NCBI RefSeq assembly: GCF_900446255.1
Contig: NZ_UIGI01000001.1
Span: forward strand, 4,304,763-4,368,762
Length of the DNA stretch: 64,000 nucleotides
Source: Buttiauxella agrestis
GTDB taxonomy: Bacteria; Pseudomonadota; Gammaproteobacteria; Enterobacterales; Enterobacteriaceae
Reading direction: 5' to 3'
Of the stretch, positions 1 to 64,000 are shown one piece after another. The translations under genes were made by a program, and so were the position numbers. The notes beneath the pieces are model-generated. The model had not been told where the DNA came from. It was given only the letters and a program-made list of their open reading frames with translations, and searched no databases. How positions within the stretch are numbered: the first letter of the stretch is position 1; each line of letters starts with the position of its first letter.

Positions 1-363
1 GGCGTCCTCGGAATCGGTCAGCGCCTCGTCACCATCATCGTTGGGATGGTGGAGACACGCGTGCGACTTGCCGTTGTCGAACTGGAAGAGGAGAAAGCGC
101 ATCTCGTCCAGTTGCTGCTAATGCTTGGGTTAACCATGCTATTTGCCGCATTTGGCTTAATGAGTCTGGTGGTGTTGGTTTTCTGGGCGGTCGAACCGCA
201 ATATCGTCTGAATGCCATGATTGCGACAACCGTCGTATTGCTGGCATTAGCCTTTATTGGCGGGATCTGGACGCTCCATAAATCGCGCCAGTCCACGCTC
301 CTACGCCATACCCGACGCGAGCTGGAAAACGACCGTGCGCTACTGGAAGATGACAAGCCATGA
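1..363 (+). CDS. yqjE: YqjE family inner-membrane protein (5' end outside window)
   Basis: The reading frame is already open at base 1, so the N-terminus lies outside the window; the first ATG inside (base 46) is internal by comparison with E. coli YqjE. The visible 120 residues contain an acidic/basic amphipathic start followed by two hydrophobic segments (about residues 37-66 and 75-100 of the visible part), as in the YqjE/phage-holin-superfamily-6 proteins. In E. coli it follows yqjD, a ribosome-associated membrane protein. Its function is unknown. The stop overlaps the start of yqjK by four bases (ATGA), which implies translational coupling. Confidence 0.93.
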   Translation, partial: GVLGIGQRLVTIIVGMVETRVRLAVVELEEEKAHLVQLLLMLGLTMLFAAFGLMSLVVLVFWAVEPQYRLNAMIATTVVLLALAFIGGIWTLHKSRQSTLLRHTRRELENDRALLEDDKP

Positions 364-650
364 GTGACCGCAAGCTGAATAGACGCAAAGCATTTTTACT
401 CAGCCAAATTCAACAACAGCGGCTGGATTTAAGTGCGGGTAAACGCGACTGGCTTGAAGCGACAGGCTCGTATGACCGGGGCTGGCTCACATTTATGAGC
501 CTGCGCAGTTATGCGTTGATTGCCAGCAGCGTGATGGCTATCTGGACAGTGAAGCATCCCAGCTTCTTTATGCGCTGGGCCAGACGCGGATTTGGTGCCT
601 GGAGCGCATGGCGCCTGGTTCGCAACACTATCCAGCAGCAAACGCATTAA
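360..650 (+). CDS. yqjK: YqjK-like small protein
   Basis: A 96-residue basic protein recognisable as YqjK from its sequence and its position behind yqjE. The N-terminal half is charged and rich in Gln and Arg. The segment around residues 50-62 is the only moderately hydrophobic stretch, so membrane association is possible but not proven. It starts in the ATGA overlap with yqjE and is followed directly by a terminator, so it is the last gene of the yqjCDEK-type unit. No biochemical function is known. Confidence 0.9.
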   Translation: MSDRKLNRRKAFLLSQIQQQRLDLSAGKRDWLEATGSYDRGWLTFMSLRSYALIASSVMAIWTVKHPSFFMRWARRGFGAWSAWRLVRNTIQQQTH

Positions 651-656
651 TCTAAA

Positions 657-687
657 ACGCCGCCTTCTCAGGCGGCCTTTTTATTTG
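657..687 (+). terminator. Rho-independent terminator after yqjK
   Basis: A six-pair GC stem (659-664 with 671-676) and a six-base loop are followed by a T-rich tail. It ends the yqjE-yqjK transcript and separates it from yqjF. Confidence 0.85.
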
Positions 688-848
688 TCAGTAATATTGA
701 AGAACATCGACAGAATTCCTTGCTAACAATCCCTTAACGCCCCGCTTATTATTCCCCATATCAACCGCAGTGACCGCTAACTACCGGAAATTGCAAAAAC
801 AAACATCCCTGGGCTGATAGCACCCAAAGAGATTCGCTGGAGAGTAAA

Positions 849-1241
849 ATGAAAAAATTAGATGATGCAGGTGTACTGTTAGCTCGTGTCCTGATGCCGA
901 TTCTGTTCATCGTCGCAGGCTGGGGCAAAATTAATGGTTATGCCGGTACTCAACAATATATGGAAGCGATGGGCGTTCCAGGGTTCTTACTGCCACTGAC
1001 CATTCTGCTTGAGTTTGGCGGCGGCCTGGCGATTCTGTTCGGTTTCTTTACTCGTACTACAGCGATTATTACCGCGGTGTTCACGATTCTGACAGCATTC
1101 TTGTTCCATGGTGATTTCAGCCAGGGCATGAACTCAACCATGTTTATGAAGAACTTCACCATCGCCGGTGGTTATCTGTTGCTGGCAATCTTCGGACCGG
1201 GTGCATACAGCATCGACCGCCTGCTGAAGAAAAACTGGTAA
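849..1241 (+). CDS. yqjF: DoxX family membrane protein YqjF
   Basis: A 130-residue protein with four predicted membrane helices, collinear with E. coli YqjF and the DoxX family. The N-terminal region carries the family's Gly-Trp-Gly-Lys turn after helix 1 (around residues 24-27), and the GxxxAIxxGF pattern lies between helices 2 and 3. A GGAGAG ribosome site sits seven bases before the ATG. DoxX proteins are inner-membrane proteins linked in some bacteria to redox or quinone functions; the next gene is a quinone reductase, which suits that idea but proves nothing. The gene has its own upstream gap and its own terminator. Confidence 0.93.
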   Translation: MKKLDDAGVLLARVLMPILFIVAGWGKINGYAGTQQYMEAMGVPGFLLPLTILLEFGGGLAILFGFFTRTTAIITAVFTILTAFLFHGDFSQGMNSTMFMKNFTIAGGYLLLAIFGPGAYSIDRLLKKNW

Positions 1242-1262
1242 GGCTCTATACTTAGTTTCACT

Positions 1263-1297
1263 AAAAGCGAAGGTTAATCCCTTCGCTTTTTTGTTTT
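1263..1297 (+). terminator. Rho-independent terminator after yqjF
   Basis: A nine-pair stem (1265-1273 with 1279-1287) with A-run and T-run flanks lies between yqjF and yqjG. The flanks make it look bidirectional, but both neighbours read rightward. Confidence 0.85.
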
Positions 1298-1323
1298 TAA
1301 CGTCTACGAAGAGGAATGAAAAC

Positions 1324-2316
1324 ATGGGACAGCTCATTGATGGCGTCTGGCACGATGTCTGGTATGACACCAAATCGACCGGTGGCAGCTTCAAACGTTC
1401 AGAGTCTGCATTTCGTCACTGGCTGACCGCAGATGGCGAGCCGGGTCCGAGCGGTAAAGGTGGTTTTGCCGCGGAGAAAGACCGCTACCATCTGTATGTT
1501 TCCCTCGCCTGCCCCTGGGCGCACCGCACGTTAATCATGCGCGCTTTGAAAGGCCTCGAGTCTTTCATTTCTGTATCCGTGGTTAACCCGCTGATGCTGC
1601 AAGATGGCTGGACGTTCGACGACAATTTCCCGAATGCCACCGGCGATGGCTTATATCAGCACGAATATCTTTATCAGCTTTATCTGCAAGCTGACCCCGA
1701 TTACACCGGGCGCGTCACCGTTCCCGTTTTATGGGATAAGAAAACGCAGACGATTGTCAGCAACGAATCCGCTGAAATCATTCGTATGTTGAATACTGCA
1801 TTTGATGCCAAAGGCGCTCGCGCCGGGGATTACTACCCAACGGCATTACGCGGCAAGATTGACGAGCTGAATGGCTGGATTTACGACGCCATCAATAACG
1901 GCGTGTATAAAGCAGGTTTTGCCACCTCACAAGAAGCCTACGATGAAGCCGTGACCAAAGTGTTTGAATCCCTGGCACGCGTCGAGCAAATCCTCGGTCA
2001 GCATCGTTATTTAACGGGCAACCAGCTCACAGAAGCCGATATTCGCCTGTGGACAACACTGGTGCGTTTCGACCCGGTCTATGTCACACACTTTAAATGC
2101 GACAAACACCGCATTAGTGATTACCTGAATATCTACGGATTCCTGCGCGATATTTATCAGATGCCTGGCATTGCTGAGACCGTCGATTTCGCACATATCC
2201 GTAACCATTATTATCGCAGCCACAAAACCATTAACCCAACCGGCATTATTTCTGTCGGGCCTGCTCAGGATTTAAATGAGCCACACGGGCGCGACGAGCG
2301 GTTTAACCCGGGTTGA
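1324..2316 (+). CDS. yqjG: Glutathionyl-hydroquinone reductase YqjG
   Basis: A 330-residue Xi-class glutathione S-transferase that reduces glutathionyl-hydroquinones with glutathione in the cytoplasm. The N-terminal thioredoxin-like domain carries the catalytic Cys63 in the motif Leu-Ala-Cys-Pro-Trp-Ala-His; the helical C-terminal domain begins near residue 170 and includes the conserved LTEADIRLW stretch. The ATG at 1324 is chosen because E. coli YqjG begins there and GAGGA lies ten bases upstream; an in-frame ATG at 1291 falls inside the terminator tail of yqjF. Length and sequence match the family closely. Confidence 0.95.
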   Translation: MGQLIDGVWHDVWYDTKSTGGSFKRSESAFRHWLTADGEPGPSGKGGFAAEKDRYHLYVSLACPWAHRTLIMRALKGLESFISVSVVNPLMLQDGWTFDDNFPNATGDGLYQHEYLYQLYLQADPDYTGRVTVPVLWDKKTQTIVSNESAEIIRMLNTAFDAKGARAGDYYPTALRGKIDELNGWIYDAINNGVYKAGFATSQEAYDEAVTKVFESLARVEQILGQHRYLTGNQLTEADIRLWTTLVRFDPVYVTHFKCDKHRISDYLNIYGFLRDIYQMPGIAETVDFAHIRNHYYRSHKTINPTGIISVGPAQDLNEPHGRDERFNPG

Positions 2317-2420
2317 TAAAATTCACCCAAGCTATGATTTACGTAAAATCCATTCACAGCTATTCTTGAATTAGATCGCTTACAGATCAAGTAATTGATT
2401 ACTTTTAAGGCAGGCTAAAA

Positions 2421-2804
2421 ATGGATTGGTATTTCAAAGTATTAAGAAATTATGTTGGCTTCAGTGGACGTGCGCGCCGTAAAGAGTTCTGGATGTTCAT
2501 CCTCGTCAACCTTGTTCTGACTGGCGTATTGAGCATTCTGGACAAAATGTTAGGGCTGCGGATTGCGAAAGATGAAGGTCTGCTCACGACCATTTATGGC
2601 GTGCTGATATTCCTGCCTTACTGGGCCGTGCAGTTCCGCCGCCTGCACGATACCGATCGTTCAGCATGGTGGCTGCTGTTGCTGTTAATCCCGATTGTCG
2701 GCTGGCTGATTATTCTGGCGTTTAACTGCCAGAACGGCACGCCGGGTGAGAATAAATTCGGCAGCGATCCGAAAGCAATGGATGCTCGATTAGTCAGCGA
2801 ATAA
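2421..2804 (+). CDS. yhaH: DUF805 membrane protein YhaH
   Basis: A 127-residue DUF805 inner-membrane protein. The family hallmarks are visible: Gly-Arg-Ala-Arg-Arg-Lys-Glu-Phe-Trp near the N-terminus, Arg-Arg-Leu-His-Asp-Thr-Asp-Arg before the last helices, and an Asn-Gly-Thr-Pro-Gly-Glu-Asn tail motif. Three to four hydrophobic segments are present. E. coli carries the paralogue yhaI next to it; here only one copy exists and a palindromic repeat follows. The function is unknown. Confidence 0.92.
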   Translation: MDWYFKVLRNYVGFSGRARRKEFWMFILVNLVLTGVLSILDKMLGLRIAKDEGLLTTIYGVLIFLPYWAVQFRRLHDTDRSAWWLLLLLIPIVGWLIILAFNCQNGTPGENKFGSDPKAMDARLVSE

Positions 2805-2811
2805 TGCTTTG

Positions 2812-2857
2812 CCCCCTCACCCTACCCCTCCCTGAGCGAGAGGGCCGGGGTGAGGGC
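2812..2857. repeat. Intergenic palindromic repeat, family A, copy 1
   Basis: An imperfect palindrome of the CCCTCACCC...GGGGTGAGGG type with an inner CTCCC/GAGGG stem lies between the convergent yhaH and yhaJ. The same family recurs at 33872-33956 and 63198-63277. The stem could also end transcripts from both sides. Confidence 0.75.
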
Positions 2858-2864
2858 ATAGCCA

Positions 2865-3755
2865 CTACTTCAATAATTTTGGAATTTCACGCAGGCACCA
2901 GGCTTTCGCCTCACCCATGCTATCGCGTCGCCACGCCATAATAATGTCAATTTCATTGGTATATTCAGGACTCACCACGCGCAAACGTCCCTCGGCAATA
3001 TCCTGCTCCACCAGGGGATAAGGCATCGTCGCCACACCCAAACCTGCCAGCAGCGCCTGGCGTTTATCTTCCATGCTGCTCACCGTCAGGCGCGGCTGTT
3101 TATCCAGCAACTGCACCGTGATTACCGGGCGTTCACGCGCGGTATCCGCGACCGCAATACCGCGATATTTCACACGAGTGACTTCCGAAAGTGGCTCCGG
3201 CTCGTTGTGGATCGGGTGGTCAGGTGCCGCGACATATACGCTCAATATTTTGTACAACTTGCGCGAGTTAATTTCTGACGACGAACGAAAATGCATATCC
3301 GGCGCAATCACGATATCCGCACGCCCTTGCTCTAAACGCTCCCACGAACCTGCCAACACTTCCGTAATAATCGAAAGCTGGGTGTCGGCTTTGGCGGCCA
3401 GTTTTTCTACTAACGGATACAGTTTCGCCGTAGGCACCAGCGCCTCGGTCACAATGGTGAGATGCGTTTCCCAACCGCGCGCCAGCGCTTCCGCATCGGT
3501 AGTGAGTTTTTCAGCAGCTTCGAGCAAAACTCGCCCGCGTTCGAGCAGCATGCGCCCGACGTTAGTAAATTTGGTGCGATGGCCTGAACGGTCAAACAGC
3601 ACGACATCCAGCTCTTCTTCCAGTTTCTGCATGGTGTAACTCAGTGCCGACGGCACGCGCCCCAGCTCATCGGCGGCTGCGGCAAAACTTCCGCGTCGGT
3701 CAATGGCATCCATGACCCGCAACGCCTCCAGCGTCAATGCTCTCTCTTTAGCCAT
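2865..3755 (-). CDS. yhaJ: LysR-type regulator YhaJ
   Basis: A 296-residue LysR-family regulator nearly identical to E. coli YhaJ through its N-terminal winged helix (residues about 5-62, with recognition helix around Pro-Ser-Ala-Leu-Ser-Tyr). The effector-binding domain occupies residues 90-296. In E. coli YhaJ controls yqjF/yhaK-region genes and responds to aromatic compounds such as dinitrotoluene derivatives. The start at 3755 matches E. coli, with a GAGAACGAG ribosome site; the longer frame to 3788 has no support. It is divergent from yhaK, which it probably regulates from the shared 106-base gap. Confidence 0.94.
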   Translation of the reverse strand: MAKERALTLEALRVMDAIDRRGSFAAAADELGRVPSALSYTMQKLEEELDVVLFDRSGHRTKFTNVGRMLLERGRVLLEAAEKLTTDAEALARGWETHLTIVTEALVPTAKLYPLVEKLAAKADTQLSIITEVLAGSWERLEQGRADIVIAPDMHFRSSSEINSRKLYKILSVYVAAPDHPIHNEPEPLSEVTRVKYRGIAVADTARERPVITVQLLDKQPRLTVSSMEDKRQALLAGLGVATMPYPLVEQDIAEGRLRVVSPEYTNEIDIIMAWRRDSMGEAKAWCLREIPKLLK

Positions 3756-3861
3756 CTCGTTCTCATTCAGGAAATTTGAACATACCAAGCAGATTAACTG
3801 GCTAACAATGAAGCGTCCAGAGTTTTACCATGGGCATAGTGTAAAAAGAGGTCAAAAAATT

Positions 3862-4563
3862 ATGATTACGCCAAGAACTGCCAAACAATGTGGGAAAGCG
3901 GACTATGGATGGCTGCAAGCCCGCTATACGTTTTCCTTCGGTCACTATTTCGACCCGAAATTGCTGGGCTATGCTTCATTGCGCGTTCTCAACCAGGAAG
4001 TGTTGGCGCCCGGCGCATCGTTCCAGCCACGTACCTATCCAAAGGTCGATATTCTTAATCTGATTCTCGAAGGTGAAGCGGAATACCGCGACAGCGAAGG
4101 CAACCACGTTCAGGCCAAAGCGGGTGAAGCTTTGCTGCTTTCGACTCAACCAGGGCTGAGTTACAGCGAGCATAATCTCAGCAAAGAGCACTCTCTCACG
4201 CGCATGCAGCTGTGGTTAGATGCCTGCCCGGAGCGTGAAAATCCGCTGGTGCAAAAACTCACGCTTGCAGAGGAGCCGCAGCAATTGCTGGCTTCACCTG
4301 ATGGACGCAATGAGAGCCTGCAACTGCGCCAGCAAGTGTGGATTAACCAGATTGAACTGGAAAAAGGTCAGCAGTTGAGTTTCCAGTTACATGGGCCACG
4401 CGCTTATTTGCAGTCGATTCACGGAACCGTTCACGCGATCACCGCCACCGAGGAAAAAGAGGGGCTGACCTGTGGCGATGGTGCTTTTATCCGTGACGAG
4501 GCTAACATTACGCTGGTTGCAGATACCCCATTGCGAGCATTACTGATAGATTTACCGGTCTGA
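3862..4563 (+). CDS. yhaK: Pirin-family bicupin YhaK
   Basis: A 233-residue cytosolic bicupin of the pirin-like family. The N-terminal cupin contains the Pro-Arg-Thr-Tyr-Pro-Lys-Val-Asp-Ile-Leu stretch in place of the usual metal-binding His-Pro-His pattern of true pirins, as in E. coli YhaK, which has been described as a redox-sensitive marker rather than a quercetinase. The ATG at 3862 follows AGAGG and matches E. coli; the frame is open further upstream but would overlap yhaJ. It is divergent from the LysR gene yhaJ. Confidence 0.93.
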   Translation: MITPRTAKQCGKADYGWLQARYTFSFGHYFDPKLLGYASLRVLNQEVLAPGASFQPRTYPKVDILNLILEGEAEYRDSEGNHVQAKAGEALLLSTQPGLSYSEHNLSKEHSLTRMQLWLDACPERENPLVQKLTLAEEPQQLLASPDGRNESLQLRQQVWINQIELEKGQQLSFQLHGPRAYLQSIHGTVHAITATEEKEGLTCGDGAFIRDEANITLVADTPLRALLIDLPV

Positions 4564-4596
4564 CCAGTATCAGGAATGGACCAACAGGAGTTATCC

Positions 4597-4767
4597 GTGA
4601 GCAAGAAATCATCGACGAAGAAAACGGCCAAAAAAGCAGTGTCAGCGGTTGTGGTTGCGACAACAACCGCTGATGTCGAGCTGAGTTACGACGAGATGCT
4701 CAATGAACTGGAAGCGATTGTTGTCGAAGCAGATGTACGGCTGGCGGAAGAAGAAGCCAGCCTCTGA
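4597..4767 (+). CDS. yhaL: Small Lys-rich protein YhaL, GTG start
   Basis: A 56-residue protein with a Lys/Ser/Thr-rich N-terminus and an acidic C-terminal helix (Tyr-Asp-Glu-Met-Leu-Asn-Glu-Leu-Glu-Ala-Ile-Val) that matches E. coli YhaL. I choose the GTG at 4597 because CAGGAG ends six bases upstream and the protein then begins with Ser-Lys-Lys as in E. coli; an ATG at 4576 would add seven residues and lacks a ribosome site. It lies 33 bases after yhaK. Its stop is one base from the stop of the convergent cyuA. The function is unknown. Confidence 0.85.
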   Translation: MSKKSSTKKTAKKAVSAVVVATTTADVELSYDEMLNELEAIVVEADVRLAEEEASL

Positions 4768-4768
4768 A

Positions 4769-6076
4769 TTACGCGACCTTACTCGCCATAATCGCAATGA
4801 TCTGACGATCGGTGTGTTGCATCGCCTGGCTTGCCAGGGCACAAAGATTACGGATCGACTGCTCCACATCATGAGCAACGATCCCTTCATTTCCGCTGAC
4901 CGACGTATTATCGAGCGCCATCAGCACCGCTTTCCATGCCGAAGCGGCACTGGTAGACACTTTCATCGCGCAACTGTTTGAAGCACCATCACAAATCATC
5001 CCGCTAACATCGCCAATCATATTGCTGATAGCCATTGAGATACTCTTATAGCTGCCGTCGATTAACCAGGTGATCCCTGCTGCTGCACCCATTGCTGCGG
5101 TGGTTGCTGCGCATAACGCAGAGAGTGACGGCAACTGATGGTGAATATAAATCGCCGTCAGATGCGACAGTATCAGCGCCCGCGCCAGCTTTTCACTGTC
5201 ACACGCGAGATGTTCAGCCACGACAACCACCGGCATTGTCGCGGCGATACCCTGATTGCCGGATCCCGAGTTGCTCATTGCCGGAAGACACGCGCCTCCC
5301 ATACGCGCATCAGAAGCGGCGGCAGTGCGAATCATAATATCGCTCAACAGATCCTTTGCCATCAGGCCACGGTCGAGCTGGCGCTGTAACGTCGCACCGA
5401 TATGCAAACCGTACTGCGCCCGCAAACCTTCACGGGAAAGCTCGTTATTCAACAAGGCCGCGTCGAGAATAAAACCAATCTCATCAAAGGGGACACACTG
5501 CGCAAACTCAACAATCTGCTCAAGGCTTACCTTTTCCATAGAGCAGGTTTGCGCCTTCCCTTCCGCCTGGCAATCTTCAGCGGCATCAAACAGCACATCA
5601 CCGTCTTTCTCGATTCTGATGACTCGCGTGTGTTCACCCGCGATGACTACCGTTGCCGACTCTTTGGCGGTAAATACCGTCACGCAGGTATATAAAATCT
5701 CATCGCACGGTTGTTGAATGCTGACCTTCACATCACTACGCGCCAGCAGCAACTTCGCGGCGGCAATCGCTTCAACCGGCGCACCTTTCAGCACTTCCAG
5801 CCCCGCCAGTGGGTCGCCCCCGAGCGCACCCACCGCGGCGGCGATAGGCAGGCCGACCATCCCGGTTCCCGGAACGGTAACACCCATACCATTTTTCATC
5901 AGATTCGGTGAAACGCGAGCCTCAATACGTGTCACTGGTCCCGCCAGATGCGAGGCGGCCAATGCGCTTGCCAGCGCCAGCGAAATAGGTTCTGTGCAGC
6001 CCACTGCGGGCTTCACATTTTGTTTCACAGCAAGGATGAGTTCAGCCCATGCCGGGTTAATTGCAGAATTTGCCAT
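4769..6076 (-). CDS. cyuA: L-cysteine desulfidase CyuA (YhaM)
   Basis: A 435-residue UPF0597/L-cysteine desulfidase that breaks cysteine into pyruvate, ammonia and sulfide using a [4Fe-4S] cluster. Cys27 in Gly-Cys-Thr-Glu-Pro and the C-terminal cysteines in Leu-Cys-Ala-Ala and [10 protein letters not shown] are the expected cluster ligands. The glycine-rich core ([11 protein letters not shown]) is intact. It follows cyuP by 43 bases and is almost certainly co-transcribed with it. In E. coli the pair is activated by CyuR under anaerobic, cysteine-rich conditions; no cyuR gene is in this window. Confidence 0.94.
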
Positions 6077-6119
6077 TTTTTAGCCTTAACGCTTATATCC
6101 AGAAAACACACGCCCGCAC

Positions 6120-7442
6120 TCAGGAGAATGCAAGGAATGGAGAAATACACAATAAGAGGCCAGTGATAATAATAATGACCAGTGAGACACCTTTATATTT
6201 ATGCAATGCCGGGACTTTATAGACCAGCCACGCTGGAATTAAGCACCCTACCATGCCAAATATTGGACTACAGATTGAGGTAAAACTTAATACCGGAGCA
6301 TTCAATACAATCGCACTCCACGCCAGCAATATGGCGAATACCATAATGCCGCGCTGCACCCATTTCTCATTAATTTTTTCCGCAGGCATTTTGCGACGCA
6401 GAATATTAATTACGATACCTTGCGTGGCTTCACGGAACCCGAGATAAACACCAAAGAAGGCGGTCATAACAGCGAAGATATTTAATATTACGCTGACCAC
6501 CGTGACCCATGCACCGGCATTTCCGTTAATAAACTGGGCGGCAATAGCCAACGCTGAAATATTTTGTTCATACGCTTTTACCGCTTCGTCATGCCCCATA
6601 GCCAGAGTGAAAGAGACGGCATAAAAGAACACGGTCACAAACAGAATACCGAAAGCGATATTCATCGCACGCAGCGCTTTAAAACGAGCCACTTCGCGTG
6701 ACTTTTCTTTAGAACGGTACGAGATAACCATCGGGCTAAGCGTCTGGATAAACAGAATAGACGTCAGTGTAAAGGGCAGCGTAATAATCGCATTCTTCAG
6801 CAGCAAGCCCATTGGCGGCAGTGTGCCTGCGTTATACAAATGCCACATGCCGACCATTGAAACACCCAGTGCGGCGACCACTAAAAGCTTGGTTAGCACC
6901 ATGTATCTTGAAACTTTAAATAAGAGTTTTTCACCGCGCGATGAGATAGCAACCAGAATACAAATCAGCGCCAGGCCATAGAAAGGGTTATCCGATAACA
7001 GCCCTTCCGTGACGCCAAACGTATGTAAATAAGAGGCGCTGTCATTAGTGATGGCCGTGGAGTAAACAAACATCCAGATAACCAGCATAATGAAGTAGAG
7101 TAAACCCAATAATATTCCCCAGTTTTTACCCAAATAACCGCTTATTACACTCGGGTAGTCTTTACACTCCGGGGATTCCGCCAGCGTATTAATAAATAAA
7201 CGCTGAAACAGATACATGGCTGGATAGCCGACTATCGAGGAAAGAAGGAAAACCCATAATCCCATTAATCCAACCTGAACCGGTAAGAAAACTATTCCCG
7301 CCCCGATTGCCATGCCGATACTCATAATGATCCAGCCGACATCAGTGCTGTCAAATTTGGTGGCGGCTTGCCATTCACTTTCCGTCATTCCTGCACGATT
7401 CGATGCCGGAATATTAACGGCAGTAATGCTTCCTGTTTCCAT
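6120..7442 (-). CDS. cyuP: Cysteine/serine transporter CyuP (YhaO)
   Basis: A 440-residue inner-membrane amino-acid permease of the HAAAP (STP) family with about eleven hydrophobic segments. It begins with a polar 35-residue cytoplasmic tail and then the Gly-Met-Ala-Ile-Gly-Ala-Gly motif of helix 1. E. coli CyuP (YhaO/DlsT) imports cysteine and D-serine. As the first gene of the cyuP-cyuA unit it supplies the substrate of the desulfidase. The ATG at 7442 is the furthest plausible start. Three reading-frame-rich intergenic AT tracts precede it. Confidence 0.92.
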   Translation of the reverse strand: METGSITAVNIPASNRAGMTESEWQAATKFDSTDVGWIIMSIGMAIGAGIVFLPVQVGLMGLWVFLLSSIVGYPAMYLFQRLFINTLAESPECKDYPSVISGYLGKNWGILLGLLYFIMLVIWMFVYSTAITNDSASYLHTFGVTEGLLSDNPFYGLALICILVAISSRGEKLLFKVSRYMVLTKLLVVAALGVSMVGMWHLYNAGTLPPMGLLLKNAIITLPFTLTSILFIQTLSPMVISYRSKEKSREVARFKALRAMNIAFGILFVTVFFYAVSFTLAMGHDEAVKAYEQNISALAIAAQFINGNAGAWVTVVSVILNIFAVMTAFFGVYLGFREATQGIVINILRRKMPAEKINEKWVQRGIMVFAILLAWSAIVLNAPVLSFTSICSPIFGMVGCLIPAWLVYKVPALHKYKGVSLVIIIITGLLLCISPFLAFS

Positions 7443-7951
7443 AAAAATGCTCGCTTAAATGTGTAGGTTTTAATTGTGAGTGTTAATTACAGAGTGATTT
7501 TCCAGACCATTAAAAACCTGAATGCGTGTTTTCTGGTCTTATTCGAATGTAAAAAGGATAGCGCGAGCAGAGGAGAAAAAATTTGCTACTCCATCTGTGC
7601 AATCGGAATAAAAGAGTAAAAATTTCTCCATTCAGAGAAATATCTTCAGTTTTGATTCACGTTTTGCATTTTGAGTAGTAAATAATTATCAAGGTAGTTA
7701 AGGTAATGACTTAAAGTATTGTTTTTTAAAAAGTTTTACTGAAATATTTGTCAAAAGCTAAATTCAGCCCCAGCAAGGCAATGTGAGCTGACGCAACAAC
7801 CGAGGTTAATAGCCTGTGACATTAGAGCATATGTATTTTGATACACTTCACACTCTGGCAGCGCTTTAGCAGGAATCTCTGATTATTGTTTCAATAAGGT
7901 TAAGGTTGAGATTTTTTCACTGCTATTAAGACATTTCCATACAGTAAACGA
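7443..7951. promoter_or_regulatory. AT-rich gap upstream of cyuP with an inverted repeat
   Basis: About 500 bases hold no credible gene. The left part must contain the leftward cyuP promoter. Two facing arms, a purine-rich GGAGAAAAAATTT at 7572-7584 and its near complement at 7618-7629, are 33 bases apart and could be paired regulator sites (CyuR would be the candidate) or a hairpin. The rest, to the end of the ATPase gene at 7952, shows nothing I recognise. Confidence 0.4.
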
Positions 7952-9049
7952 TCACGAGAGACGGTTAACGCAAGTTTCTCCGTTCTCAATCCCCAGTTGG
8001 TAGAGCGTAAACGGTGTGTGTTTTTCGATAAGTGTCGCCAGTTCAGGCGAATGGCTGGTGAGCCAGATTTGCGTGTAACGACTCGCCTCGGCAATCAGGC
8101 GTGCCAACGCAGGTAGCATCTGCGGATGCAGGCTATTTTCCGGCTCATTCAGAGCAATAAAACGTGGGGGACGCGGACTGAGCAATGCCACGGTCAGGCA
8201 AAGAAATCGCAGCGTGCCGTCAGAAAACTCAGCTGACTCCAGCGGGCGATTAATGCCCTGCCGGTGCATCATCATCTGGAAACGCCCGTTGCTGTTATCA
8301 CAGAAAAACAGGCATTCCGGAAACGCCTCAGCCAACACCTCAAACAGCAATTCGCTATCGCCAATCTCAACGATGGTCTGGAAGGCCGCAGCCAGATTCA
8401 AACCGTCTCCAGACAAAACGGGTGAGCGATAACCCACCTGCGGCAAACGCAGACCCGCCCCTTTAGTAATGTCGAATTCGTGATAAAAGCGCCAGTTGCG
8501 TAGCGTTTCTCGAGCGCTGGAGACTTCCGGATAAAGATGCGGTTCGCCCAATTGGCCAAACAACGATTCATTTTCGTAAAGCGTCGCTGCATGCGTCACT
8601 TTCTCGCCGTTGACATCGTTGAGAAAAACCGCCTGGTTGCGGCGATGCATAATGGATGACGAAGGGCGACGACGAAAACCACTCAGCCAGATTTGCTCCT
8701 CTTTCACGATAGGATCGAGATCGAACATGGTCGGATACGGCAGTTTATCTGGGAATCCGACCTGCAATTCGTACTCGAAATCGTCGGTATCTACCGCAAG
8801 CGTCATCCGCCGAGGCGCGCTGGCATAACCTTTGGCGCGATCGCCTGCCCACATAACCTTCTGGATCCCACCCTCATCTGACAACCAGTGTGAAAGCTGC
8901 CCGGTTGCTGCACCGTGAATCAGGTGAATCGCCTTATAAATGTTGGATTTTCCGCAGCCATTCGGGCCGAAAACGACATTCAGGCGACCGAGATCGATGG
9001 AGAGTTTGCGCACTGAGCGGTAGTTGTCGATGTACAGAGACTTGATCAT
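7952..9049 (-). CDS. AAA-family ATPase of the RecF/SMC-like AAA_21 type
   Basis: A stand-alone ABC-type ATPase of about 365 residues. With the start at 9049 the N-terminus is the typical Met-Ile-Lys-Ser-Leu-Tyr-Ile-Asp-Asn-Tyr-Arg-Ser-Val strand. Walker A is Gly-Pro-Asn-Gly-Cys-Gly-Lys-Ser-Asn, the signature is Phe-Ser-Asp-Gly-Thr-Leu-Arg, Walker B ends in Asn-Glu-Pro-Glu-Asn (Asn replacing the common Asp), and the switch is Thr-Ser-His-Ser. No TOPRIM or nuclease domain and no partner gene are visible. Longer starts at 9082 and 9106 are open, but 9106 is 15 bases from the rnpB terminator and none has a good ribosome site. Role unknown; repair or defence are possibilities. Confidence 0.75.
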   Translation of the reverse strand: MIKSLYIDNYRSVRKLSIDLGRLNVVFGPNGCGKSNIYKAIHLIHGAATGQLSHWLSDEGGIQKVMWAGDRAKGYASAPRRMTLAVDTDDFEYELQVGFPDKLPYPTMFDLDPIVKEEQIWLSGFRRRPSSSIMHRRNQAVFLNDVNGEKVTHAATLYENESLFGQLGEPHLYPEVSSARETLRNWRFYHEFDITKGAGLRLPQVGYRSPVLSGDGLNLAAAFQTIVEIGDSELLFEVLAEAFPECLFFCDNSNGRFQMMMHRQGINRPLESAEFSDGTLRFLCLTVALLSPRPPRFIALNEPENSLHPQMLPALARLIAEASRYTQIWLTSHSPELATLIEKHTPFTLYQLGIENGETCVNRLS

Positions 9050-9122
9050 GGCGGTGTGGGATCCGGTGATGGCGGGAGTCATATTATGGCAATTGTTTGC
9101 GCTCATCCCAACCCAAAAACAA

Positions 9123-9143
9123 AAACCCCGCCGAAGCGGGGTT
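9123..9143 (-). terminator. rnpB terminator
   Basis: A seven-pair GC stem around ACCCCGC/GCGGGGT with a CGAA-type loop lies just after the RNase P RNA, with a T-run on the leftward strand. It matches the terminator described for enterobacterial rnpB. Confidence 0.8.
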
Positions 9144-9153
9144 ATTGTTGAAT

Positions 9154-9532
<379 letters not shown>

Positions 9533-9539
9533 GGCGCGG

Positions 9540-9568
9540 ATTATAGAGGGTTTGCCCCCCCATGTCAC
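9540..9568 (-). promoter_or_regulatory. Sigma-70 promoter of rnpB
   Basis: On the leftward strand a perfect TATAAT (9540-9545) lies 17 bases from GTGACA (9563-9568), and the RNA begins eight bases downstream after a GC-rich, stringent-type discriminator. The promoter fills the 42 bases between rnpB and the garK stop. Confidence 0.85.
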
Positions 9569-9574
9569 GCATGC

Positions 9575-10720
9575 TTAACGAGTGATGTTCATCCCAATCT
9601 CAACGGTTGCTGCAATATCACGCGAGGCGCGGTAAATATTATCGAACGCATTTTTCAGCGCGTCTTCCAATGTGCCGATACTATTGAGCACGCTAAACAC
9701 GGCATCAATGCCGTACTGATGAACAATAGCGACATCACTGGTCAGCGAACCGGCAATCCCAATCACCGGTTTGTGGTACTTTTTGGCGACCGCAGCCACG
9801 CCTACCGGGACTTTGCCACGAATGCTCTGGCTGTCCATGCGCCCTTCACCCGTCACCACCAGCGAACAGTCGTGAATATGCTCTTCAAGATGTAGTGCTT
9901 CGGTCACGATCTCTACACCGCTGCGTAAATCTGCGCCGAGGAATGCCATTAATGCAGCGCCCATGCCGCCTGCGGCTCCGGCACCTTCTGCATTTTTCAC
10001 ATCAACATGTAAGTCTTTTTTAATCACATCAGCAAAGTGGGCAAGATTAGCGTCCAGCTCAACAATCATCGCTTCACTGGCCCCTTTTTGCGGCCCGAAA
10101 ACGCGCGAAGCACCATTGTCGCCAATGAGTGGATTGGTGACATCACAGGCCACGTTGATCACGCAATCCGCCAGCCGACCGTCGAGACCTGCAACATCAA
10201 TGCTGTTTAAACTCATTAAACTGCCGCCACCGTGGCTAATCTCTTTGCCTGTCGCGTCGCACAGTTTCGCCCCCAGCGCCTGCACCATGCCCGCACCACC
10301 ATCATTGGTCGCACTGCCGCCGATGCCGATAATAATATTGCGTGCACCGTTATCCAGAGCGCGTAAAATCAGCTCTCCGGTTCCATGCGACGTGGTAATC
10401 AGAGGGTTGCGTTCCTCAATCGGCACCAGCGCTAAACCACTGGCTTCTGCCATTTCGATAAATGCGGTTTTACCGTCACCAGACATTCCCCAATAAGCAC
10501 TCACCGGCTCACCCAATGGGCCCGTCACTGTCGTGGTGATTTTCCTGCCCTGCGTGGCACTGATCATGGCATCGACCGTACCTTCCCCGCCATCTGCAAC
10601 CGGGACCGATATATATTCCGCATCAGGAAATATTTCGCGGAAACCTTTTTCAATGGCTTTAGCCACATCAACCGCGCAGAGGCTTTCTTTATAAGAGTCG
10701 GGTGCGATTACGATTTTCAT
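9575..10720 (-). CDS. garK: Glycerate 2-kinase GarK
   Basis: A 381-residue class II glycerate kinase that phosphorylates D-glycerate to 2-phosphoglycerate, the final step of galactarate/glucarate breakdown. The N-terminal Ile-Ala-Pro-Asp-Ser-Tyr-Lys-Glu-Ser and the Asp-Gly-Gly-Glu-Gly-Thr motif are intact, as are Gly-Ile-Gly-Gly-Ser-Ala-Thr-Asn-Asp-Gly-Gly and the Gly-Glu-Gly-Arg stretch near residue 300. It has the same length as E. coli GarK. It is last in the leftward garP-garL-garR-garK series, 113 bases after garR, with a palindromic repeat in that gap. Confidence 0.96.
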   Translation of the reverse strand: MKIVIAPDSYKESLCAVDVAKAIEKGFREIFPDAEYISVPVADGGEGTVDAMISATQGRKITTTVTGPLGEPVSAYWGMSGDGKTAFIEMAEASGLALVPIEERNPLITTSHGTGELILRALDNGARNIIIGIGGSATNDGGAGMVQALGAKLCDATGKEISHGGGSLMSLNSIDVAGLDGRLADCVINVACDVTNPLIGDNGASRVFGPQKGASEAMIVELDANLAHFADVIKKDLHVDVKNAEGAGAAGGMGAALMAFLGADLRSGVEIVTEALHLEEHIHDCSLVVTGEGRMDSQSIRGKVPVGVAAVAKKYHKPVIGIAGSLTSDVAIVHQYGIDAVFSVLNSIGTLEDALKNAFDNIYRASRDIAATVEIGMNITR

Positions 10721-10760
10721 AATGTGTCCATGCCTGATCTACCGCTGACTTGCAGGTTTT

Positions 10761-10828
10761 GTAGGGTGGATAAGCGCAAGCGTCATCCACCAATTATTAG
10801 CGGGAGCGCACGGCTTACCCGCCCTACG
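10761..10828. repeat. REP-type palindromic pair (family B) between garR and garK
   Basis: Two REP-like units of the GGTGGATAAGCGC...GTCATCCACC kind lie head to head (10761-10791 and 10800-10827). They sit inside the gar operon, where such structures typically stabilise upstream mRNA or attenuate downstream expression. Confidence 0.75.
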
Positions 10829-10833
10829 ATTGA

Positions 10834-11724
10834 TTACTTGCTGACTTCTACTTTCGCCAGTTTTTCGTAGTAGCACGCGATTGCGCTGTGGTCATCGTTA
10901 CCGTGGCCATCTGCACGCAGCGCCTGCATCATTTCCATGACCGCCGCTGTCAGTGGCAGTTGCGCGCCCACGCCGTGGGAAGTATCCAGTGCGTTTGCCA
11001 AATCTTTAATGTGCAGGTCAATGCGGAAACCTGGCTTGAAGTTACGATCCAGAACCATTGGCGCTTTCGCTTCCAGAACGGTGCTGCCCGCAAGGCCGCC
11101 GCGAATCGCCTGGAAGACCAATTCAGGATTCACACCTGCTTTGGTCGCCAGTACCAGCGCTTCAGACATCGCCGCAATGTTCAGCGCCACAATCACCTGG
11201 TTTGCCAGTTTGGTGACGTTGCCTGCGCCGATATCACCGGTGTGCACCACGGAACCGGCCATGGATTTCAGCAGGTCGTAATATTTGTCGAAAATCGCTT
11301 TGTCGCCGCCAACCATTACAGATAGCGTGCCTTCAATCGCTTTTGGCTCGCCGCCACTCACTGGCGCATCCAGCATGTCGATGCCTTTGGCTTTCAGCGC
11401 TTCGCTGATTTCACGACTCGCCAACGGTGCGATCGAACTCATGTCGATAACCACAGTGCCCGGCTTCGCCCCTTCAATAATTCCGTTCTCACCCAGCGCG
11501 ACTTCTTTCACATGCGGGGAGTTTGGCAGCATGGTGATAATCACATCACACTGCTCGGCAATCTCTTTCGGGGTAGCAGCAGTTTCTGCACCGGCTGCGA
11601 TGATTTCAGCAATCACCTCTGGATTACGGTCAGCAACCACCAGTGAATAACCGGCTTTGATGAGGTTTTTACTCATTGGTTTGCCCATGATACCCAGGCC
11701 AATAAACCCAACTTTCAGTGTCAT
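10834..11724 (-). CDS. garR: Tartronate semialdehyde reductase GarR
   Basis: A 296-residue beta-hydroxyacid dehydrogenase that reduces tartronate semialdehyde to D-glycerate with NAD(P)H. The Rossmann motif Gly-Phe-Ile-Gly-Leu-Gly-Ile-Met-Gly opens the protein, the substrate-binding Asp-Ala-Pro-Val-Ser-Gly-Gly lies near residue 120, and the catalytic Lys172 sits in Gly-Asn-Val-Thr-Lys-Leu-Ala-Asn-Gln. It is close to E. coli GarR throughout. It lies 27 bases after garL and uses the product of the GarL aldolase. Confidence 0.96.
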   Translation of the reverse strand: MTLKVGFIGLGIMGKPMSKNLIKAGYSLVVADRNPEVIAEIIAAGAETAATPKEIAEQCDVIITMLPNSPHVKEVALGENGIIEGAKPGTVVIDMSSIAPLASREISEALKAKGIDMLDAPVSGGEPKAIEGTLSVMVGGDKAIFDKYYDLLKSMAGSVVHTGDIGAGNVTKLANQVIVALNIAAMSEALVLATKAGVNPELVFQAIRGGLAGSTVLEAKAPMVLDRNFKPGFRIDLHIKDLANALDTSHGVGAQLPLTAAVMEMMQALRADGHGNDDHSAIACYYEKLAKVEVSK

Positions 11725-11751
11725 AATTCAGTCTCTCTTTTCAGGTGGTGG

Positions 11752-12522
11752 TTATTTTTTAAAAGAATCAGCCAATTTCTGGGTTGCCGAACGGAAGCAG
11801 CCTAAATCACTGCCCACAGCCACAAAGGTGGCGCCCCATTCCATATAACGACGCGCGTCGGCTTCTACCGGAGCCAAAATGCCAGCCGGTTTACCGTGAG
11901 CTTTAGCACGAGCAAAGATGTGTTTGATGCATTGCTGCACTTCAGGATGCGAGGCATTTCCCAAATGACCTAATGCCGCCGCCAGATCGCTTGGACCAAC
12001 GAAAATGCCGTCCACGCCATCTGTTGCGGCAATCGCATCAACGTTGTCCACGCCCTGCTGGCTCTCGATTTGCACGAGTATTGAGATGTTCTTATTGGAC
12101 TGCGCGAAATAATCCGGCACGGTGCCAAACATATTGGCGCGGTGAGAAATGGAGACGCCGCGAATCCCTTCTGGCGGATAGCGGGTTGAAGACACCGCCA
12201 GCGCCGCCTCTTCCTGAGTTTCAACAAACGGAATCAGGAAGTTGTAGAAACCGATATCCAGCAAACGTTTGATGACCACCGGATCGTTGGTTGGCGCACG
12301 AACCACTGCCGCACTTTCGCTGCCTTTTAACGCCATCAGTTGTGGAATAAAAGTGGTGATGTCGTTTGGCGCATGTTCGCCATCCAGCACAATCCAGTCG
12401 AATCCGGCCAGACCCAGCACTTCGGTGCTGATAGGGTTTGCCAGCGCTGACCAGCAACCAATTTGCGTCTGGTGTGCTGCCAGTGCTGCTTTGAATTTAT
12501 TGGGGAAAACGTTGGTATTCAT
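11752..12522 (-). CDS. garL: 5-keto-4-deoxy-D-glucarate aldolase GarL
   Basis: A 256-residue HpcH/HpaI-type class II aldolase that splits 5-keto-4-deoxy-D-glucarate (and 2-keto-3-deoxyglucarate) to pyruvate and tartronate semialdehyde. The catalytic His50 lies in Asp-Gly-Glu-His-Ala-Pro-Asn-Asp; metal ligands are the Glu of Gln-Ile-Glu-Ser-Gln and the Asp of Gly-Pro-Ser-Asp-Leu. It matches the E. coli enzyme over its whole length. It is the second gene of the garPLRK unit, 37 bases after garP. Confidence 0.96.
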
Positions 12523-12559
12523 CTGTTGCCCTTATTTATTCAGTTATCCGTTGAGTGAA

Positions 12560-13891
12560 TTACTTCTGCAATTCCATACGTTTAATGTCACCCACTACGA
12601 ACAGATAACAAACCATTGCCATCAGCGCCGAACAGCCAACAAAGATCAGCGCCGCATTGAAGGAGTGAAGTTCAGAAACCAGGTAGCCAATGACCAGTGG
12701 AGTCACGATAGACGCTACGTTGCCAAACACGTTGAATACCGCACCGCACAGGCCAACCATCTCTTTTGGCGCCGTATCAGCAATCACCGGCCAGCCCAAC
12801 GCACCGAAACCTTTACCGAAGAAAGCGAATGCCATCAGCGTGACAACCAGTGCCGTGCTGTCGGTGTAGTTACACAAAATGATGGTGGAAGCGAGAAGCA
12901 TCCCGAGCACAATCGGTATCTTACGAGCGACGGTCAGTGAGTAACCGCGTTTGATTAACGAATCAGAGAATACGCCGCCCAACACGCCACCAGCAAAACC
13001 GCACAGCGCCGGGATAGAAGCCACCATCCCCACTTTCAGAATCGACATACCTTTATCTTGCACCAGGTAAATCGGGAACCAGGTCAGGAAGAACCAGGTA
13101 ATGGTGTTGATAAAGTACTGACCGAAGAACACGCCCAGCATCATGCGGTTAGTCAGCAACTGCTTGATGTAATGAAGTTTTGGCCCTTCAACGACTACAC
13201 CTGGTTTTTTGTGGTCCATATCAACCACGGCGCCACCTTTCGTGATGTAGTCCAGTTCTTCTTTAGACATACGAGGGTGGTCAGTTGGGTTGTGAATAAA
13301 CTTCACCCACAGGAAAGTCAGCACAAAACCGATTCCACCCATCACGGTAAAGACATGCTCCCAGCCCCATGCGAAGGTCAGCCAACCGAGCAATGGAGAG
13401 AACAGTGCCAGGGAGAAATACTGTGCGGAGTTAAAAATCGCAGAAGCGGTACCGCGTTCTTTGGTCGGGAACCAGGCCGCTACAATACGGGCGTTAGCCG
13501 GGAATGATGGCGCTTCGGAAAAGCCGAGCATAAAGCGCATAATAAACATGGAGATGCCCGCATACGCCAGCGGCACCATATCCACAAACCCTTGCATGAA
13601 CGTAAACAGCGACCAGAAGAACAGACTATAGGTATACACTTTCTTCGAACCGTAGCGGTCAAGCAACCATCCGCCAGGGATTTGCATCAGCAGGTAAGCC
13701 CAGCCAAAAGCTGAGAAAATATAGCCCATTGAGATTGCACTGAGCTGTAATTCTTTTGCAACTTCAGTACCCGCAATAGAAAGAGTGGCGCGATCGGCAT
13801 AGTTAATCGTCGTCACAATAAATATAATTAATAATATTAAGTAGCGGGTGTGCTTCCCTTTTTTTGCTTCCACAGCTGTATCTAAAATCAT
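12560..13891 (-). CDS. garP: Galactarate/glucarate MFS transporter GarP
   Basis: A 443-residue permease of the anion:cation symporter branch of the major facilitator superfamily with twelve membrane helices. The family signature Asn-Tyr-Ala-Asp-Arg-Ala lies in helix 1 and Asp-Arg-Tyr-Gly-Ser-Lys-Lys in the first cytoplasmic loop. It imports D-galactarate, D-glucarate and glycerate by proton symport. It leads the leftward gar operon and is divergent from garD across a 397-base control region. Confidence 0.95.
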   Translation of the reverse strand: MILDTAVEAKKGKHTRYLILLIIFIVTTINYADRATLSIAGTEVAKELQLSAISMGYIFSAFGWAYLLMQIPGGWLLDRYGSKKVYTYSLFFWSLFTFMQGFVDMVPLAYAGISMFIMRFMLGFSEAPSFPANARIVAAWFPTKERGTASAIFNSAQYFSLALFSPLLGWLTFAWGWEHVFTVMGGIGFVLTFLWVKFIHNPTDHPRMSKEELDYITKGGAVVDMDHKKPGVVVEGPKLHYIKQLLTNRMMLGVFFGQYFINTITWFFLTWFPIYLVQDKGMSILKVGMVASIPALCGFAGGVLGGVFSDSLIKRGYSLTVARKIPIVLGMLLASTIILCNYTDSTALVVTLMAFAFFGKGFGALGWPVIADTAPKEMVGLCGAVFNVFGNVASIVTPLVIGYLVSELHSFNAALIFVGCSALMAMVCYLFVVGDIKRMELQK

Positions 13892-14288
13892 TTTCTACAT
13901 CCTCTGTTGCGGGTACTTAATTCAAGGATTTTTTATTTATATAAAGCGTTATCTCACGAATATTTGTTCGGATAATACCGCTCTGGAAATTGACCTGGTG
14001 TTTGTCATTCGCAACACAGTATAGCCAGCACAGAACAAATGGACATTAGGCGTATGCACAATAGATAGCATTAAAAATATCTAATAGTTAAACTTATGCA
14101 CATGTTTGTGGGGCGTATTGCACAATTTTATAGATTGCACCCCCTAAGGAATAAGGCGTCACGACATTAAGTGATCAACGTCACATTTTTATTTCTCGTG
14201 TCCTGACATTCTTTATTTAGCTTGTGAGACAATCACGATTAGAAAATTATTTAATTAACATTCAGGTTGATTCTGGAGAATAGCGACA
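13892..14288. promoter_or_regulatory. garP/garD divergent control region with repeated TGCACA motifs and a CRP-like site
   Basis: This gap must hold promoters in both directions. The motif A/T-TGCACA recurs at 14053-14062, 14095-14104, 14117-14126 and 14134-14140; CdaR is the known activator of gar genes in E. coli, so these are candidate CdaR sites, but I have not verified its consensus. A near-consensus CRP site (AGTGA, six bases, TCACA) lies at 14170-14185, about 100 bases before garD. Confidence 0.55.
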
Positions 14289-15860
14289 ATGTCAAATATA
14301 GAAATTAAACAACAACCCCCTGGGTCGTTTTATATAAAAGTTCATGAGACAGATAATGTCGCTATTATTGTTAATGACAATGGCCTGAAAGCGGGTACGC
14401 GTTTCCCGGATGGTTTGGAGCTTATCGAACATATCCCTCAAGGTCACAAAGCCGCTCTGGTCGATATTCCTGCCCACGGTGAAATCGTTCGTTATGGCGA
14501 AGTGATCGGCTATGCGGTACGGGATATTCCACGCGGTAGCTGGATTGACGAATCATTGGTGGAATTGCCAAAAGCCCCACCGCTACACACCCTGCCATTA
14601 GCGACCAAAGTACCTGAACCATTGCCACCGCTGGAAGGTTACACCTTTGAAGGCTATCGCAACGCAGACGGCAGCGTCGGCACCAAAAACCTGCTTGGCA
14701 TCACCACCAGCGTGCATTGCGTCGCAGGCGTGGTGGATTATGTCATCAAAATTATTGAACGTGATTTACTGCCGAAATACCCGAATGTGGACGGCGTGGT
14801 CGGCCTGAATCACCTGTACGGCTGCGGTGTGGCGATCAACGCACCTGCGGCTGTCATTCCCATTCGCACCATTCATAACATCGCCCTGAACCCGAACTTT
14901 GGCGGCGAAATTATGGTGATTGGCCTCGGCTGCGAAAAGTTGCAGCCAGAGCGTCTGCTGGAAGGCACTGATGACGTTCAGTCAATTAATGTCGGCGATG
15001 CCAGTATCGTGCGCCTGCAAGACGAACACCACGTCGGCTTTAAATCGATGGTCGAAGATATTCTTAACGTCGCCGAACGCCATCTCTCTAATCTGAACAA
15101 ACGCCAGCGCGAAACCTGCCCGGCTTCTGAACTGGTAGTCGGTATGCAATGCGGCGGCAGCGATGCTTTCTCCGGCGTGACCGCTAACCCGGCTGTCGGT
15201 TACGCATCAGATCTCCTGGTACGCTGCGGCGCCACGGTGATGTTCTCGGAAGTCACTGAAGTGCGCGATGCCATCCATTTATTAACGCCACGCGCCATCA
15301 ACGAAGAAGTCGGTAAGCGCCTGCTCGAAGAGATGGAATGGTATGACAACTATCTGGACATGGGTAAAACCGACCGTAGCGCCAACCCCTCTCCCGGAAA
15401 CAAAAAAGGCGGCCTGGCAAACGTGGTGGAAAAAGCCCTCGGCTCCATTGCTAAATCTGGCCAGAGCGCGATTGTCGAAGTGCTTTCGCCGGGTCAACGC
15501 CCGACCAAACGCGGCCTGATTTACGCCGCCACACCAGCCAGTGATTTCGTTTGTGGCACACAGCAAGTGGCTTCCGGTATTACAGTGCAAGTGTTCACTA
15601 CCGGTCGTGGAACGCCATACGGCTTGCTGGCAGTTCCGGTGATTAAAATGGCCACCCGCACCGCACTGGCCAACCGTTGGTACGACTTAATGGATATCAA
15701 CGCGGGCACCATCGCCACCGGTGAAGCGACCATTGAGGATGTGGGCTGGGAGTTGTTTGAATTTATTCTTGATGTGGCGAGCGGACGCAAGAAAACATTC
15801 TCGGATCAATGGGGGCTTCACAACGCATTAGCCGTTTTCAACCCGGCACCAGTGACCTGA
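14289..15860 (+). CDS. garD: Galactarate dehydratase GarD
   Basis: A 523-residue UxaA/GarD-family dehydratase that converts meso-galactarate to 5-keto-4-deoxy-D-glucarate, which GarL then cleaves. The N-terminal SAF-like domain (residues 1-100) is followed by the metal-dependent catalytic core. The core shows Gly-Ser-Val-Gly-Thr-Lys-Asn, the Gly-Leu-Asn-His-Leu-Tyr-Gly-Cys-Gly motif near residue 180, and [10 protein letters not shown] near residue 285. It matches E. coli GarD over its whole length. The ribosome site GGAG lies upstream of the ATG, and a REP-type repeat follows the stop. Confidence 0.96.
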
Positions 15861-15874
15861 TTTGATTCACAAAT

Positions 15875-15905
15875 GGCGGATGACGCTAACGCTTATCCGC
15901 CCTAC
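15875..15905. repeat. REP-type palindrome (family B) after garD
   Basis: A single 31-base REP unit (GGCGGATGACGC...GCTTATCCGCC) lies between the convergent garD and LysR genes and may serve as their shared transcript end. Confidence 0.8.
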
Positions 15906-15910
15906 AACCG

Positions 15911-16840
15911 CTATCCCGGCACTTTCTCGCGGCAAACCTTCAACACTAACTGCCGCAGCCAGCGATGCGCCGGATCTGCTTCCGAACGCGGATGCCACAT
16001 CAACGACACCGTAATCTCATTGGTTTTCACCGGCAGCTCAAAAACATGAAGCCTCGCTTCCCCGGAATTGCCATATAACCCCGGCTGGTTAAGCAAGAAA
16101 GTCGCTGGCACCAAAGCCACTAAATCAGACGCCTGAGCCACTGCCAACGCAGCAGGAAAACCCGGCACCAACGCGGCAATCTTACGTTCTAAACTCAGCT
16201 CAGCCAGCAGCATATCAACCGGGCCGATTCCGCGATCGTGACGCGACACCACCACATGCCCCAACGCAGCATACCTCGCAGGGGTAATTTCACTTTCTTG
16301 CTCAAGCGGATGACCCTTTCTGACCACGCCGACAAACTTGTCGCGATATAACGCCGTAATGCGTATCTCTGGCCCCATTTCCCCGAGCACGCCGACTTCA
16401 AAATCAATCTGCCCCTCGCGTAAATACTTCGCCGTTTTCTCCGGTTTAGGCATAAAACGCAGTTGCACGAAAGGTGCAACAGTGGCGACCGCCGCAATCA
16501 GCGCGGCACCAAATATCTCGATAAATCCTGCATTGGTGCGCAGGGTGAAACTGCGCTCAAGCGTGGCAAGATTGAGCGCGGCTTTTGCCGGACGCAGAAT
16601 CGCACGGGCCTCAAACACTGCGTTTTGCGTACGCGGCCGAATCTCTTCTGCGTAAGGTGTGAGCACCATATTGCCCCCGGCGCGCACCAGTAAAGGATCG
16701 CCCGTGGTATCGCGCAGGCGGCTTAACGTACGACTCATGGCCGACGCGCTGAGTCCCAAACGACGCGCAGCACCCGCCACACTTCCTTCAGCCAGAAGCA
16801 CATCAAGCGCAATGAGTAAATTCAAATCGGGTTCATTCAT
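15911..16840 (-). CDS. LysR-family regulator of the adjacent MFS exporter (putative)
   Basis: A 309-residue LysR-type protein. The N-terminal winged helix (residues 5-63) has the Gly-Ser-Val-Ala-Gly-Ala-Ala-Arg-Arg-Leu-Gly-Leu-Ser recognition region; the effector domain covers 90-309. I prefer the ATG at 16840, giving Met-Asn-Glu-Pro-Asp-Leu-Asn-Leu-Leu, a common LysR beginning; a GTG at 16855 would add five residues. It is divergent from an MFS gene with a 136-base gap, the usual arrangement of a LysR gene and its target. It is not present at this point in E. coli K-12. The ligand is unknown. Confidence 0.8.
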   Translation of the reverse strand: MNEPDLNLLIALDVLLAEGSVAGAARRLGLSASAMSRTLSRLRDTTGDPLLVRAGGNMVLTPYAEEIRPRTQNAVFEARAILRPAKAALNLATLERSFTLRTNAGFIEIFGAALIAAVATVAPFVQLRFMPKPEKTAKYLREGQIDFEVGVLGEMGPEIRITALYRDKFVGVVRKGHPLEQESEITPARYAALGHVVVSRHDRGIGPVDMLLAELSLERKIAALVPGFPAALAVAQASDLVALVPATFLLNQPGLYGNSGEARLHVFELPVKTNEITVSLMWHPRSEADPAHRWLRQLVLKVCREKVPG

Positions 16841-16976
16841 ATTCAGGATGGTCACTCGTCATTGAAAATGAGAGATGGCGTTTCATGCATCTTATAAGTG
16901 CAAATGCTGCGCCTTCCGCCATATCTAATACACCGCTATATTTCCGCTATCAACCCGTAAAATAGAGTTCCCACAA

Positions 16977-18371
16977 ATGGCGTTATTTTCCAATCTACCC
17001 GGCGATGAGGGTTTACCCGGCTTCGAACGCGGTTTAGCGATGGCCGCCGTCATGACAATGGCGGCAATGGTGGTGTTCGACGGCTCGATGATTAACATCG
17101 CGCTGCCGCAAATCGCCCGTTCACTTAACGCCTCCGTTGGCGCGACCGTCTGGGTGGCGAACGGTTACCTGCTATCGGCGGCAATGACGCTGGCGATCTT
17201 CGCCGCACTTTCCAGCCGCCTCGGGTTCCGCTCCATTTTCACTTTTGGCCTGAGCGTTTTCACGCTCGCCTCTGTGGGTTGCGCGTTATCGACATCACTG
17301 GATATGTTAATCGCCATGCGCGTCTTACAAGGGATTGGCGGGGCTGCCACGTTAAGTATTGGCCCGGCCATTCTGCGCTCGGTTTTCCCTAACCGCCTGT
17401 TAGGGCGTGTCCTGGGTCTCAATGCCTTACTGATAGGCACCAGCACCGCTATCGCGCCCATTCTCGGGGGAACCATACTCTCAACTTTGAGCTGGCCGTG
17501 GCTGTTTGCGATTAACATCCCGCTGGGCATTATCGCGATGCTACTCGCCTTGCGTGTGGTGCCGCATAATCCGGCATTGAAGCGTGAACCGTTTGATTAC
17601 GCAGGGGCCGTGCTTTCCGCCGTTGCGTTAGGCGCCCTGGTGATGGCCACCGATGCTTTTACACACCAGGGAAATAGCGACCTGATAACCGCATTGATTT
17701 ACGGTGGCATCGCAATTTTCACCGGAATGGCGTTCATCTGGGTTCAGCGCCGCGCAACAAAGCCGCTGCTCCCGCTCAACATTTTTGCCTCTTCCCGATT
17801 TTCGCTGGCCGCGCTCACTTCTTTGGCGTCTTTTGTCAGCCAGGGAATAACCTTTATCGCGCTGCCCTTCCTGTTTCAGAGCGTTTACGGTTACAGCGCG
17901 CTGATTTCAGCACTGCTTTTCACACCGTGGCCCATCGGCATCATTCTGGCCGCACCCCATGCCGGGCGTCTTGCCGACCGCTATTCAGCGGCGATCATTT
18001 CCACCATCGGCTTGAGTATTTTTGCGGTTGGCCTGGCATTGCTGGCGATGCTCCCGGAACACGCTCAGGCGTGGGATATCTGCCTGCGTAGCCTGTTATG
18101 CGGCATCGGTTTTGGCTGCTTCCAAAGCCCGAACAACAGAGAAATGCTGTCCAATGCCTCACGCGAAAACAGCGGTTACGCTTCAGGCGTGCTGGCGATT
18201 ATGCGCACCTTCGGCCAGTGCCTGGGTGCAGCCTTTGTTGGCGTGTTGATGTCGATTTATGCGCAGAGCAGCGCCATACATATCAGCCAGTGGCTGGCGG
18301 TAATTGCGACGGCGTTGGCTATTGCGCTGAGTGTGAGTCGGTTGCGGGGATATAAACTGTCGCAGGCGTAA
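16977..18371 (+). CDS. MFS transporter, DHA2-like drug efflux type
   Basis: A 464-residue inner-membrane protein with about fourteen hydrophobic segments, consistent with the DHA2 (EmrB/QacA) branch of the major facilitator superfamily. Helix 1 carries Val-Phe-Asp-Gly-Ser-Met-Ile-Asn-Ile-Ala-Leu-Pro, close to the DHA motif D1, and motif C-like Gly-Pro-Ala-Ile/Ala-Pro-Ile-Leu-Gly-Gly lies in helix 5. The second half contains a typical Arg-Leu-Ala-Asp-Arg-Tyr loop. No membrane-fusion partner is adjacent. It is probably controlled by the divergent LysR gene. The substrate cannot be read from the sequence. Confidence 0.85.
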   Translation: MALFSNLPGDEGLPGFERGLAMAAVMTMAAMVVFDGSMINIALPQIARSLNASVGATVWVANGYLLSAAMTLAIFAALSSRLGFRSIFTFGLSVFTLASVGCALSTSLDMLIAMRVLQGIGGAATLSIGPAILRSVFPNRLLGRVLGLNALLIGTSTAIAPILGGTILSTLSWPWLFAINIPLGIIAMLLALRVVPHNPALKREPFDYAGAVLSAVALGALVMATDAFTHQGNSDLITALIYGGIAIFTGMAFIWVQRRATKPLLPLNIFASSRFSLAALTSLASFVSQGITFIALPFLFQSVYGYSALISALLFTPWPIGIILAAPHAGRLADRYSAAIISTIGLSIFAVGLALLAMLPEHAQAWDICLRSLLCGIGFGCFQSPNNREMLSNASRENSGYASGVLAIMRTFGQCLGAAFVGVLMSIYAQSSAIHISQWLAVIATALAIALSVSRLRGYKLSQA

Positions 18372-18383
18372 CTAATAATCGTA

Positions 18384-18412
18384 CGGTGGATGAATGTGAA
18401 AATCATCCACCG
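18384..18412. repeat. Palindrome between the MFS gene and agaR
   Basis: Facing GGTGGATGA/TCATCCACC arms form a hairpin between two convergent genes. It is a degenerate REP-type unit and possibly a bidirectional transcript end. Confidence 0.6.
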
Positions 18413-18421
18413 CTTATACTC

Positions 18422-19234
18422 TTAACCTTCCCCCACCAGCACCACTTCAATCCCACCTTTACGCAGCCCCTTCAGGCTCTCTTCAGGAATACCCGCGTCG
18501 GTGATCACCATATGGATCCGCTGCGTATCAATAATTTTATGCAGGCTGGAGCGGTTAAATTTTGTGGAATCCGTGACTACAATTACGCGTTCAGCCACTT
18601 CGCACATACGGCGGTTAAGTCGCGCTTCATCTTCGTTATGCGTGCTGACACCGCGTTCAAGATCGATGGCATCAACGCCGAGGAATAGCATGTCGAAGTG
18701 ATAGTTTTGCAGCGATTGATCGGCCTGATCGCCATAGAATGACAGCGACTGGCGGCGCAAATGCCCACCGGTCATCAGCAATTCCACGCCTTCTGCTTCA
18801 AGCAATGCATTCGCCACGTTCAAACCGTTGGTCATGGCGATGACTTCTTTATGGTTGCGCAGGTGGCGCGCAATTTCATAAGTCGTGGTGCCGGAGTCAA
18901 GAATAACGCGGTGGCCCGGCTTAATAAGATCCGCCGCCACGCGCGCGATGCTGCGTTTCAGAGAGGTATTCAGAGAGCTTTTATCTTCAACAGTCGGTTC
19001 AACCGCCGCCGTCCCTGAATCGCAGACCAGCGCCCCGCCGTAAGCACGCACCGCCACGCCCTGCTTTTCAAGGAAAGCCAGATCGTTACGGATCGTCACC
19101 GTCGAAACACCAAAAAATGAAGAAAGATCATTAACCTGCACACTTCCCTGCTGGCGAAGACGCTGAATGATTTGTTCGCGTCTTTCACTTGTACCTGTTA
19201 CACGCTTGTCCGTTGCTGCGTCGGTATTGCTCAT
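18422..19234 (-). CDS. agaR: Aga operon repressor AgaR, DeoR family
   Basis: A 270-residue DeoR-family repressor. The N-terminal helix-turn-helix lies near residues 18-70 (Ser-Thr-Val-Thr-Ile-Arg-Asn-Asp-Leu); the sugar-phosphate-sensing ISOCOT domain contains Asp-Ser-Gly-Thr-Thr-Thr and the Val-Asp-Ala-Ile-Asp motif. It closely matches E. coli AgaR, which represses the aga/kba genes until amino-sugar phosphate binds. The start at 19234 fits E. coli, with AGGAT upstream. It is divergent from kbaZ with AgaR-type sites in the gap, so autoregulation is expected. Confidence 0.95.
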
Positions 19235-19251
19235 AATAGATCCTTTCATAA

Positions 19252-19275
19252 AACCTTTCGTTTCATTTCACTTTG
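19252..19275. promoter_or_regulatory. AgaR operator 1 (agaR-proximal)
   Basis: The 24 bases fit the published E. coli AgaR consensus (repeated TTTC/TTT blocks) at every position as I recall it. The site lies just upstream of the agaR start, suited to autorepression. Confidence 0.75.
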
Positions 19276-19391
19276 CCTATTAACACCTTTCTTTTCGCGG
19301 AAAGCAAGCCTTTACATCGCCCGCTGCATTCACTGTCATCGTGTCAAATAGGCTTTCATTATGTTTCTTTTGCGAAACAGATCGCAATTCT

Positions 19392-19457
19392 ATTATCTTT
19401 CGTTTTGTTTTTATCGCACGATACACCACTATTAAATGAAACAAATCGAAAGAAAAA
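19392..19457. promoter_or_regulatory. AgaR operators 2 and 3 upstream of kbaZ
   Basis: Two further AgaR-like sites occur. One is rightward at about 19393-19416 (CTTTCGTTTTGTTTTT core); the other is leftward at about 19433-19456 (ATGAAACAAATCGAAAG on the plus strand), ending 30 bases before the kbaZ start. They would bracket the kbaZ promoter. Confidence 0.65.
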
Positions 19458-19485
19458 TAGTTCCCCAACTCATACGGAGAGGAAA

Positions 19486-20787
19486 GTGAAACATTTAACC
19501 GCGTTTGTGGCCGACCATAAACAGGACTCACGATGTGGCATTTTTGCCGTTTGTTCCGCTCACCCAATGGTTCTCGAAGCGGCAATGCGCCATGCAAGAG
19601 AAGCAAAATCTCTCTTATTGATTGAAGCGACGTCCAACCAGGTCGATCAGCATGGCGGTTACACCGGAATGACGCCGCAACACTTCCGCGAGTTTGTCGA
19701 GTCAATGGCAGACCAGTATCACTTCCCACGTGAAAACCTGATTCTGGGCGGCGATCACCTTGGCCCAAACCGCTGGCAAGGGCTGCAAGCTGAAGAAGCG
19801 ATGCGCAATGCAGATGAGTTGATTCGTTGCTATGTCGCTGCGGGTTTTAAAAAGATCCATCTCGATTGCAGTATGTCCTGCGCTGACGACCCGGTGCCGT
19901 TGACCGATACTATTGTTGCGATGCGCGCCGCAAGACTGGCGAAAATTGCCGAACAAACCTGTGCTGAGAAATTCGGCGAGTCCGATTTAGTTTACGTTAT
20001 CGGCACTGAAGTTCCGGTTCCCGGCGGCGCGCACGAAACGCTGGCGGAACTCGCGGTCACAACACCACAGGCTGCAAAAGCCACACTGGAAGCTCACCGC
20101 CACGCTTTTGAATTACAAGGCTTAAGCGATATCTGGCCGCGGATTATTGGACTGGTCGTTCAACCTGGCGTTGAGTTCGACCACACGCAAGTTATCGATT
20201 ATCAGCCGGAGAAATCACTTTCCCTGAGCCAGATGATTGAAGCGTTCGACACTCTGGTATTTGAAGCGCACTCCACCGATTACCAGACCCCGCAGGCATT
20301 GCAGCAGCTGGTTCAGAACCACTTTGCGATTCTGAAAGTCGGCCCGGCGCTGACTTTTGCACTCCGTGAAGCGCTGTTCTCACTGGCCGCTATCGAGCAT
20401 GAACTACGCCCGGCACATAAATGCTCAGGTCTTCGGGAAGTGCTGGAAAACGTTATGCTCGAACAACCTGAATACTGGAAACACCATTATCACGGCAATA
20501 CCAGCGACTGCCGCCTGGCACGTGGCTACAGCTTCTCTGACCGCGTCCGCTATTACTGGCCAGATCGTGACATTGACGAAGCGTATTCAAGTCTTGTTAC
20601 TAATCTGGCCGGTGAATCTATTCCTTTGCCGCTCATCAGTCAGTATCTGCCACTTCAATACGCTAAGGTCCGTGAAGGAAAAATCGCGGCCACGCCGCAT
20701 GAGCTGATTATCGACCATATCCAGGACATATTGCATCAGTACCATTGTGCCTGTCTTAGCACACAACAATCCCCATTAACACAATGA
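19486..20787 (+). CDS. kbaZ: Tagatose-1,6-bisphosphate aldolase 2 subunit KbaZ, GTG start
   Basis: A 433-residue GatZ/KbaZ-family protein, the non-catalytic chaperone-like subunit that KbaY needs for full activity in cleaving D-tagatose 1,6-bisphosphate. The conserved Cys-Ser-Ala-His-Pro, Glu-Ala-Thr-Ser-Asn-Gln-Val and Gly-Gly-Asp-His-Leu-Gly-Pro-Asn motifs are present. The GTG at 19486 is chosen: E. coli KbaZ starts with the equivalent Lys-His-Leu-Thr, and a strong GGAGAGG lies just upstream. The frame is open further left but runs through the operator region. It is first of the aga operon, 18 bases before agaV. Confidence 0.94.
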
Positions 20788-20805
20788 TAATAAGAGGAAA
20801 AAAAC

Positions 20806-21279
20806 ATGCCAAACATTGTATTAAGCCGCATTGATGAACGACTGATTCACGGCCAGGTAGGCGTTCAATGGGTCGGATTTTCCGGAGCAAACCTCGTCCT
20901 CGTGGCTAACGACGAAGTTGCCGAAGATACGGTACAGCAAAATTTGATGGAGATGGTTCTGGCGGAAGGAATTGCCGTGCGTTTCTGGTCGCTGCAAAAA
21001 GTTATCGACAATATTCATCGCGCAGCCGACCGCCAGAAGATCCTTTTGGTTTGCAAAAACCCTAATGATTTTCTGACGTTAGTAAAAGGTGATGTGCCTG
21101 TTTCGCGGATCAACGTCGGCAACATGCACTACGCAGAAGGCAAAAAACAAATCGCGAAAACCGTCTCTATAGATGACCAGGATATTGCTGCTTTTGATGG
21201 CCTACAAAAGGCCGGAGTGGAATGTTTTGTTCAGGGTGTGCCGACGGAATCCGCGCAGGATCTCTACAAACTCCTCTGA
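20806..21279 (+). CDS. agaV: PTS IIB component for N-acetylgalactosamine, AgaV
   Basis: A 157-residue mannose-family EIIB. The phosphorylated residue is His15 in Asp-Glu-Arg-Leu-Ile-His-Gly-Gln-Val, the family signature. It passes phosphate from AgaF to N-acetylgalactosamine entering through AgaW/AgaE. It starts behind a GAGG site and is 10 bases from agaW. It is a cytoplasmic protein associated with the membrane complex. Confidence 0.95.
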   Translation: MPNIVLSRIDERLIHGQVGVQWVGFSGANLVLVANDEVAEDTVQQNLMEMVLAEGIAVRFWSLQKVIDNIHRAADRQKILLVCKNPNDFLTLVKGDVPVSRINVGNMHYAEGKKQIAKTVSIDDQDIAAFDGLQKAGVECFVQGVPTESAQDLYKLL

Positions 21280-21289
21280 GGGATTTTCT

Positions 21290-22072
21290 ATGGAAATTAG
21301 CTTATTACAGGCGTTAGCGTTGGGTATTCTGGCCTTTATTGCGGGTCTGGATATGTTCAACGGCCTGACTCACATGCACCGCCCGGTTGTCCTGGGGCCG
21401 CTGGTTGGCTTGATTCTTGGCGATCTTCATACCGGTATTTTATGTGGCGGTACGCTGGAACTGGTGTGGATGGGCCTCGCACCATTGGCTGGTGCGCAGC
21501 CACCTAACGTGATTATCGGCACCATTGTTGGCACCACATTTGCCATCACTACGGGTGTCAAACCTGAAGTCGCAGTCGGTGTTGCGGTGCCGTTCGCCGT
21601 GGCCGTGCAAATGGGGATTACCTTCCTGTTCTCAATTATGTCCGGCGTGATGGCGCGCTGCGATCGCATGGCGGCTAACGCCGACACCGATGGCATTGAG
21701 CGCGTGAATTACCTGGCATTACTCGCACTCGGTATCTTCTATTTCTTGTGCGCCTTCCTGCCCATTTATTTCGGCGCGGAACACGCCAAAACCGCTATCG
21801 ACTTGCTACCTGCTCGCCTGATTGACGGCCTCGGTGTGGCGGGCGGCATCATGCCAGCTATCGGTTTTGCCGTGTTGCTGAAAATCATGATGAAGAATGT
21901 CTACATTCCTTATTTCATTCTCGGCTTTGTGGCTGCCGCCTGGCTGAAACTGCCAGTGCTGGCGATTGCCGCCGCCGCATTAGCCATGGCGCTGATTGAT
22001 TTCTTACGCAAAGACCCGGCACCGCAGCAACCTACACACGTGAAGCAAGAGGAATTTGAAGATGGGATCTAA
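21290..22072 (+). CDS. agaW: PTS IIC component for N-acetylgalactosamine, AgaW
   Basis: A 260-residue mannose-family EIIC with six to eight hydrophobic segments and the conserved Gly-Gly-Thr-Leu-Glu-Leu-Val-Trp-Met-Gly motif near residue 60. In K-12 agaW is truncated; this copy has full length for the family. The ATG at 21290 is preceded by GAGGG; the frame is open upstream into agaV but not used. It overlaps the start of agaE by 11 bases. Confidence 0.93.
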   Translation: MEISLLQALALGILAFIAGLDMFNGLTHMHRPVVLGPLVGLILGDLHTGILCGGTLELVWMGLAPLAGAQPPNVIIGTIVGTTFAITTGVKPEVAVGVAVPFAVAVQMGITFLFSIMSGVMARCDRMAANADTDGIERVNYLALLALGIFYFLCAFLPIYFGAEHAKTAIDLLPARLIDGLGVAGGIMPAIGFAVLLKIMMKNVYIPYFILGFVAAAWLKLPVLAIAAAALAMALIDFLRKDPAPQQPTHVKQEEFEDGI

Positions 22073-22937
22073 CGAACAGACTCTGCCAGGCGTTAACGTC
22101 GCTGACACCGCCGAGGTTGATAAAAATGACAATGTCTATGAAGATCAGCGTATTGGTGCAGAACTGACTAAACAGGATATTAACCGTGTGGCATGGCGTT
22201 CCATGCTGTTACAGGCGTCGTTTAACTATGAACGTATGCAGGCATCCGGCTGGCTTTACGGTTTGTTGCCCGCGCTGAAAAAAATCCATACCAACAAAAA
22301 CGACCTGGCTCGCGCCATGAAAGGTCACATGGGATTCTTCAATACTCACCCATTCCTCGTGACCTTTGTTATCGGCATTATCCTGGCGATGGAGCGCTCA
22401 AAGCAGGATGTGAACAGCATCCAGAGCACGAAAATTGCCGTCGGCGCGCCGCTGGGCGGGATTGGGGACGCCATGTTCTGGCTGACCCTGCTGCCCATTT
22501 GCGGTGGTATCGGGGCGAGCCTGGCCTTACAAGGTTCGATACTTGGCGCGGTTATCTTTATCGTACTGTTTAACGTGGTGCATCTCGGTCTGCGTTTTGG
22601 CCTAGCACATTACGCCTACCGCATGGGTGTGGCCGCCATCCCACTGATTAAAGCCAACACTCGCAAAGTCGGCCATGCCGCGTCTATTGTGGGGATGACG
22701 GTGATTGGCGCACTGGTAGCCACTTACGTTCGCCTCTCTACCACGCTTGAAATCACCGCGGGCGATGCGGTGGTAAAACTGCAAACGGATGTTATCGACA
22801 AATTGATGCCGGCATTTTTGCCACTGGTTTATACCCTGTGCATGTATGCACTGGTGCGCCGCGGTTGGAGTCCACTGCGCCTTATCGGTATCACGGTCGT
22901 TCTGGGTGTTGTCGGGAAGTTTGCCCACTTCCTGTAA
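22062..22937 (+). CDS. agaE: PTS IID component for N-acetylgalactosamine, AgaE
   Basis: A 291-residue mannose-family EIID. A roughly 35-residue acidic N-terminal extension precedes the conserved start (Leu-Thr-Lys-Gln-Asp-Ile-Asn-Arg) and Leu-Leu-Gln-Ala-Ser-Phe-Asn-Tyr-Glu-Arg-Met-Gln, followed by the Gly-Gly-Ile-Gly-Asp-Ala-Met-Phe-Trp motif near residue 137. K-12 lacks this gene (it is lost with part of agaW). The ATG at 22062 follows AGAGGAA. It forms the membrane channel with AgaW. Confidence 0.93.
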   Translation: MGSNEQTLPGVNVADTAEVDKNDNVYEDQRIGAELTKQDINRVAWRSMLLQASFNYERMQASGWLYGLLPALKKIHTNKNDLARAMKGHMGFFNTHPFLVTFVIGIILAMERSKQDVNSIQSTKIAVGAPLGGIGDAMFWLTLLPICGGIGASLALQGSILGAVIFIVLFNVVHLGLRFGLAHYAYRMGVAAIPLIKANTRKVGHAASIVGMTVIGALVATYVRLSTTLEITAGDAVVKLQTDVIDKLMPAFLPLVYTLCMYALVRRGWSPLRLIGITVVLGVVGKFAHFL

Positions 22938-22966
22938 ATGAATCCCTGTAAGCGAGATAAAACAAT

Positions 22967-23401
22967 ATGTTAAGTATTATTCTCAGCGGTCACGGTGGCT
23001 TTGCCACCGGGCTGGAAAAAGCGATGAAGCAGATCCTCGGTGAACAGGAACAATTTATCGCCATTGATTTCCCTGAAACCTCTTCAACAGCACTCCTGAC
23101 GGCACAGTTTGAAGAAGCGATCGGCGCATTAGATGAAAGCGAAGGCCTGGTTTTTTTAACCGATTTACTCGGCGGCACGCCGTTCCGCGTGGCTTCAACC
23201 ATGGCGCTAGATAAGCCAGGGCGTGAAGTCATTACCGGTATAAACCTGCAACTGCTGCTGGAAATGGTGCTGGAGCGCGATGGCCTGAGCAGTAAAGAGT
23301 TTCGTCTTCAGGCACTGGAATGCGGCCATCGTGGGTTAACCAGCCTGGTCGATGAAATGGGGCGTTACCGTGAAGAGCAGGCGGTTGAGGAAGGAATATG
23401 A
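22967..23401 (+). CDS. agaF: PTS IIA component for N-acetylgalactosamine, AgaF
   Basis: A 144-residue mannose-family EIIA with the phosphorylated His9 in Ile-Ile-Leu-Ser-Gly-His-Gly-Gly-Phe. It accepts phosphate from HPr and passes it to AgaV. A Leu-Thr-Asp-Leu-Leu-Gly-Gly-Thr-Pro-Phe motif, standard for the fold, lies near residue 66. It overlaps agaA by four bases (ATGA). With agaV, agaW and agaE it makes a complete N-acetylgalactosamine transporter. Confidence 0.94.
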   Translation: MLSIILSGHGGFATGLEKAMKQILGEQEQFIAIDFPETSSTALLTAQFEEAIGALDESEGLVFLTDLLGGTPFRVASTMALDKPGREVITGINLQLLLEMVLERDGLSSKEFRLQALECGHRGLTSLVDEMGRYREEQAVEEGI

Positions 23402-24531
23402 CCACGCTGCTGCGCGCCAGGCGTGTTCTGACCGAACAAGGCTGGCTGGACGATCATCAGTTACGCATTGAAAACGAAACGATTGTCGCCATAGAGCCGA
23501 TTCCTGCGGGCACTCTGGCGCGTGAGGCTGAACTGCTTTGTCCGGCTTACATCGACATTCATGTTCACGGCGGCGACGGGGTTGATGTGATGGATGATGA
23601 CCCCGGCGTCCTCGAGCGGCTGGCAATCCACAAAGCGCGTGAAGGTGTGGGCGGTTGGTTGCCCACCACCGTTACCGCCCCGCTTGCGGATATAGAGCGG
23701 GCATTGCAGCGAATTGCACAGCGCTATTATCGCGGCGGGCCGGGAGCCAGTGTACTGGGCAGCTATCTTGAAGGGCCGTATTTTACACCGCAGAACAAAG
23801 GCGCTCATCCGCCAGAATTGTTCCGTGAGTTAGATATTGCCGAGCTGAACAGGTTGATAGAGGTGTCGCAAAACACCTTGCGGGTGGTTGCGCTGGCACC
23901 GGAAAAACCCGCAGCGCTGGAAACCATCAAGCATCTGAAAAGTCGTGATGTGCGCGTGATGCTTGGCCACAGTGCCGCCAGTTATGAACAAACACGAATG
24001 GCGTTTGATGCCGGAGCCGACGGGCTGGTGCATTGCTTTAATGGCATGACGGGCCTGCACCATCGTAATCCGGGCATGGTAGGAGCGGGTTTAAGCGATA
24101 AACGTGCGTGGCTGGAACTGATTGCCGATGGGCACCATGTTCACCCTGCTGTAATGAACATTTGTTGCCACTGCGCGAAATCGCAAATTGTGCTTATCAC
24201 CGATGCCATGAGTGCCGCCGGAATGCCAGATGGCGACTATTCGATTTGTGGGCATCCAGTGACCATGCAAAATGGCATTGTGAGAACGGGAAGCGGCGGG
24301 CTTGCCGGAAGCACGCTCTCGCTTGATGCGGCGGTGCGCAATCTGGTCAACAGCGCTGGCGTAGCAGTTGAGGATGCCATTCACATGGCTTCGCTGCACC
24401 CTGCAAAAATGCTCGGGCTGGGTAACTCACTTGGCTCTCTGGCGGTGGGAAAACGCGCCAATATGAATGCGCTTAACCCACAGCTTTTACTGCAAAACAT
24501 CTGGATTAACGGCCAGGCTGTCCTCCTGTAG
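23398..24531 (+). CDS. agaA: N-acetylgalactosamine-6-phosphate deacetylase AgaA
   Basis: A 377-residue NagA-like amidohydrolase that removes the acetyl group from N-acetylgalactosamine 6-phosphate. Visible motifs are Asp-Ile-His-Val-His-Gly-Gly-Asp-Gly, Glu-Gly-Pro-Tyr-Phe (metal-binding Glu), Gly-His-Ser-Ala-Ala, His-Cys-Phe-Asn-Gly-Met and the catalytic Asp269 in Leu-Ile-Thr-Asp-Ala-Met. The gene is complete, unlike the N-terminally truncated K-12 copy. It is followed by a terminator, so agaS and kbaY form a second transcript. Confidence 0.95.
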   Translation: MTTLLRARRVLTEQGWLDDHQLRIENETIVAIEPIPAGTLAREAELLCPAYIDIHVHGGDGVDVMDDDPGVLERLAIHKAREGVGGWLPTTVTAPLADIERALQRIAQRYYRGGPGASVLGSYLEGPYFTPQNKGAHPPELFRELDIAELNRLIEVSQNTLRVVALAPEKPAALETIKHLKSRDVRVMLGHSAASYEQTRMAFDAGADGLVHCFNGMTGLHHRNPGMVGAGLSDKRAWLELIADGHHVHPAVMNICCHCAKSQIVLITDAMSAAGMPDGDYSICGHPVTMQNGIVRTGSGGLAGSTLSLDAAVRNLVNSAGVAVEDAIHMASLHPAKMLGLGNSLGSLAVGKRANMNALNPQLLLQNIWINGQAVLL

Positions 24532-24553
24532 TTCTTTCATTGTGCTCCGTTTT

Positions 24554-24590
24554 GGTCTGCTAACCACCCCGTGGCAGACCTTTCTTTTCC
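24554..24590 (+). terminator. Terminator after agaA
   Basis: A GGTCTGC/GCAGACC stem (24554-24560 with 24574-24580), with extra inner pairs, is followed by a T-rich tail. It separates the kbaZ-agaA transcript from the agaS promoter. Confidence 0.75.
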
Positions 24591-24674
24591 TTTCGATTAT
24601 ATTCACACATATTATTTAATTTTTATAAATAATCATTTAAATCAATTAATTAATCAAAAACACCGTCTTCAGGG

Positions 24675-24781
24675 ATCACATTTTTCGTTTTATTGTTTTT
24701 CTTACATTGACCTTTCGTTTTCTTTTCTATAGATTTTATTTAAGCATGAAGTTGAGTAAATGAAACAAAACGAAAGATTGT
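24675..24781. promoter_or_regulatory. AgaR operator cluster upstream of agaS
   Basis: Three AgaR-like sites lie within this very AT-rich gap (24591-24834 holds no gene): about 24679-24702, 24709-24732 and, on the other strand, 24757-24780. The last is the closest to consensus. Their spacing suits a second AgaR-controlled promoter for agaS-kbaY, as is known in E. coli. Confidence 0.65.
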
Positions 24782-24834
24782 CCTGTACTGCTTTGTGCTA
24801 CTTCCGATGATCTTGCACTGCTAAGGACTGAGTT

Positions 24835-25989
24835 ATGAGCGAAACCCAATCTGCCTGTCTTTCCGGCACATCAACCTGGACTGAAAAAGAGATCCGCCAA
24901 CAACCGGCAAGCTGGATCCAGTCACTAAAAAATATTGGCCATCAACGTAGCAACATCGACGCGTTCCTGGCACCTTTGCTACAAAACACCTCATTAAAAA
25001 TCATCCTGACGGGTGCAGGAACCTCCGCATTTATTGGCGACATTATTACGCCATGGCTTTCGCGCCACACCGGGAAAAACTTTGTTGCCGTGCCGACCAC
25101 CGACCTCGTGACCAATCCGGTGGACTATTTAACCGAGCAAGAGCCGACGCTACTGGTTTCGTTTGCACGCTCAGGCAACAGCCCGGAAAGTGTAGCGGCG
25201 GTCGATTTAGTCAACCAGGTCGTGAAGGACTGCTACCACCTGATAATCACCTGTAACGAAGCCGGTAGCCTGTATCAAAACGCCGCGACCAGTGGAAATT
25301 CGCTGGCATTGTTAATGCCGCCAGAAACCCACGATCGCGGTTTCGCGATGACCAGCAGCATTACCACCATGATGGCGAGCTGCCTTGCAGTGTTTGCACC
25401 CGACGTCATCAATAGCGCCACTTTCCAGGATGTTGCCGAACGCTGCGAACAAATTATTGCCTCGCAATGTGACCTCAGCGAAAGCGTGTTTGGCGACCTT
25501 CCTTTCAAACGTGTCGTCTACCTCGGCAGCGGGGGTTTACAGGGTGTTGCGCGTGAATCCGCGCTGAAAGTTCTGGAGCTAACAGCAGGAAAATTAGCCG
25601 CGTTTTATGACTCCCCAACGGGTTTCCGCCATGGTCCAAAATCGCTGGTCAATAACGAAACGTTAGTCGTGGTCTTTGTCTCAAGCCACCCTTACACACG
25701 CCAGTACGATCTCGATTTGCTGGCTGAACTGCGTCGTGATCAACAGGCGCTATGCGTGGTGGCTATCTGCGCTTCACCGTGCCCAGAAGTCGAAGCCGAG
25801 CCACATATCTGGCTGCCCCCTTCTCGAGAGTTCATCGACGTCGAGCAGGCTTTCTGCTTCCTGATTTATGCGCAGATTTTCGCGCTGACCGAATCAATTA
25901 AAGCAGGCATTACCCCTGACACGCCATCTGCCACCGGCACGGTTAACCGTGTTGTGAAAGGTGTGATTATTCATCCGTGGAAAGGCTGA
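24835..25989 (+). CDS. agaS: Galactosamine-6-phosphate deaminase/isomerase AgaS
   Basis: A 384-residue protein with two SIS domains, converting galactosamine 6-phosphate to tagatose 6-phosphate with release of ammonia. The first SIS domain has Leu-Thr-Gly-Ala-Gly-Thr-Ser-Ala-Phe-Ile-Gly-Asp near residue 60 and the Ser-Phe-Ala-Arg-Ser-Gly-Asn-Ser-Pro-Glu-Ser motif near residue 107; the second has Tyr-Leu-Gly-Ser-Gly-Gly-Leu-Gln near residue 230. It is 12 bases before kbaY. No tagatose-6-phosphate kinase is nearby; E. coli uses PfkA/PfkB for that step. Confidence 0.94.
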   Translation: MSETQSACLSGTSTWTEKEIRQQPASWIQSLKNIGHQRSNIDAFLAPLLQNTSLKIILTGAGTSAFIGDIITPWLSRHTGKNFVAVPTTDLVTNPVDYLTEQEPTLLVSFARSGNSPESVAAVDLVNQVVKDCYHLIITCNEAGSLYQNAATSGNSLALLMPPETHDRGFAMTSSITTMMASCLAVFAPDVINSATFQDVAERCEQIIASQCDLSESVFGDLPFKRVVYLGSGGLQGVARESALKVLELTAGKLAAFYDSPTGFRHGPKSLVNNETLVVVFVSSHPYTRQYDLDLLAELRRDQQALCVVAICASPCPEVEAEPHIWLPPSREFIDVEQAFCFLIYAQIFALTESIKAGITPDTPSATGTVNRVVKGVIIHPWKG

Positions 25990-26880
<891 letters not shown>

Positions 26881-26893
26881 ATCCTTTCCCTTC

Positions 26894-26925
26894 AGGGTAT
26901 TGCCTGCGAATGCGGGTAATACCCT
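26894..26925 (+). other. Strong hairpin between kbaY and the GH36 gene
   Basis: An eight-pair outer stem (26894-26901 with 26918-26925) encloses further GC pairs, but there is no T-run after it. It may attenuate or stabilise the kbaY message rather than end it, leaving partial read-through into the glycosidase gene. Confidence 0.55.
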
Positions 26926-26956
26926 ACGTTTGAAAATACCCTGACAGGAAACTCAG

Positions 26957-28855
26957 ATGAATAGAATGATTAAAAGCTCGTTATTACTTTTACTGGTCAG
27001 CAATGGCGCATTGGCTTCCGAATATCTGCTCAATAACAACAATATCTCCATCTCATTTGACGATACCAATTCTGCGCTCTTAATTAAGGACAAACTTTCC
27101 CAGAGTAAACTCGCGCCTAAAGAGTTGTTCTTTTTAACGCTCCCGAACGAAGATGTTATCCACGCTGCCGATTTTAAAATCAAAAACGTCAGCCAAAAAG
27201 ATGACGCTATTCATATCGATTACGACCACAAAGATTTTGCAGTTACTGTCGTTTTGAATGTTCTGAAAGGAAAATACGCCAGCATCGACTACACGATTAA
27301 AGCAAAAGGCAAAGCACAGGATGTCGCGAAAATCACGTTCTTCCCGACCAAAGGGCAATCGCAAGCACCTTATGTTGATGGCGCGATTAATAGCTCACCG
27401 ATTATTGCCGACAGCTTCTTTATTCTGCCGGAAAAACCTATCGTTAATACCTACGCGTACGAAACCACAACCAATCTGAATGTCGGTCTGAAAACCCCGA
27501 TTAAAACTGATGCGCCAGTGACCTACACCACCTATTTCGGCACCTTCGAGGCGACAAATCAGCTACGCCGCAGCTTTAACGAATTCATTAACGCGATGCG
27601 CCCGCGCCCGTATCAGCCGTATTTGCACTACAACAGCTGGATGGATATCGGCTTCTTTACGACGTATACCGAACAAGATGTCCTTAACCGGATGGATGCT
27701 TACGCCAATGAATTAATAAAAAAACGTGGCGTAAAACTGGACGGTTTTTTACTCGATGACGGCTGGGATGACCGCACAGGAAAATGGCTATTTGGCCCGG
27801 CGTTCAGCAATGGATTTGGCGTTGTAAAAGAAAAGGCTGACAGCTTAAATACCTCCGTCGGTTTATGGTTATCACCATGGGGAGGTTATAACAAACCGCG
27901 TGATATTCGCGTTTCTCATGCCAAAGAAAATGGATTTGAAACCGTAGACGGTAAATTTGCCCTTTCCGGACCCAATTACTTCCGCAACTTTAACGAACAG
28001 ATTATTAAGCTCATTAAGAACGAACATATTACTTCGTTCAAATTAGATGGCATGGGGAATGCCAATAACTGGATTCAAGGTAGCCAGTTTGCTTCAGATT
28101 TTGATGCCTCAATTGAGCTGATTAAAAACATGCGGGCAGCGAATAAAGACCTGTTTATTAACCTGACCACCGGTACTGATGCCAGCCCTTCATGGCTATT
28201 TTATGCCGACTCTATCTGGCGCCAGGGCGATGATATCAACGTATATGGCAAAGGATCGCCGGTTCAACAATGGATGACCTACCGCGATGCTGAAACTTAC
28301 CGCTCTATTGTGCGTAAAGGCCCGCTCTTCCCAATCAACTCGCTGATGTATCACGGTATTGTGAGTGCAGAAAATGCCTATTTCGGGCTTGAAAAAGTAC
28401 AAACGGACAGTGATTTTGCCGACCAGGTCTGGAGCTACTTTGCTACCGGAACTCAGCTACAAGAGCTGTATATCACGCCATCCATGCTCAACAGCACAAA
28501 ATGGGACACGCTGGCTGACGCTGCGAAATGGTCGCGAGCAAATAGTGCCGTGTTAGTTGATACCCACTGGATTGGCGGCGACCCAACAGCGCTGGAAGTG
28601 TATGGCTGGGCATCGTGGAGCAAAGATAAGGCTATCATTGGTTTACGTAATCCTTCAGATAAAGAACAAAGCTACTATCTCGATTTGACGAAAAGCTTTG
28701 AAATCCCTGATGGCGAAGCGACACAATTCACACTTAAACCTGTCTATGGCGCAAATACCACTCTGCCTGGAGACTACAACAAACCGGTTATTGTGACGCT
28801 GAAACCGCTGGAAACACTGGTGGTAGAAGCCACGCCAGTGGCAGGGAAGAAATAG
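26957..28855 (+). CDS. Exported GH36-type glycosidase, putative alpha-N-acetylgalactosaminidase
   Basis: A 632-residue secreted protein. The signal peptide has a basic start, a Leu-rich core and cleavage after Ala-Leu-Ala (about residue 21). The central (beta/alpha)8 barrel has Leu-Leu-Asp-Asp-Gly-Trp near residue 271, Ser-Phe-Lys-Leu-Asp with candidate nucleophile Asp364, and Trp-Arg-Gln-Gly-Asp-Asp with candidate acid/base Asp425/426, all in GH36/clan GH-D order. Size and layout recall clostridial alpha-N-acetylgalactosaminidases, and similar proteins are often labelled enterotoxin. Being 76 bases after kbaY suggests it frees GalNAc in the periplasm for the Aga PTS. Alpha-galactosidase is the alternative. 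It is less GC-rich than its neighbours. Confidence 0.75.
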   Translation: MNRMIKSSLLLLLVSNGALASEYLLNNNNISISFDDTNSALLIKDKLSQSKLAPKELFFLTLPNEDVIHAADFKIKNVSQKDDAIHIDYDHKDFAVTVVLNVLKGKYASIDYTIKAKGKAQDVAKITFFPTKGQSQAPYVDGAINSSPIIADSFFILPEKPIVNTYAYETTTNLNVGLKTPIKTDAPVTYTTYFGTFEATNQLRRSFNEFINAMRPRPYQPYLHYNSWMDIGFFTTYTEQDVLNRMDAYANELIKKRGVKLDGFLLDDGWDDRTGKWLFGPAFSNGFGVVKEKADSLNTSVGLWLSPWGGYNKPRDIRVSHAKENGFETVDGKFALSGPNYFRNFNEQIIKLIKNEHITSFKLDGMGNANNWIQGSQFASDFDASIELIKNMRAANKDLFINLTTGTDASPSWLFYADSIWRQGDDINVYGKGSPVQQWMTYRDAETYRSIVRKGPLFPINSLMYHGIVSAENAYFGLEKVQTDSDFADQVWSYFATGTQLQELYITPSMLNSTKWDTLADAAKWSRANSAVLVDTHWIGGDPTALEVYGWASWSKDKAIIGLRNPSDKEQSYYLDLTKSFEIPDGEATQFTLKPVYGANTTLPGDYNKPVIVTLKPLETLVVEATPVAGKK

Positions 28856-28880
28856 CGTTTATTCACTGTGCTTAAAACAA

Positions 28881-28903
28881 AAAACCCGCGAAAGCGGGTT
28901 TTC
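28881..28903. terminator. Bidirectional terminator
   Basis: An AACCCGC/GCGGGTT stem with a GAAA loop has A- and T-runs on both sides, ending the glycosidase transcript and the convergent 98-residue ORF. Confidence 0.8.
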
Positions 28904-29198
28904 ATACATTTTGTGAAACAGCCTCAGATTCCCAGTAGCGTTTAACGGCCAGAATGGACTCTCTGTGCTCAGCACTTTTGCATGGAATCAAATCCAGTTT
29001 TGCTGCCACGAGATGACGAAGCTCACCTCTTTCTTCCAACGAAGGTTCAGCATAAACAATAGCCGCAGCTGTTTTATCCTTTCGCAATACAATCCATGCT
29101 GGCACGCCGAGAATATCGGTAGTCCCAGACACATCAAATGCACGTTCCAGAGCGGAAGGGCTATAGCTGATAGGGTATCCCTGATACAACACCGGCAT
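28902..29198 (-). CDS. Uncharacterised 98-residue protein
   Basis: A small soluble ORF I do not recognise. It has a neutral N-terminus containing Gly-Val-Pro-Ala-Trp-Ile-Val-Leu-Arg and a charged helical C-terminal half (Ser-Leu-Glu-Glu-Arg-Gly-Glu-Leu-Arg-His). There is one Cys and no signal peptide or membrane segment. A CAGGATGAG ribosome site precedes the ATG, and it sits alone between a terminator and rsmI, so it is probably real. Its GC content is slightly below the neighbours. In K-12 this interval holds the yraHIJK fimbrial genes instead. Confidence 0.55.
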   Translation of the reverse strand: MPVLYQGYPISYSPSALERAFDVSGTTDILGVPAWIVLRKDKTAAAIVYAEPSLEERGELRHLVAAKLDLIPCKSAEHRESILAVKRYWESEAVSQNV

Positions 29199-29310
29199 AA
29201 TTTGCTCATCCTGAACAGACTAAAGTATGAGCAAACTACCATCGCTTATTAAAACCATACGAATAATAGTGATACCTGTAATCACAGAGTGTGAGGCTAC
29301 TCGAAAATCT

Positions 29311-30177
29311 CTACTTCTCGCTGTTTTCTAACGCATATTTGTACAGCGCATTTTTCTTAACGCCGTGGATTTCAGCCGCCAGCGCAGCCGCTTTCTTCAG
29401 TGGCAACTCAGTTTGCAGCAGTGCCAGAGTGCGCAACGCATCGGCCGGAAGCGCGTCATCGGCAGGTGCTTTGAAGCCTTCAACAATCAGCACCATCTCA
29501 CCTTTACGGCGGTTTTCGTCTTCTTTCACCCACGCCGCCAATTCGCCAATCGGCGCACCATGGATTGATTCCCAGGTTTTCGTCAGCTCGCGCGCCAGCA
29601 CTACATAACGCGATTCCCCCAGCACAGCGCATATATCGTCTAAACTATCGAGCAGGCGATGCGTAGACTCGTAGAAGATAAGCGTGCGGGGTTCTTGCTC
29701 AATCGCTTTAAGCGCGTCGCGGCGGCCTTTGGATTTTGCAGGCAAAAAGCCTTCGTAGCAGAAACGGTCTGAAGGCAAACCGGCCGCGCTTAATGCAGCA
29801 ATCGCGGCGCATGGGCCCGGCAACGGCACCACGCGGATACCCGCTTCACGGCAAGTACGCACTAAATGGTAGCCAGGATCGTTAATTAACGGCGTTCCTG
29901 CATCAGAAACTAACGCGATGCTCTGCCCTTCTTGCAGCTTAGCCAGCAAAGTTTCGGATTTTTGCTGCTCGTTATGATCGTGCAATGCGAACATCCGCGC
30001 ATTAATCGCAAAATGTTGCAGCAGCAAACCGGTATGGCGAGTATCTTCGGCAGCAATCAGGTCAACGCTTTGCAACACGGATAACGCCCGCTGTGTGATA
30101 TCGCCGAGGTTACCGATGGGTGTCGGAACGATGTAGAGCGTGCTGGCAGAAATAGCCGCCGTTTCGAGTTGTTTCAT
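29311..30177 (-). CDS. rsmI: 16S rRNA C1402 2'-O-methyltransferase RsmI
   Basis: A 288-residue SAM-dependent tetrapyrrole-methylase-fold enzyme that 2'-O-methylates C1402 in 16S rRNA. The opening [10 protein letters not shown], the Glu-Asp-Thr-Arg motif, Ser-Asp-Ala-Gly-Thr-Pro and Pro-Gly-Pro-Cys-Ala are all characteristic. It is divergent from lpoA with a 62-base gap, the same arrangement as in E. coli. Confidence 0.96.
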
Positions 30178-30239
30178 TGTTTCATCCGTATTGCCGATTT
30201 AATATTGAACACTGAGATAAAAATTACACTGGATACAGA

Positions 30240-32318
30240 ATGGTACCGTCTAAAATTATTCGTTCTAAAGCCGGGCGCTGTCTGCCGGTTGTACTGGCCG
30301 CGCTAATATTCGCTGGCTGTACCACGACAAAAGCACCAGATCAGGCAACCGCGCATATGCAGGGCGAAGCCACGGCGGATTCCGCCTATTATCTGCAACA
30401 GATGCAGCAAAGCGGTGATGATAGCAAGACCACCTGGCAATTACTCGCCATTCATGCGCTGGTGAAAGAAGGCAAAACTCAGCAAGCCGTTGATCTCTAC
30501 AATCAGCTGCCAAAAGAGATGAATGACAAACAGCGCCGTGAACAACAGCTGCTGGTGCCTGAAATCAAAGTCGCGCAGAAAGATTACGCCGCCGCGAACA
30601 CCGCGCTGGCAAAAATCAATCCGGCTGAATTGAGCAAAAACCAGCTGGCGCGTTACTACCAGGCGATTATCGACGCCAGCCAGAATCGCCCGTCACTACC
30701 ACTGTTGCGTTCGTATATCGCACAAGAGCCGATGTTGACCGGCCCTGCGCATCAGAAAAATATCGACGGTACCTGGCAGGCATTATCTCAGATGACGCCA
30801 GAACAGATGAATGCGCTGGTCATTAATGCCGACGAAAACACACTGCAAGGCTGGCTGGATCTGCAACGAGTATGGAACGATAACCGCAACGATCCAGAAA
30901 TGTTGAAAGCCGGGATCAAAGACTGGCAAACACGTTACCCGCAAAATCCGGGTGCGAAAACGCTGCCGACTCAGCTAAGCAATATGCAGAATTACAAAGC
31001 GGCATCGACCGAGAAAATTGCCCTTCTGCTCCCGTTGAGCGGCCAGGCGGCAGTATTTGGTCGCACCATCCAGCAAGGTTTTGAAGCCGCCAAAAATATG
31101 GGTTCTGCTCCGGTTGCGCAAACGACGGCACCTGCGCAAGCACCAGATGCTAACGCGCAGCCTGTTGATACCACCCAGGCAGCATTACCGCAGCCAACCG
31201 ATCCTAATATGGTGGCAGCGCCTTCGGCAGCATCCGTTGATGATTTAACGCAGCAACCAGCAGAAACAACGGCGGCACCAGTTCAGGCTCCGCAAACGGC
31301 AACGCAAACAGCGCCAGCGCCAGCCGCTCCGGCGAATCCTTCAGCGGAAGTGAAAGTCTACGATACCACCACGCAACCGCTCGCTCAGTTACTGGCTCAG
31401 GCGCAGCAAGATGGCGCAACACTGGTCGTCGGCCCGCTGCTTAAAAACAACGTGGATGAACTGGCCACCAGTACCTCGCCACTGAATATCCTGGCCCTCA
31501 ACCAGCCGGAATCCGTTCAGAACCGCGCCAATATTTGCTATTTCGCGCTGTCGCCAGAAGATGAAGCCCGTGATGCCGCCGATCATATCTGGCAGCAAGG
31601 CCACCGTGCGCCGCTGCTACTGGTGCCGCGTAACGCCTTGGGCGACCGAGTGACTAAAGCCTTTGCCGAAGAATGGGTGAAGCTTGGCGGCGGCACAGTC
31701 CTACAGCAGAAGTTCGGTTCAACGGCTGAACTCAAGCAAGGCATTAACAGCGGTTCAGGCATTGCATTAAGCGGTACGCCAGTTACACCAGCCAGCGCTC
31801 AACCCGCAGGCGTGACTATTGGCGGGCTGACAATTCCGCCACCGCCAACGGATGCGCAAATAACAGGTGCCACTTCCGGCGGCGTAGATGCAGCCTACAT
31901 TGTGGCGACATCTGACGAAGTCGCATTGATCAAACCGATGATTGCCATGCGTACCGGCAGCCGCAGCCCGGCGCAACTGTATGCCAGTTCACGCAGTTCT
32001 CAGGGTGTGAACGGCCCGGATTTCCGCCTGGAAATGGAAGGTTTGCAATTTAGCGAGATCCCAATGCTCGCAGGCAACAATCCGTCACTGATGCAGCAAG
32101 CACTGAGCAATGTGCATAACGATTACTCGTTAGCGCGACTGTACGCGATGGGCGTTGATGCCTGGTCACTGGCAAACCACTTCTCTCAAATGCGCCAGGT
32201 ACCGGGTTATCAGGTGAATGGCAATACCGGCACGCTGTCTGCAAATCAGGACTGCGTCATTAACAGGAAGTTAAATTGGCTGCAATTCCGTCAGGGGCAA
32301 ATCGTTCCGGCGTCCTGA
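30240..32318 (+). CDS. lpoA: Outer-membrane lipoprotein activator of PBP1a, LpoA
   Basis: A 692-residue lipoprotein, slightly longer than E. coli LpoA (about 678). The lipobox Phe-Ala-Gly-Cys places the acylated residue at Cys27. Residues 35-255 form the TPR-like N-terminal domain. A Pro/Ala/Gln/Thr-rich low-complexity stretch lies at about 290-370 inside the C-terminal periplasmic-binding-protein-like domain, which contacts PBP1a and stimulates peptidoglycan synthesis. It is followed by yraN with a 43-base overlap. Confidence 0.95.
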
Positions 32319-32671
32319 CCCGTCAACAAACTGGCGCGCACTACGAGTTAGCCGCGCGCCGTTTTCTTGAACGCAAAGGACTGCGTTTTATCGCCGCCAA
32401 CGTGCATTCCCGCGGCGGCGAAATCGACCTTATCATGCGCCATGGCAGCGTTATCGTGTTTGTTGAAGTGCGATACCGCCGCTCAAATCACTTTGGTGAT
32501 GCCGCCGCCAGCGTCACACACCGCAAGCAACAAAAATTGTTACATGCCGCTTCGTATTGGCTAGCCCGCACATCAGGAAGTTTTGATACTGTGGATTGCC
32601 GTTTCGATGTGTTAGCCTTCACCGGCAATGAAATAGAGTGGTTAACCAACGCGTTCACCGCAGATGTTTAA
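32276..32671 (+). CDS. yraN: UPF0102 nuclease-fold protein YraN, TTG start
   Basis: A 131-residue UPF0102 protein with a predicted restriction-endonuclease-like fold: Gly-Gly-Glu-Ile-Asp-Leu-Ile near residue 50 and Val-Phe-Val-Glu-Val-Arg-Tyr-Arg near 63. The in-frame TTG at 32276 is taken as the start because AGGAAG lies six bases upstream and the encoded N-terminus aligns with E. coli YraN; a leucine codon start inside the lpoA end is unusual. It is co-transcribed with lpoA and diaA. The function is unproven. Confidence 0.85.
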
Positions 32672-32690
32672 AGAAACCAGGTAAATAAAC

Positions 32691-33281
32691 GTGCTCGAAA
32701 GAATCAAAGTCTGCTTCACGGAAAGTATTCAAACCCAGATTGCCGCAGCGGAAGCTCTGCCAGATGCTATCTCCCGTGCAGCCATGACGCTGGTTCAGTC
32801 GCTGCTCAACGGCAATAAAATCTTGTGCTGTGGTAACGGCACATCTGCGGCGAATGCCCAGCATTTTGCCGCCAGCATGATCAACCGCTTTGAAACTGAG
32901 CGCCCGAGTTTACCTGCCATTGCACTTAATGCTGATAATGTGGTCTTAACCGCGATCGCAAACGATCGTTTACACGAAGAAGTGTATGCCAAACAAGTAC
33001 GTGCGCTAGGTCATGCCGGTGATGTTTTGCTGGCTATTTCGACCCGCGGCAACAGTCGTGATATTGTCAAAGCGGTAGAAGCCGCCGTGACACGTGATAT
33101 GACTATCGTTGCGCTCACAGGCTACGATGGCGGGGAACTGGCAGGACTGTTAGGTCCGCAGGATGTGGAAATTCGCATCCCTTCTCACCGCAGCGCACGC
33201 ATTCAGGAAATGCATATGCTGACGGTAAACTGCTTATGCGATCTGATTGATAATACGTTATTCCCTCACCAGGACGATTAA
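32691..33281 (+). CDS. diaA: DnaA initiator-associating protein DiaA, GTG start
   Basis: A 196-residue SIS-domain protein that binds DnaA and promotes orderly assembly at oriC. The motif [13 protein letters not shown] lies near residue 45 and Ser-Thr-Arg-Gly-Asn-Ser near 122. The length equals E. coli DiaA. The GTG start at 32691 lacks a strong ribosome site (AGGTAAAT is the nearest), but no ATG fits. It lies 19 bases after yraN and 9 bases before dolP. Confidence 0.94.
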
Positions 33282-33290
33282 GGAGTACAG

Positions 33291-33866
33291 ATGAAGGCAT
33301 ATAAGCCACTTGCAGTCCTTATTACTGCGTTACTGCTACAAGGTTGTGTTGCTGCCGCAGTAGTGGGTACCGCCGCAGTTGCCACTAAAACGGCGACAGA
33401 TCCGCGCTCAGTCGGTACTCAGGTTGACGATGGTACGCTGGAATTGCGCGTAAACAGCGCATTGGCTAAAGACGAACAAATCAAGAAAGAAACACGTATC
33501 AACGTCAGTGCATACCAGGGCAAAGTGCTGCTGGTTGGGCAGTCGCCGAACTCAGAACTCTCATCGCGTGCCAAACAAATTGCGTTGGGCGTTGATGGCA
33601 CCACCGAGGTGTATAACGAAATCCGTAACATGGCACCCATTGGCCTGGGTACGGCGTCAAATGACACCTGGATAACGACCAAAGTGCGTTCGCAGTTGCT
33701 GACAAGCGATCAGGTGAAATCGACGAATGTGAAAGTCACGACCGAAAATGGCGAAGTGTTCCTGTTAGGTTTGCTGACTGACAGAGAAGCCAAAGCCGCG
33801 GCAGATATTGCCAGCCGGGTCAGTGGCGTGAAGCATGTGGCCACTGCGTTTACTCTTCTGAAGTAA
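33291..33866 (+). CDS. dolP: Outer-membrane lipoprotein DolP (YraP), twin BON domains
   Basis: A 191-residue lipoprotein with lipobox Leu-Gln-Gly-Cys (Cys19) and two BON domains (about residues 46-115 and 124-191), the second with the phospholipid-binding surface known from E. coli DolP. It supports outer-membrane integrity and BAM function and is part of the sigma-E/envelope-stress set. AAGGAG precedes the ATG. In E. coli yraQ/yraR follow, whereas here an accessory operon begins. Confidence 0.95.
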   Translation: MKAYKPLAVLITALLLQGCVAAAVVGTAAVATKTATDPRSVGTQVDDGTLELRVNSALAKDEQIKKETRINVSAYQGKVLLVGQSPNSELSSRAKQIALGVDGTTEVYNEIRNMAPIGLGTASNDTWITTKVRSQLLTSDQVKSTNVKVTTENGEVFLLGLLTDREAKAAADIASRVSGVKHVATAFTLLK

Positions 33867-33871
33867 CTTTT

Positions 33872-33956
33872 CCCCTCACCCTAACCCTCTCCCTAAGGGA
33901 GAGGGAATTATACGGTGTTCCCCTTCTCCCCCAGGGAGAAGGTTGGGATGAGGGTG
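33872..33956. repeat. Intergenic palindromic repeat, family A, copy 2 (double unit)
   Basis: Two palindromic units (33872-33905 and 33921-33954) of the CCCTCACCCTAACCCTCTCCC type lie in facing orientation between dolP and the convergent regulator gene. The family also occurs at 2812-2857 and 63198-63277. Confidence 0.8.
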
Positions 33957-33964
33957 GCTTCCCC

Positions 33965-35875
33965 TTAAAACCGACTCAAACAATCCATTGCCACCGCTTT
34001 AAACTCGTCAAAACTCCTGCTGTCCCGCAAGCGCGGCATCGCCCGTTCACGCAGAAAAGTCACAAACAAATCGTAAATTGCCATCGCCTCTTCGTACTCA
34101 CTTTTGCTGATAGCAAGCAGGAAGATGACGTGCGCCGTTTCGTCGCCCCAGGCGATCCCCTGAGGGGCAAGAACGGTATACACCACGGTTTTGTTGGCCA
34201 TGAGTCCCAGTGAGTGCGGGAGCGCAATCCCCTCGCCCAACACCGTACTGACAATGGCCTCGCGCTCAACGACTGACGGATAAAAGTCCGCACCGACAAA
34301 CCCTTCCTGCTCAAGTTGCTGGCACAACGAGCTGAACAACTCCTGCTGTGTGACAGGCTCATCAATCACTCGGAAGTGGCTGGCATCAAAGAATTTTTCC
34401 AGCATGTACGGGCGGGTTCTGTCCACCAGCACCAGCTTGCCAAGCTGTTCGAGCTGATACTCCGTTGGGAACGGGGCGACGACCACCGTCGGTTTTTGTT
34501 TATCCGTTACGCGCGCCGTGGAAATCACAAAATCTTCTTCAACACAGTCGAGCTGTTCGTAATCGCGCAACGAGATAATCCGCGTCACTTCAATTTGCGG
34601 GTATTTACGCAGCAGCATCGCCTGAATCATACGCACCGTGGAATTGCCGGTGTCGCATACCAGTAGCACACGCGGATGGCGCTGATAACCAATGTTGTAA
34701 TGCCGCTCCAGCCCCACACCAATATGCAGCACCAGAAAACCAATTTCGTTTTCGCTGATGACATAAGGGGTGTATTTCCCCCAGCTCGACACCGCCGCCA
34801 GCGTCATGTCATAGGCCATCGGATAGTGCTGTTTAATGTTGTCGAGCAGCGGATTCGGAATGTTTATCTGATACCGCACCCGGGTGATCATGGTTTTAAT
34901 ATGGGTAAGCAAATCAGCGTGCAACTGCTTATCGGTCAATAAGTTGTAGTTATAGTTGCTGTTGATAAAGCTCAGAATGTAATTCACCAGCGCTTCGTCA
35001 TCGTCGGCACTGATGGCGCTCGGGGCCACATCCTGAACCTGGCGCGAGGCGATATGCACTTGCAGCCATTGTTCTTCCGCTTCCGAAAGCGGCTTATCGG
35101 CAAGTTTCTGAATCAACACCGTAATTTCGCGTGCGGCTTCACGTACGGCTTCGTCCACATTGTCGGCGCTAAATTCCGGTAGCGGATAACCTTCGCTGAT
35201 ACGGCGCACAGCCACGGCGCAATACAACCGGATAAACTGCTCGCCCTCGTCCGTCAGACGAATGCGGCAGCGCGTAAAGCAGTTGTGTAATTCCGCCGCC
35301 AGTTGCTCTGGCACGCCAGCATTCAGCGCTTCTTCAGTCAGCAGCGGGTTATCGCTATCTTCCTGAGTCAGTTGCCAAAGTAGTTCCGTCAGGCAGGCAC
35401 GCACCGACATTTCGCTGCCAAACAATTTCATGCCGTGACGCGGGCGGGTTTCAATCGTCAGGTTGTAACGCGCCAGCCATTCACGCACTTCTGCCATATC
35501 GCTTTGCAAGGTAGCGCGGCTGACAAACCACTCTTCCGCCAGCTCTTCGAGTTTTAATGAGAAGGCAGATGTCAGAAAGCGCACCACTAAATAATGGACG
35601 CGTTCCGGAGAATTACGTGGGATCCGCAACTGGCGCGAAGGCTGCTGCACCAGCTCCTGATAGAGCGAGCTGTCGGCAATATTGAGCTGATACCCCGCAC
35701 CACGACTGAGCACGAACTGCGCACCATGCCCGGCCATCAATGCGTTTAGAGCAGTAATATCCGCGCGCACCGTGCGGGTAGAAACCGATAAGCGCCGCGC
35801 CAGTTCATCCTGGGGCAGCGTTTCGTTTTGCAGCATTTCAAACAACTGGGCCAGACGTTGGTTTGGGAATCTCAC
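33965..35875 (-). CDS. PRD-containing transcriptional regulator with EIIB- and EIIA-like domains
   Basis: A 636-residue MtlR/LicR-type regulator. Domains in order: HTH (1-65), Mga-like HTH (85-165), PRD1 (about 185-285), PRD2 (295-400), GatB-like EIIB with Cys407 in Leu-Val-Cys-Asp-Thr-Gly-Asn-Ser-Thr, and fructose/mannitol-type EIIA (495-636) with His554 in Ala-Leu-Pro-His-Ser. PRD2 keeps its His residues (325, 384) and PRD1 keeps His274, but at the first PRD1 position the sequence reads Leu-Tyr-Cys-Ala where a His is usual. It is the last gene of the DUF4310 operon, 15 bases after the lactonase gene. It probably activates that operon in response to PTS phosphorylation. Confidence 0.88.
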   Translation of the reverse strand: MRFPNQRLAQLFEMLQNETLPQDELARRLSVSTRTVRADITALNALMAGHGAQFVLSRGAGYQLNIADSSLYQELVQQPSRQLRIPRNSPERVHYLVVRFLTSAFSLKLEELAEEWFVSRATLQSDMAEVREWLARYNLTIETRPRHGMKLFGSEMSVRACLTELLWQLTQEDSDNPLLTEEALNAGVPEQLAAELHNCFTRCRIRLTDEGEQFIRLYCAVAVRRISEGYPLPEFSADNVDEAVREAAREITVLIQKLADKPLSEAEEQWLQVHIASRQVQDVAPSAISADDDEALVNYILSFINSNYNYNLLTDKQLHADLLTHIKTMITRVRYQINIPNPLLDNIKQHYPMAYDMTLAAVSSWGKYTPYVISENEIGFLVLHIGVGLERHYNIGYQRHPRVLLVCDTGNSTVRMIQAMLLRKYPQIEVTRIISLRDYEQLDCVEEDFVISTARVTDKQKPTVVVAPFPTEYQLEQLGKLVLVDRTRPYMLEKFFDASHFRVIDEPVTQQELFSSLCQQLEQEGFVGADFYPSVVEREAIVSTVLGEGIALPHSLGLMANKTVVYTVLAPQGIAWGDETAHVIFLLAISKSEYEEAMAIYDLFVTFLRERAMPRLRDSRSFDEFKAVAMDCLSRF

Positions 35876-35890
35876 TGCCGTTTCCTTTCT

Positions 35891-36997
35891 TTAATCGGGC
35901 GTGATGCCTGTCATCACCATCTGTGACGGACTTCCCACCGCAATATAATCCTCAACAAAAGTCAGTTTTCCATTGCCGTGCGCCACACTAAAACGAGTGA
36001 TGTTGTCACTGCGCTGATTCATGACGTACAGATACTTTTCATTATGGTCGAGGGTGAGCGTGCGTGGGTAATCTCCCCGCGTCCAGACATGTTCCTGAAG
36101 CACCAGCTTGCCGTTCGCGGCGACGGTAAAATGGCCAATGCTGTTGTGTAAACGGTTAGCGATGTATAGCTGTTTTCCGTCTTTACTCAGCATTAAACCC
36201 GAAGCATAACTGGTGCCTTTGAAGCCTTCGGGCAGCGAAGAAATGCTTTCGCCTTCGGTCAATGTTCCCAGGTTTTCATCAACCTGGTAATACGTCAGCG
36301 TGGAAGCCTCTTCGTTGATCAGCCACAAACCCTCACCGCCTGGCGTAAACACAAAGTGGCGAGGCCCGGCACCTTTTGAAGAAGCATCAATATAAGGAGG
36401 ATCGTTAGGCACGAGCTTGCCGTGAGCTTCGTCGAAACGATATTGATAGATTCGATCCAGACCCAGATCGGTAGTAAAAACGTATTTTCCCGTGGGATCG
36501 GCGGCGATCATATGAGCGTGCGCACTGCTGTGGCCGCTGGCAGCAAAACTGCCTTCTACGGCGGCTTCCGGCTTTTTAGCTCCCGCTGGCCCTGAATCTT
36601 GTTGAATATCAGTGGCCTCACCGAGGCTGCCGTCGGCTCTCACGGGCAACACAGCAACGGAACCGCTGCCGTAATTGGCCACCAACAGATAGCACCCATC
36701 CGGCGTGAGTGTGAGATAAACCGCCCCCGAGCCGCCCGATGAAACCTGATTCAGCTCGGTAAGATTACCGTCATCCCCCACACGCAACGCTGCAACAATG
36801 CCTTGTTCTGCTTCGCTTGCCACATACAACGTTTTGCCATTTTTAGCGGCGGTTAGCTGCGCGGCATTGGGCAATTCGCAAACTAACGTTTTGTGGGTCA
36901 GCGCACCGGTTTCGGCATCGACCAGGAATCGGTACAGGCCTTCTCCGTTGGGATGGTAAGTGCCAATCCAGGCATACTGCGGCCTTGTTGCAGACAT
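35891..36997 (-). CDS. Lactonase-family seven-bladed beta-propeller protein
   Basis: A 368-residue protein of the 6-phosphogluconolactonase (Pgl/YbhE) beta-propeller family without a signal peptide, so cytoplasmic. Repeating Tyr-Val-Ala/Leu-Val-Ala-Asn blade motifs occur, and Ser-Ala-His-Ala-His-Met and Gly-Pro-Arg-His-Phe-Val-Phe, which carry family active-site residues, are intact. In this operon it could open a sugar-acid lactone before or after the ammonia lyase. It is placed between the KDGP aldolase and the regulator. The true substrate is unknown, and it is a homologue rather than the housekeeping pgl. Confidence 0.82.
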   Translation of the reverse strand: MSATRPQYAWIGTYHPNGEGLYRFLVDAETGALTHKTLVCELPNAAQLTAAKNGKTLYVASEAEQGIVAALRVGDDGNLTELNQVSSGGSGAVYLTLTPDGCYLLVANYGSGSVAVLPVRADGSLGEATDIQQDSGPAGAKKPEAAVEGSFAASGHSSAHAHMIAADPTGKYVFTTDLGLDRIYQYRFDEAHGKLVPNDPPYIDASSKGAGPRHFVFTPGGEGLWLINEEASTLTYYQVDENLGTLTEGESISSLPEGFKGTSYASGLMLSKDGKQLYIANRLHNSIGHFTVAANGKLVLQEHVWTRGDYPRTLTLDHNEKYLYVMNQRSDNITRFSVAHGNGKLTFVEDYIAVGSPSQMVMTGITPD

Positions 36998-37030
36998 TGA
37001 TGATCCTCATTGTTGTGAAATTATTCGCCC

Positions 37031-37771
37031 TCAGCCGACCAGGTTTCTGGTCATTTCCAGCAAAGTGCGCACATCTTGCGGACGCGTATTGCCGCTCGCT
37101 TTATCAATAATTGAACTGTAAATATGCGGAATCACTTTGCTTACGCCCGCATCCAGTGCGATTTTCAGAATTTCTTCGTAGTTCTCAAGGTCAATTCCGC
37201 CGGTTGGCTCGAGCCAAAAATCATACTTCGCGCAAGCTTTCGCTACCGCTTCATATTCATCACGGCATTGCAGCCCGCCCATCGGGAAATATTTGACTGA
37301 GCTGCCGCCCATATCTTTGAGTAACTTAATCGCGGTTTCGACAGGTACGATGCCGTCTGGCGCGCCAGAACTCAACGGGCCGGTGGAAATTTTCACCATG
37401 CCGACCGTGCCGGTTGGGGAAATCAGGCCGTTGACCACACTTTCATTTTGCCCAAGCAGCGCACGACTGGTTCCCACGCCGGTAAATACCTGGTTTACAT
37501 GCTGCGGTTGCACCTCGCGGGAGATTTCACTCACCATTGCCGATTGATTCGGGTCGCCTGCACCAAGGCCAACAGAGAGCGCATTTTCGATCAACGCCGC
37601 ATATTCGCGCATATCCGCAACAGCACTGGCGACATCCGGGTAATTTTTGGAAAGCACGCCCACCAGCACATGTCCTTCGGCAGCATCATAAATGGCTTTA
37701 GCATTCTCTTTGGAACCCGCCAGCACGTTCAGGCAAACACGATCGCGGTAAAAGTTCGGGGTCAATTTCAT
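37031..37771 (-). CDS. KDGP aldolase family protein (DgaF-like)
   Basis: A 246-residue protein matching the 2-dehydro-3-deoxyphosphogluconate aldolase type found in the Salmonella D-glucosaminate operon as DgaF. It would split KDGP into pyruvate and glyceraldehyde 3-phosphate. The conserved Gly-Gly-Leu-Gln-Cys, Glu-Pro-Thr-Gly-Gly-Ile-Asp and His-Ile-Tyr-Ser-Ser-Ile-Ile-Asp motifs are visible. Its start overlaps the end of the DgaE-like gene by four bases, so the two steps are tightly coupled. A gene symbol is withheld because the pathway here is not proven to be glucosaminate. Confidence 0.85.
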   Translation of the reverse strand: MKLTPNFYRDRVCLNVLAGSKENAKAIYDAAEGHVLVGVLSKNYPDVASAVADMREYAALIENALSVGLGAGDPNQSAMVSEISREVQPQHVNQVFTGVGTSRALLGQNESVVNGLISPTGTVGMVKISTGPLSSGAPDGIVPVETAIKLLKDMGGSSVKYFPMGGLQCRDEYEAVAKACAKYDFWLEPTGGIDLENYEEILKIALDAGVSKVIPHIYSSIIDKASGNTRPQDVRTLLEMTRNLVG

Positions 37772-38886
37772 GCCTGTTTCTCCTTGCTGACTAACGCGTT
37801 AATGCTGTGATAAATAATCTCTAGCTGCTGCGGGCTTACGCTGCGCACATCGGCTTCGATAATCCCTTCGTTAGCTTTGTAACCACGGAAGAAAATCGCA
37901 TACTCGCCTTGTTTCAGCGCGCTGACTAACTCTACGGTGCTGGTGCCAATCACCGCTTCATCGAACTTAATTTCAGTACGCGCGATATCACGACCGGCGG
38001 CATCCCACACGACGCGGGCGCTGATACCCTCAATCGTATTGAGATTAGCGATAAACGGCGTCATTTTTTCCACCATCTGTTCACCGCTCTCTTTTTCCGC
38101 ACTCAGATAATGTTCGATGGCGCAGGTCAGGCCAAGAATGCCTTCTTTACCGACTTTCATGGCGCGTCCAATGCCGCTGGTTTGCAGTTTCACCCACTCG
38201 ACGTACTGCGCTTTGCCGATCACCAGACCGCTGGTTGGCCCTTCAATCGCTTTTGCGCCGCTGTAAATCACCAGGTCCGCACCTGCGCGGTAGTAACACT
38301 GCAAATCTTCTTCAGCCGCAGCATCAACAATTAACGGCAGGTTATGCTTGCGGGCCACGACCGCCGCCTGCTCAACGCTAAGCATGCTTTTCTGCACCGA
38401 GTGGTGAGATTTGATATACAGAATGGCCGCCGTGCGCGGGGAAATCGCCGCAGCCAGTTGATCGGCGGAACATTCGTTGGCGTAACCGGCTTCAACCACT
38501 TTGCCGCCACCGAGATAAACCATGGTGCCCACGGGTGCGCCAAAGTTCACGTTGTGGCCTTTTGGCAACACAATTTCATTGTTCTCAAGCGGGGTGCCAT
38601 GCAGGTTTTCAATCAGCCACGCGTTGTCTTTCACCAGCACCGCCGCCACCGATTGTGCGATACCCGCAGAAGCACAGGACACTACCGTCGCCGCTTCCAC
38701 ATCCAGCAATTTTGCGATGTATTCCCCAGTTTTGTTCACCAGGTCTTTCATTTCAAAGTAGTGATTCATGCCGTTCGTCACGGCATCCACCACTTCCGGG
38801 CGCGGAGTAGAAACACCGAGTGCCGTCATGCGGCCAGATGCGTTAATGACTTGTTTTAAATTGTATTTTTCATAAATCGAAGACAT
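37768..38886 (-). CDS. PLP-dependent ammonia lyase (DgaE-like)
   Basis: A 372-residue SelA/DgaE-type fold-I enzyme. The PLP lysine is Lys212 in Ile-Tyr-Ser-Gly-Ala-Lys-Ala-Ile-Glu-Gly-Pro-Thr-Ser-Gly. In Salmonella DgaE turns D-glucosaminate 6-phosphate into KDGP and ammonia. The ATG at 38886 gives the family N-terminus Ser-Ile-Tyr-Glu-Lys-Tyr; the longer frame to 39018 would run deep into the amidohydrolase gene. The start lies 17 bases inside the end of that gene. The next gene encodes the matching aldolase. Confidence 0.88.
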   Translation of the reverse strand: MSSIYEKYNLKQVINASGRMTALGVSTPRPEVVDAVTNGMNHYFEMKDLVNKTGEYIAKLLDVEAATVVSCASAGIAQSVAAVLVKDNAWLIENLHGTPLENNEIVLPKGHNVNFGAPVGTMVYLGGGKVVEAGYANECSADQLAAAISPRTAAILYIKSHHSVQKSMLSVEQAAVVARKHNLPLIVDAAAEEDLQCYYRAGADLVIYSGAKAIEGPTSGLVIGKAQYVEWVKLQTSGIGRAMKVGKEGILGLTCAIEHYLSAEKESGEQMVEKMTPFIANLNTIEGISARVVWDAAGRDIARTEIKFDEAVIGTSTVELVSALKQGEYAIFFRGYKANEGIIEADVRSVSPQQLEIIYHSINALVSKEKQA

Positions 38887-40003
38887 GTTCTTGCTTCCCT
38901 TGTTCGGTCGTAAACCATTTTCCAGCGCGGACGGCGGCAAGTGCCACCAGCAGTTGTTCACCCTGGAGTGTCTGATTTTCTGAGTCGGTAAATACCGTCG
39001 GCTGGCGGCGTTTGGCAAAAATGGTCAGGTCGCTATCAAGGCCAATCGACAATCGGCCTTTGTTCACCAGGCGCAGGCCGTCGGCTGCATGTGCCGTCAC
39101 ACAATCAATCACTTGTGGCAGCGACATGCCGATGGAGAGGAATTTGGACATCACCACGCCGAGGCTATGCACCGGGCCGTTAATGCGGTTGCGACAGTAA
39201 ATATCGGAGCTGATGGTGTGTGGCAAAATCCCTTTGCTGATGGCGATTTTCGCCACTTCAAAGCTGAAACTGGCCGTGCCGTGGCCGACATCAAGGCGCA
39301 CGCCGCGCTGTATCGCGCTGGACACTGAGGCACGTAATTCACCCGCAGGCGTCAGAATGCGGTTCGGTTTGCCGTTGTAGCAGTGGGTGATGATGTCGCC
39401 GCTGGTCAATAAATCGGTGATTTCATCGAGGTCCGGCGGATTGTTACCAATGTGCACCATCAGCGGCAGCTCGCCGTTTTCATGCTGGATTTGTTTGGCG
39501 ATTTCAAGGGGTTTAATGCCGTTCGCACCCACCACGCTGCTGCTCATGCGTGCTTTGATGCCGACGATAAAACCCGGGTGGCGCGTGACGGCATCGCGCA
39601 CCGCCACTTTGTCGATATTCGCCATATCAGAGAGTTCGTTTTGCGCAATCAGCCCGACCTTCGAGATATTCAGCAGAGCGTAAACGTCGGTGCGCGCACT
39701 GCGAGTCAGCTCGTAAAACTCGTCGATGTCATCCGCACCGGTGCTTCCGGCATCCACCACCGTCGTCACCCCCGTATGAATGCCGATACTGTCAGGGTCA
39801 TCGTGATAAATCGGGGATTTTTGGTAGCAGTGAACGTGTGAATCAATCCAACCAGCGCTGACGTAATACTCGCCGTTAAGCTGGCGCTCTTCGCATGTTT
39901 CGCCCGTGACTCCGCCCAGTGCCGCAATTTTTCCATCTTTAATCGCGATGTCGATAACCGTATCGTCCACCAGGCGGGCGTTGCGCAGGATTAAGTCGTA
40001 CAT
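38870..40003 (-). CDS. Amidohydrolase/deacetylase of the COG3964 type
   Basis: A 377-residue amidohydrolase-superfamily metalloenzyme related to proteins often mislabelled dihydroorotase. The binuclear site is complete: His56 and His58 in Asp-Ser-His-Val-His, candidate carboxylated Lys150 in Gly-Ile-Lys-Ala-Arg-Met, His184 in Val-His-Ile-Gly, His207 in Thr-His-Cys-Tyr-Asn-Gly and Asp267 in Ser-Ser-Asp-Ile-Tyr. Characterised relatives hydrolyse N-acetyl or acetyl esters. In this operon it may deacylate an N-acylated substrate before the ammonia lyase. No signal peptide. Confidence 0.85.
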   Translation of the reverse strand: MYDLILRNARLVDDTVIDIAIKDGKIAALGGVTGETCEERQLNGEYYVSAGWIDSHVHCYQKSPIYHDDPDSIGIHTGVTTVVDAGSTGADDIDEFYELTRSARTDVYALLNISKVGLIAQNELSDMANIDKVAVRDAVTRHPGFIVGIKARMSSSVVGANGIKPLEIAKQIQHENGELPLMVHIGNNPPDLDEITDLLTSGDIITHCYNGKPNRILTPAGELRASVSSAIQRGVRLDVGHGTASFSFEVAKIAISKGILPHTISSDIYCRNRINGPVHSLGVVMSKFLSIGMSLPQVIDCVTAHAADGLRLVNKGRLSIGLDSDLTIFAKRRQPTVFTDSENQTLQGEQLLVALAAVRAGKWFTTEQGKQEHVFDL

Positions 40004-40018
40004 GATTTTTTCCTTATT

Positions 40019-40042
40019 GGCGGATGGGACGCGCCATCCGCC
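40019..40042. repeat. Intra-operon hairpin, REP-like
   Basis: A perfect nine-pair stem (GGCGGATGG with CCATCCGCC) and a six-base loop lie in the 48-base gap between the DUF4310 gene and the amidohydrolase gene. It may protect the 3' end of the upstream transport-module mRNA and so uncouple transport-gene from enzyme-gene expression. Confidence 0.7.
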
Positions 40043-40051
40043 AAAAAAGTT

Positions 40052-40696
40052 CTACAAAGCAATCGGGAAGAAAGCGCCAAATAGCATCGCGCCAAGAATT
40101 GCGCCGCCGGTAATCGGTTTGTTCCACAGGTAAAACAGCAGCGAACCAATCAAGGAGCCGATACCAATTGGAATCGAGGCGGCCATCGCGCTGAGGATAA
40201 TTAACGGGCCAAGGAAGCGGCCGGATGCGTTACCCGCGCCCATCATCACGTCAGCACCGTAAGTAGAGTTGCTTTGGTTGATGGTGAATTTACGCGCAAG
40301 AATGATCAGATAACCAATCGCCAGGCCAATCACCAATCCAGTTGCTAAAGAAGCGGCGAAGTTAGCGACCGGGAAGATAATCCCGGCGCCCAGCAACAGC
40401 GCAGGAACGCCAAGCCCGACACCGGTTTGAATCGCCCCGCCGATGTCCAGAATCCCGACCAGCGAACCTTCAATGATGCGGGCAAACAGGAAGCTGGCAC
40501 CAAATGCTGCGACTGCGCCATACACGCCGGTGTCGATTCCGGCACGCAGCATGGAAACAAACGCTACTTCGTTAAATGCGCCGATTCCGTAGAGGTAATA
40601 CATGTGTGTCCCGGCGAACACGCCGGATGAAAGCAGGCCAACAAAAATCGGGAAAGACCAGTCGGCGTACCAAAAACCTTTATTCTCTTCCATCAT
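40052..40696 (-). CDS. DUF4310 family membrane protein
   Basis: A 214-residue very hydrophobic inner-membrane protein with about six membrane helices, a short polar N-terminus (Glu-Glu-Asn-Lys) and many small residues (Gly-Val-Gly-Leu-Gly-Val-Pro-Ala-Leu-Leu-Leu-Gly-Ala-Gly). It belongs to DUF4310, always found with DUF4311, DUF4312 and SFCGS proteins to my knowledge. No function is established. The Gly-rich helices and pairing with DUF4311 suggest one half of a transporter, in the place of a PTS EIIC or EIID. It starts 8 bases after the DUF4311 gene. Confidence 0.83.
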   Translation of the reverse strand: MMEENKGFWYADWSFPIFVGLLSSGVFAGTHMYYLYGIGAFNEVAFVSMLRAGIDTGVYGAVAAFGASFLFARIIEGSLVGILDIGGAIQTGVGLGVPALLLGAGIIFPVANFAASLATGLVIGLAIGYLIILARKFTINQSNSTYGADVMMGAGNASGRFLGPLIILSAMAASIPIGIGSLIGSLLFYLWNKPITGGAILGAMLFGAFFPIAL

Positions 40697-40704
40697 TGGC
40701 TCCC

Positions 40705-41481
40705 TTATTTTCCGCTCAGCGAGTTATGAATCAGATCCAGCCAGTTCGGCACGGTCAGATGGAAAGATTCGATCATCTTCATGTCGAAGCCACGGAAGAA
40801 ACCACTCAGGACAAACAGCGCGATAATCGCGACCATCATCACTTTAGTGACATGGTTCCAGCCGCTCTCTTCCACACCTTTACCAATCAGGATGCCCAGC
40901 ACCAAACCCGGTACGGCGTTACCCATAATCAGCTGCGCGCAGCCGCCGAAAATCGTCGCCCAGAAGCCCGATTTCTTACCGGCATCAATCGCCGCCAGCC
41001 AGAAAATCACTGGCATGATGATGTTAACCAGCAGGTTAGCGGCAGGCACCAGAACTTTTACCGCCGTGACCTGCAATGCAGCCGGAACCGCAGAAGCCGT
41101 GGTGTTAAGGAAGGCGACCACAATCATGCCGATGATGCCGCAGGCGATAGCCATCTTTCTCGGATCGTGCAGGGTTTCGGCGACGTTACGGTTTTTCACC
41201 ATCAACGCGGCAGCACCCCAGTTTGGGATAATGCGGTGGTCAACATCTTGTGTGAACGCCCCTGCTGCAACCGAGGATGCCCATGCGTTAAAGAAGAAGC
41301 CCAGACCAAATGAGAAGTGTGAAGCCGGATCGCCTTCGCAGGAATTTAGCTCACCGAGAGTACGAAAAGCGCCCATCCCTTGAGTGGTAGGCGCGTGAAA
41401 CATACGTGCAGCCCCGGCGCCAACTCCAACGCCCACCAGACCGCCGATGATTAGCGATTTTATTAATATAATTAAGAACAT
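40705..41481 (-). CDS. DUF4311 family membrane protein
   Basis: A 258-residue inner-membrane protein with six to seven hydrophobic segments. It begins with an uncleaved helix (Ile-Ile-Leu-Ile-Lys-Ser-Leu-Ile-Ile-Gly-Gly) followed by a Gly-Val-Gly-Val-Gly-Ala-Gly-Ala-Ala-Arg stretch. An Ala-Pro-Thr-Thr-Gln-Gly-Met-Gly-Ala-Phe-Arg-Thr loop and a Pro-Ala-Ala-Asn-Leu-Leu-Val-Asn segment look functional. It has no characterised homologue known to me. It is paired with DUF4310 downstream and lies 23 bases after DUF4312. Confidence 0.83.
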   Translation of the reverse strand: MFLIILIKSLIIGGLVGVGVGAGAARMFHAPTTQGMGAFRTLGELNSCEGDPASHFSFGLGFFFNAWASSVAAGAFTQDVDHRIIPNWGAAALMVKNRNVAETLHDPRKMAIACGIIGMIVVAFLNTTASAVPAALQVTAVKVLVPAANLLVNIIMPVIFWLAAIDAGKKSGFWATIFGGCAQLIMGNAVPGLVLGILIGKGVEESGWNHVTKVMMVAIIALFVLSGFFRGFDMKMIESFHLTVPNWLDLIHNSLSGK

Positions 41482-41504
41482 CTGTCTGTCCTTTCTGTGT
41501 GATT

Positions 41505-41807
41505 TTATTGGGGAATGAAATCGACTTTGTCCATGTTGATTGCCGTAACATTGACTGAAACATCCAGCTCCACGCTGAACATTTGTTTTTCACGCTTCAG
41601 GAAGAAGAACAAAAACGCTTCTTTCTTAACCTGGACTCGCGCCTGAATAACCTGCACATCCTGTGGCTCAATGCGCAGTAAAATGTGGGGAGAAGATTTC
41701 ATCACCGAGCCCTGAACATGATTCAGGGCGTCAGCAAAGGCTTTGGCTTTGGTATCGCCGCGCCCTTTCACTCTCACCGTTTCTGAGAAGTGTTCTTTCA
41801 TACTCAC
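41505..41807 (-). CDS. DUF4312 family small soluble protein
   Basis: A 100-residue soluble protein with alternating strand-like segments (Ile-Leu-Leu-Arg-Ile-Glu-Pro and Phe-Ser-Val-Glu-Leu-Asp-Val-Ser-Val) and basic turns. Two His residues (Leu-Asn-His-Val-Gln and Ser-Pro-His-Ile-Leu) are the only candidates if it carries a phosphate. The start at 41807 overlaps the SFCGS gene stop (ATGA); a second in-frame ATG lies two codons on. Its role is unknown. It would be the second soluble partner in a four-protein module with SFCGS, DUF4311 and DUF4310. Confidence 0.8.
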   Translation of the reverse strand: MSMKEHFSETVRVKGRGDTKAKAFADALNHVQGSVMKSSPHILLRIEPQDVQVIQARVQVKKEAFLFFFLKREKQMFSVELDVSVNVTAINMDKVDFIPQ

Positions 41808-42166
41808 TGACCGTACTTCTTGGCCCAGGCCTGCACCAGACGCTCGCCCAGCTCTTCTTTATCCATAAAACCAAAGCCCAGAACGTTATTGCCTTCGTTA
41901 ATTGCGGTCACGCCTTCATCCACTGAACGCATGCCGTACTTGGCTTTGTAACCGTGTTTGGTTTGTGCGGTGATAGCACCTGCGCCACCGCTGCCGCAGA
42001 AAGAGATACCAAACGTGGCGTTTTCTGCTTTCATCACGTCGCCCAGTTTCATATCAGCGGCAACACCAGGAATCACCACGGCACGACCGCCCGCTTTCTC
42101 AATCCCTGCTGCCACTTTCTGGCCTTTGCCCAGACGATCGCCAATCACTACGGTAATTTGTTCCAT
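41804..42166 (-). CDS. SFCGS family glycine-rich protein
   Basis: A 120-residue soluble protein named for the motif Ser-Phe-Cys-Gly-Ser (Cys57), set between a strand and a Gly-Gly-Ala-Gly-Ala loop. This resembles a phosphate-binding loop after a strand and invites comparison with Cys-phosphorylated EIIB proteins. That comparison is an inference. The start at 42166 follows AGGAG at ideal distance and gives Met-Glu-Gln-Ile-Thr-Val-Val-Ile-Gly-Asp; a longer frame to 42187 overlaps the PRD gene. It is coupled to DUF4312 by an ATGA overlap. Confidence 0.83.
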   Translation of the reverse strand: MEQITVVIGDRLGKGQKVAAGIEKAGGRAVVIPGVAADMKLGDVMKAENATFGISFCGSGGAGAITAQTKHGYKAKYGMRSVDEGVTAINEGNNVLGFGFMDKEELGERLVQAWAKKYGQ

Positions 42167-42183
42167 GTGTTTCTCCTGATTAT

Positions 42184-42501
42184 TCAAAGATTGTCTTTCG
42201 CGACTTCAAAATGCACCGACAATAGCCACGCCTCTTCAACGGGGAGATTGCCAAACTGTTCCACCACTTCTTTCGCCATCACCAGCGAGTCATCAGAGAT
42301 TTCCTCAAACAGACTCTCTTCAACTTCTGGCAGCGGTTCGCCGGTCAATGACCGATGAGCCATGGCACGAACGTGGGATGTCAGCATCTGTTCCTGCACC
42401 GCGTTCGGCGTGATGTTTCTGTTCATAAGCAGCGTATTGATAAACGCCAACACGCGTTGCGTGAGTCGCGTTTCCTCGGTACACCCGGCTTCATTAACCA
42501 T
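42184..42501 (-). CDS. Stand-alone PRD-domain protein
   Basis: A 105-residue protein consisting of a single PTS regulation domain with no DNA-binding part. The two histidines expected to be phosphorylated are visible: His43 in Leu-Thr-Ser-His-Val-Arg-Ala-Met-Ala-His-Arg and His97 in Leu-Leu-Ser-Val-His-Phe-Glu. I choose the ATG at 42501 because GGAG lies upstream at proper distance; an ATG at 42519 is possible. It is the first gene of the operon and may sense PTS phosphate and modulate the large PRD regulator encoded at the operon's far end. Confidence 0.75.
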   Translation of the reverse strand: MVNEAGCTEETRLTQRVLAFINTLLMNRNITPNAVQEQMLTSHVRAMAHRSLTGEPLPEVEESLFEEISDDSLVMAKEVVEQFGNLPVEEAWLLSVHFEVAKDNL

Positions 42502-42586
42502 TACCGCTCCGTCATTCACACTACGACCCTCTTCGCTGTCAGGCTTTTAAGGTATCGGGCAGGGTTAAAGGTTTGTAGCGAGTTGT

Positions 42587-42606
42587 TTTCCACTTCGAAG
42601 TGGAAA
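42587..42606. promoter_or_regulatory. Perfect 20-base palindrome upstream of the DUF4310 operon
   Basis: The two ten-base halves (TTTCCACTTC and its exact complement) meet at 42596/42597 without a gap, 86 bases before the first gene. It is the obvious candidate operator for the PRD/EIIB/EIIA regulator. Confidence 0.65.
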
Positions 42607-42668
42607 TCGCGGCTTCAATAGTGATTTGCGCCACAAAAAAGGGCTGAATCGTGATGATTGGCTGGTTT

Positions 42669-42688
42669 AGTGTGATTACAGTCACGCA
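42669..42688. promoter_or_regulatory. CRP-like site upstream of the DUF4310 operon
   Basis: TGTGA at 42671-42675, a six-base spacer and TCACG at 42682-42686 match the CRP consensus with one mismatch. The site lies about 170 bases before the operon start and 65 bases behind the palindrome, consistent with catabolite-controlled activation. Confidence 0.6.
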
Positions 42689-42699
42689 TTAGCAATGCT

Positions 42700-43003
42700 T
42701 AAGTGAGAGTTCTCAGTGATAGTTTTTGAGCAAATTTGTGAGCCAGGGGGTGTTTTGGGGGAAATATTGGAAAGGCTTATGGTTGGGGATAGTTTAGGAC
42801 TGAGATACCCGGGGCGACCACCAGGTTTGGCGTCCCTCCGGGAACCAAATCCCGGCGTTTCCCCTAATTCATTGGCTTTAGTGAATGATGTTAGCCAGGG
42901 CAAGGGGGGGATTTATGGCGGCACTAGAACAGCTTTTATTAGGGGGCAGTCGCCTAAGTGCCTGGAGTGGACATTGCTGACATGGTAATCGCCACCAATA
43001 ATC
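42700..43003. other. G-rich stretch without a recognised gene
   Basis: About 300 bases between the operon control region and the DUF2971 gene hold several G-runs and a CCGGGA/TCCCGG hairpin near 42836-42855. Frames are open on both strands (for example rightward 42716-42988, 90 codons, GTG start), but the Gly/Pro-rich translation and weak ribosome sites do not support a protein. It may be a remnant of an integrated element or a structured RNA. Confidence 0.3.
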
Positions 43004-43786
43004 TCAATCCCCTATGTGGTTACGTTCCATCGCTCTTAAAACCTTCTCTGCAGAATCAAATATATCCATTCTCTGCATATCATGCGGGTATTTGGTGTAT
43101 TCATAACCCTCTATGGCGAGATCCCATGTACTTTTCTTAAATTCACACTGATATAACTGCACTGTATTGTTTAAAATTAATGCTTCTAATGTACTGTTAT
43201 TTCTAATAATTTCATCAATGCCCTTGTTGTTGATCCCGATATAGATACCTGTTACCGATTTTAGATCAACTATTTTATCAATTAATACAGTGTCTTGCTT
43301 TTGTAATGATTCCGTCTTTTTTATTATTCTGATTTCTTCTTCATATTTCCAATGCAATGATTTAGTAAGCAATAATTTACTAATCATATCAGTGTCATAG
43401 ATATTTTCTTGACTGATCTTTAGTTTGCTTTCTATTCGACTCCCTAAATAATCAATTTCACCTTTCGGAGCTGTAATCAGGCATTTTGCTTCATCATCGT
43501 ATCCTGCCTTCTCAGTATCGATTGCTACAACAAAACCCTGATGCTTATCTGCATAATGTGACCACATCAATACGTTGAGTGGTTCTTTAGAAAGGCATAA
43601 GCAGGCAAGGTTTTGATTGATTTCATATCTCATAGTTAATGATTCAATTGATTCATCATCAAGTGCATATCCATAACTTTCGAAAGGATCATTAAACTCA
43701 CTGTGTGGGGTGAACTTTATAGAGATGTAGCCATCTTTGAAGAATCGATCTAATGATGCATTGTCTATGTATTTGTACAAAATCAT
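43004..43786 (-). CDS. DUF2971 family protein, low GC
   Basis: A 260-residue soluble protein. It has the DUF2971 pattern: Tyr-Lys-Tyr near the start, Phe-Asn-Asp-Pro-Phe-Glu-Ser near residue 35, Cys-Leu-Cys-Leu-Ser followed by Met-Trp-Ser-His-Tyr-Ala-Asp near residue 75, and Lys-Ser-Leu-His-Trp-Lys-Tyr-Glu-Glu-Glu-Ile-Arg near 145. The gene is far richer in A and T than its surroundings (roughly one third GC by eye), a sign of transfer. DUF2971 genes are common in accessory and defence-rich regions, but their activity is unknown. The start at 43786 is inferred from the family; no good ribosome site is seen. Confidence 0.75.
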   Translation of the reverse strand: MILYKYIDNASLDRFFKDGYISIKFTPHSEFNDPFESYGYALDDESIESLTMRYEINQNLACLCLSKEPLNVLMWSHYADKHQGFVVAIDTEKAGYDDEAKCLITAPKGEIDYLGSRIESKLKISQENIYDTDMISKLLLTKSLHWKYEEEIRIIKKTESLQKQDTVLIDKIVDLKSVTGIYIGINNKGIDEIIRNNSTLEALILNNTVQLYQCEFKKSTWDLAIEGYEYTKYPHDMQRMDIFDSAEKVLRAMERNHIGD

Positions 43787-44403
43787 AAAATACTCAGAAT
43801 CATTTATAGGTGTTATCAGTGTACAGCCTTTCGACAGGCTAGGTGTAAGTACCCCGCTTAAACGACCCATTCTCTTTTAGAGTTTGAAATACGCCCTCGG
43901 TGGTCGGAACAATTTCGTACTTCCGCTCCTCGCTCAAAGCAGGCCATCAAAATTAACACTAGCTATTTTCTACCCTGCTGCGCAAAGCGTATGAACTTAT
44001 CCCCTTTAGAATTACGTCGTAGCGGGTGAGTTCATTGATTCAGTACCACCCACTTTTCGTGTTTCACTCAGATCCGGAAGACGCCTCGCAATCCTATAAC
44101 CCCAGCAGTGACAGGTAGTTAAACGTTGCGGTATTATGCGTGCGCTGCGGCACATCCGCAGTCGGGAATTGCAGCCCGGAGTACTGGAAGCAAAGAATAC
44201 GCTTGATGCCTATTCTTTGTTGCGCTTTGCCACATCCGTCAAAAATCAGATTCTCGGGATTAGACGTTCAATGGTGGCTCAGGCGGGGCTGACTTCGGTC
44301 AGGCCGGTTTCCAGTATCCCGGTACTGCAATCCCTTCCTGGGCTACCACCAATAAGAGAATTGCAGCTCTGGTGGTAGCGATATGCTAGAACTGGAGATG
44401 CAA
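43787..44403. other. Non-coding or decayed region, possible P4-type remnant
   Basis: About 600 bases carry no solid gene. Rightward at 44136-44378 an 80-codon frame contains Arg-Ser-Met-Val-Ala-Gln-Ala-Gly, a phrase I associate with Ash/Icd-type proteins of P4-like elements, but it lacks the rest of the family and a ribosome site. The left part (43860-44130) shows nothing I recognise. Confidence 0.3.
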
Positions 44404-44487
44404 ATGAAAAGAATTTCACACAGCCCCACTTTCCTGCCCTTCCTCACGGCTTCCCGCACATTAGCTGTATGCGGAGGCAAAAAATGA
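44404..44487 (+). CDS. 27-residue leader-type ORF coupled to the Ner-like gene
   Basis: A short frame with GGAG exactly six bases before its ATG; it encodes Met-Lys-Arg-Ile-Ser-His-Ser-Pro and ends in Cys-Gly-Gly-Lys-Lys. Its TGA overlaps the ATG of the Ner-like gene (ATGA), and the GGAGG of that gene lies inside its last codons. This arrangement fits a translated leader controlling the regulator. The frame is open to an earlier ATG at 44383. The peptide is not known to me. Confidence 0.4.
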   Translation: MKRISHSPTFLPFLTASRTLAVCGGKK

Positions 44488-44741
44488 CAACGCCTTCCGA
44501 CTGGCATAAAGCCGATATTATTGCCGCGCTTCATAAGAAAGGTACTTCGCTGGCTGCACTTTCGCGCGAAGCAAATCTGGCTTCCTCAACACTCGCGAAT
44601 GCACTGACTCGTCCGTGGGCAAGAGGTGAATTAATGATTGCACGAGCGCTAGAGTTACCCGCTTCTCAAATCTGGCCGAGCCGTTATTTTGATGAAAAAG
44701 ACAGAGAGTTGAAAAGAGTGATGAGAAAACCGGTTAACTGA
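44484..44741 (+). CDS. Ner/Nlp-like DNA-binding protein
   Basis: An 85-residue winged helix-turn-helix protein of the phage Mu Ner/Nlp (SfsB) family. Family marks are Asp-Trp-His-Lys-Ala-Asp-Ile-Ile-Ala-Ala-Leu near the start, Leu-Ala-Ala-Leu-Ser-Arg-Glu-Ala-Asn-Leu-Ala as the recognition unit, Thr-Leu-Ala-Asn-Ala-Leu, and Ile-Trp-Pro-Ser-Arg-Tyr near residue 68. The ATG at 44484 follows GGAGG with six bases between; an ATG at 44469 is worse. Ner proteins repress early phage genes, so this is likely phage-derived. Its targets are unknown. Confidence 0.85.
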   Translation: MTTPSDWHKADIIAALHKKGTSLAALSREANLASSTLANALTRPWARGELMIARALELPASQIWPSRYFDEKDRELKRVMRKPVN

Positions 44742-44756
44742 GTCGTCGCATCAATT

Positions 44757-44785
44757 GGCGGGTGCGCTTCGCTTACCCGCCCTAC
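44757..44785. repeat. REP-type palindrome (family B) after the Ner-like gene
   Basis: A GGCGGGTGCGCTTCGC...TTACCCGCC unit sits between the Ner-like gene and the toxin remnant. It is the same family as at 10761-10828 and 15875-15905. Confidence 0.75.
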
Positions 44786-44810
44786 GAAATAATCGATCTG
44801 AGAGTTTCAT

Positions 44811-44983
44811 ATGGCTACTTTTGAAATTGAGAAATGAAAAAAATTGTCGGGGGCATTACTTGCCAAACTGCGAGTCACACATCGTTTATCCGACGATAAC
44901 CGAAAAGCACTAAAGATAATCTGACTGATGCGGAAAAAGCAGATCTCAAGAAATTGACGAAAATACTGAAAAACGAGGTGTGA
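44811..44983 (+). pseudogene. Decayed RelE/HigB-like toxin gene
   Basis: The remnant begins ATG with Met-Ala-Thr-Phe-Glu-Ile-Glu-Lys and then stops; the end, in another frame, reads Asp-Asn-Leu-Thr-Asp-Ala-Glu-Lys-Ala-Asp-Leu-Lys-Lys-Leu and stops at 44981-44983, one base before the antitoxin ATG. Both ends resemble the start and the C-terminal helix of RelE-type toxins of the NadS/HigA-partner group. The middle, with the catalytic strands, is missing. This points to an internal deletion plus frameshift; the product cannot be a working toxin. Confidence 0.5.
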
Positions 44984-44984
44984 T

Positions 44985-45269
44985 ATGAGCTTTTTTGACG
45001 ACCTGAAAACGTCCCTTGAAGAAGCGGTCGACATTAAAAATGGCGTTCAATCTCCCACCCGTGTTACCCGCTATGAGATTGCTGATGTCAAAGCAATCAG
45101 GGAACAGTTGAATGTTTCACAGAGCGAAATGGCCAGGGCACTGGGTACTAGCATTGATACCATAAAAAGCTGGGAGTCAGGGAGACGTAACCCAACCGGG
45201 CTTGCTGCAAAGGTGCTGGCAACCATCCAGGCTAACCCTGCTTTCTTCCAGGAATTAGCTGCGCATTAG
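44985..45269 (+). CDS. NadS/HigA-like XRE-family antitoxin
   Basis: A 94-residue helix-turn-helix protein. Residues 33-90 carry the XRE domain with Ile-Arg-Glu-Gln-Leu-Asn-Val-Ser-Gln-Ser-Glu-Met-Ala, then Lys-Ser-Trp-Glu-Ser-Gly-Arg-Arg-Asn-Pro-Thr-Gly, the classical NadS/YiaG-type motif. GAGGTG precedes the ATG. It stands immediately behind the decayed toxin, in the toxin-first order of HigBA-type pairs. As an orphan it can no longer act as an antitoxin here, but may remain a regulator. Confidence 0.82.
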   Translation: MSFFDDLKTSLEEAVDIKNGVQSPTRVTRYEIADVKAIREQLNVSQSEMARALGTSIDTIKSWESGRRNPTGLAAKVLATIQANPAFFQELAAH

Positions 45270-45273
45270 TGAT

Positions 45274-45294
45274 GAGCGGGGATAATCCCCGCTC
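45274..45294. other. Hairpin between the antitoxin gene and dctM
   Basis: A perfect nine-pair GC-rich stem (GAGCGGGGA with TCCCCGCTC) and three-base loop lie between convergent genes. No T-run follows on either strand, so it is a possible weak or Rho-assisted transcript end. Confidence 0.55.
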
Positions 45295-45302
45295 TACTTC
45301 CC

Positions 45303-46610
45303 TTACTTCACCAGCCCCATACTCTGTGGCAGTGCCATGGTGATAGCCGGTAAATACGTCACCATCATCAGAACAATCGCAATCACCGCAAAGAATGGCA
45401 GCAACGGTTTAATGACGCGCTCAATTTTAATATCCCCGACTTTACAACCGGTAAATAAGATTGGCCCCACCGGCGGCGTTATCGTGCCGAGCGATAAGTT
45501 GAACACCATCATAATACCGAAATGCACCGGGTCCATTCCAAACTGCATACAGATTGGCAGGAAGATTGGGGTGAAGATTAATACCGCAGGCGTTGGGTCC
45601 ATAAAGGTGCCGACCACCAGCAATACCAGATTCATAATCAGCAAAATAACAATAAAGCTATCGGTAGCAGAAAGTAAACCAGAGGCAATCAGTGCCGGTA
45701 TTTTGGTGAAGGCCATAACCCACGACATAATAGAAGATGCCGCCAGCATGAAGATAACAATCGCGGTCATTTTCGCCGTGGCGAGGAATATCTTCGGCAA
45801 ATCGTCAATTTTAATGTTGCGATAAATAATGCCGAGTACCAGGGAATAAACGACCGCAATCGCCGATGCTTCCGTTGCCGTAAATACGCCACCCAGAATA
45901 CCGCCGATAACAACGACAATCATCATCAGGCTTGGAATAGCATCAAACAAAATACGCAGCGTCTGGCCTTTATTTGCCGAACGGTCGGCCACATAGCCAC
46001 GGCGTTTTGCAATAAATCCGGCGACCAGCATGACGCCCAGGCCCCACAGAATACCCGGCACATAACCGGCCATAAACAGCGCGGAAATAGACACGCTACC
46101 CGCCACCGTTGCGTAAACAATCAAAGAGTTGCTTGGCGGAATCAGCATGCCTGTTGGTGCAGAAGCGATATTCACCGCCGCGCTGAACGCCGGGTCGTAC
46201 TGCTCTTTTTTCTGAATCGGCGACATGATGCCACCGACCGCGGCAGCCGATGCCACACCAGAACCGCTGATCGAGCCAAACAGCATATTGGCAACAACGT
46301 TAGTTTGCGCCAGTGGGCCGGGCAAGAAATTACTGACCATTTTGGCGCAGTTAATTAAACGAATGGCGATCCCGCCATTATTCATTAAATTCCCCGCCAG
46401 TATAAAGAAGGGAATGGCTAATAAAGCAAAGGAGTCGAGGCCAACAAAGACGCGCTGTGCCGACGTTAATATCGCACCATCGAAAGGTAAGATAAGTAAC
46501 ATTGCGGCAAAAGAAGAAATCCCGATGCTGATACTAATTGGCGTGCCCGCCAGCAGTAAAATAAACACACCGCTAAACATTACAAGAGCAACAATAATTG
46601 CAATATCCAT
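45303..46610 (-). CDS. dctM: TRAP transporter large permease DctM
   Basis: A 435-residue DctM-type permease of a tripartite ATP-independent periplasmic (TRAP) transporter with about twelve helices. It has the family's early Gly-Thr-Pro-Ile-Ser-Ile-Ser-Ile-Gly motif (near residue 24) and the C-terminal Thr-Pro-Pro-Val-Gly segment of the sodium-binding region. The ATG at 46610 is preferred over a TTG four codons earlier. It lies 12 bases after dctQ and completes the dctP-dctQ-dctM order. It carries the solute with sodium symport after delivery by DctP. Confidence 0.92.
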   Translation of the reverse strand: MDIAIIVALVMFSGVFILLLAGTPISISIGISSFAAMLLILPFDGAILTSAQRVFVGLDSFALLAIPFFILAGNLMNNGGIAIRLINCAKMVSNFLPGPLAQTNVVANMLFGSISGSGVASAAAVGGIMSPIQKKEQYDPAFSAAVNIASAPTGMLIPPSNSLIVYATVAGSVSISALFMAGYVPGILWGLGVMLVAGFIAKRRGYVADRSANKGQTLRILFDAIPSLMMIVVVIGGILGGVFTATEASAIAVVYSLVLGIIYRNIKIDDLPKIFLATAKMTAIVIFMLAASSIMSWVMAFTKIPALIASGLLSATDSFIVILLIMNLVLLVVGTFMDPTPAVLIFTPIFLPICMQFGMDPVHFGIMMVFNLSLGTITPPVGPILFTGCKVGDIKIERVIKPLLPFFAVIAIVLMMVTYLPAITMALPQSMGLVK

Positions 46611-46622
46611 ATCAACACCCAA

Positions 46623-47165
46623 TCAATCTTGTTTCGAAGAGAACTTTCTGAACAGCCCATATTGGTTATACAGGCAATAGAACAGCGTCATTGCACCACT
46701 TAGAGGAATTGCAATGTAGATAATGCCGATTGGAATTTGTAATGCGGAATCGAGCTGCGCCATCTGGCGGCTCATCCCGATATAACCCCCGATAGTTAGC
46801 ACCAGCAAGGCAAATACAGAGGTGGCAAGCTCGCCGATGATTTCCAGCGAAAGGCGTAATTTGCGCGGCAATTTATCGCGCATAAAAGTGATAGCCATAT
46901 GCTCGCGCAGACCGAAAACATACGCTCCGCCAATCAGCACCAGCCAGATAAACAAATAACGCGCCAGCACTTCGCTGACCGCACTTGGGCTATTTAATAA
47001 ATAACGGGAAGCAACCTGCCAGGTCACCAGCAGCGTCATTAATCCCACAATTAAAATACATAGATATGACGCCACTTTATCAACGGCCTGTTTCACTCGG
47101 GTGATATGCGAATAAAAATCAGATTTGGATACGGCGGCGGAGGGGGCGGTTTGCGTCACTTTCAT
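46623..47165 (-). CDS. dctQ: TRAP transporter small permease DctQ
   Basis: A 180-residue inner-membrane protein with four helices and the DctQ motif Tyr-Leu-Phe-Ile-Trp-Leu-Val-Leu-Ile-Gly-Gly-Ala near residue 80. The ATG at 47165 is chosen because GGAG lies six bases upstream; ATG 47168 and GTG 47177 are in frame. It supports the large permease and mediates contact with the binding protein. It lies 47 bases after dctP. Confidence 0.88.
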   Translation of the reverse strand: MKVTQTAPSAAVSKSDFYSHITRVKQAVDKVASYLCILIVGLMTLLVTWQVASRYLLNSPSAVSEVLARYLFIWLVLIGGAYVFGLREHMAITFMRDKLPRKLRLSLEIIGELATSVFALLVLTIGGYIGMSRQMAQLDSALQIPIGIIYIAIPLSGAMTLFYCLYNQYGLFRKFSSKQD

Positions 47166-47212
47166 CATATTCTCCACAGGGGGCCAGAAAGCCCCCTGGT
47201 TACTAAGCCGAG

Positions 47213-48226
47213 TTACTCGGCCAACTCACGAATTTTTTCGTACAACGCTTTTTGTTCCGGCGTAGTCAACATGGCAGATTGCAGCGGTTTGCAACGTTCC
47301 TGGAATGGCTTGATATCCACTTCAGTGAAGGTCGCGCCGTTGTCTTTCGCGGTTTGACGTGCGCCATCGAGCGCTTTATCCCACAGCTCAAACTGAGTCT
47401 GGGTACTCTCTTTGGCTAATTTGCGGAACAGCTCGCGGTCGCCTTCATCCATTTTGGCGAGGAAACTTTCGTTAGCGACGAGCAGGTCGGCCACCATCAC
47501 GTGGCGAGTGGTGGAGAAGTAAGGCGCCACTTCGTACTGTTTCAGGTCGGCGTAGGTGATTTCATTGTTTTCAGCACCGTCTAATACGCCCTGCTGAATC
47601 GCTGAGTAGACTTCACCCTGACCCATCGGTACGCCCGTTCCGCCCATGCAACTCAGCATTTTGATCATCGTGTCAGACTGCATGACACGGATTTTCTTGC
47701 CATTCATGTCAGCCGGACTTTTGACGGCGGCACCTTTGGTGTACACGCTGCGCGCACCGGCGGTATACGCAGTGACGACTTCAAAACCGGTTCCTTTGGT
47801 GGACGCAAACAGGCTGTCTAGCACGCCAGACGTAAACACTTTGCGCTGATGTTCCGGGTTGTCGTACACGTACGGCATGGCCAGAACCGAGAAGTTTTTA
47901 TTGAAGTTTTCCACCAGCGGGTTAGCCACAACCGCCATCTGAATCGCACCAGACTGAACCAGTTCAAGTGAAGCACGCTGGTCGCCCAACAGTTCATTGG
48001 GGTGGATTTCTAATTTGTAACGACCATTGGTCGCCGCTTCCAGCTTATCGCTGAAGGAAACTAACGCTTTGTATTGTGGGTTATTTTCAGATTGGTTAAA
48101 CGCGGTTTTTAGGGTAACGGTGCCTGTTGGAGCAGCGTCATCGCCACATCCGCTCAGCAAAATCGTTGCAGCAACAGCGGTAGCAACCAGCGAAATTTTT
48201 GGCAAAACATGTTTCAAATGCAGCAT
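47213..48226 (-). CDS. dctP: TRAP transporter substrate-binding lipoprotein DctP
   Basis: A 337-residue DctP-family binding protein. The N-terminus has a lipobox (Leu-Ser-Gly-Cys, Cys27) rather than the usual signal peptidase I site, so it is probably membrane-anchored. The ligand-binding core includes Lys-Ile-Arg-Val-Met-Gln near residue 180 and Gln-Gly-Val-Leu-Asp-Gly-Ala-Glu-Asn-Asn near 220; the family's Arg in the first motif binds carboxylates. A dicarboxylate or malonate-like substrate fits the mdc operon next door but is inferred. It is divergent from the LysR gene mdcR. Confidence 0.9.
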   Translation of the reverse strand: MLHLKHVLPKISLVATAVAATILLSGCGDDAAPTGTVTLKTAFNQSENNPQYKALVSFSDKLEAATNGRYKLEIHPNELLGDQRASLELVQSGAIQMAVVANPLVENFNKNFSVLAMPYVYDNPEHQRKVFTSGVLDSLFASTKGTGFEVVTAYTAGARSVYTKGAAVKSPADMNGKKIRVMQSDTMIKMLSCMGGTGVPMGQGEVYSAIQQGVLDGAENNEITYADLKQYEVAPYFSTTRHVMVADLLVANESFLAKMDEGDRELFRKLAKESTQTQFELWDKALDGARQTAKDNGATFTEVDIKPFQERCKPLQSAMLTTPEQKALYEKIRELAE

Positions 48227-48497
48227 CCTGAGATTCCCTTATCCATGATTTCTGTGTGGAACTATTCCGTTTCGAAAGCATTTACGCATTGAATGGATTA
48301 AAAATGAAACGTTATTTCACTCAAAAAGAAATTTTGATTCATTTTGCTATTCAGATCTCAAAATGCCGAAAACGGCTGCTCATAAAAAACACAATCGGTG
48401 CATGCAAAAACAGTAAACAAGCGTGGAGTCAGTGATGCAGGCAGGGATTTAAGGTACTTTATGGCAATCTTGCAGGGATGAAACATTTAGGACATCC
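48227..48497. promoter_or_regulatory. dctP/mdcR divergent control region with a LysR-type box
   Basis: The gap holds a perfect TGAAA-N5-TTTCA inverted repeat at 48305-48319 (T-N13-A LysR style), with TGATTCATTTT close by as a possible half-site. The long AT-rich centre suits two divergent promoters. It is the natural binding place for the LysR protein encoded on the right. Confidence 0.5.
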
Positions 48498-49436
48498 ATG
48501 AAAATTGACGCAGAAATCACTTTCCGAAAACTCGAAATATTCATGGTGTTTATGGAAAAGGGGAATATTGCCCGTACCGCAGAGGCTCTGGGCATCAGTG
48601 GCGTGAGCGTTCATCGCGCCCTGCACACCCTTGAAGAAGGCGTTCGCTGCCCGCTGTTTATTCATAAAGGCCGCAATCTGGTGCCGTTGCCTGCGGCAAA
48701 TACGCTGCTTGAACATAGCAAAGAAGCGGTCGCACTGATGGTGCGCGGGATCGCAGAAACTCGCCAGACCGCAGGTGTCGGGCAAGGACGTTTGCGCATC
48801 GGTACGTTGTATTCTCTCACGCTCGAAACCGTGCCACGCCTGATTATGGGCATGAAATTACGCCGCCCGGAATTGGAAATGGACCTCACCATGGGTTCCA
48901 ACCAAATGCTGCTCAATATGCTCGAAGACGGCGTCCTGGATGCGATCCTGATTTCGATTTCAGAAAGCGAAATCGACAGAAATAGACTCGAAGTGTTGCC
49001 TTTGTTCCAGGATGACATTTTCCTCGCCGCATCCAGCACGTTTCCGCTCGATACCAGCAAGTTAGCCGATCTTCGTGAGTACCATAACGAGAAGTTTGTT
49101 TCGCTAGCCGAAGGCTTTGCGACCTACAACGGTTTCCAGGAAGCGTTTCACATCGCGGGTTTTGAACCAGAAATTGTCACGCGTGTGAACGATATTTTCT
49201 CGATGATAAGCCTGGTGCAGGCGGGTGTGGGGCTGGCTTTAATGCCGGGACGCATGAAGAAAGTGTATGAAAATTCAGTACAATTGCTGAAACTTGCCGA
49301 CCCTTATCAGATGCAGCAATCCATCGCGATTGTCTTTGCCCGCAACCGCGAACACGATCCTAATCTCCTGGCACTTGCTGCCGAAGGGCGCATGTACGCC
49401 CGTTCGTTTATTGATACGCCTAACGCGCCTCTTTAA
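48498..49436 (+). CDS. mdcR: LysR-family regulator of malonate genes, MdcR
   Basis: A 312-residue LysR regulator. The winged helix spans about residues 8-65 (Gly-Asn-Ile-Ala-Arg-Thr-Ala-Glu-Ala-Leu-Gly-Ile-Ser); the effector domain follows from 90. It resembles MdcR of the Klebsiella-type malonate decarboxylase locus in sequence and setting. It is divergent from dctPQM and convergent with the mdc operon; its last 17 bases overlap the end of mdcH. It probably activates mdc genes and perhaps the TRAP operon in response to malonate. Confidence 0.85.
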   Translation: MKIDAEITFRKLEIFMVFMEKGNIARTAEALGISGVSVHRALHTLEEGVRCPLFIHKGRNLVPLPAANTLLEHSKEAVALMVRGIAETRQTAGVGQGRLRIGTLYSLTLETVPRLIMGMKLRRPELEMDLTMGSNQMLLNMLEDGVLDAILISISESEIDRNRLEVLPLFQDDIFLAASSTFPLDTSKLADLREYHNEKFVSLAEGFATYNGFQEAFHIAGFEPEIVTRVNDIFSMISLVQAGVGLALMPGRMKKVYENSVQLLKLADPYQMQQSIAIVFARNREHDPNLLALAAEGRMYARSFIDTPNAPL

Positions 49437-50328
49437 CGCGCTCGGTGAGGCGTTTTATCAGCGCGACGCTGTTTTGTTCTGCGCAAACCATTTCACCTTC
49501 ACGGAACGCCTGGCGCGTGAGTCCGGTCAGCACGCTACCTGGCGGCATTTCGATGGCCAGGCGCACATCGCGTTCGTTAGCGGCAATCATCGCATCACGC
49601 CAGCGCACGGTGCGCGACATATTCAGCGCTAAATCTTCGGCAATTTTCTCCGGCTGCCAGGCCACGCGAGCGGTACTGCCGCTGAGATAGGTACAGCGTG
49701 GACGGGTTAGCGTCACATCGGCAAACGCCTGTTTTAGTTTTAGCGCGGGTTCAGCCAGTAAATCGCAGTGCGATGGCACGCTGACCGCCAGTTGTTTAGC
49801 TTTCTGCGCCCCAAATTTCAGCGCTCGCTGGGCCACTTTCGCCATGTCTTCGTCACGCCCGGCAATCACAATTTGCTGCTCGGCGTTGATATTAGCGATG
49901 TACGTTCCGCTGCCTTCCACCAGTGTTTCGACCTGACTGAGTTGCAAGCCGGTAATCGCCGTCAAACCATAACCTTGTGGATACGCCTGCTCCATTAAAT
50001 CACCGCGCAGAGCCACTAAACGTAACGCATCTTCAAAGCTTAACGCGTCCGCCACCACGGCCGCCGGAAACGCGCCGATGGATAAACCACACACCATATC
50101 GGGCACGATGCCATTGCGCTCAAGTTCCTGTGCGCAGGCCACACCTGCAATCAGCAAACAAAGTTGAACAGCACGGGTATGTTTCAGCGCATCAAACGTA
50201 TCGAGCGCGTCGGCTTCATCACCTAAAACTGCACGAACTCGCGCCATAATGTCGCTATCTTGCGGTAATTTCTGCAACATACCGACACGTTGCGTTCCCT
50301 GTCCGGGGAAAGTGAAGAGAATTTTCAT
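49420..50328 (-). CDS. mdcH: Malonate decarboxylase epsilon subunit MdcH
   Basis: A 302-residue malonyltransferase (FabD-like) that moves a malonyl group from malonyl-CoA to the MdcC acyl carrier protein to prime the decarboxylase. Phe-Pro-Gly-Gln-Gly-Thr-Gln near residue 8, catalytic Ser83 in Gly-Leu-Ser-Ile-Gly and His in Val-Pro-Ser-His-Cys are intact. The start at 50328 gives the standard Met-Lys-Ile-Leu-Phe-Thr-Phe-Pro-Gly-Gln; the longer frame is not needed. It is the last gene of the mdc operon, with its 3' end antisense to the mdcR end. Confidence 0.92.
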   Translation of the reverse strand: MKILFTFPGQGTQRVGMLQKLPQDSDIMARVRAVLGDEADALDTFDALKHTRAVQLCLLIAGVACAQELERNGIVPDMVCGLSIGAFPAAVVADALSFEDALRLVALRGDLMEQAYPQGYGLTAITGLQLSQVETLVEGSGTYIANINAEQQIVIAGRDEDMAKVAQRALKFGAQKAKQLAVSVPSHCDLLAEPALKLKQAFADVTLTRPRCTYLSGSTARVAWQPEKIAEDLALNMSRTVRWRDAMIAANERDVRLAIEMPPGSVLTGLTRQAFREGEMVCAEQNSVALIKRLTERVKEAR

Positions 50329-50330
50329 GC

Positions 50331-50945
50331 TTATCCCTTTAATGCCCATGGGTCAGTGACAATTTCTGGCCCACTGTTGGTTTTCAGCAACACACGCCCG
50401 TCACGTAACCATTCCGCCAGGGCAAAAGCCCCCTGTGGCGTTTCAATTTGCGTATCGGCACGGCATAACAACTGGCCGATAACCGCCTGCCATTCGAGCA
50501 GAGATTCGCGCTCAACACGCTGCGGGCAGCGAATCAGCAAATCGAGATCGCTGTCGGCATGTAGCACCGGGACTTCCGTCGCCAGCGCGTAGCCGCAGCT
50601 TCCGGTAATACCCCAACTCCATGGCCATTCACGCAGGGCAAGTTGAATTGCGCCCTGAACAGGCGGCATTGAAACAAACGGGGATTTTACTAATAAATCG
50701 CGGGAGGCCAGTTCTTCCGGGGAAACGATGCGTTTAACTTTTGCCGCATTTACCCAACCGGCCGCCCGCTGGTCGCGGCGCATTCCACGAACACCTACCG
50801 GAATGCGCGCATCACGACTCACATCACGCCGCACCACCACTGGAAGCCGGGGCTGCCATTGGCTTGCCACCCACTCTTCACTCACATCTTCAAGCGCGTC
50901 GCTATCGGTTAGCCAGAGTAAGTCGTGTGGGCGTGGTGTGTTCAT
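50331..50945 (-). CDS. mdcG: Holo-ACP synthase MdcG (phosphoribosyl-dephospho-CoA transferase)
   Basis: A 204-residue nucleotidyltransferase-fold enzyme that transfers the 2'-(5''-triphosphoribosyl)-3'-dephospho-CoA prosthetic group made by MdcB onto MdcC. The Gly-Ser-Cys-Gly-Tyr motif near residue 117 and acidic pair Asp133/Asp135 in Ala-Asp-Ser-Asp-Leu-Asp form the metal site. It lies three bases after mdcF and two bases before mdcH. Confidence 0.92.
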   Translation of the reverse strand: MNTPRPHDLLWLTDSDALEDVSEEWVASQWQPRLPVVVRRDVSRDARIPVGVRGMRRDQRAAGWVNAAKVKRIVSPEELASRDLLVKSPFVSMPPVQGAIQLALREWPWSWGITGSCGYALATEVPVLHADSDLDLLIRCPQRVERESLLEWQAVIGQLLCRADTQIETPQGAFALAEWLRDGRVLLKTNSGPEIVTDPWALKG

Positions 50946-50948
50946 GAT

Positions 50949-51908
50949 TTACATTCCTGAAGTCAGAGAGATAAACAGCGGTAACGACAGGATAGAGAGC
51001 ACGGAGCTAAGCAGCAAGACGGCTTCTGCATCCGGCGACTGTACGCCGAAACGGTTACCGAACACCACGCCAAAGAAGCCCGCAGACAGTGCAATCATCA
51101 GGATCGCAGTAATCGCAACCGGCCCAGTCAGACCCAGCGCCAGCACGATACCCCAGGCGATGAATGGCTGAATCAGCAGTTTGGTCACGGTCGCCACGCA
51201 CACTACGGTGTTAATTTTCAGCTTACGAGCAGACAGAATAACGCCGGTCAGGAACAGCGCCGCAGCGGTCGCAGACATGCCCAGCGGCTTGATTGACGAC
51301 AGCAGCAGGTCTGGCATACGAATGCCGATCGCTGACAAAATCACACCCAGCAGCGGGCCCCAGACGATAGGTTTTTTCAGCGAACGCCACATCAGAACCG
51401 GCAGCATGGCGAGGGTAGAACCGACAGATTCGCCAGCCGCACGCGCTTTTTCACGTTCCAGAATCATCAGGCAGAACGGTGTCATCAACACAGAACCACA
51501 GGCGATAGATACCGCAACGGAAAGTGAAGTCGCAGAACCTTCGCCCAGAACGCTGCCCAGAATTGGCAGGCCAAGTGCTGCATAGTTTGGTAACGCAACA
51601 GTCAATGTCAGTACAGCCGCATCCTGCGGAGATTTTTTGAATACTTTGGTCGCCAGGAAATAAATCGCAGCGTAGGTAATCCACATCGCCAGAACCAGCA
51701 CCACACTCATCGGTGACTGTTTGACGATACCTGCCCACGGAGTTTGAACCGTTGCGCTAAACAGCGCGGCTGGCAGGGCGAAATCCATTACAAAGATATT
51801 GAGCAGGGAAACATTTTTGTTATCGACCATCTTTGCTTTGCCAGCGAAAAAGCCGAGCAGCATGATGACAAAAATGGGCGCAAGCGCATGAACAATTACG
51901 TAAGTCAT
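50949..51908 (-). CDS. mdcF: Malonate transporter MdcF, AEC family
   Basis: A 319-residue auxin-efflux-carrier family permease with about ten helices, the size of Klebsiella MdcF. The paired Asn-Tyr-Ala-Ala-Leu-Gly-Leu-Pro and Ala-Gly-Phe-Phe-Gly motifs are typical. It is a candidate malonate importer, and the second one here beside the TRAP genes. It is separated from mdcE by a 134-base gap with a strong hairpin, so it may be expressed at a different level. Confidence 0.9.
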   Translation of the reverse strand: MTYVIVHALAPIFVIMLLGFFAGKAKMVDNKNVSLLNIFVMDFALPAALFSATVQTPWAGIVKQSPMSVVLVLAMWITYAAIYFLATKVFKKSPQDAAVLTLTVALPNYAALGLPILGSVLGEGSATSLSVAVSIACGSVLMTPFCLMILEREKARAAGESVGSTLAMLPVLMWRSLKKPIVWGPLLGVILSAIGIRMPDLLLSSIKPLGMSATAAALFLTGVILSARKLKINTVVCVATVTKLLIQPFIAWGIVLALGLTGPVAITAILMIALSAGFFGVVFGNRFGVQSPDAEAVLLLSSVLSILSLPLFISLTSGM

Positions 51909-51965
51909 AACTTCACCTGTAGTTAAAAAAAGAATTCCAGCACCGGTGCGATGATTATTATTTTT

Positions 51966-52017
51966 CAGACGGTTAATGGTTATCGGGCACTCTAACGGTG
52001 CCCATTATTACCGTCTG
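51966..52017 (-). other. Long hairpin between mdcE and mdcF
   Basis: CAGACGGT (51966-51973) pairs with ACCGTCTG (52010-52017), and GGGCAC (51985-51990) pairs with GTGCCC (51998-52003), with bulged sequence between. The gap is the only large one inside the mdc operon. The element may be a processing or attenuation site separating the catalytic genes from transporter and maturation genes. Confidence 0.6.
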
Positions 52018-52042
52018 GCAGGTCTGTCTTTTTAAACCATCG

Positions 52043-52843
52043 TTACCAGGCTGCGCGCATACGCTCACGAACCAACGCCGAGCTATGGCGATTCTTGGCA
52101 TTCAGTCTGTTTTTCAGTGTGTTATCGGTGCGAGCTTCACGAACGGCCGTGACCAGCGCGGCATTCACTTTGTCCATATCGGCACTTTCTGGTGCTTCTG
52201 GACTCGCAATATCTAACAGCGCAGATAACAGGCCGAGAGTTTCGTAGTTGCTGATGTCATAAGCCATCGGCGGAATGGATGCGGCCAGTTTTTCCAGCGC
52301 TTCCACGGTACGCAGCGTGATACGTGCGGCGGACTCTTTACCCATCGCGTGGATCATCACGCCGGAGTCGTTGAAAGCAATCAGGCGGTTAGCCTGGTAG
52401 CCGTGTGCCAAAAACGCGCCAGACATCGCTTTGCCCACAATCAGGCCAACAACCGGGTGCCCGGCCAGACGCGCATTGGCATAAGCTGCTGCTGCGCCAG
52501 CCAACGCCTGGTGGATACCAAACGCTTCTTCACGACGGCCATAAGCCTGACTCGGCACGTCGATAACCGCCACAATGGCGCGTTTTTCTGCACTATTTGC
52601 ATCTTCAGCGATCGTTTCGCTAACCACTTTTGCCAGCGTCCAGCCTTCGAGCAGGCCCACTTCACCGCCTTTTGCACGCGGATAATGGTTATTTTCGTCC
52701 GGCACAACCGCGATAAAACGGGCGGCTTTGCCATCCACGCTGCCGTCGGCAACTTGTACGGAAGCACACAGGCCAGCTATGTGTGGCGCGTTAGCGGTGA
52801 GTTTGTCCAACCAAATGGCGGCGCGATTCAGTTTCTGGCTCAT
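52043..52843 (-). CDS. mdcE: Malonate decarboxylase gamma subunit MdcE
   Basis: A 266-residue crotonase/carboxyltransferase-fold subunit that with MdcD decarboxylates malonyl-S-ACP to acetyl-S-ACP. Pro-Ser-Gln-Ala-Tyr-Gly-Arg-Arg-Glu-Glu near residue 105, Gly-Lys-Ala-Met-Ser-Gly-Ala-Phe-Leu-Ala-His-Gly near 150 and Val-Met-Ile-His-Ala-Met-Gly-Lys near 170 are family motifs. Its start overlaps the mdcD stop by four bases. Confidence 0.93.
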   Translation of the reverse strand: MSQKLNRAAIWLDKLTANAPHIAGLCASVQVADGSVDGKAARFIAVVPDENNHYPRAKGGEVGLLEGWTLAKVVSETIAEDANSAEKRAIVAVIDVPSQAYGRREEAFGIHQALAGAAAAYANARLAGHPVVGLIVGKAMSGAFLAHGYQANRLIAFNDSGVMIHAMGKESAARITLRTVEALEKLAASIPPMAYDISNYETLGLLSALLDIASPEAPESADMDKVNAALVTAVREARTDNTLKNRLNAKNRHSSALVRERMRAAW

Positions 52844-53673
52844 GCGCGTTTCTCCCCAAAAAGCTGTTTAATCTGTTCGGAATCAGCCTGTTTCGTGGTG
52901 TCGAAATTGCTTAAACGTTCGAGATACCACGCATAATTATCAGTGCGATGTTGTGCCGGAACCCCTTTTGCAAGAGCGTCGTTAACCGCTTGCTTAACCG
53001 CGTTGACACCATCACCCACCAGCGTTTCTACCAGGCCGCTCTCATAGCGAACTTCGCCGCCGGTCATGCTCCAGATAAACGGACGGTTACGTGAATCGTA
53101 TTCGTCGATCCCCGCTTCCTGCTCGATAACCTGCGGACCGTTCAGGCCAAGGCGCGCTTCGCGAGTCACAATTAAGTGGCTGCACAATGCGGCGGCGATA
53201 GACATCCCGCCAAAGCAACCGACTGTTCCTGCAACGACGCCGATAACTGGCGTGTAACGGCGCAAATCCACGATCGCTGCGTGAATATCAGCGATGGCCG
53301 CAAGGCCGAGGTTCGCTTCCTGTAAGCGCACGCCGCCGGTTTCGAGGCATAAAACGGCCTGAGTTGGGATGCCGTTACGGTTATCTTCCGCTGCCAGTTC
53401 AAGGGCTGCGGCCATTTTCGCGCCGGAGACTTCACCCATGCTGCCGCCCTGGAAAGCGCCTTCAATCGCAATCACTACTGCCGGGCCGCCATTAATGGTG
53501 CCTTTGGCAACGACCATGCCGTCGTCAGACTGCACCACGATGCCCTGCGCTTCCAGCCAAGGTGAAACAATGCCTTCGAACGGGTCGAGTAATTCGCGGA
53601 AGCTGCCGTCATCCAGCAGCAGGCGAGCACGTTCACGCGCTTTGAGTTCGATAAAGCTGCTGTCGTTACGCAT
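52840..53673 (-). CDS. mdcD: Malonate decarboxylase beta subunit MdcD
   Basis: A 277-residue carboxyltransferase-fold subunit of the biotin-independent enzyme. Gly-Ser-Met-Gly-Glu-Val-Ser-Gly-Ala-Lys near residue 77 and Ala-Gly-Thr-Val-Gly-Cys-Phe-Gly-Gly near 150 form the oxyanion regions. No biotin carrier or sodium-pump genes are near, confirming the soluble biotin-independent type. It overlaps mdcC by eight bases and mdcE by four. Confidence 0.93.
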   Translation of the reverse strand: MRNDSSFIELKARERARLLLDDGSFRELLDPFEGIVSPWLEAQGIVVQSDDGMVVAKGTINGGPAVVIAIEGAFQGGSMGEVSGAKMAAALELAAEDNRNGIPTQAVLCLETGGVRLQEANLGLAAIADIHAAIVDLRRYTPVIGVVAGTVGCFGGMSIAAALCSHLIVTREARLGLNGPQVIEQEAGIDEYDSRNRPFIWSMTGGEVRYESGLVETLVGDGVNAVKQAVNDALAKGVPAQHRTDNYAWYLERLSNFDTTKQADSEQIKQLFGEKRA

Positions 53674-53965
53674 GGCTCACCTCTTCAAAAACTTGTTCGA
53701 TACGAATGCGCGCCACGCCTGGCGTTGCGCCAAAATCGTGGATTTGCATCTGCCCGGCGGGAATGCTGCTCAGTGCGCCAAGGCGCTCAAACAGTGCCTG
53801 CCAGCGCTGCTCGCTGTTATCAACAGACGTGGTGATGGCGATTGTCAGGGTGTCGCCCTGAGTCGCGGTAAACAGAACTTCCATATCACCGGAGCCAACT
53901 ACACCCGCCAGCGCTTTGCCGCTAACGGTGCGAGTTGCCGGAAATGACAACGTAATGTGTTCCAT
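53666..53965 (-). CDS. mdcC: Malonate decarboxylase acyl carrier protein MdcC
   Basis: A 99-residue delta subunit. Ser25 in Val-Val-Gly-Ser-Gly-Asp-Met-Glu matches the position that bears the phosphoribosyl-dephospho-CoA arm in the Klebsiella protein. It is the mobile carrier between MdcA and MdcD/E. It is nine bases after mdcB and overlaps mdcD. Confidence 0.92.
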   Translation of the reverse strand: MEHITLSFPATRTVSGKALAGVVGSGDMEVLFTATQGDTLTIAITTSVDNSEQRWQALFERLGALSSIPAGQMQIHDFGATPGVARIRIEQVFEEVSHA

Positions 53966-53974
53966 AACACCCTC

Positions 53975-54859
53975 TTAAAAGTGTGAATGTTGCGGTAATG
54001 GGGTAATCGTCGCGTCATCGCAGGCGATGCGGTCAATCAGCAAGGTAGCAGCCAGTAAATCTGCGGCTCCGCCCGGAGATGCATTCAGTGTGAGCATCTC
54101 TTTATCGAGCCAGGCCAGCGCCGCTCGGCCTTCAACCGTCGCCGTCCCGCCTGCCACCAGCACGCTACGCGCACCGTTTTGCATCGCTTCAAGCCCTTCA
54201 AGCCCGGCGCGAGAAAGTACGCAGGTATCGCTAAGCGTCGTCATGATGGCCATCAGCGCATCAAGGCGAGCCTGCTGTTCCTTCGCACCCTGCGCGCGGC
54301 TGCGGCGCAGTTGCGGCAATGCCAGACGCATGATGTGTGGGAAGCCAAGTTGTGCTTCTTCACGAGCGCCAGGTACGCGATAACGCCGCGTGGCGAGTAA
54401 CCCCTTACTGAAAACTTTTGGTGCGCAGCTGTCCGGCAGGCTGGCAAGTTTTGCGGCACTTGCCGCAATCTGCGAACTGCTGCCTTCGCAGCCATGCATT
54501 GCCGCCGCAGCGACCAGCAAACCGAGTGCCCAGATAGCGCCCCGGTGAGTATTCACTCCGCCTGTAGCCGCCATCATCTGCGCCTCGCCTTCACGACCTA
54601 AACGGCCGACGAGTTGGCGCAGAGCGATATCTGCCGGGCGCTGCCAGCTTTGTAATGCCAGAGCATGAAACGTCGGAGAAAGGCTGTGCGCCGAGCGCTC
54701 CATCAAATCCAGATTCAGATCGTGATGTGCGCCGCTTCCCCGGCTGTCCACAAGACCGGGTTTCGGGCTTAAACGTGCTTCTTCAATCAGGCTTTGGGTG
54801 GCAACCCGTGCAAGCCATTGCGCGCTGCCTTCTGCCCCGATTTGTGGCTGTAGTTTCAT
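53975..54859 (-). CDS. mdcB: Triphosphoribosyl-dephospho-CoA synthase MdcB
   Basis: A 294-residue CitG/MdcB-type enzyme that builds the prosthetic group precursor from dephospho-CoA and ATP. Lys-Pro-Gly-Leu-Val-Asp near residue 34, Thr-Gly-Gly-Val-Asn-Thr-His-Arg-Gly near 100 and Ser-Asp-Thr-Cys-Val near 215 are family motifs. The ATG at 54859 shares its A with the mdcA stop (TAATG), which decides the start over the longer frame to 54907. Confidence 0.92.
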   Translation of the reverse strand: MKLQPQIGAEGSAQWLARVATQSLIEEARLSPKPGLVDSRGSGAHHDLNLDLMERSAHSLSPTFHALALQSWQRPADIALRQLVGRLGREGEAQMMAATGGVNTHRGAIWALGLLVAAAAMHGCEGSSSQIAASAAKLASLPDSCAPKVFSKGLLATRRYRVPGAREEAQLGFPHIMRLALPQLRRSRAQGAKEQQARLDALMAIMTTLSDTCVLSRAGLEGLEAMQNGARSVLVAGGTATVEGRAALAWLDKEMLTLNASPGGAADLLAATLLIDRIACDDATITPLPQHSHF

Positions 54860-56514
54860 TACCAGCTCCGGAATTTCGCAGGTGGGTTGTACAGGCCGCC
54901 GGACCACTCGACTAAATCCGCCACGCTGCTGGCTGCCAGCAGGGAACGGGTTGCGTCGGTGCGACGAATGCCCATGTCTTCCGGGAAGACCACTTTGCCA
55001 CTCTGGCGCAGTGCGGCAACGCGTTTAGCGTCAACGCCCAGGCCGATGTCGGTGATACCCGCAACGGAGGCGACCATCGCACGGCGTTCTTCAAGGCTTT
55101 CAGCGCGATACAGATACGCGATGCCTTCTTCGGTCAGAACGTGAGTGACGTCGTCGCCATAAATCATGACCGGAGCCAATGGCATACCGGAGGATTTTGC
55201 GACTTCAACCGCGTCGAGTTTTTCCACGAATGTCGGCTTAACGCCAGCCTGGAAGGTTTCAACCATCTGCACGACGAGCTTACGGCCACGCTGCATCAGG
55301 TCTGGCTGGGCCTGCATCGCAAGCCAGGCGTCAGTTGCATGGCGACGACCGTGTGGGTCATGCCCCATGTTTGGCGCGCCACCGAAACCGGACAAGCGAC
55401 CGCGCGTCACCGTTGAGGAGTTGGCATAGCCATCAACCTGCAAAGTAGAACCGATGAACATATCTACCGCGTACTGGCCTGCTAACTGGCAGAACGCACG
55501 GTTGGAGCGCATGGAACCGTCGGCACCGGTAAAGAACACATCCGGGCGAGCGCGAACATACTCTTCCATTCCCAACTCACCGCCGAAGCAGTGCACGGTT
55601 TCAACCCAGCCGCTTTCGATAGCAGGAATCAGCGTTGGGTGCGGGTTCAGCGTCCAGTGTTTACAGATTTTGCCTTTCAGGCCGAGCTGTTCGCCGTAAG
55701 TTGGCAGCAGCAGTTCGATGGCGGCAGTGTTAAAGCCGATGCCGTGGTTAAGCGATTGCACGTTGTGCTCGGCGTAGATGCCTTTAATCGCCATCATCGC
55801 CATCAGGATGTGTTCTTGCTTAATCAGGCGCGGGTCGCGGGTAAACAGCGGTTCGATAAAGAACGGTTTGTCCGCCACTACCACGTAGTCAATCCACGAA
55901 CCCGGAATATCCACACGCGGCAGGTCGCATTCGTCATCCACCAGTTCGTTAACCTGGGCGATAACAATGCCATCGTGGAAGGCCGCCGCTTCGACCAGCG
56001 CTGGCGTGTCTTCGGTGCTGGCACCGGTATACAAGTTGCCTTTGCGGTCAGCTTTAAAGCCGGCAATCAGCGCAACGTTCGGCGCAAGATCGACATATAA
56101 GCGGGAGTAGAGTTCGATATAAGTATGAATTGCGCCAATCTCTAGCTGACCGTCTTCAAGCAGCTGCGAAATGCGCAGGCTCTGGGTGCCAGAGAAGGAG
56201 AAATCGAGCTTGCGAGCGATACCTTTTTCAAAAATATCAAGGTGTTCGCTGCGCCCGACGCTCGGCATAATCATATGCAGGTTGTGAACTTTTGATGGGT
56301 TTACTTCGGCCAACATGCGGGAAAGGAAATCCGCCTGTTTTTGGTTGTTCCCTTCAAGCACCACACGATCGCCTGGAGCGATCAGTTTTTCCAGCATATC
56401 GACAAGGCCTTCGGTTGGAAGCACCTTGCCCTGCACGTTGGTGGTAGCCATACGACGCTGCTTCTCAGTGCGGCGTGTGTTCCAGACTCGTGCTGGGGTT
56501 TGCCCGGACAACAT
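54859..56514 (-). CDS. mdcA: Malonate decarboxylase alpha subunit MdcA
   Basis: A 551-residue CoA-transferase-like subunit that exchanges acetyl for malonate on the acyl carrier protein. The Phe-Ser-Gly-Thr-Gln-Ser region, Gly-Ile-Gly-Phe-Asn-Thr-Ala-Ala-Ile-Glu-Leu near residue 255 and Gly-Phe-Gly-Gly-Ala-Pro-Asn-Met-Gly-His-Asp near 375 are typical. An AGGAGG site lies seven bases before the ATG. It is first of the leftward mdcABCDEFGH operon and so marks the promoter side. Confidence 0.95.
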   Translation of the reverse strand: MLSGQTPARVWNTRRTEKQRRMATTNVQGKVLPTEGLVDMLEKLIAPGDRVVLEGNNQKQADFLSRMLAEVNPSKVHNLHMIMPSVGRSEHLDIFEKGIARKLDFSFSGTQSLRISQLLEDGQLEIGAIHTYIELYSRLYVDLAPNVALIAGFKADRKGNLYTGASTEDTPALVEAAAFHDGIVIAQVNELVDDECDLPRVDIPGSWIDYVVVADKPFFIEPLFTRDPRLIKQEHILMAMMAIKGIYAEHNVQSLNHGIGFNTAAIELLLPTYGEQLGLKGKICKHWTLNPHPTLIPAIESGWVETVHCFGGELGMEEYVRARPDVFFTGADGSMRSNRAFCQLAGQYAVDMFIGSTLQVDGYANSSTVTRGRLSGFGGAPNMGHDPHGRRHATDAWLAMQAQPDLMQRGRKLVVQMVETFQAGVKPTFVEKLDAVEVAKSSGMPLAPVMIYGDDVTHVLTEEGIAYLYRAESLEERRAMVASVAGITDIGLGVDAKRVAALRQSGKVVFPEDMGIRRTDATRSLLAASSVADLVEWSGGLYNPPAKFRSW

Positions 56515-56816
56515 ATTTAACCTCCTGATTCAGCCAATCATTTTGATTTGCTTTAGTCTGGTTAAATTGTGCGCCTCACTGGTTAGACCATCAATTAAGC
56601 TCAGGGGCCAATCATTAGCCTTAGAGTAATAATGGATATTGGGTTTTGTGACGAAGGTGGAAGGCGGGAATGGGGAATGTGGGCTAGCTGGCCAGGAAAA
56701 ATCATGATTGCGAGACACGCCGCAGTTCACTACTTTGCCGCTTTGTAAGCTGCCAGAAACTCGTAGAATCCGTGAGAAAGATGAGATGTGTTGTCGATAG
56801 AATTGCTTTGTTTGGG
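56515..56816. promoter_or_regulatory. Upstream region of mdcA
   Basis: About 300 bases with no gene. It must hold the leftward mdc promoter; no clear -35/-10 pair stands out. Two GGTTA-containing segments near 56560 and 56580 and a GGC-CAATCATTA-GCC near-palindrome at about 56604-56618 are possible regulator sites. The right part runs into the dinJ promoter. Confidence 0.35.
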
Positions 56817-56844
56817 TTGAATAAGCCTGACTTGTAGCTACAAT
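56817..56844 (+). promoter_or_regulatory. Promoter of dinJ-yafQ
   Basis: TTGAAT (56817-56822) and TACAAT (56839-56844), 16 bases apart, precede dinJ, followed by a perfect AAGGAGG ribosome site. The repressor complex of the pair probably acts here. Confidence 0.65.
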
Positions 56845-56871
56845 GAAACCACACAAACAAAGGAGGCAACA

Positions 56872-57189
56872 ATGGACTCAGTCATTCGTACTCGCATTGA
56901 CAGCCAGACAAAACAAAAAGCGACCGAAATTCTCGAAAGCTGCGGGCTGACAATGAGCACTGCCCTCCGACTTTTTGTCGAACAAGTGGTGATTAATGAT
57001 GGTCTGCCATTCGATATCAATCGTAAACCTAGCCCTCGTTTGATCCAGGCAATGCGTGAAACGCAAGAGATCCTTCAAAACGGAAAAAGTGGATTTTCCG
57101 ATGTAAACGAGCAAATGGATGTCCTCAATAATGGCGAAGAACAATCGAGCGAAGCTGCCGTTTCAGACAAAACACACAAAATCATTTAG
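56872..57189 (+). CDS. dinJ: RelB/DinJ-family antitoxin
   Basis: A 105-residue ribbon-helix-helix antitoxin. The N-terminal strand Val-Ile-Arg-Thr-Arg-Ile-Asp and following helices with Gly-Leu-Thr-Met-Ser-Thr-Ala-Leu-Arg-Leu-Phe are the DNA-binding and dimer parts; Leu-Pro-Phe-Asp is the conserved linker to the toxin-binding tail. It is about 20 residues longer than E. coli DinJ. It overlaps the toxin gene by 59 bases, more than in E. coli. Confidence 0.9.
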   Translation: MDSVIRTRIDSQTKQKATEILESCGLTMSTALRLFVEQVVINDGLPFDINRKPSPRLIQAMRETQEILQNGKSGFSDVNEQMDVLNNGEEQSSEAAVSDKTHKII

Positions 57190-57436
57190 TAAAGCCTGGG
57201 AACGTTATAACAAAGCTGGTCGCCATGACATGAACACGGTTTCCGTAGCGATGTGGCTTATCGCCTCACGTAATCCTTTACCGGCTTATTACTTCGACCA
57301 CGCGTTAACGGGGGAATATGGCGGGTACAGAGAACTACATATTGGGGGGGATTATTTACTGGTGTATTACGTAGATGAAGCCACCAGAACTATTATCTTT
57401 TCAGATTTAGGCACTCATGCCGAGCTGTTTGAATGA
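57131..57436 (+). CDS. yafQ: YafQ-family mRNA interferase toxin
   Basis: A 101-residue RelE-superfamily toxin that cuts mRNA on the ribosome. The YafQ catalytic set is complete: His57 in Asp-His-Ala-Leu, His70 and Asp74 in Glu-Leu-His-Ile-Gly-Gly-Asp, and His96 in Gly-Thr-His-Ala-Glu-Leu-Phe, with the spacing of the E. coli enzyme for the first three. The ATG at 57131 is a choice; 57119 is also open. With all residues and the antitoxin intact, the pair is probably active. Confidence 0.87.
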   Translation: MAKNNRAKLPFQTKHTKSFSKAWERYNKAGRHDMNTVSVAMWLIASRNPLPAYYFDHALTGEYGGYRELHIGGDYLLVYYVDEATRTIIFSDLGTHAELFE

Positions 57437-57495
57437 ATGGTTATTATTGTTCCCCCTCTTCCCACAAACAGAAAGAGGGGTTTAACGCACGGCTA

Positions 57496-58080
57496 TTATG
57501 ATTTAGCTGGGCGAGCGGTGATTTTAATTGAATCGGTATAAGTCACGCGCACGCTTTGGTTCACTTTCAGATCTTTCAATTTCGCCTGAACTTTAGGGTC
57601 TTCAACGGTCACCGTTTTTTCCTGACCTTTTGGTCCTACGAAGGTGATTTCATTCTTTTTCAGATCGATGTGTTTAATTTTCAGCTGAACGTTAACCTGG
57701 CGGAAGGCTTCGTGCTCAGGTGAACCGCTAGTCGCTTTTTCCATCCCTTTGGTGGTTGAAGCCGTAGGTGCGGATTTATCAACGTTGGTATCAAAAGCGA
57801 TAGCAACGGAACGCGTCACGGTGGTATCAATGGTATCGCCCGCTTTCAAATTGGCCAGCGTACCGGCTTCTTCAGGAACATTAAGGGAAACTTTGTTCCC
57901 TTGCTCACCCTCAAGCACCACAACATGATTTTTTTGATCGACTGATACAATTTTCGCGGAGAAATGATCGGCCTGGAAATCGCCCGCAACCGGCAGGACT
58001 GTAGCATTAGCGGAAAAAACACTGAAAGCCAGCAGCGAAACAGTAGCAGCACCTTTGATAAAGGTTTGAATCGGTTTCAT
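57496..58080 (-). CDS. Uncharacterised exported protein next to cybC
   Basis: A 194-residue periplasmic protein with a signal peptide (basic start, hydrophobic core, cleavage after Ala-Asn-Ala near residue 25). The mature part has two similar strand-rich segments, Ala-Lys-Ile-Val-Ser-Val-Asp-Gln-Lys-Asn-His-Val-Val-Val-Leu and Ile-Lys-His-Ile-Asp-Leu-Lys-Lys-Asn-Glu-Ile-Thr-Phe-Val, suggesting a duplicated OB-like unit. There are no cysteines in the mature part. It follows cybC by 63 bases on the same strand and may share its transcript. I do not recognise a characterised family. Confidence 0.7.
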   Translation of the reverse strand: MKPIQTFIKGAATVSLLAFSVFSANATVLPVAGDFQADHFSAKIVSVDQKNHVVVLEGEQGNKVSLNVPEEAGTLANLKAGDTIDTTVTRSVAIAFDTNVDKSAPTASTTKGMEKATSGSPEHEAFRQVNVQLKIKHIDLKKNEITFVGPKGQEKTVTVEDPKVQAKLKDLKVNQSVRVTYTDSIKITARPAKS

Positions 58081-58143
58081 AAATCAGATGTCCTTATAAG
58101 ATAAGCGAATATTTTTGGCCCTGTAGGCAGGGCCAGTATGAGC

Positions 58144-58530
58144 TTAGCGGTATTTCTTGTGGTAGGCATTGCGAGTGGTTTTAAATTCTTCGGCAGCCGC
58201 CTGCGCTTCCTTAACTTTGCCTTCGTTTGCCAGTTTCAGCGCACCGTCAATTTGGCCGACCAGCAAATCCAGGCCGTGGCGATAATCTTTCATCTCCGCG
58301 CTGTCTGGAGCTTTGTTTTCAAGTTTAGGTGGGGTGCCTTTTTGCGCGTCTAATGCTGCCGCGCGCATATTGTTAAGCGAGGTTTTTAACTCCGCCGCAT
58401 TATCAGTTTTCAATACGGTTTTGTAGTTTTCAGCGATGGTATCCATATCATCGCCAACATCTTTCGCCATTACAGCGCCAGTAAATAACACGGACGATAC
58501 TGCCAACATTGCAATTAATTGCTTACGCAT
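58144..58530 (-). CDS. cybC: Cytochrome b562 precursor
   Basis: A 128-residue periplasmic four-helix haem protein. The signal peptide ends at Val-Met-Ala; the mature protein then places Met7 and the C-terminal His102 in Arg-Asn-Ala-Tyr-His as the axial haem ligands, with the b-type arrangement (no Cys-X-X-Cys-His). The C-terminal half is nearly identical to E. coli CybC. The start at 58530 fits the signal peptide. It is full length, unlike the truncated K-12 gene. The downstream gene codes for another exported protein. Confidence 0.94.
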
Positions 58531-58583
58531 TGACTCACCTTTTTTATTAGAAAGGCGCGGCAGGACGCGCCTGTTTCGGTTGA

Positions 58584-59936
58584 TTATTGGCCGGCGATTT
58601 TCATCTCCGGTAACAACACTGAACCACATTGAATATTACTGCGCTTCTCAATATCGCTACCTACTGTAACAATTTCTCGCCACATATCTTTAAGATTTCC
58701 GGCAATAGTGATTTCGCTCACCGGATATTGAATCTCGCCGTTCTCGACCCAGAAACCAGACGCGCCACGAGAATAGTCGCCGGTAATGCCACTCACGCCC
58801 TGGCCCATCAGCTCAGTCACGACCAGCCCGGTGCCCATTTCTTTCAGCATGCCGTCGAAATCCAGGCCGCGCCCTTCAATGCGCCAGTTGTGGATGCCGC
58901 CCGCGTGGCCGGTGCTTTTCAGTCCCAGTTTGCGTGCAGAATAGTTGGTCAGCAGCCACTGTTGCAGGATGCCGTCTTTGATGATGTCACGGCGTTCTGT
59001 GCGTACACCTTCGCTATCGAACGGTGTGGAAGCCAGCCCTTTAAGCAAATGCGGATGCTCTTCAATGGTCAGCCATTCCGGCAGAACTTGTTTGCCTAAG
59101 TAATCCAGCAGGAAGGTCGATTTACGGTAAACCGAGCCACCCGCAATCGCACCTACTAAATGCCCGAACAGGCCAGTTGCGGCTTCGGCGGCAAAGATAA
59201 CCGGTGCTTTCATGGTGGAAAGCTTACGCGGAGAAAGACGCGCCAGCGTGCGGCGTGCGCACTCAGCACCCACAGATTCCGGGCTGTCGAGGTCTTCCAT
59301 CGCACGACCAATGGTATAGGCGTAATCACGTTCCATTTCGCCGTTTACTTCGGCAATAACACAGCTGGAAAGTGAGTGGCGCGTGGAGCAATAGCTTTGC
59401 AGCATGCCGTGGCTATTGCCGAAAACTTTGATGCCGTAGTGGCTGTTAAAGCTGCCGCCTTCGGTGTTGTTGATGCGCTTATCGACGTTCAGCGATGCGT
59501 TTTCCGCACGCGCTGCCAGTTCAATGGCGCGGTCGGCGTCCATTTCGGTCGGGTGGAACAAGTCCAGATCTGGCGCTTCGAAAGCCAGCAACTCTTTTTC
59601 GGCCACACCGGCAAACGGGTCTGGAGAGGTGTAACGGGCGATATCCAATGCTGCCTGCACGGTACGCGCTACGGCATCCGGGCTAAGATCGGTTGTGGAC
59701 GCGCTGCCTTTACGGTTTTGATGATAAACGGTGATGCCAAGCGCACCATCGCTGTTGAATTCGACGTTTTCCACCTCACCGTATCGGGTGCTTACGCTGA
59801 TACCAGTGGTTTTACTGACGGCGACTTCTGCGCCGTCGGACTGAGCGGAAGCCAATTCCAGCGCCTGAGATACCGCTTGTTCCAGAACCTGACGTTGTTG
59901 TGCTACTTGCGTGTTTACTTTCATCGCTACTGCCAT
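58584..59936 (-). CDS. tldE: Metalloprotease subunit TldE (PmbA)
   Basis: A 450-residue protein identical in length to E. coli PmbA/TldE, the partner of TldD in the zinc protease that processes unfolded peptides, including microcin B17 and the CcdA antitoxin. The conserved [13 protein letters not shown] and Asn-Thr-Glu-Gly-Gly-Ser-Phe-Asn motifs are present. The start at 59936 matches E. coli. It is divergent from darP and 53 bases ahead of cybC. Confidence 0.95.
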
Positions 59937-60035
59937 AATGTAAGGTGAGTGAATTAAGTCTAACCCAGAACAGAACAATTTCGCAGTGAACAGGCTTTAC
60001 TGGTAGAATTAGCCACTTTTTTTAAGGAGCCTAAT

Positions 60036-60587
60036 ATGACTAAGCAGCCCGATGACTGGCTCGACGACGTCCCAGATGACGAAAATGAAGACGAAGATGA
60101 TGAGATTATCTGGGTCAGTAAAAGCGAAATTAAGCGTGATGCCGAGGAATTAAAACGCCTGGGTATGGAGCTGATGGAGTTGGGCAAGAACGCGCTCGAC
60201 AAAATCCCTCTGGATGAAGATTTGCGTGCCGCGATTGATCTTGCACAGAAAATCAAAAAAGAAGGCCGTCGCCGCCAGGTTCAGTTGATTGGCAAAATGA
60301 TGCGTTCTCGCGATATGGACCCGATCCGTGTGGCGCTGGACAAGCTGAAAAACCGTCACAACCAGCAGGTTGCGCTGTTCCATAAACTGGAAGCATTGCG
60401 TGACCGCCTGGTTGAAGAAGGTGATGATGCGATGACCGAAGTGTTAAGACTTTACCCGGAAGCTGACCGTCAGCAATTGCGCGTACTGATCCGTAACGCT
60501 CAAAAAGAAAAGGCAGCCAACAAGCCGCCAAAATCTTACCGCCAGATTTTCTCTTATCTGCGCGAACTGGCCGAAAGCCAGGGCTAA
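60036..60587 (+). CDS. darP: Ribosome-biogenesis factor DarP (YjgA)
   Basis: A 183-residue protein with a very acidic N-terminal tail ([10 protein letters not shown]) and a helical core, matching YjgA/DarP, which helps late 50S subunit assembly. AAGGAG lies upstream of the ATG. It is divergent from tldE and convergent with mpl. Confidence 0.95.
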
Positions 60588-60622
60588 GAAACTAAAGTAG
60601 CTGAATGAATTTTGCCACACAT

Positions 60623-60652
60623 AAAAAAACCCGCATTTGCGGGTTTTTTATT
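60623..60652. terminator. Bidirectional terminator between darP and mpl
   Basis: A ten-pair stem (60625-60634 with 60639-60648) with ATTT loop and A/T-runs on both sides ends the two convergent genes; it abuts the mpl stop. Confidence 0.85.
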
Positions 60653-62021
60653 ACTGTTTTTCAGCTTTCTTCGCCAGCGCATCCAGCAATTTCTGATGAA
60701 TCCCGCCGAAACCACCGTTGCTCATCACCAGAATATGGTCGCCTGGTTGGGCAGTTTTCACCACCATATCCACCAGCGTATCGACATCCGCACTCCAGTG
60801 CGCAGGTTGAATACAGGCTTCTGCGACTTCCACCACTTGCCACGGAATATGTGGCGGCTGGAGCAAGAACACTTCGTCTGCACGACCTAACGATGGCGCG
60901 AGGTCATCTTTGCTCAGGCCCATTTTCATGGTGTTGGAACGAGGCTCAAGCACCGCCAGAATACGCGCCGTGCCGCCCACTTTGCCGCGTAATGCCGCAA
61001 GCGTTGCCAGAATCGCCGTCGGGTGATGCGCAAAATCGTCATACACCGTCACGCCATTTTCTTCGCCACGTAATTCAAGGCGACGACGCGCATTCACAAA
61101 ACTATCCAGCGCTTTAGCCGCGTCAGCTGGCGTCACACCCACATGGCGTGCGGCGGCAATCGCCATCAAACCATTATGCATGTTGTGTTCGCCCACCAAC
61201 TGCCAGTGAACTTCGCCGACACGTTCGCCATCCAGATACACTTCCCAGTTGGATGCGTCAGGATTCAGTTTCTTCGCCTGCCAGTGACCTTGCTCGCCCA
61301 CCAGCTCTTGCTCACTCCAGCAACCCATCGCCAGCGTTTGCTTGATGTTGCTATCGCTTTCAGGCCAGATGATTTTCCCCTGACCCGGCACGATACGTAC
61401 AAGGTGGTGGAACTGTTTCTGAATCGCTTTCAGGTCGTCAAAAATGTCCGCATGGTCGAACTCAAGGTTATTGAGGATCAACGTGCGCGGGCAGTAATGC
61501 ACGAATTTGGAACGCTTGTCGAAGAACGCACAATCGTATTCATCGGCCTCAATCACGAAGAACGGGCTATCGCCCAGACGTGCAGAAACATCGAAGTTCC
61601 CCGGTACGCCGCCAATCACAAAGCCAGGTTTATAGCCACAGGCTTCCAGAATCCATGTCGCCATGCCCGCAGTAGTGGTTTTACCGTGCGTTCCCGCAAC
61701 GGCAATCACCCAACGGTCACGCAGCACGAAATCGTGTAGCCATTGCGGGCCAGACATATAAGGAATGCTTTTCTCGAGAACGGCTTCAACACATGGATTT
61801 CCACGCGTCATCGCGTTACCGATGATAACCAGGTCCGGCTGTGGATCGAGCTGGCTCGGATCATAACCCTGAATTAATTCAATACCTTGCTCTTCAAGCA
61901 AAGTGCTCATTGGTGGGTAGACGTTGGCGTCCGAGCCAGTCACCTCATGGCCGAGTGAGCGTGCCAGCATAGCCAGGCCGCCCATAAACGTGCCGCAAAT
62001 ACCCAAAATATGAATGCGCAT
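60651..62021 (-). CDS. mpl: Murein tripeptide ligase Mpl
   Basis: A 456-residue ligase of the Mur family that joins recovered tripeptide to UDP-MurNAc in peptidoglycan recycling. The ATP loop Ala-Gly-Thr-His-Gly-Lys-Thr-Thr-Thr is at residues 109-117; Glu-Ala-Asp-Glu-Tyr-Asp, Asn-Leu-Glu-Phe-Asp-His-Ala and the C-terminal Asp-Asp-Phe-Ala-His-His-Pro are intact. The ATG at 62021 matches E. coli; an ATG at 62030 and longer frames are in frame but fit the ribosome site less well. Confidence 0.95.
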   Translation of the reverse strand: MRIHILGICGTFMGGLAMLARSLGHEVTGSDANVYPPMSTLLEEQGIELIQGYDPSQLDPQPDLVIIGNAMTRGNPCVEAVLEKSIPYMSGPQWLHDFVLRDRWVIAVAGTHGKTTTAGMATWILEACGYKPGFVIGGVPGNFDVSARLGDSPFFVIEADEYDCAFFDKRSKFVHYCPRTLILNNLEFDHADIFDDLKAIQKQFHHLVRIVPGQGKIIWPESDSNIKQTLAMGCWSEQELVGEQGHWQAKKLNPDASNWEVYLDGERVGEVHWQLVGEHNMHNGLMAIAAARHVGVTPADAAKALDSFVNARRRLELRGEENGVTVYDDFAHHPTAILATLAALRGKVGGTARILAVLEPRSNTMKMGLSKDDLAPSLGRADEVFLLQPPHIPWQVVEVAEACIQPAHWSADVDTLVDMVVKTAQPGDHILVMSNGGFGGIHQKLLDALAKKAEKQ

Positions 62022-62196
62022 AAAAACCATCCTTTCATTATTTGGCGCACATTCTAACCGTATGTGAGGTGGTGGCAAATCGCATTTAAGTTAATTCCGT
62101 ATTTTGCTGGCGCGATTCACCTGTACGCTACTATTTGAATCTTTGTTAGGATTGTTGCAATCGTTTTATTTAACTGACTGATGCAGGGAAAGTGTT

Positions 62197-63195
62197 ATGA
62201 AAACGTTAGGTGAATTTATTGTCGAAAAGCAGCACGAGTTCTCCCACGCAACCGGTGAACTGACTGCCTTGCTGTCGGCGATAAAGCTCGGCGCAAAGAT
62301 CATCCACCGCGACATCAACAAAGCGGGTCTGGTTGATATTCTGGGTGCCAGCGGAGCTGAAAACGTTCAGGGCGAAGTGCAGCAAAAACTCGACCTGTTC
62401 GCGAACGAAAAACTGAAAGCCGCACTGAAAGCCCGAGGGATTGTGGCGGGTGTGGCTTCCGAAGAAGAAGATGACATCGTTGTTTTCGAAGGCGCGGAAC
62501 ATGCCAAGTATGTTGTATTGATGGACCCGCTCGACGGCTCATCAAACATCGATGTGAACGTGTCAGTAGGAACAATTTTCTCTATCTATCGCCGTATTAC
62601 ACCAGTCGGCACACCTGTAACTGAAGCTGATTTCCTTCAGCCAGGCAACCGCCAGGTCGCCGCCGGTTATGTGGTTTACGGTTCCTCAACCATGCTGGTT
62701 TACACCACCGGTTGTGGCGTTCACGCCTTCACCTACGACCCTTCCCTTGGCGTGTTCTGCCTGTGCCAGGAGCGCATGCGCTTCCCGGAAATTGGCAGCA
62801 CCTATTCCATCAACGAAGGGAACTACATCCGTTTCCCACAGGGTGTGAAAAAGTACATTAAGTTCTGCCAGGAAGAAGATTCAAATACTCAGCGCCCGTA
62901 CACCTCGCGCTACATCGGTTCGCTGGTGGCAGATTTCCACCGTAACCTGCTGAAAGGTGGAATTTATCTCTACCCAAGCACCGCCAGCCACCCGCAAGGG
63001 AAACTGCGTTTGCTGTATGAAGGCAATCCGATGGCGTTCCTGGCAGAACAGGCCGGGGGGAAAGCGAGCGACGGTAAAGAACGTATTCTGGATATCATCC
63101 CGGAAACCCTGCATCAGCGCCGCCCGTTCTTTGTGGGCAACGAACATATGGTTGATGATGTAGAACGTTTTATCCGTGAGTACCCGGACGCTTAA
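62197..63195 (+). CDS. fbp: Class I fructose-1,6-bisphosphatase
   Basis: A 332-residue gluconeogenic phosphatase, the same length as E. coli Fbp. The metal ligands Glu89, Asp110 and Asp113 lie at the expected positions within Asp-Pro-Leu-Asp-Gly-Ser-Ser-Asn. It is divergent from mpl and followed by a family A palindromic repeat that separates it from a convergent chemoreceptor gene. AGGGAA precedes the ATG. Confidence 0.97.
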
Positions 63196-63197
63196 TT

Positions 63198-63277
63198 GCC
63201 CTCACCCTAACCCTCTCCCACGGGAGAGGGTATTGCCCGGTTTTCGCCCTCTCCTTCAAGGAGAGGGTCGGGGTGAA
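63198..63277. repeat. Intergenic palindromic repeat, family A, copy 3 (double unit)
   Basis: Two facing units (63198-63230 and 63245-63276) of the CCCTCACCCTAACCCTCTCCC family lie between convergent fbp and the chemoreceptor gene. Confidence 0.8.
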
Positions 63278-63292
63278 GATGGATTTACGGCG

Positions 63293-64000
63293 TTAACAAC
63301 GAAACGTCGCCATTGCCGCCACCAAATGCTGTGACTGCTCTTCAAGCGATCGCGTAGCCGCTGTTGATTCCTGAACCAGTGCCGCATTTTGCTGCGCCGC
63401 TTCATCCATCTGGCTGACCGCGATATTCACCTGCTCGATACCATAACTTTGTTCGTTCGATGCATTGGCGATTTCACTGACCAGTCGGGTCATACGCATC
63501 ACTTCTTCGGCGATTTCATCCATCGTTTCCCCGGCTTGTTGCGCCAGTTCACGGCCTTCGCCAACGTGGTTTTGCGAGTCAGAAATCAAGGTGCGGATCT
63601 CTTTTGCTGCATCAGCACTTCGGCTTGCCAGGGTACGTACTTCGCCCGCCACCACCGCAAACCCGCGCCCTTGCTCACCTGCACGCGCAGCTTCTACCGA
63701 GGCGTTAAGCGCCAGAATATTGGTCTGGAAGGCGATGCCGTCGATAACGCTCAGGATATCGGCGATACGATCGGAACTGCTGGAGATATCACGCATTTTC
63801 TCAATCACGTAGCACACCATTTCGCTGCCACGATCGGCGGTATCAGAGACATCTTTCGCCAGCTTATGTGCCTGCTCCGCGTTGTCGGCGTTCTGTTTCA
63901 CCGTCGCGGTAATTTGCTCCATGCTGGCAGCGGTTTGCTCCAGAGAAGTCGCCGTGGATTCAGTCCGTTGCGCAAGATTCTGGTTGCCCGCCGCCAGTTC
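63293..64000 (-). CDS. Methyl-accepting chemotaxis protein, C-terminal part (start outside window)
   Basis: The leftward frame is open to the window edge, giving 235 residues of a chemoreceptor signalling domain. It contains an adaptation helix part ([11 protein letters not shown]), the hairpin tip [12 protein letters not shown] and [10 protein letters not shown], which binds CheA and CheW. It ends Thr-Phe-Arg-Cys without the Asn-Trp-Glu-Thr-Phe pentapeptide that tethers CheR in Tar/Tsr. Sensor and HAMP parts lie beyond the window, so the ligand is unknown. Confidence 0.92.

Follow-up and report, generated by a model that had tools for sequence, protein, structure and literature searches.

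A conserved operon module of stand-alone PRD, SFCGS, DUF4312, DUF4311 and DUF4310 proteins as a putative PTS-like importer for a sugar acid

The window analyzed here, a 64,000-nucleotide stretch of the Buttiauxella agrestis genome, carries an operon in which a stand-alone PRD protein, an SFCGS protein, a DUF4312 protein and two membrane proteins (DUF4311 and DUF4310) precede a set of catabolic enzymes. We consider it probable (roughly 0.6) that this module is an HPr-dependent, group-translocating permease, comparable to a PTS enzyme II, that takes up a sugar acid, most likely a glucosaminate-type amino-sugar acid carrying an N-acyl group. According to this model, DUF4311 and DUF4310 would form a membrane channel, EI and HPr would pass phosphate to the stand-alone PRD (His49/His103), which would pass it on to SFCGS, a protein of RpiB fold, at Cys57, and the substrate would be phosphorylated during entry. 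The amidohydrolase would then take off the acyl group, a DgaE-type lyase would remove ammonia to yield KDPG, and the aldolase would split KDPG into pyruvate and glyceraldehyde-3-phosphate; a PRD/EIIA regulator would sense the traffic through the system. The evidence that import involves phosphorylation is good, though indirect. A literature search, judged by titles and abstract openings, returned no function for these families.

The genes of the operon follow one another in the order in which they are listed below (window coordinates), behind a palindrome:

42588..42605, no strand, perfect palindrome TTCCACTTCGAAGTGGAA, upstream of the first gene at a distance of 68 bp
42184..42519, minus strand, stand-alone PRD protein, 111 aa, GTG start (TIGR03582, E 2.8e-38)
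41804..42166, minus strand, SFCGS protein, 120 aa (TIGR03577/PF14272, above cut-off)
41505..41807, minus strand, DUF4312 protein, 100 aa from a GTG or 98 aa from an inner ATG at 41801 (TIGR03578/PF14189)
40705..41481, minus strand, DUF4311 membrane protein, 258 aa (TIGR03580/PF14188, above cut-off)
40052..40696, minus strand, DUF4310 membrane protein, 214 aa (TIGR03579/PF14187, above cut-off)
38870..40003, minus strand, amidohydrolase/deacetylase-family metallohydrolase (TIGR03583, EF_0837 family, E 1.4e-169)
37768..38886, minus strand, DgaE-family PLP ammonia lyase, 372 aa (TIGR01437, E 1.9e-181)
37031..37771, minus strand, KDGP/KDPG-type aldolase of the DgaF family (TIGR03581, E 2.6e-123)
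35891..36997, minus strand, beta-propeller lactonase (PF10282, E 3.5e-97)
33965..35875, minus strand, PTS-controlled regulator, 636 aa, with HTH_11, Mga, two PRDs and an EIIA_2 domain

The four ORFs at 40052..42166, from which the sequence-only reading had drawn a four-gene module, are real, as all lie on the minus strand and exceed their family cut-offs (TIGR and Pfam). The module is present in the middle of the operon, but its lead gene, the stand-alone PRD running from 42519 to 42184, had been overlooked; similarly, the lyase and aldolase do lie downstream, but the amidohydrolase intervenes between DUF4310 and the lyase. The gaps between SFCGS/DUF4312, DUF4312/DUF4311 and DUF4311/DUF4310 are 2, 23, and 8 bp, the first becoming a 4-bp overlap with the GTG start of DUF4312, and the two membrane proteins have GRAVY values of 1.06 and 0.78. 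The palindrome TTCCACTTCGAAGTGGAA, of which the window copy is exact and for which 0.14 sites per window are expected by chance at up to 3 mismatches, is probably the operator of the operon. The sequence CCACTTNNAAGTGG lies 406-479 bp before SFCGS in 16 of 113 SFCGS loci, as in the window; three further matches 28-34 bp before SFCGS were left uncounted, as they probably fall on HFEV codons with which the PRD gene ends.

The order of these genes is conserved far beyond chance. Among 499 confirmed stretches, the best 80 were retained by likeness to an E. faecalis protein, a ranking by which Bacilli are over-represented. At these loci, some of which are truncated by a contig end, BLAST recovered DUF4311 and DUF4310 (80/80 each), SFCGS (78/80), DUF4312, the amidohydrolase and DgaE (75/80 each), the regulator (72/80), the PRD (70/80) and the aldolase (69/80). 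DgaE is missing from five loci, of which L052 and L069 break off shortly after the module; the others are L045, L046, and L048. The lactonase was found by BLAST in 1 of 116 loci (L035), 32 of the 116 being too short to reveal it. Of 149 genomes sampled from a single family, that of genome G001, which from its likeness to Klebsiella and the make-up of the sample should be the Enterobacteriaceae, 70 contain the module, and it also occurs in many Bacilli. A search of viral contigs returned no relatives of the module, and megablast against E. coli genomes gave no match to it. A weak PF14188 match in G001 (L002) was dropped, as it overlaps, on the same strand, a protein that we take from its sequence to be of the DnaJ type. 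The residue conservation given below refers, for the module, to alignments of divergent members that comprise the window protein and 38 of 78 DUF4311, 36 of 78 DUF4310, 22 of 74 SFCGS, 41 of 73 DUF4312, and 37 of 69 PRD sequences. For lyase and regulator it refers to 76 sequences (75 and the window), length filters having removed 5 of 80 DgaE and 8 of 83 regulator ORFs.

The position of the module within the pathway points to import. The 149 genomes of the one family contain 80 DgaE copies over cut-off: SFCGS is no more than 6 kb away from 69 of them, and the remaining 11 all stand directly behind ManX/ManY/ManZ-like genes. Conversely, of the 70 family genomes sampled that have SFCGS, 69 have it next to DgaE. 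With 11 of 11 module-free DgaE copies behind a mannose-type PTS, the module occupies the same position as that PTS, as the sequence-only reading had supposed. The mannose-type DgaABCD of Salmonella is reported to deliver glucosaminate-6-phosphate (PMC9529869).

The lyase itself appears suited to a phosphorylated substrate. His161 is kept in 75 of 76 sequences, and His162, Lys212, Arg303, Arg334, and Arg348 in all 76, while the carboxylate-site Arg226 corresponds to Lys225 in the window lyase (Lys in 61/76, Arg in 11/76). In a manually docked model, the arginine triad lies near the phosphate (PMC9529869). Since Arg303/Arg334/Arg348 are also kept in loci with a kinase, the triad speaks for a phosphorylated lyase substrate and not for who phosphorylates it, and as proof of phosphate addition by the module it was discarded as undiagnostic. 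Where module, DgaE and aldolase occur together (69 loci), a BLAST search at the locus for a PfkB-type kinase (E. faecalis query) found one in 16 and none in 53; 49 of the 69 gave no BLAST match to the PfkB kinase, an E. faecalis-type EIIC or MupG. Two Bacillota loci (L175 and L177) combine DgaE with a PfkB-type kinase and have no transporter among the three neighboring ORFs scanned at each, and a HAD sugar-phosphatase-type gene stands behind the aldolase in three of five Bacillota module loci (L178, L179, and L182). Two Bacillota DgaE-like copies that score below cut-off (L183 and L184) were excluded from the classification of loci. The aldolase, whose PDB relatives include 3m0z, belongs to the KDPG type. 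The amidohydrolase (PDB relatives 8wzy and 2ics) is probably an N-deacylase of the compound that would be imported, and the lactonase probably opens a sugar-acid lactone.

The SFCGS protein had been likened in the sequence-only reading to an EIIB, with its single cysteine as the phosphorylated residue. The conservation of the cysteine agrees with this proposal, as Cys57 is invariant in 23 of 23 divergent members and in at least 97% of 108. The likeness to EIIB was not borne out: in a fold search, the confident predicted model matches ribose-5-phosphate isomerase B (RpiB) and LacAB over 108-119 of the 120 residues (22 aligned matches), and no EIIB is among the matches listed, which leaves a classical EIIB unsupported. 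A match to folds unrelated to transport, which the sequence-only reading had named as an outcome against it, was thus encountered in part, for the SFCGS subunit. In the predicted structure, Cys57 takes the place of the catalytic cysteine, and Cys57-Gly-Ser-Gly aligns with the Cys-Gly-Thr-Gly of E. coli RpiB. RpiB has a catalytic cysteine in this loop, a ring-opening histidine, and a phosphate-binding C-terminal tail. SFCGS thus has the fold and the Cys-Gly-[Ser/Thr]-Gly loop in common with RpiB/LacAB; it is shorter, ending about 19 aligned residues before E. coli RpiB, in the alignment with which neither the ring-opening histidine nor the tail has a counterpart, and it differs from these isomerases in adjoining DgaE. 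In the Pfam scan, the matches to RpiB (5/23 members, best 0.0037) and DUF2620 (6/23, best 0.012) are no better than those to the unrelated DUF1521 (7/23, best 0.0072) and Cecropin (6/23), so that fold and family profile carry the claim. A PDB sequence search with SFCGS found nothing, and no relation between DUF4312 and SFCGS was found. SFCGS is proposed to act as a cysteine-phosphate donor or as a substrate-binding subunit.

The isomerase-like fold also speaks for a competing explanation, which we regard as unlikely though deserving of serious weight, namely that DUF4310 and DUF4311 form an ordinary permease, ion-coupled or of another kind, SFCGS is a cytosolic RpiB-class isomerase or epimerase that uses Cys57 on the sugar acid, or else a substrate sensor, the kinase is encoded elsewhere in the genome, and the PRD and the regulator do no more than couple expression to the state of the PTS. 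In addition to the fold, the catalytic place of Cys57 and the matching loop, such an arrangement would agree with PRDs being regulatory domains and with membrane parts that show no PTS homology in Pfam scans. On the other hand, it leaves unexplained why SFCGS should lack counterparts of the ring-opening histidine and the tail, why a PfkB kinase is absent by BLAST from 53 of 69 loci, and why the module is exchanged exactly with a mannose PTS. Furthermore, YhfU, a relative of SFCGS, is found together with a membrane protein and a PRD where the neighboring enzymes are quite different, which suggests that this protein tracks the transporter and not one substrate.

If an EIIA-like phosphocarrier acts upstream of Cys57, the product of the lead gene is the best candidate. 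With E up to 0.1, the PRD domain is matched by 35 of 38 members of its family (best E 3e-8), and the window protein scores 15.1 bits with Pfam (below the cut-off of 23) and 130.6 bits with TIGR03582 (above the cut-off of 69.35). By these profile matches, it belongs to the PRD family and has both conserved histidines, as all 38 divergent members keep His49 and His103; together with Cys57 of SFCGS, these are the only invariant His or Cys residues of the soluble module parts. The protein, itself not a known EIIA, may be such a phosphocarrier, and is proposed to be a histidine carrier phosphorylated by HPr, or a sensor.

The expectation that hosts of the module possess EI and HPr held. In the host genomes of 49 of the 80 loci (L098 and 30 others being left out), EI and HPr were each found in 47, and EI was found in 4 of 4 further module genomes; by itself this co-occurrence is weak evidence, as each was also found in 7 of 14 control genomes. 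The module is present in the G460 assembly, where neither EI nor HPr was found and the contig ends inside the regulator, and in the metagenome-assembled genome G444, where HPr and an EI N-domain match were not found. In two lineages, the genes stand right behind the operon: one Bartonella plasmid carries an HPr-EI fusion behind the regulator, a second carries a ptsP of equal length behind the operon, and in a Bacillota genome (G630) HPr and EI follow the operon on the same strand, this EI being one of three EI matches in the genome. The PRD and EI/HPr could, however, serve regulation alone. It is also conceivable, though improbable, that the same importer receives the phosphate on SFCGS directly from HPr or via the EIIA_2 domain of the regulator, the PRD being a pure sensor. 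The window regulator has His554 at what we take to be the usual histidine place of an EIIA_2 domain, but no more than 21 of 76 regulators keep this residue, whereas the PRD histidines His325 and His384 are kept in 76 and 74. The EIIA domain was accordingly rejected as a general phosphate donor; a direct transfer from HPr is untouched by this count.

For the remaining subunits, no resemblance to PTS components was found. DUF4312, by sequence a small soluble subunit, has the invariant residues Pro46, Glu61, Phe63, and Arg70, and no conserved His or Cys among 42 members, which rules it out as an EIIA; the mapping of the module onto EIIA/EIIB/EIIC/EIID consequently fails. Its PDB matches (RecA fusions, whole-chain E 2e-6) were judged to be chance, as no stretch passes alone, and so were the weak PDB sequence matches of DUF4310 and DUF4311. 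No PTS family was matched in hmmscan searches against Pfam at E up to 0.1 by 39 DUF4311, 37 DUF4310, 23 SFCGS, and 42 DUF4312 members, which places the module, by family membership, outside the known EIIA/EIIB/EIIC/EIID families. In the same scans, DUF2232 was matched by 17 of 39 DUF4311 members (best 0.0005). The AF2 model of DUF4311 (pLDDT 76.7, pTM 0.63, 11 helices) has no fold match among solved structures, and no relation was found between DUF4310 and DUF4311, which are proposed to be the two halves of the permease. Such a lack of a fold match, together with invariant polar motifs across 39 DUF4311 members that would suit catalysis too, might indicate some other machine coupled to the pathway, such as an enzyme complex or an exporter, but this has the slimmest chance of all given that the module takes the mannose-PTS place before the same lyase (11/11) and, where seen, the aldolase (9/11), and that the only other importer part sought, the E. 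faecalis-type EIIC, is missing along with kinase and MupG from 49 of 69 loci. The isomerase-like fold of SFCGS, the lack of PTS Pfam matches, the lack of a solved-fold match for DUF4311, and a DUF4312 without a phosphate site argue against the importer; of the PTS-like transporter first envisaged, the position, Cys57, and EI/HPr stood, and the likeness to EIIB, the assignment of EIIA to EIID, and a PTS match of the membrane parts did not.

To our knowledge, the families of PTS permeases are regarded as a closed set. If the importer model is correct, the module would be a new class of phosphorylating importer built of proteins unlike known PTS permeases, functions would be gained for at least five families (DUF4310, DUF4311, DUF4312, SFCGS, and the stand-alone PRD) and perhaps also for DUF2620, YhfT, and YhfY, and PRDs would be phosphocarriers beyond their role as switches. 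A broader and more tentative proposal, to which we give somewhat less than even odds, is a new class of PTS-type translocators without sequence kinship to known enzyme II complexes, with the PRD as the EIIA equivalent, a former RpiB isomerase that would carry the phosphate on Cys57 and give it to a sugar acid on its way through DUF4311/DUF4310, and YhfY-YhfU-YhfT of E. coli as a second branch.

Besides RpiB and LacAB, three known systems invite comparison. The glucitol PTS (SrlA/SrlE/SrlB) resembles the module in having its membrane part in two pieces and its soluble part separate, and its families received no Pfam match from the scanned module members, the Pfam scan being the whole of this comparison. 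The Salmonella-type DgaABCD shares with the module its place before a DgaE-type lyase (11/11 mannose-PTS copies) and a following aldolase (a DgaF type recognized in 9/11), and the lyase behind the module is of the same type and keeps the phosphate-site arginine triad. In contrast, no sequence relation between the two was found, as none of the DUF4310, DUF4311, DUF4312, and SFCGS members scanned matches a PTS Pfam family; the module regulator is of the HTH_11/Mga-PRD-EIIA type, whereas the mannose-PTS copies adjoin a protein of 930-960 aa (11/11), and the amidohydrolase is an addition in the module operon. The yhf operon of E. coli, whose genes are annotated as uncharacterized or putative, differs in having other enzymes, no DUF4312-annotated gene, and a single membrane protein of 434 aa for which no relation to DUF4310/DUF4311 was detected: the scores with YhfT are 16.5 for DUF4311 (best shuffle 25.8) and 13.7 for DUF4310 (24.4), and a single-sequence match of DUF4311 to YhfT (E 0.0028) disappeared with family profile and shuffles. 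E. coli YhfY lacks the second histidine of the module PRD, which is present in 5 of 5 Bacillota relatives, and E. coli YhfU alone is insignificant against SFCGS (E 0.23). At the level of family profiles, however, SFCGS proves to be a relative of YhfU, and the PRD of YhfY: the YhfU family (DUF2620) matches SFCGS at E 5e-6 (score 39.2, best of 40 shuffles 20.0), and the YhfY family matches the PRD with an hhalign score of 51.4 (best of 40 shuffles 15.0). Like the module, the yhf operon encodes a membrane protein along with a small protein rich in Cys and Gly and a PRD that stands alone, and this trio recurs, as YhfY-YhfU-YhfT, beside different enzymes.

The four-gene module proposed by the sequence-only reading is real, and the operon proved larger than was stated there, with a PRD gene in the lead and further genes behind. 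On the minus strand of the window, the gene order is PRD, SFCGS, DUF4312, DUF4311, DUF4310, amidohydrolase, DgaE-family lyase, KDGP aldolase, beta-propeller lactonase, and regulator. Most of these families were named in NCBIfam, as hypothetical families, from Enterococcus faecalis EF_0829-EF_0839 and Aeromonas AHA_3910-AHA_3917. The DUF4310, DUF4311, DUF4312, SFCGS, and PRD families are already catalogued, and a literature search of titles and starts of abstracts found no published account of their function.

42588-42605: perfect 18-bp palindrome (exact match), ahead of the first gene (PRD)
42519-42184, minus strand: stand-alone PRD gene, first gene of the operon
ending at 33965, minus strand: regulator of 636 aa, last gene of the operon

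The palindrome, of which 0.14 sites per window are expected by chance (up to 3 mismatches allowed), is probably the operator of the operon. Its core recurs at a similar distance ahead of SFCGS in 16 of 113 SFCGS loci, a count that excludes three more matches probably positioned within the PRD gene. Farther upstream, on the same strand, lies a complete TRAP transporter (DctM, DctQ, DctP; 45303-48226), apparently unrelated to the operon. In the intervening stretch (42600-45300) are genes for a protein of the DUF2971 family (43004-43870) and for a small HTH protein weakly resembling MqsA (44985-45269); by gene content, this stretch gives the impression of a later insertion.

A genome-contig scan with a DUF4311 alignment gave at least 499 confirmed stretches, of which the best 80 were analysed; these were ranked on likeness to E. 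faecalis, so that Bacilli are over-represented. Among these best 80 of 499 loci, several of them truncated at contig ends, BLAST detected DUF4311 and DUF4310 in 80/80, SFCGS in 78/80, DUF4312, the amidohydrolase, and DgaE in 75/80 each, the regulator in 72/80, PRD in 70/80, and the aldolase in 69/80. Gene order is almost fixed in Bacilli and Proteobacteria, and the regulator or the amidohydrolase comes first in some loci. In the family of the nearest genome, G001 (taken as Enterobacteriaceae), 70 of the 149 genomes searched carry SFCGS; among 274 class-wide genomes, DUF4311 passes its cut-off in one, G001 itself. A megablast of the operon against 20,395 E. coli records gave no match.

In the G001 family, 69 of the 149 genomes carry 80 DgaE copies above the family cut-off. 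Sixty-nine copies lie within 6 kb of SFCGS, and the other 11 all stand directly behind ManX-, ManY-, and ManZ-like genes, 9 with a recognised aldolase behind them, which bears out the earlier proposal that the module takes the position of a mannose PTS before the lyase/aldolase pair. The sole SFCGS genome of this set lacking DgaE, G319, yielded SFCGS and DUF4312 only (L168 8731-9554), apparently a decayed operon. At L045, L046, and L048, where the module is set apart, DgaE is encoded elsewhere in the genome (3/3). Among 299 Bacillota genomes, 10 have DgaE above cut-off, beside the module in five (G448, G723, G744, G526, G630), beside ManX- and ManZ-like genes in one (G768, with no ManY label), beside EIIC, MupG-like, and PfkB-kinase genes in two (G432, G537), and beside a PfkB-type kinase in two (G493, G576), where the scan of three flanking ORFs per locus revealed no transporter. 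Three more copies, in G429 and G430, accompany EIIC/MupG/kinase genes (two) or a mannose PTS (one). Since DgaE neighbours the module, a mannose PTS, or an EIIC set, the module and known phosphorylating importers stand in for one another, and its reading as a transporter is well supported by context.

The second arrangement joins DgaE/aldolase to a PTS EIIC, a PfkB-type kinase, and a MupG-like protein of the 6-phospho-N-acetylmuramidase family (L033 11548-18263; L174, L185, L187, L176), and in the E. faecalis group it forms one run with the DUF module. Another Bacillota locus (L175 3343-10281) encodes an oxidoreductase, two TIM-barrel isomerase-like proteins, an amidohydrolase, DgaE, the aldolase, and a PfkB kinase; the ORFs scanned there include no transporter.

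A published study describes the Salmonella PTS DgaABCD as yielding glucosaminate-6-phosphate, with the phosphate positioned near Arg301, Arg332, and Arg346 by manual docking (PMC9529869). The counterparts in the window lyase, R303, R334, and R348, are invariant with the PLP lysine in 76/76 operon lyases. The triad is also kept in 25/25 other DgaE copies, kinase-linked ones included, and it therefore speaks for a phosphorylated substrate, not for the source of the phosphate. That phosphate could come from a kinase of a family other than PfkB, or from one encoded elsewhere in the genome. Module, lyase, and aldolase are all present in 69 loci, 16 of which have a PfkB kinase; BLAST with the E. faecalis kinase found none in 53, and PfkB kinase, EIIC, and MupG were all absent by BLAST in 49. 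A HAD-type phosphatase gene follows the aldolase in 3/5 Bacillota module loci. On the grounds of context and conservation, phosphorylating import by the module is the best single explanation, with a probability of about 0.58.

EI and HPr were each found in 47/49 host genomes, the exceptions being G444 and G460. Each also occurs in 7/14 control genomes, which makes co-occurrence alone weak. G444, a 1.7-Mb MAG, gave one PEP-utiliser C-domain match; in the G460 assembly (AwWohl), EI, HPr, and that domain were all not found. The G460 operon contig breaks within the regulator, and where the contig stops the regulator frame appears disrupted (L101 14929-15608), perhaps through decay of this operon or through gaps in the assembly. 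Stronger support comes from PTS genes that adjoin the operon. An HPr-EI fusion lies directly behind the regulator on a Bartonella plasmid (L034 8047-10062; scanned), and a second such plasmid has an annotated ptsP of equal length in the same place (L188 15405-17420); to our knowledge, a sugar PTS is unexpected in this lineage. In G630, whose genome has three EI matches, separate HPr and EI genes follow the operon on its own strand. The HPr and EI genes ahead of the operon in Enterococcus ratti may be the general set. HPr and EI active-site motifs served to recognise the genes in these two genomes. EI and HPr at the operon could serve regulation only, because the regulator too belongs to the PTS-controlled type, its PRD His325 being kept in 76/76.

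The earlier assignment of EIIA and EIIB roles to the small soluble proteins gives way to PRD and the RpiB-fold SFCGS, a pair with a parallel in E. coli, where YhfY (PRD), YhfU (DUF2620), and the membrane protein YhfT share an operon with other enzymes.

L117 5936-13345 (NC_000913 3504935-3512344): E. coli yhf operon

The three also occur together in 5 of 299 Bacillota genomes. In profile comparisons with 40 column shuffles, SFCGS matched YhfU at 39.2 (best shuffle 20.0) and PRD matched YhfY at 51.4 (best shuffle 15.0), and neither DUF4311 nor DUF4310 showed a relation to YhfT; SFCGS against E. coli YhfU alone fell below significance. E. coli YhfY lacks the second histidine, whereas its Bacillota relatives keep it (5/5). 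An RpiB-like cysteine protein and a stand-alone PRD thus accompany two differing membrane systems and two differing enzyme sets, a pairing more in keeping with a unit of transport than with an enzyme of one pathway. The yhf operon, so far uncharacterised, may encode another transporter built on this plan.
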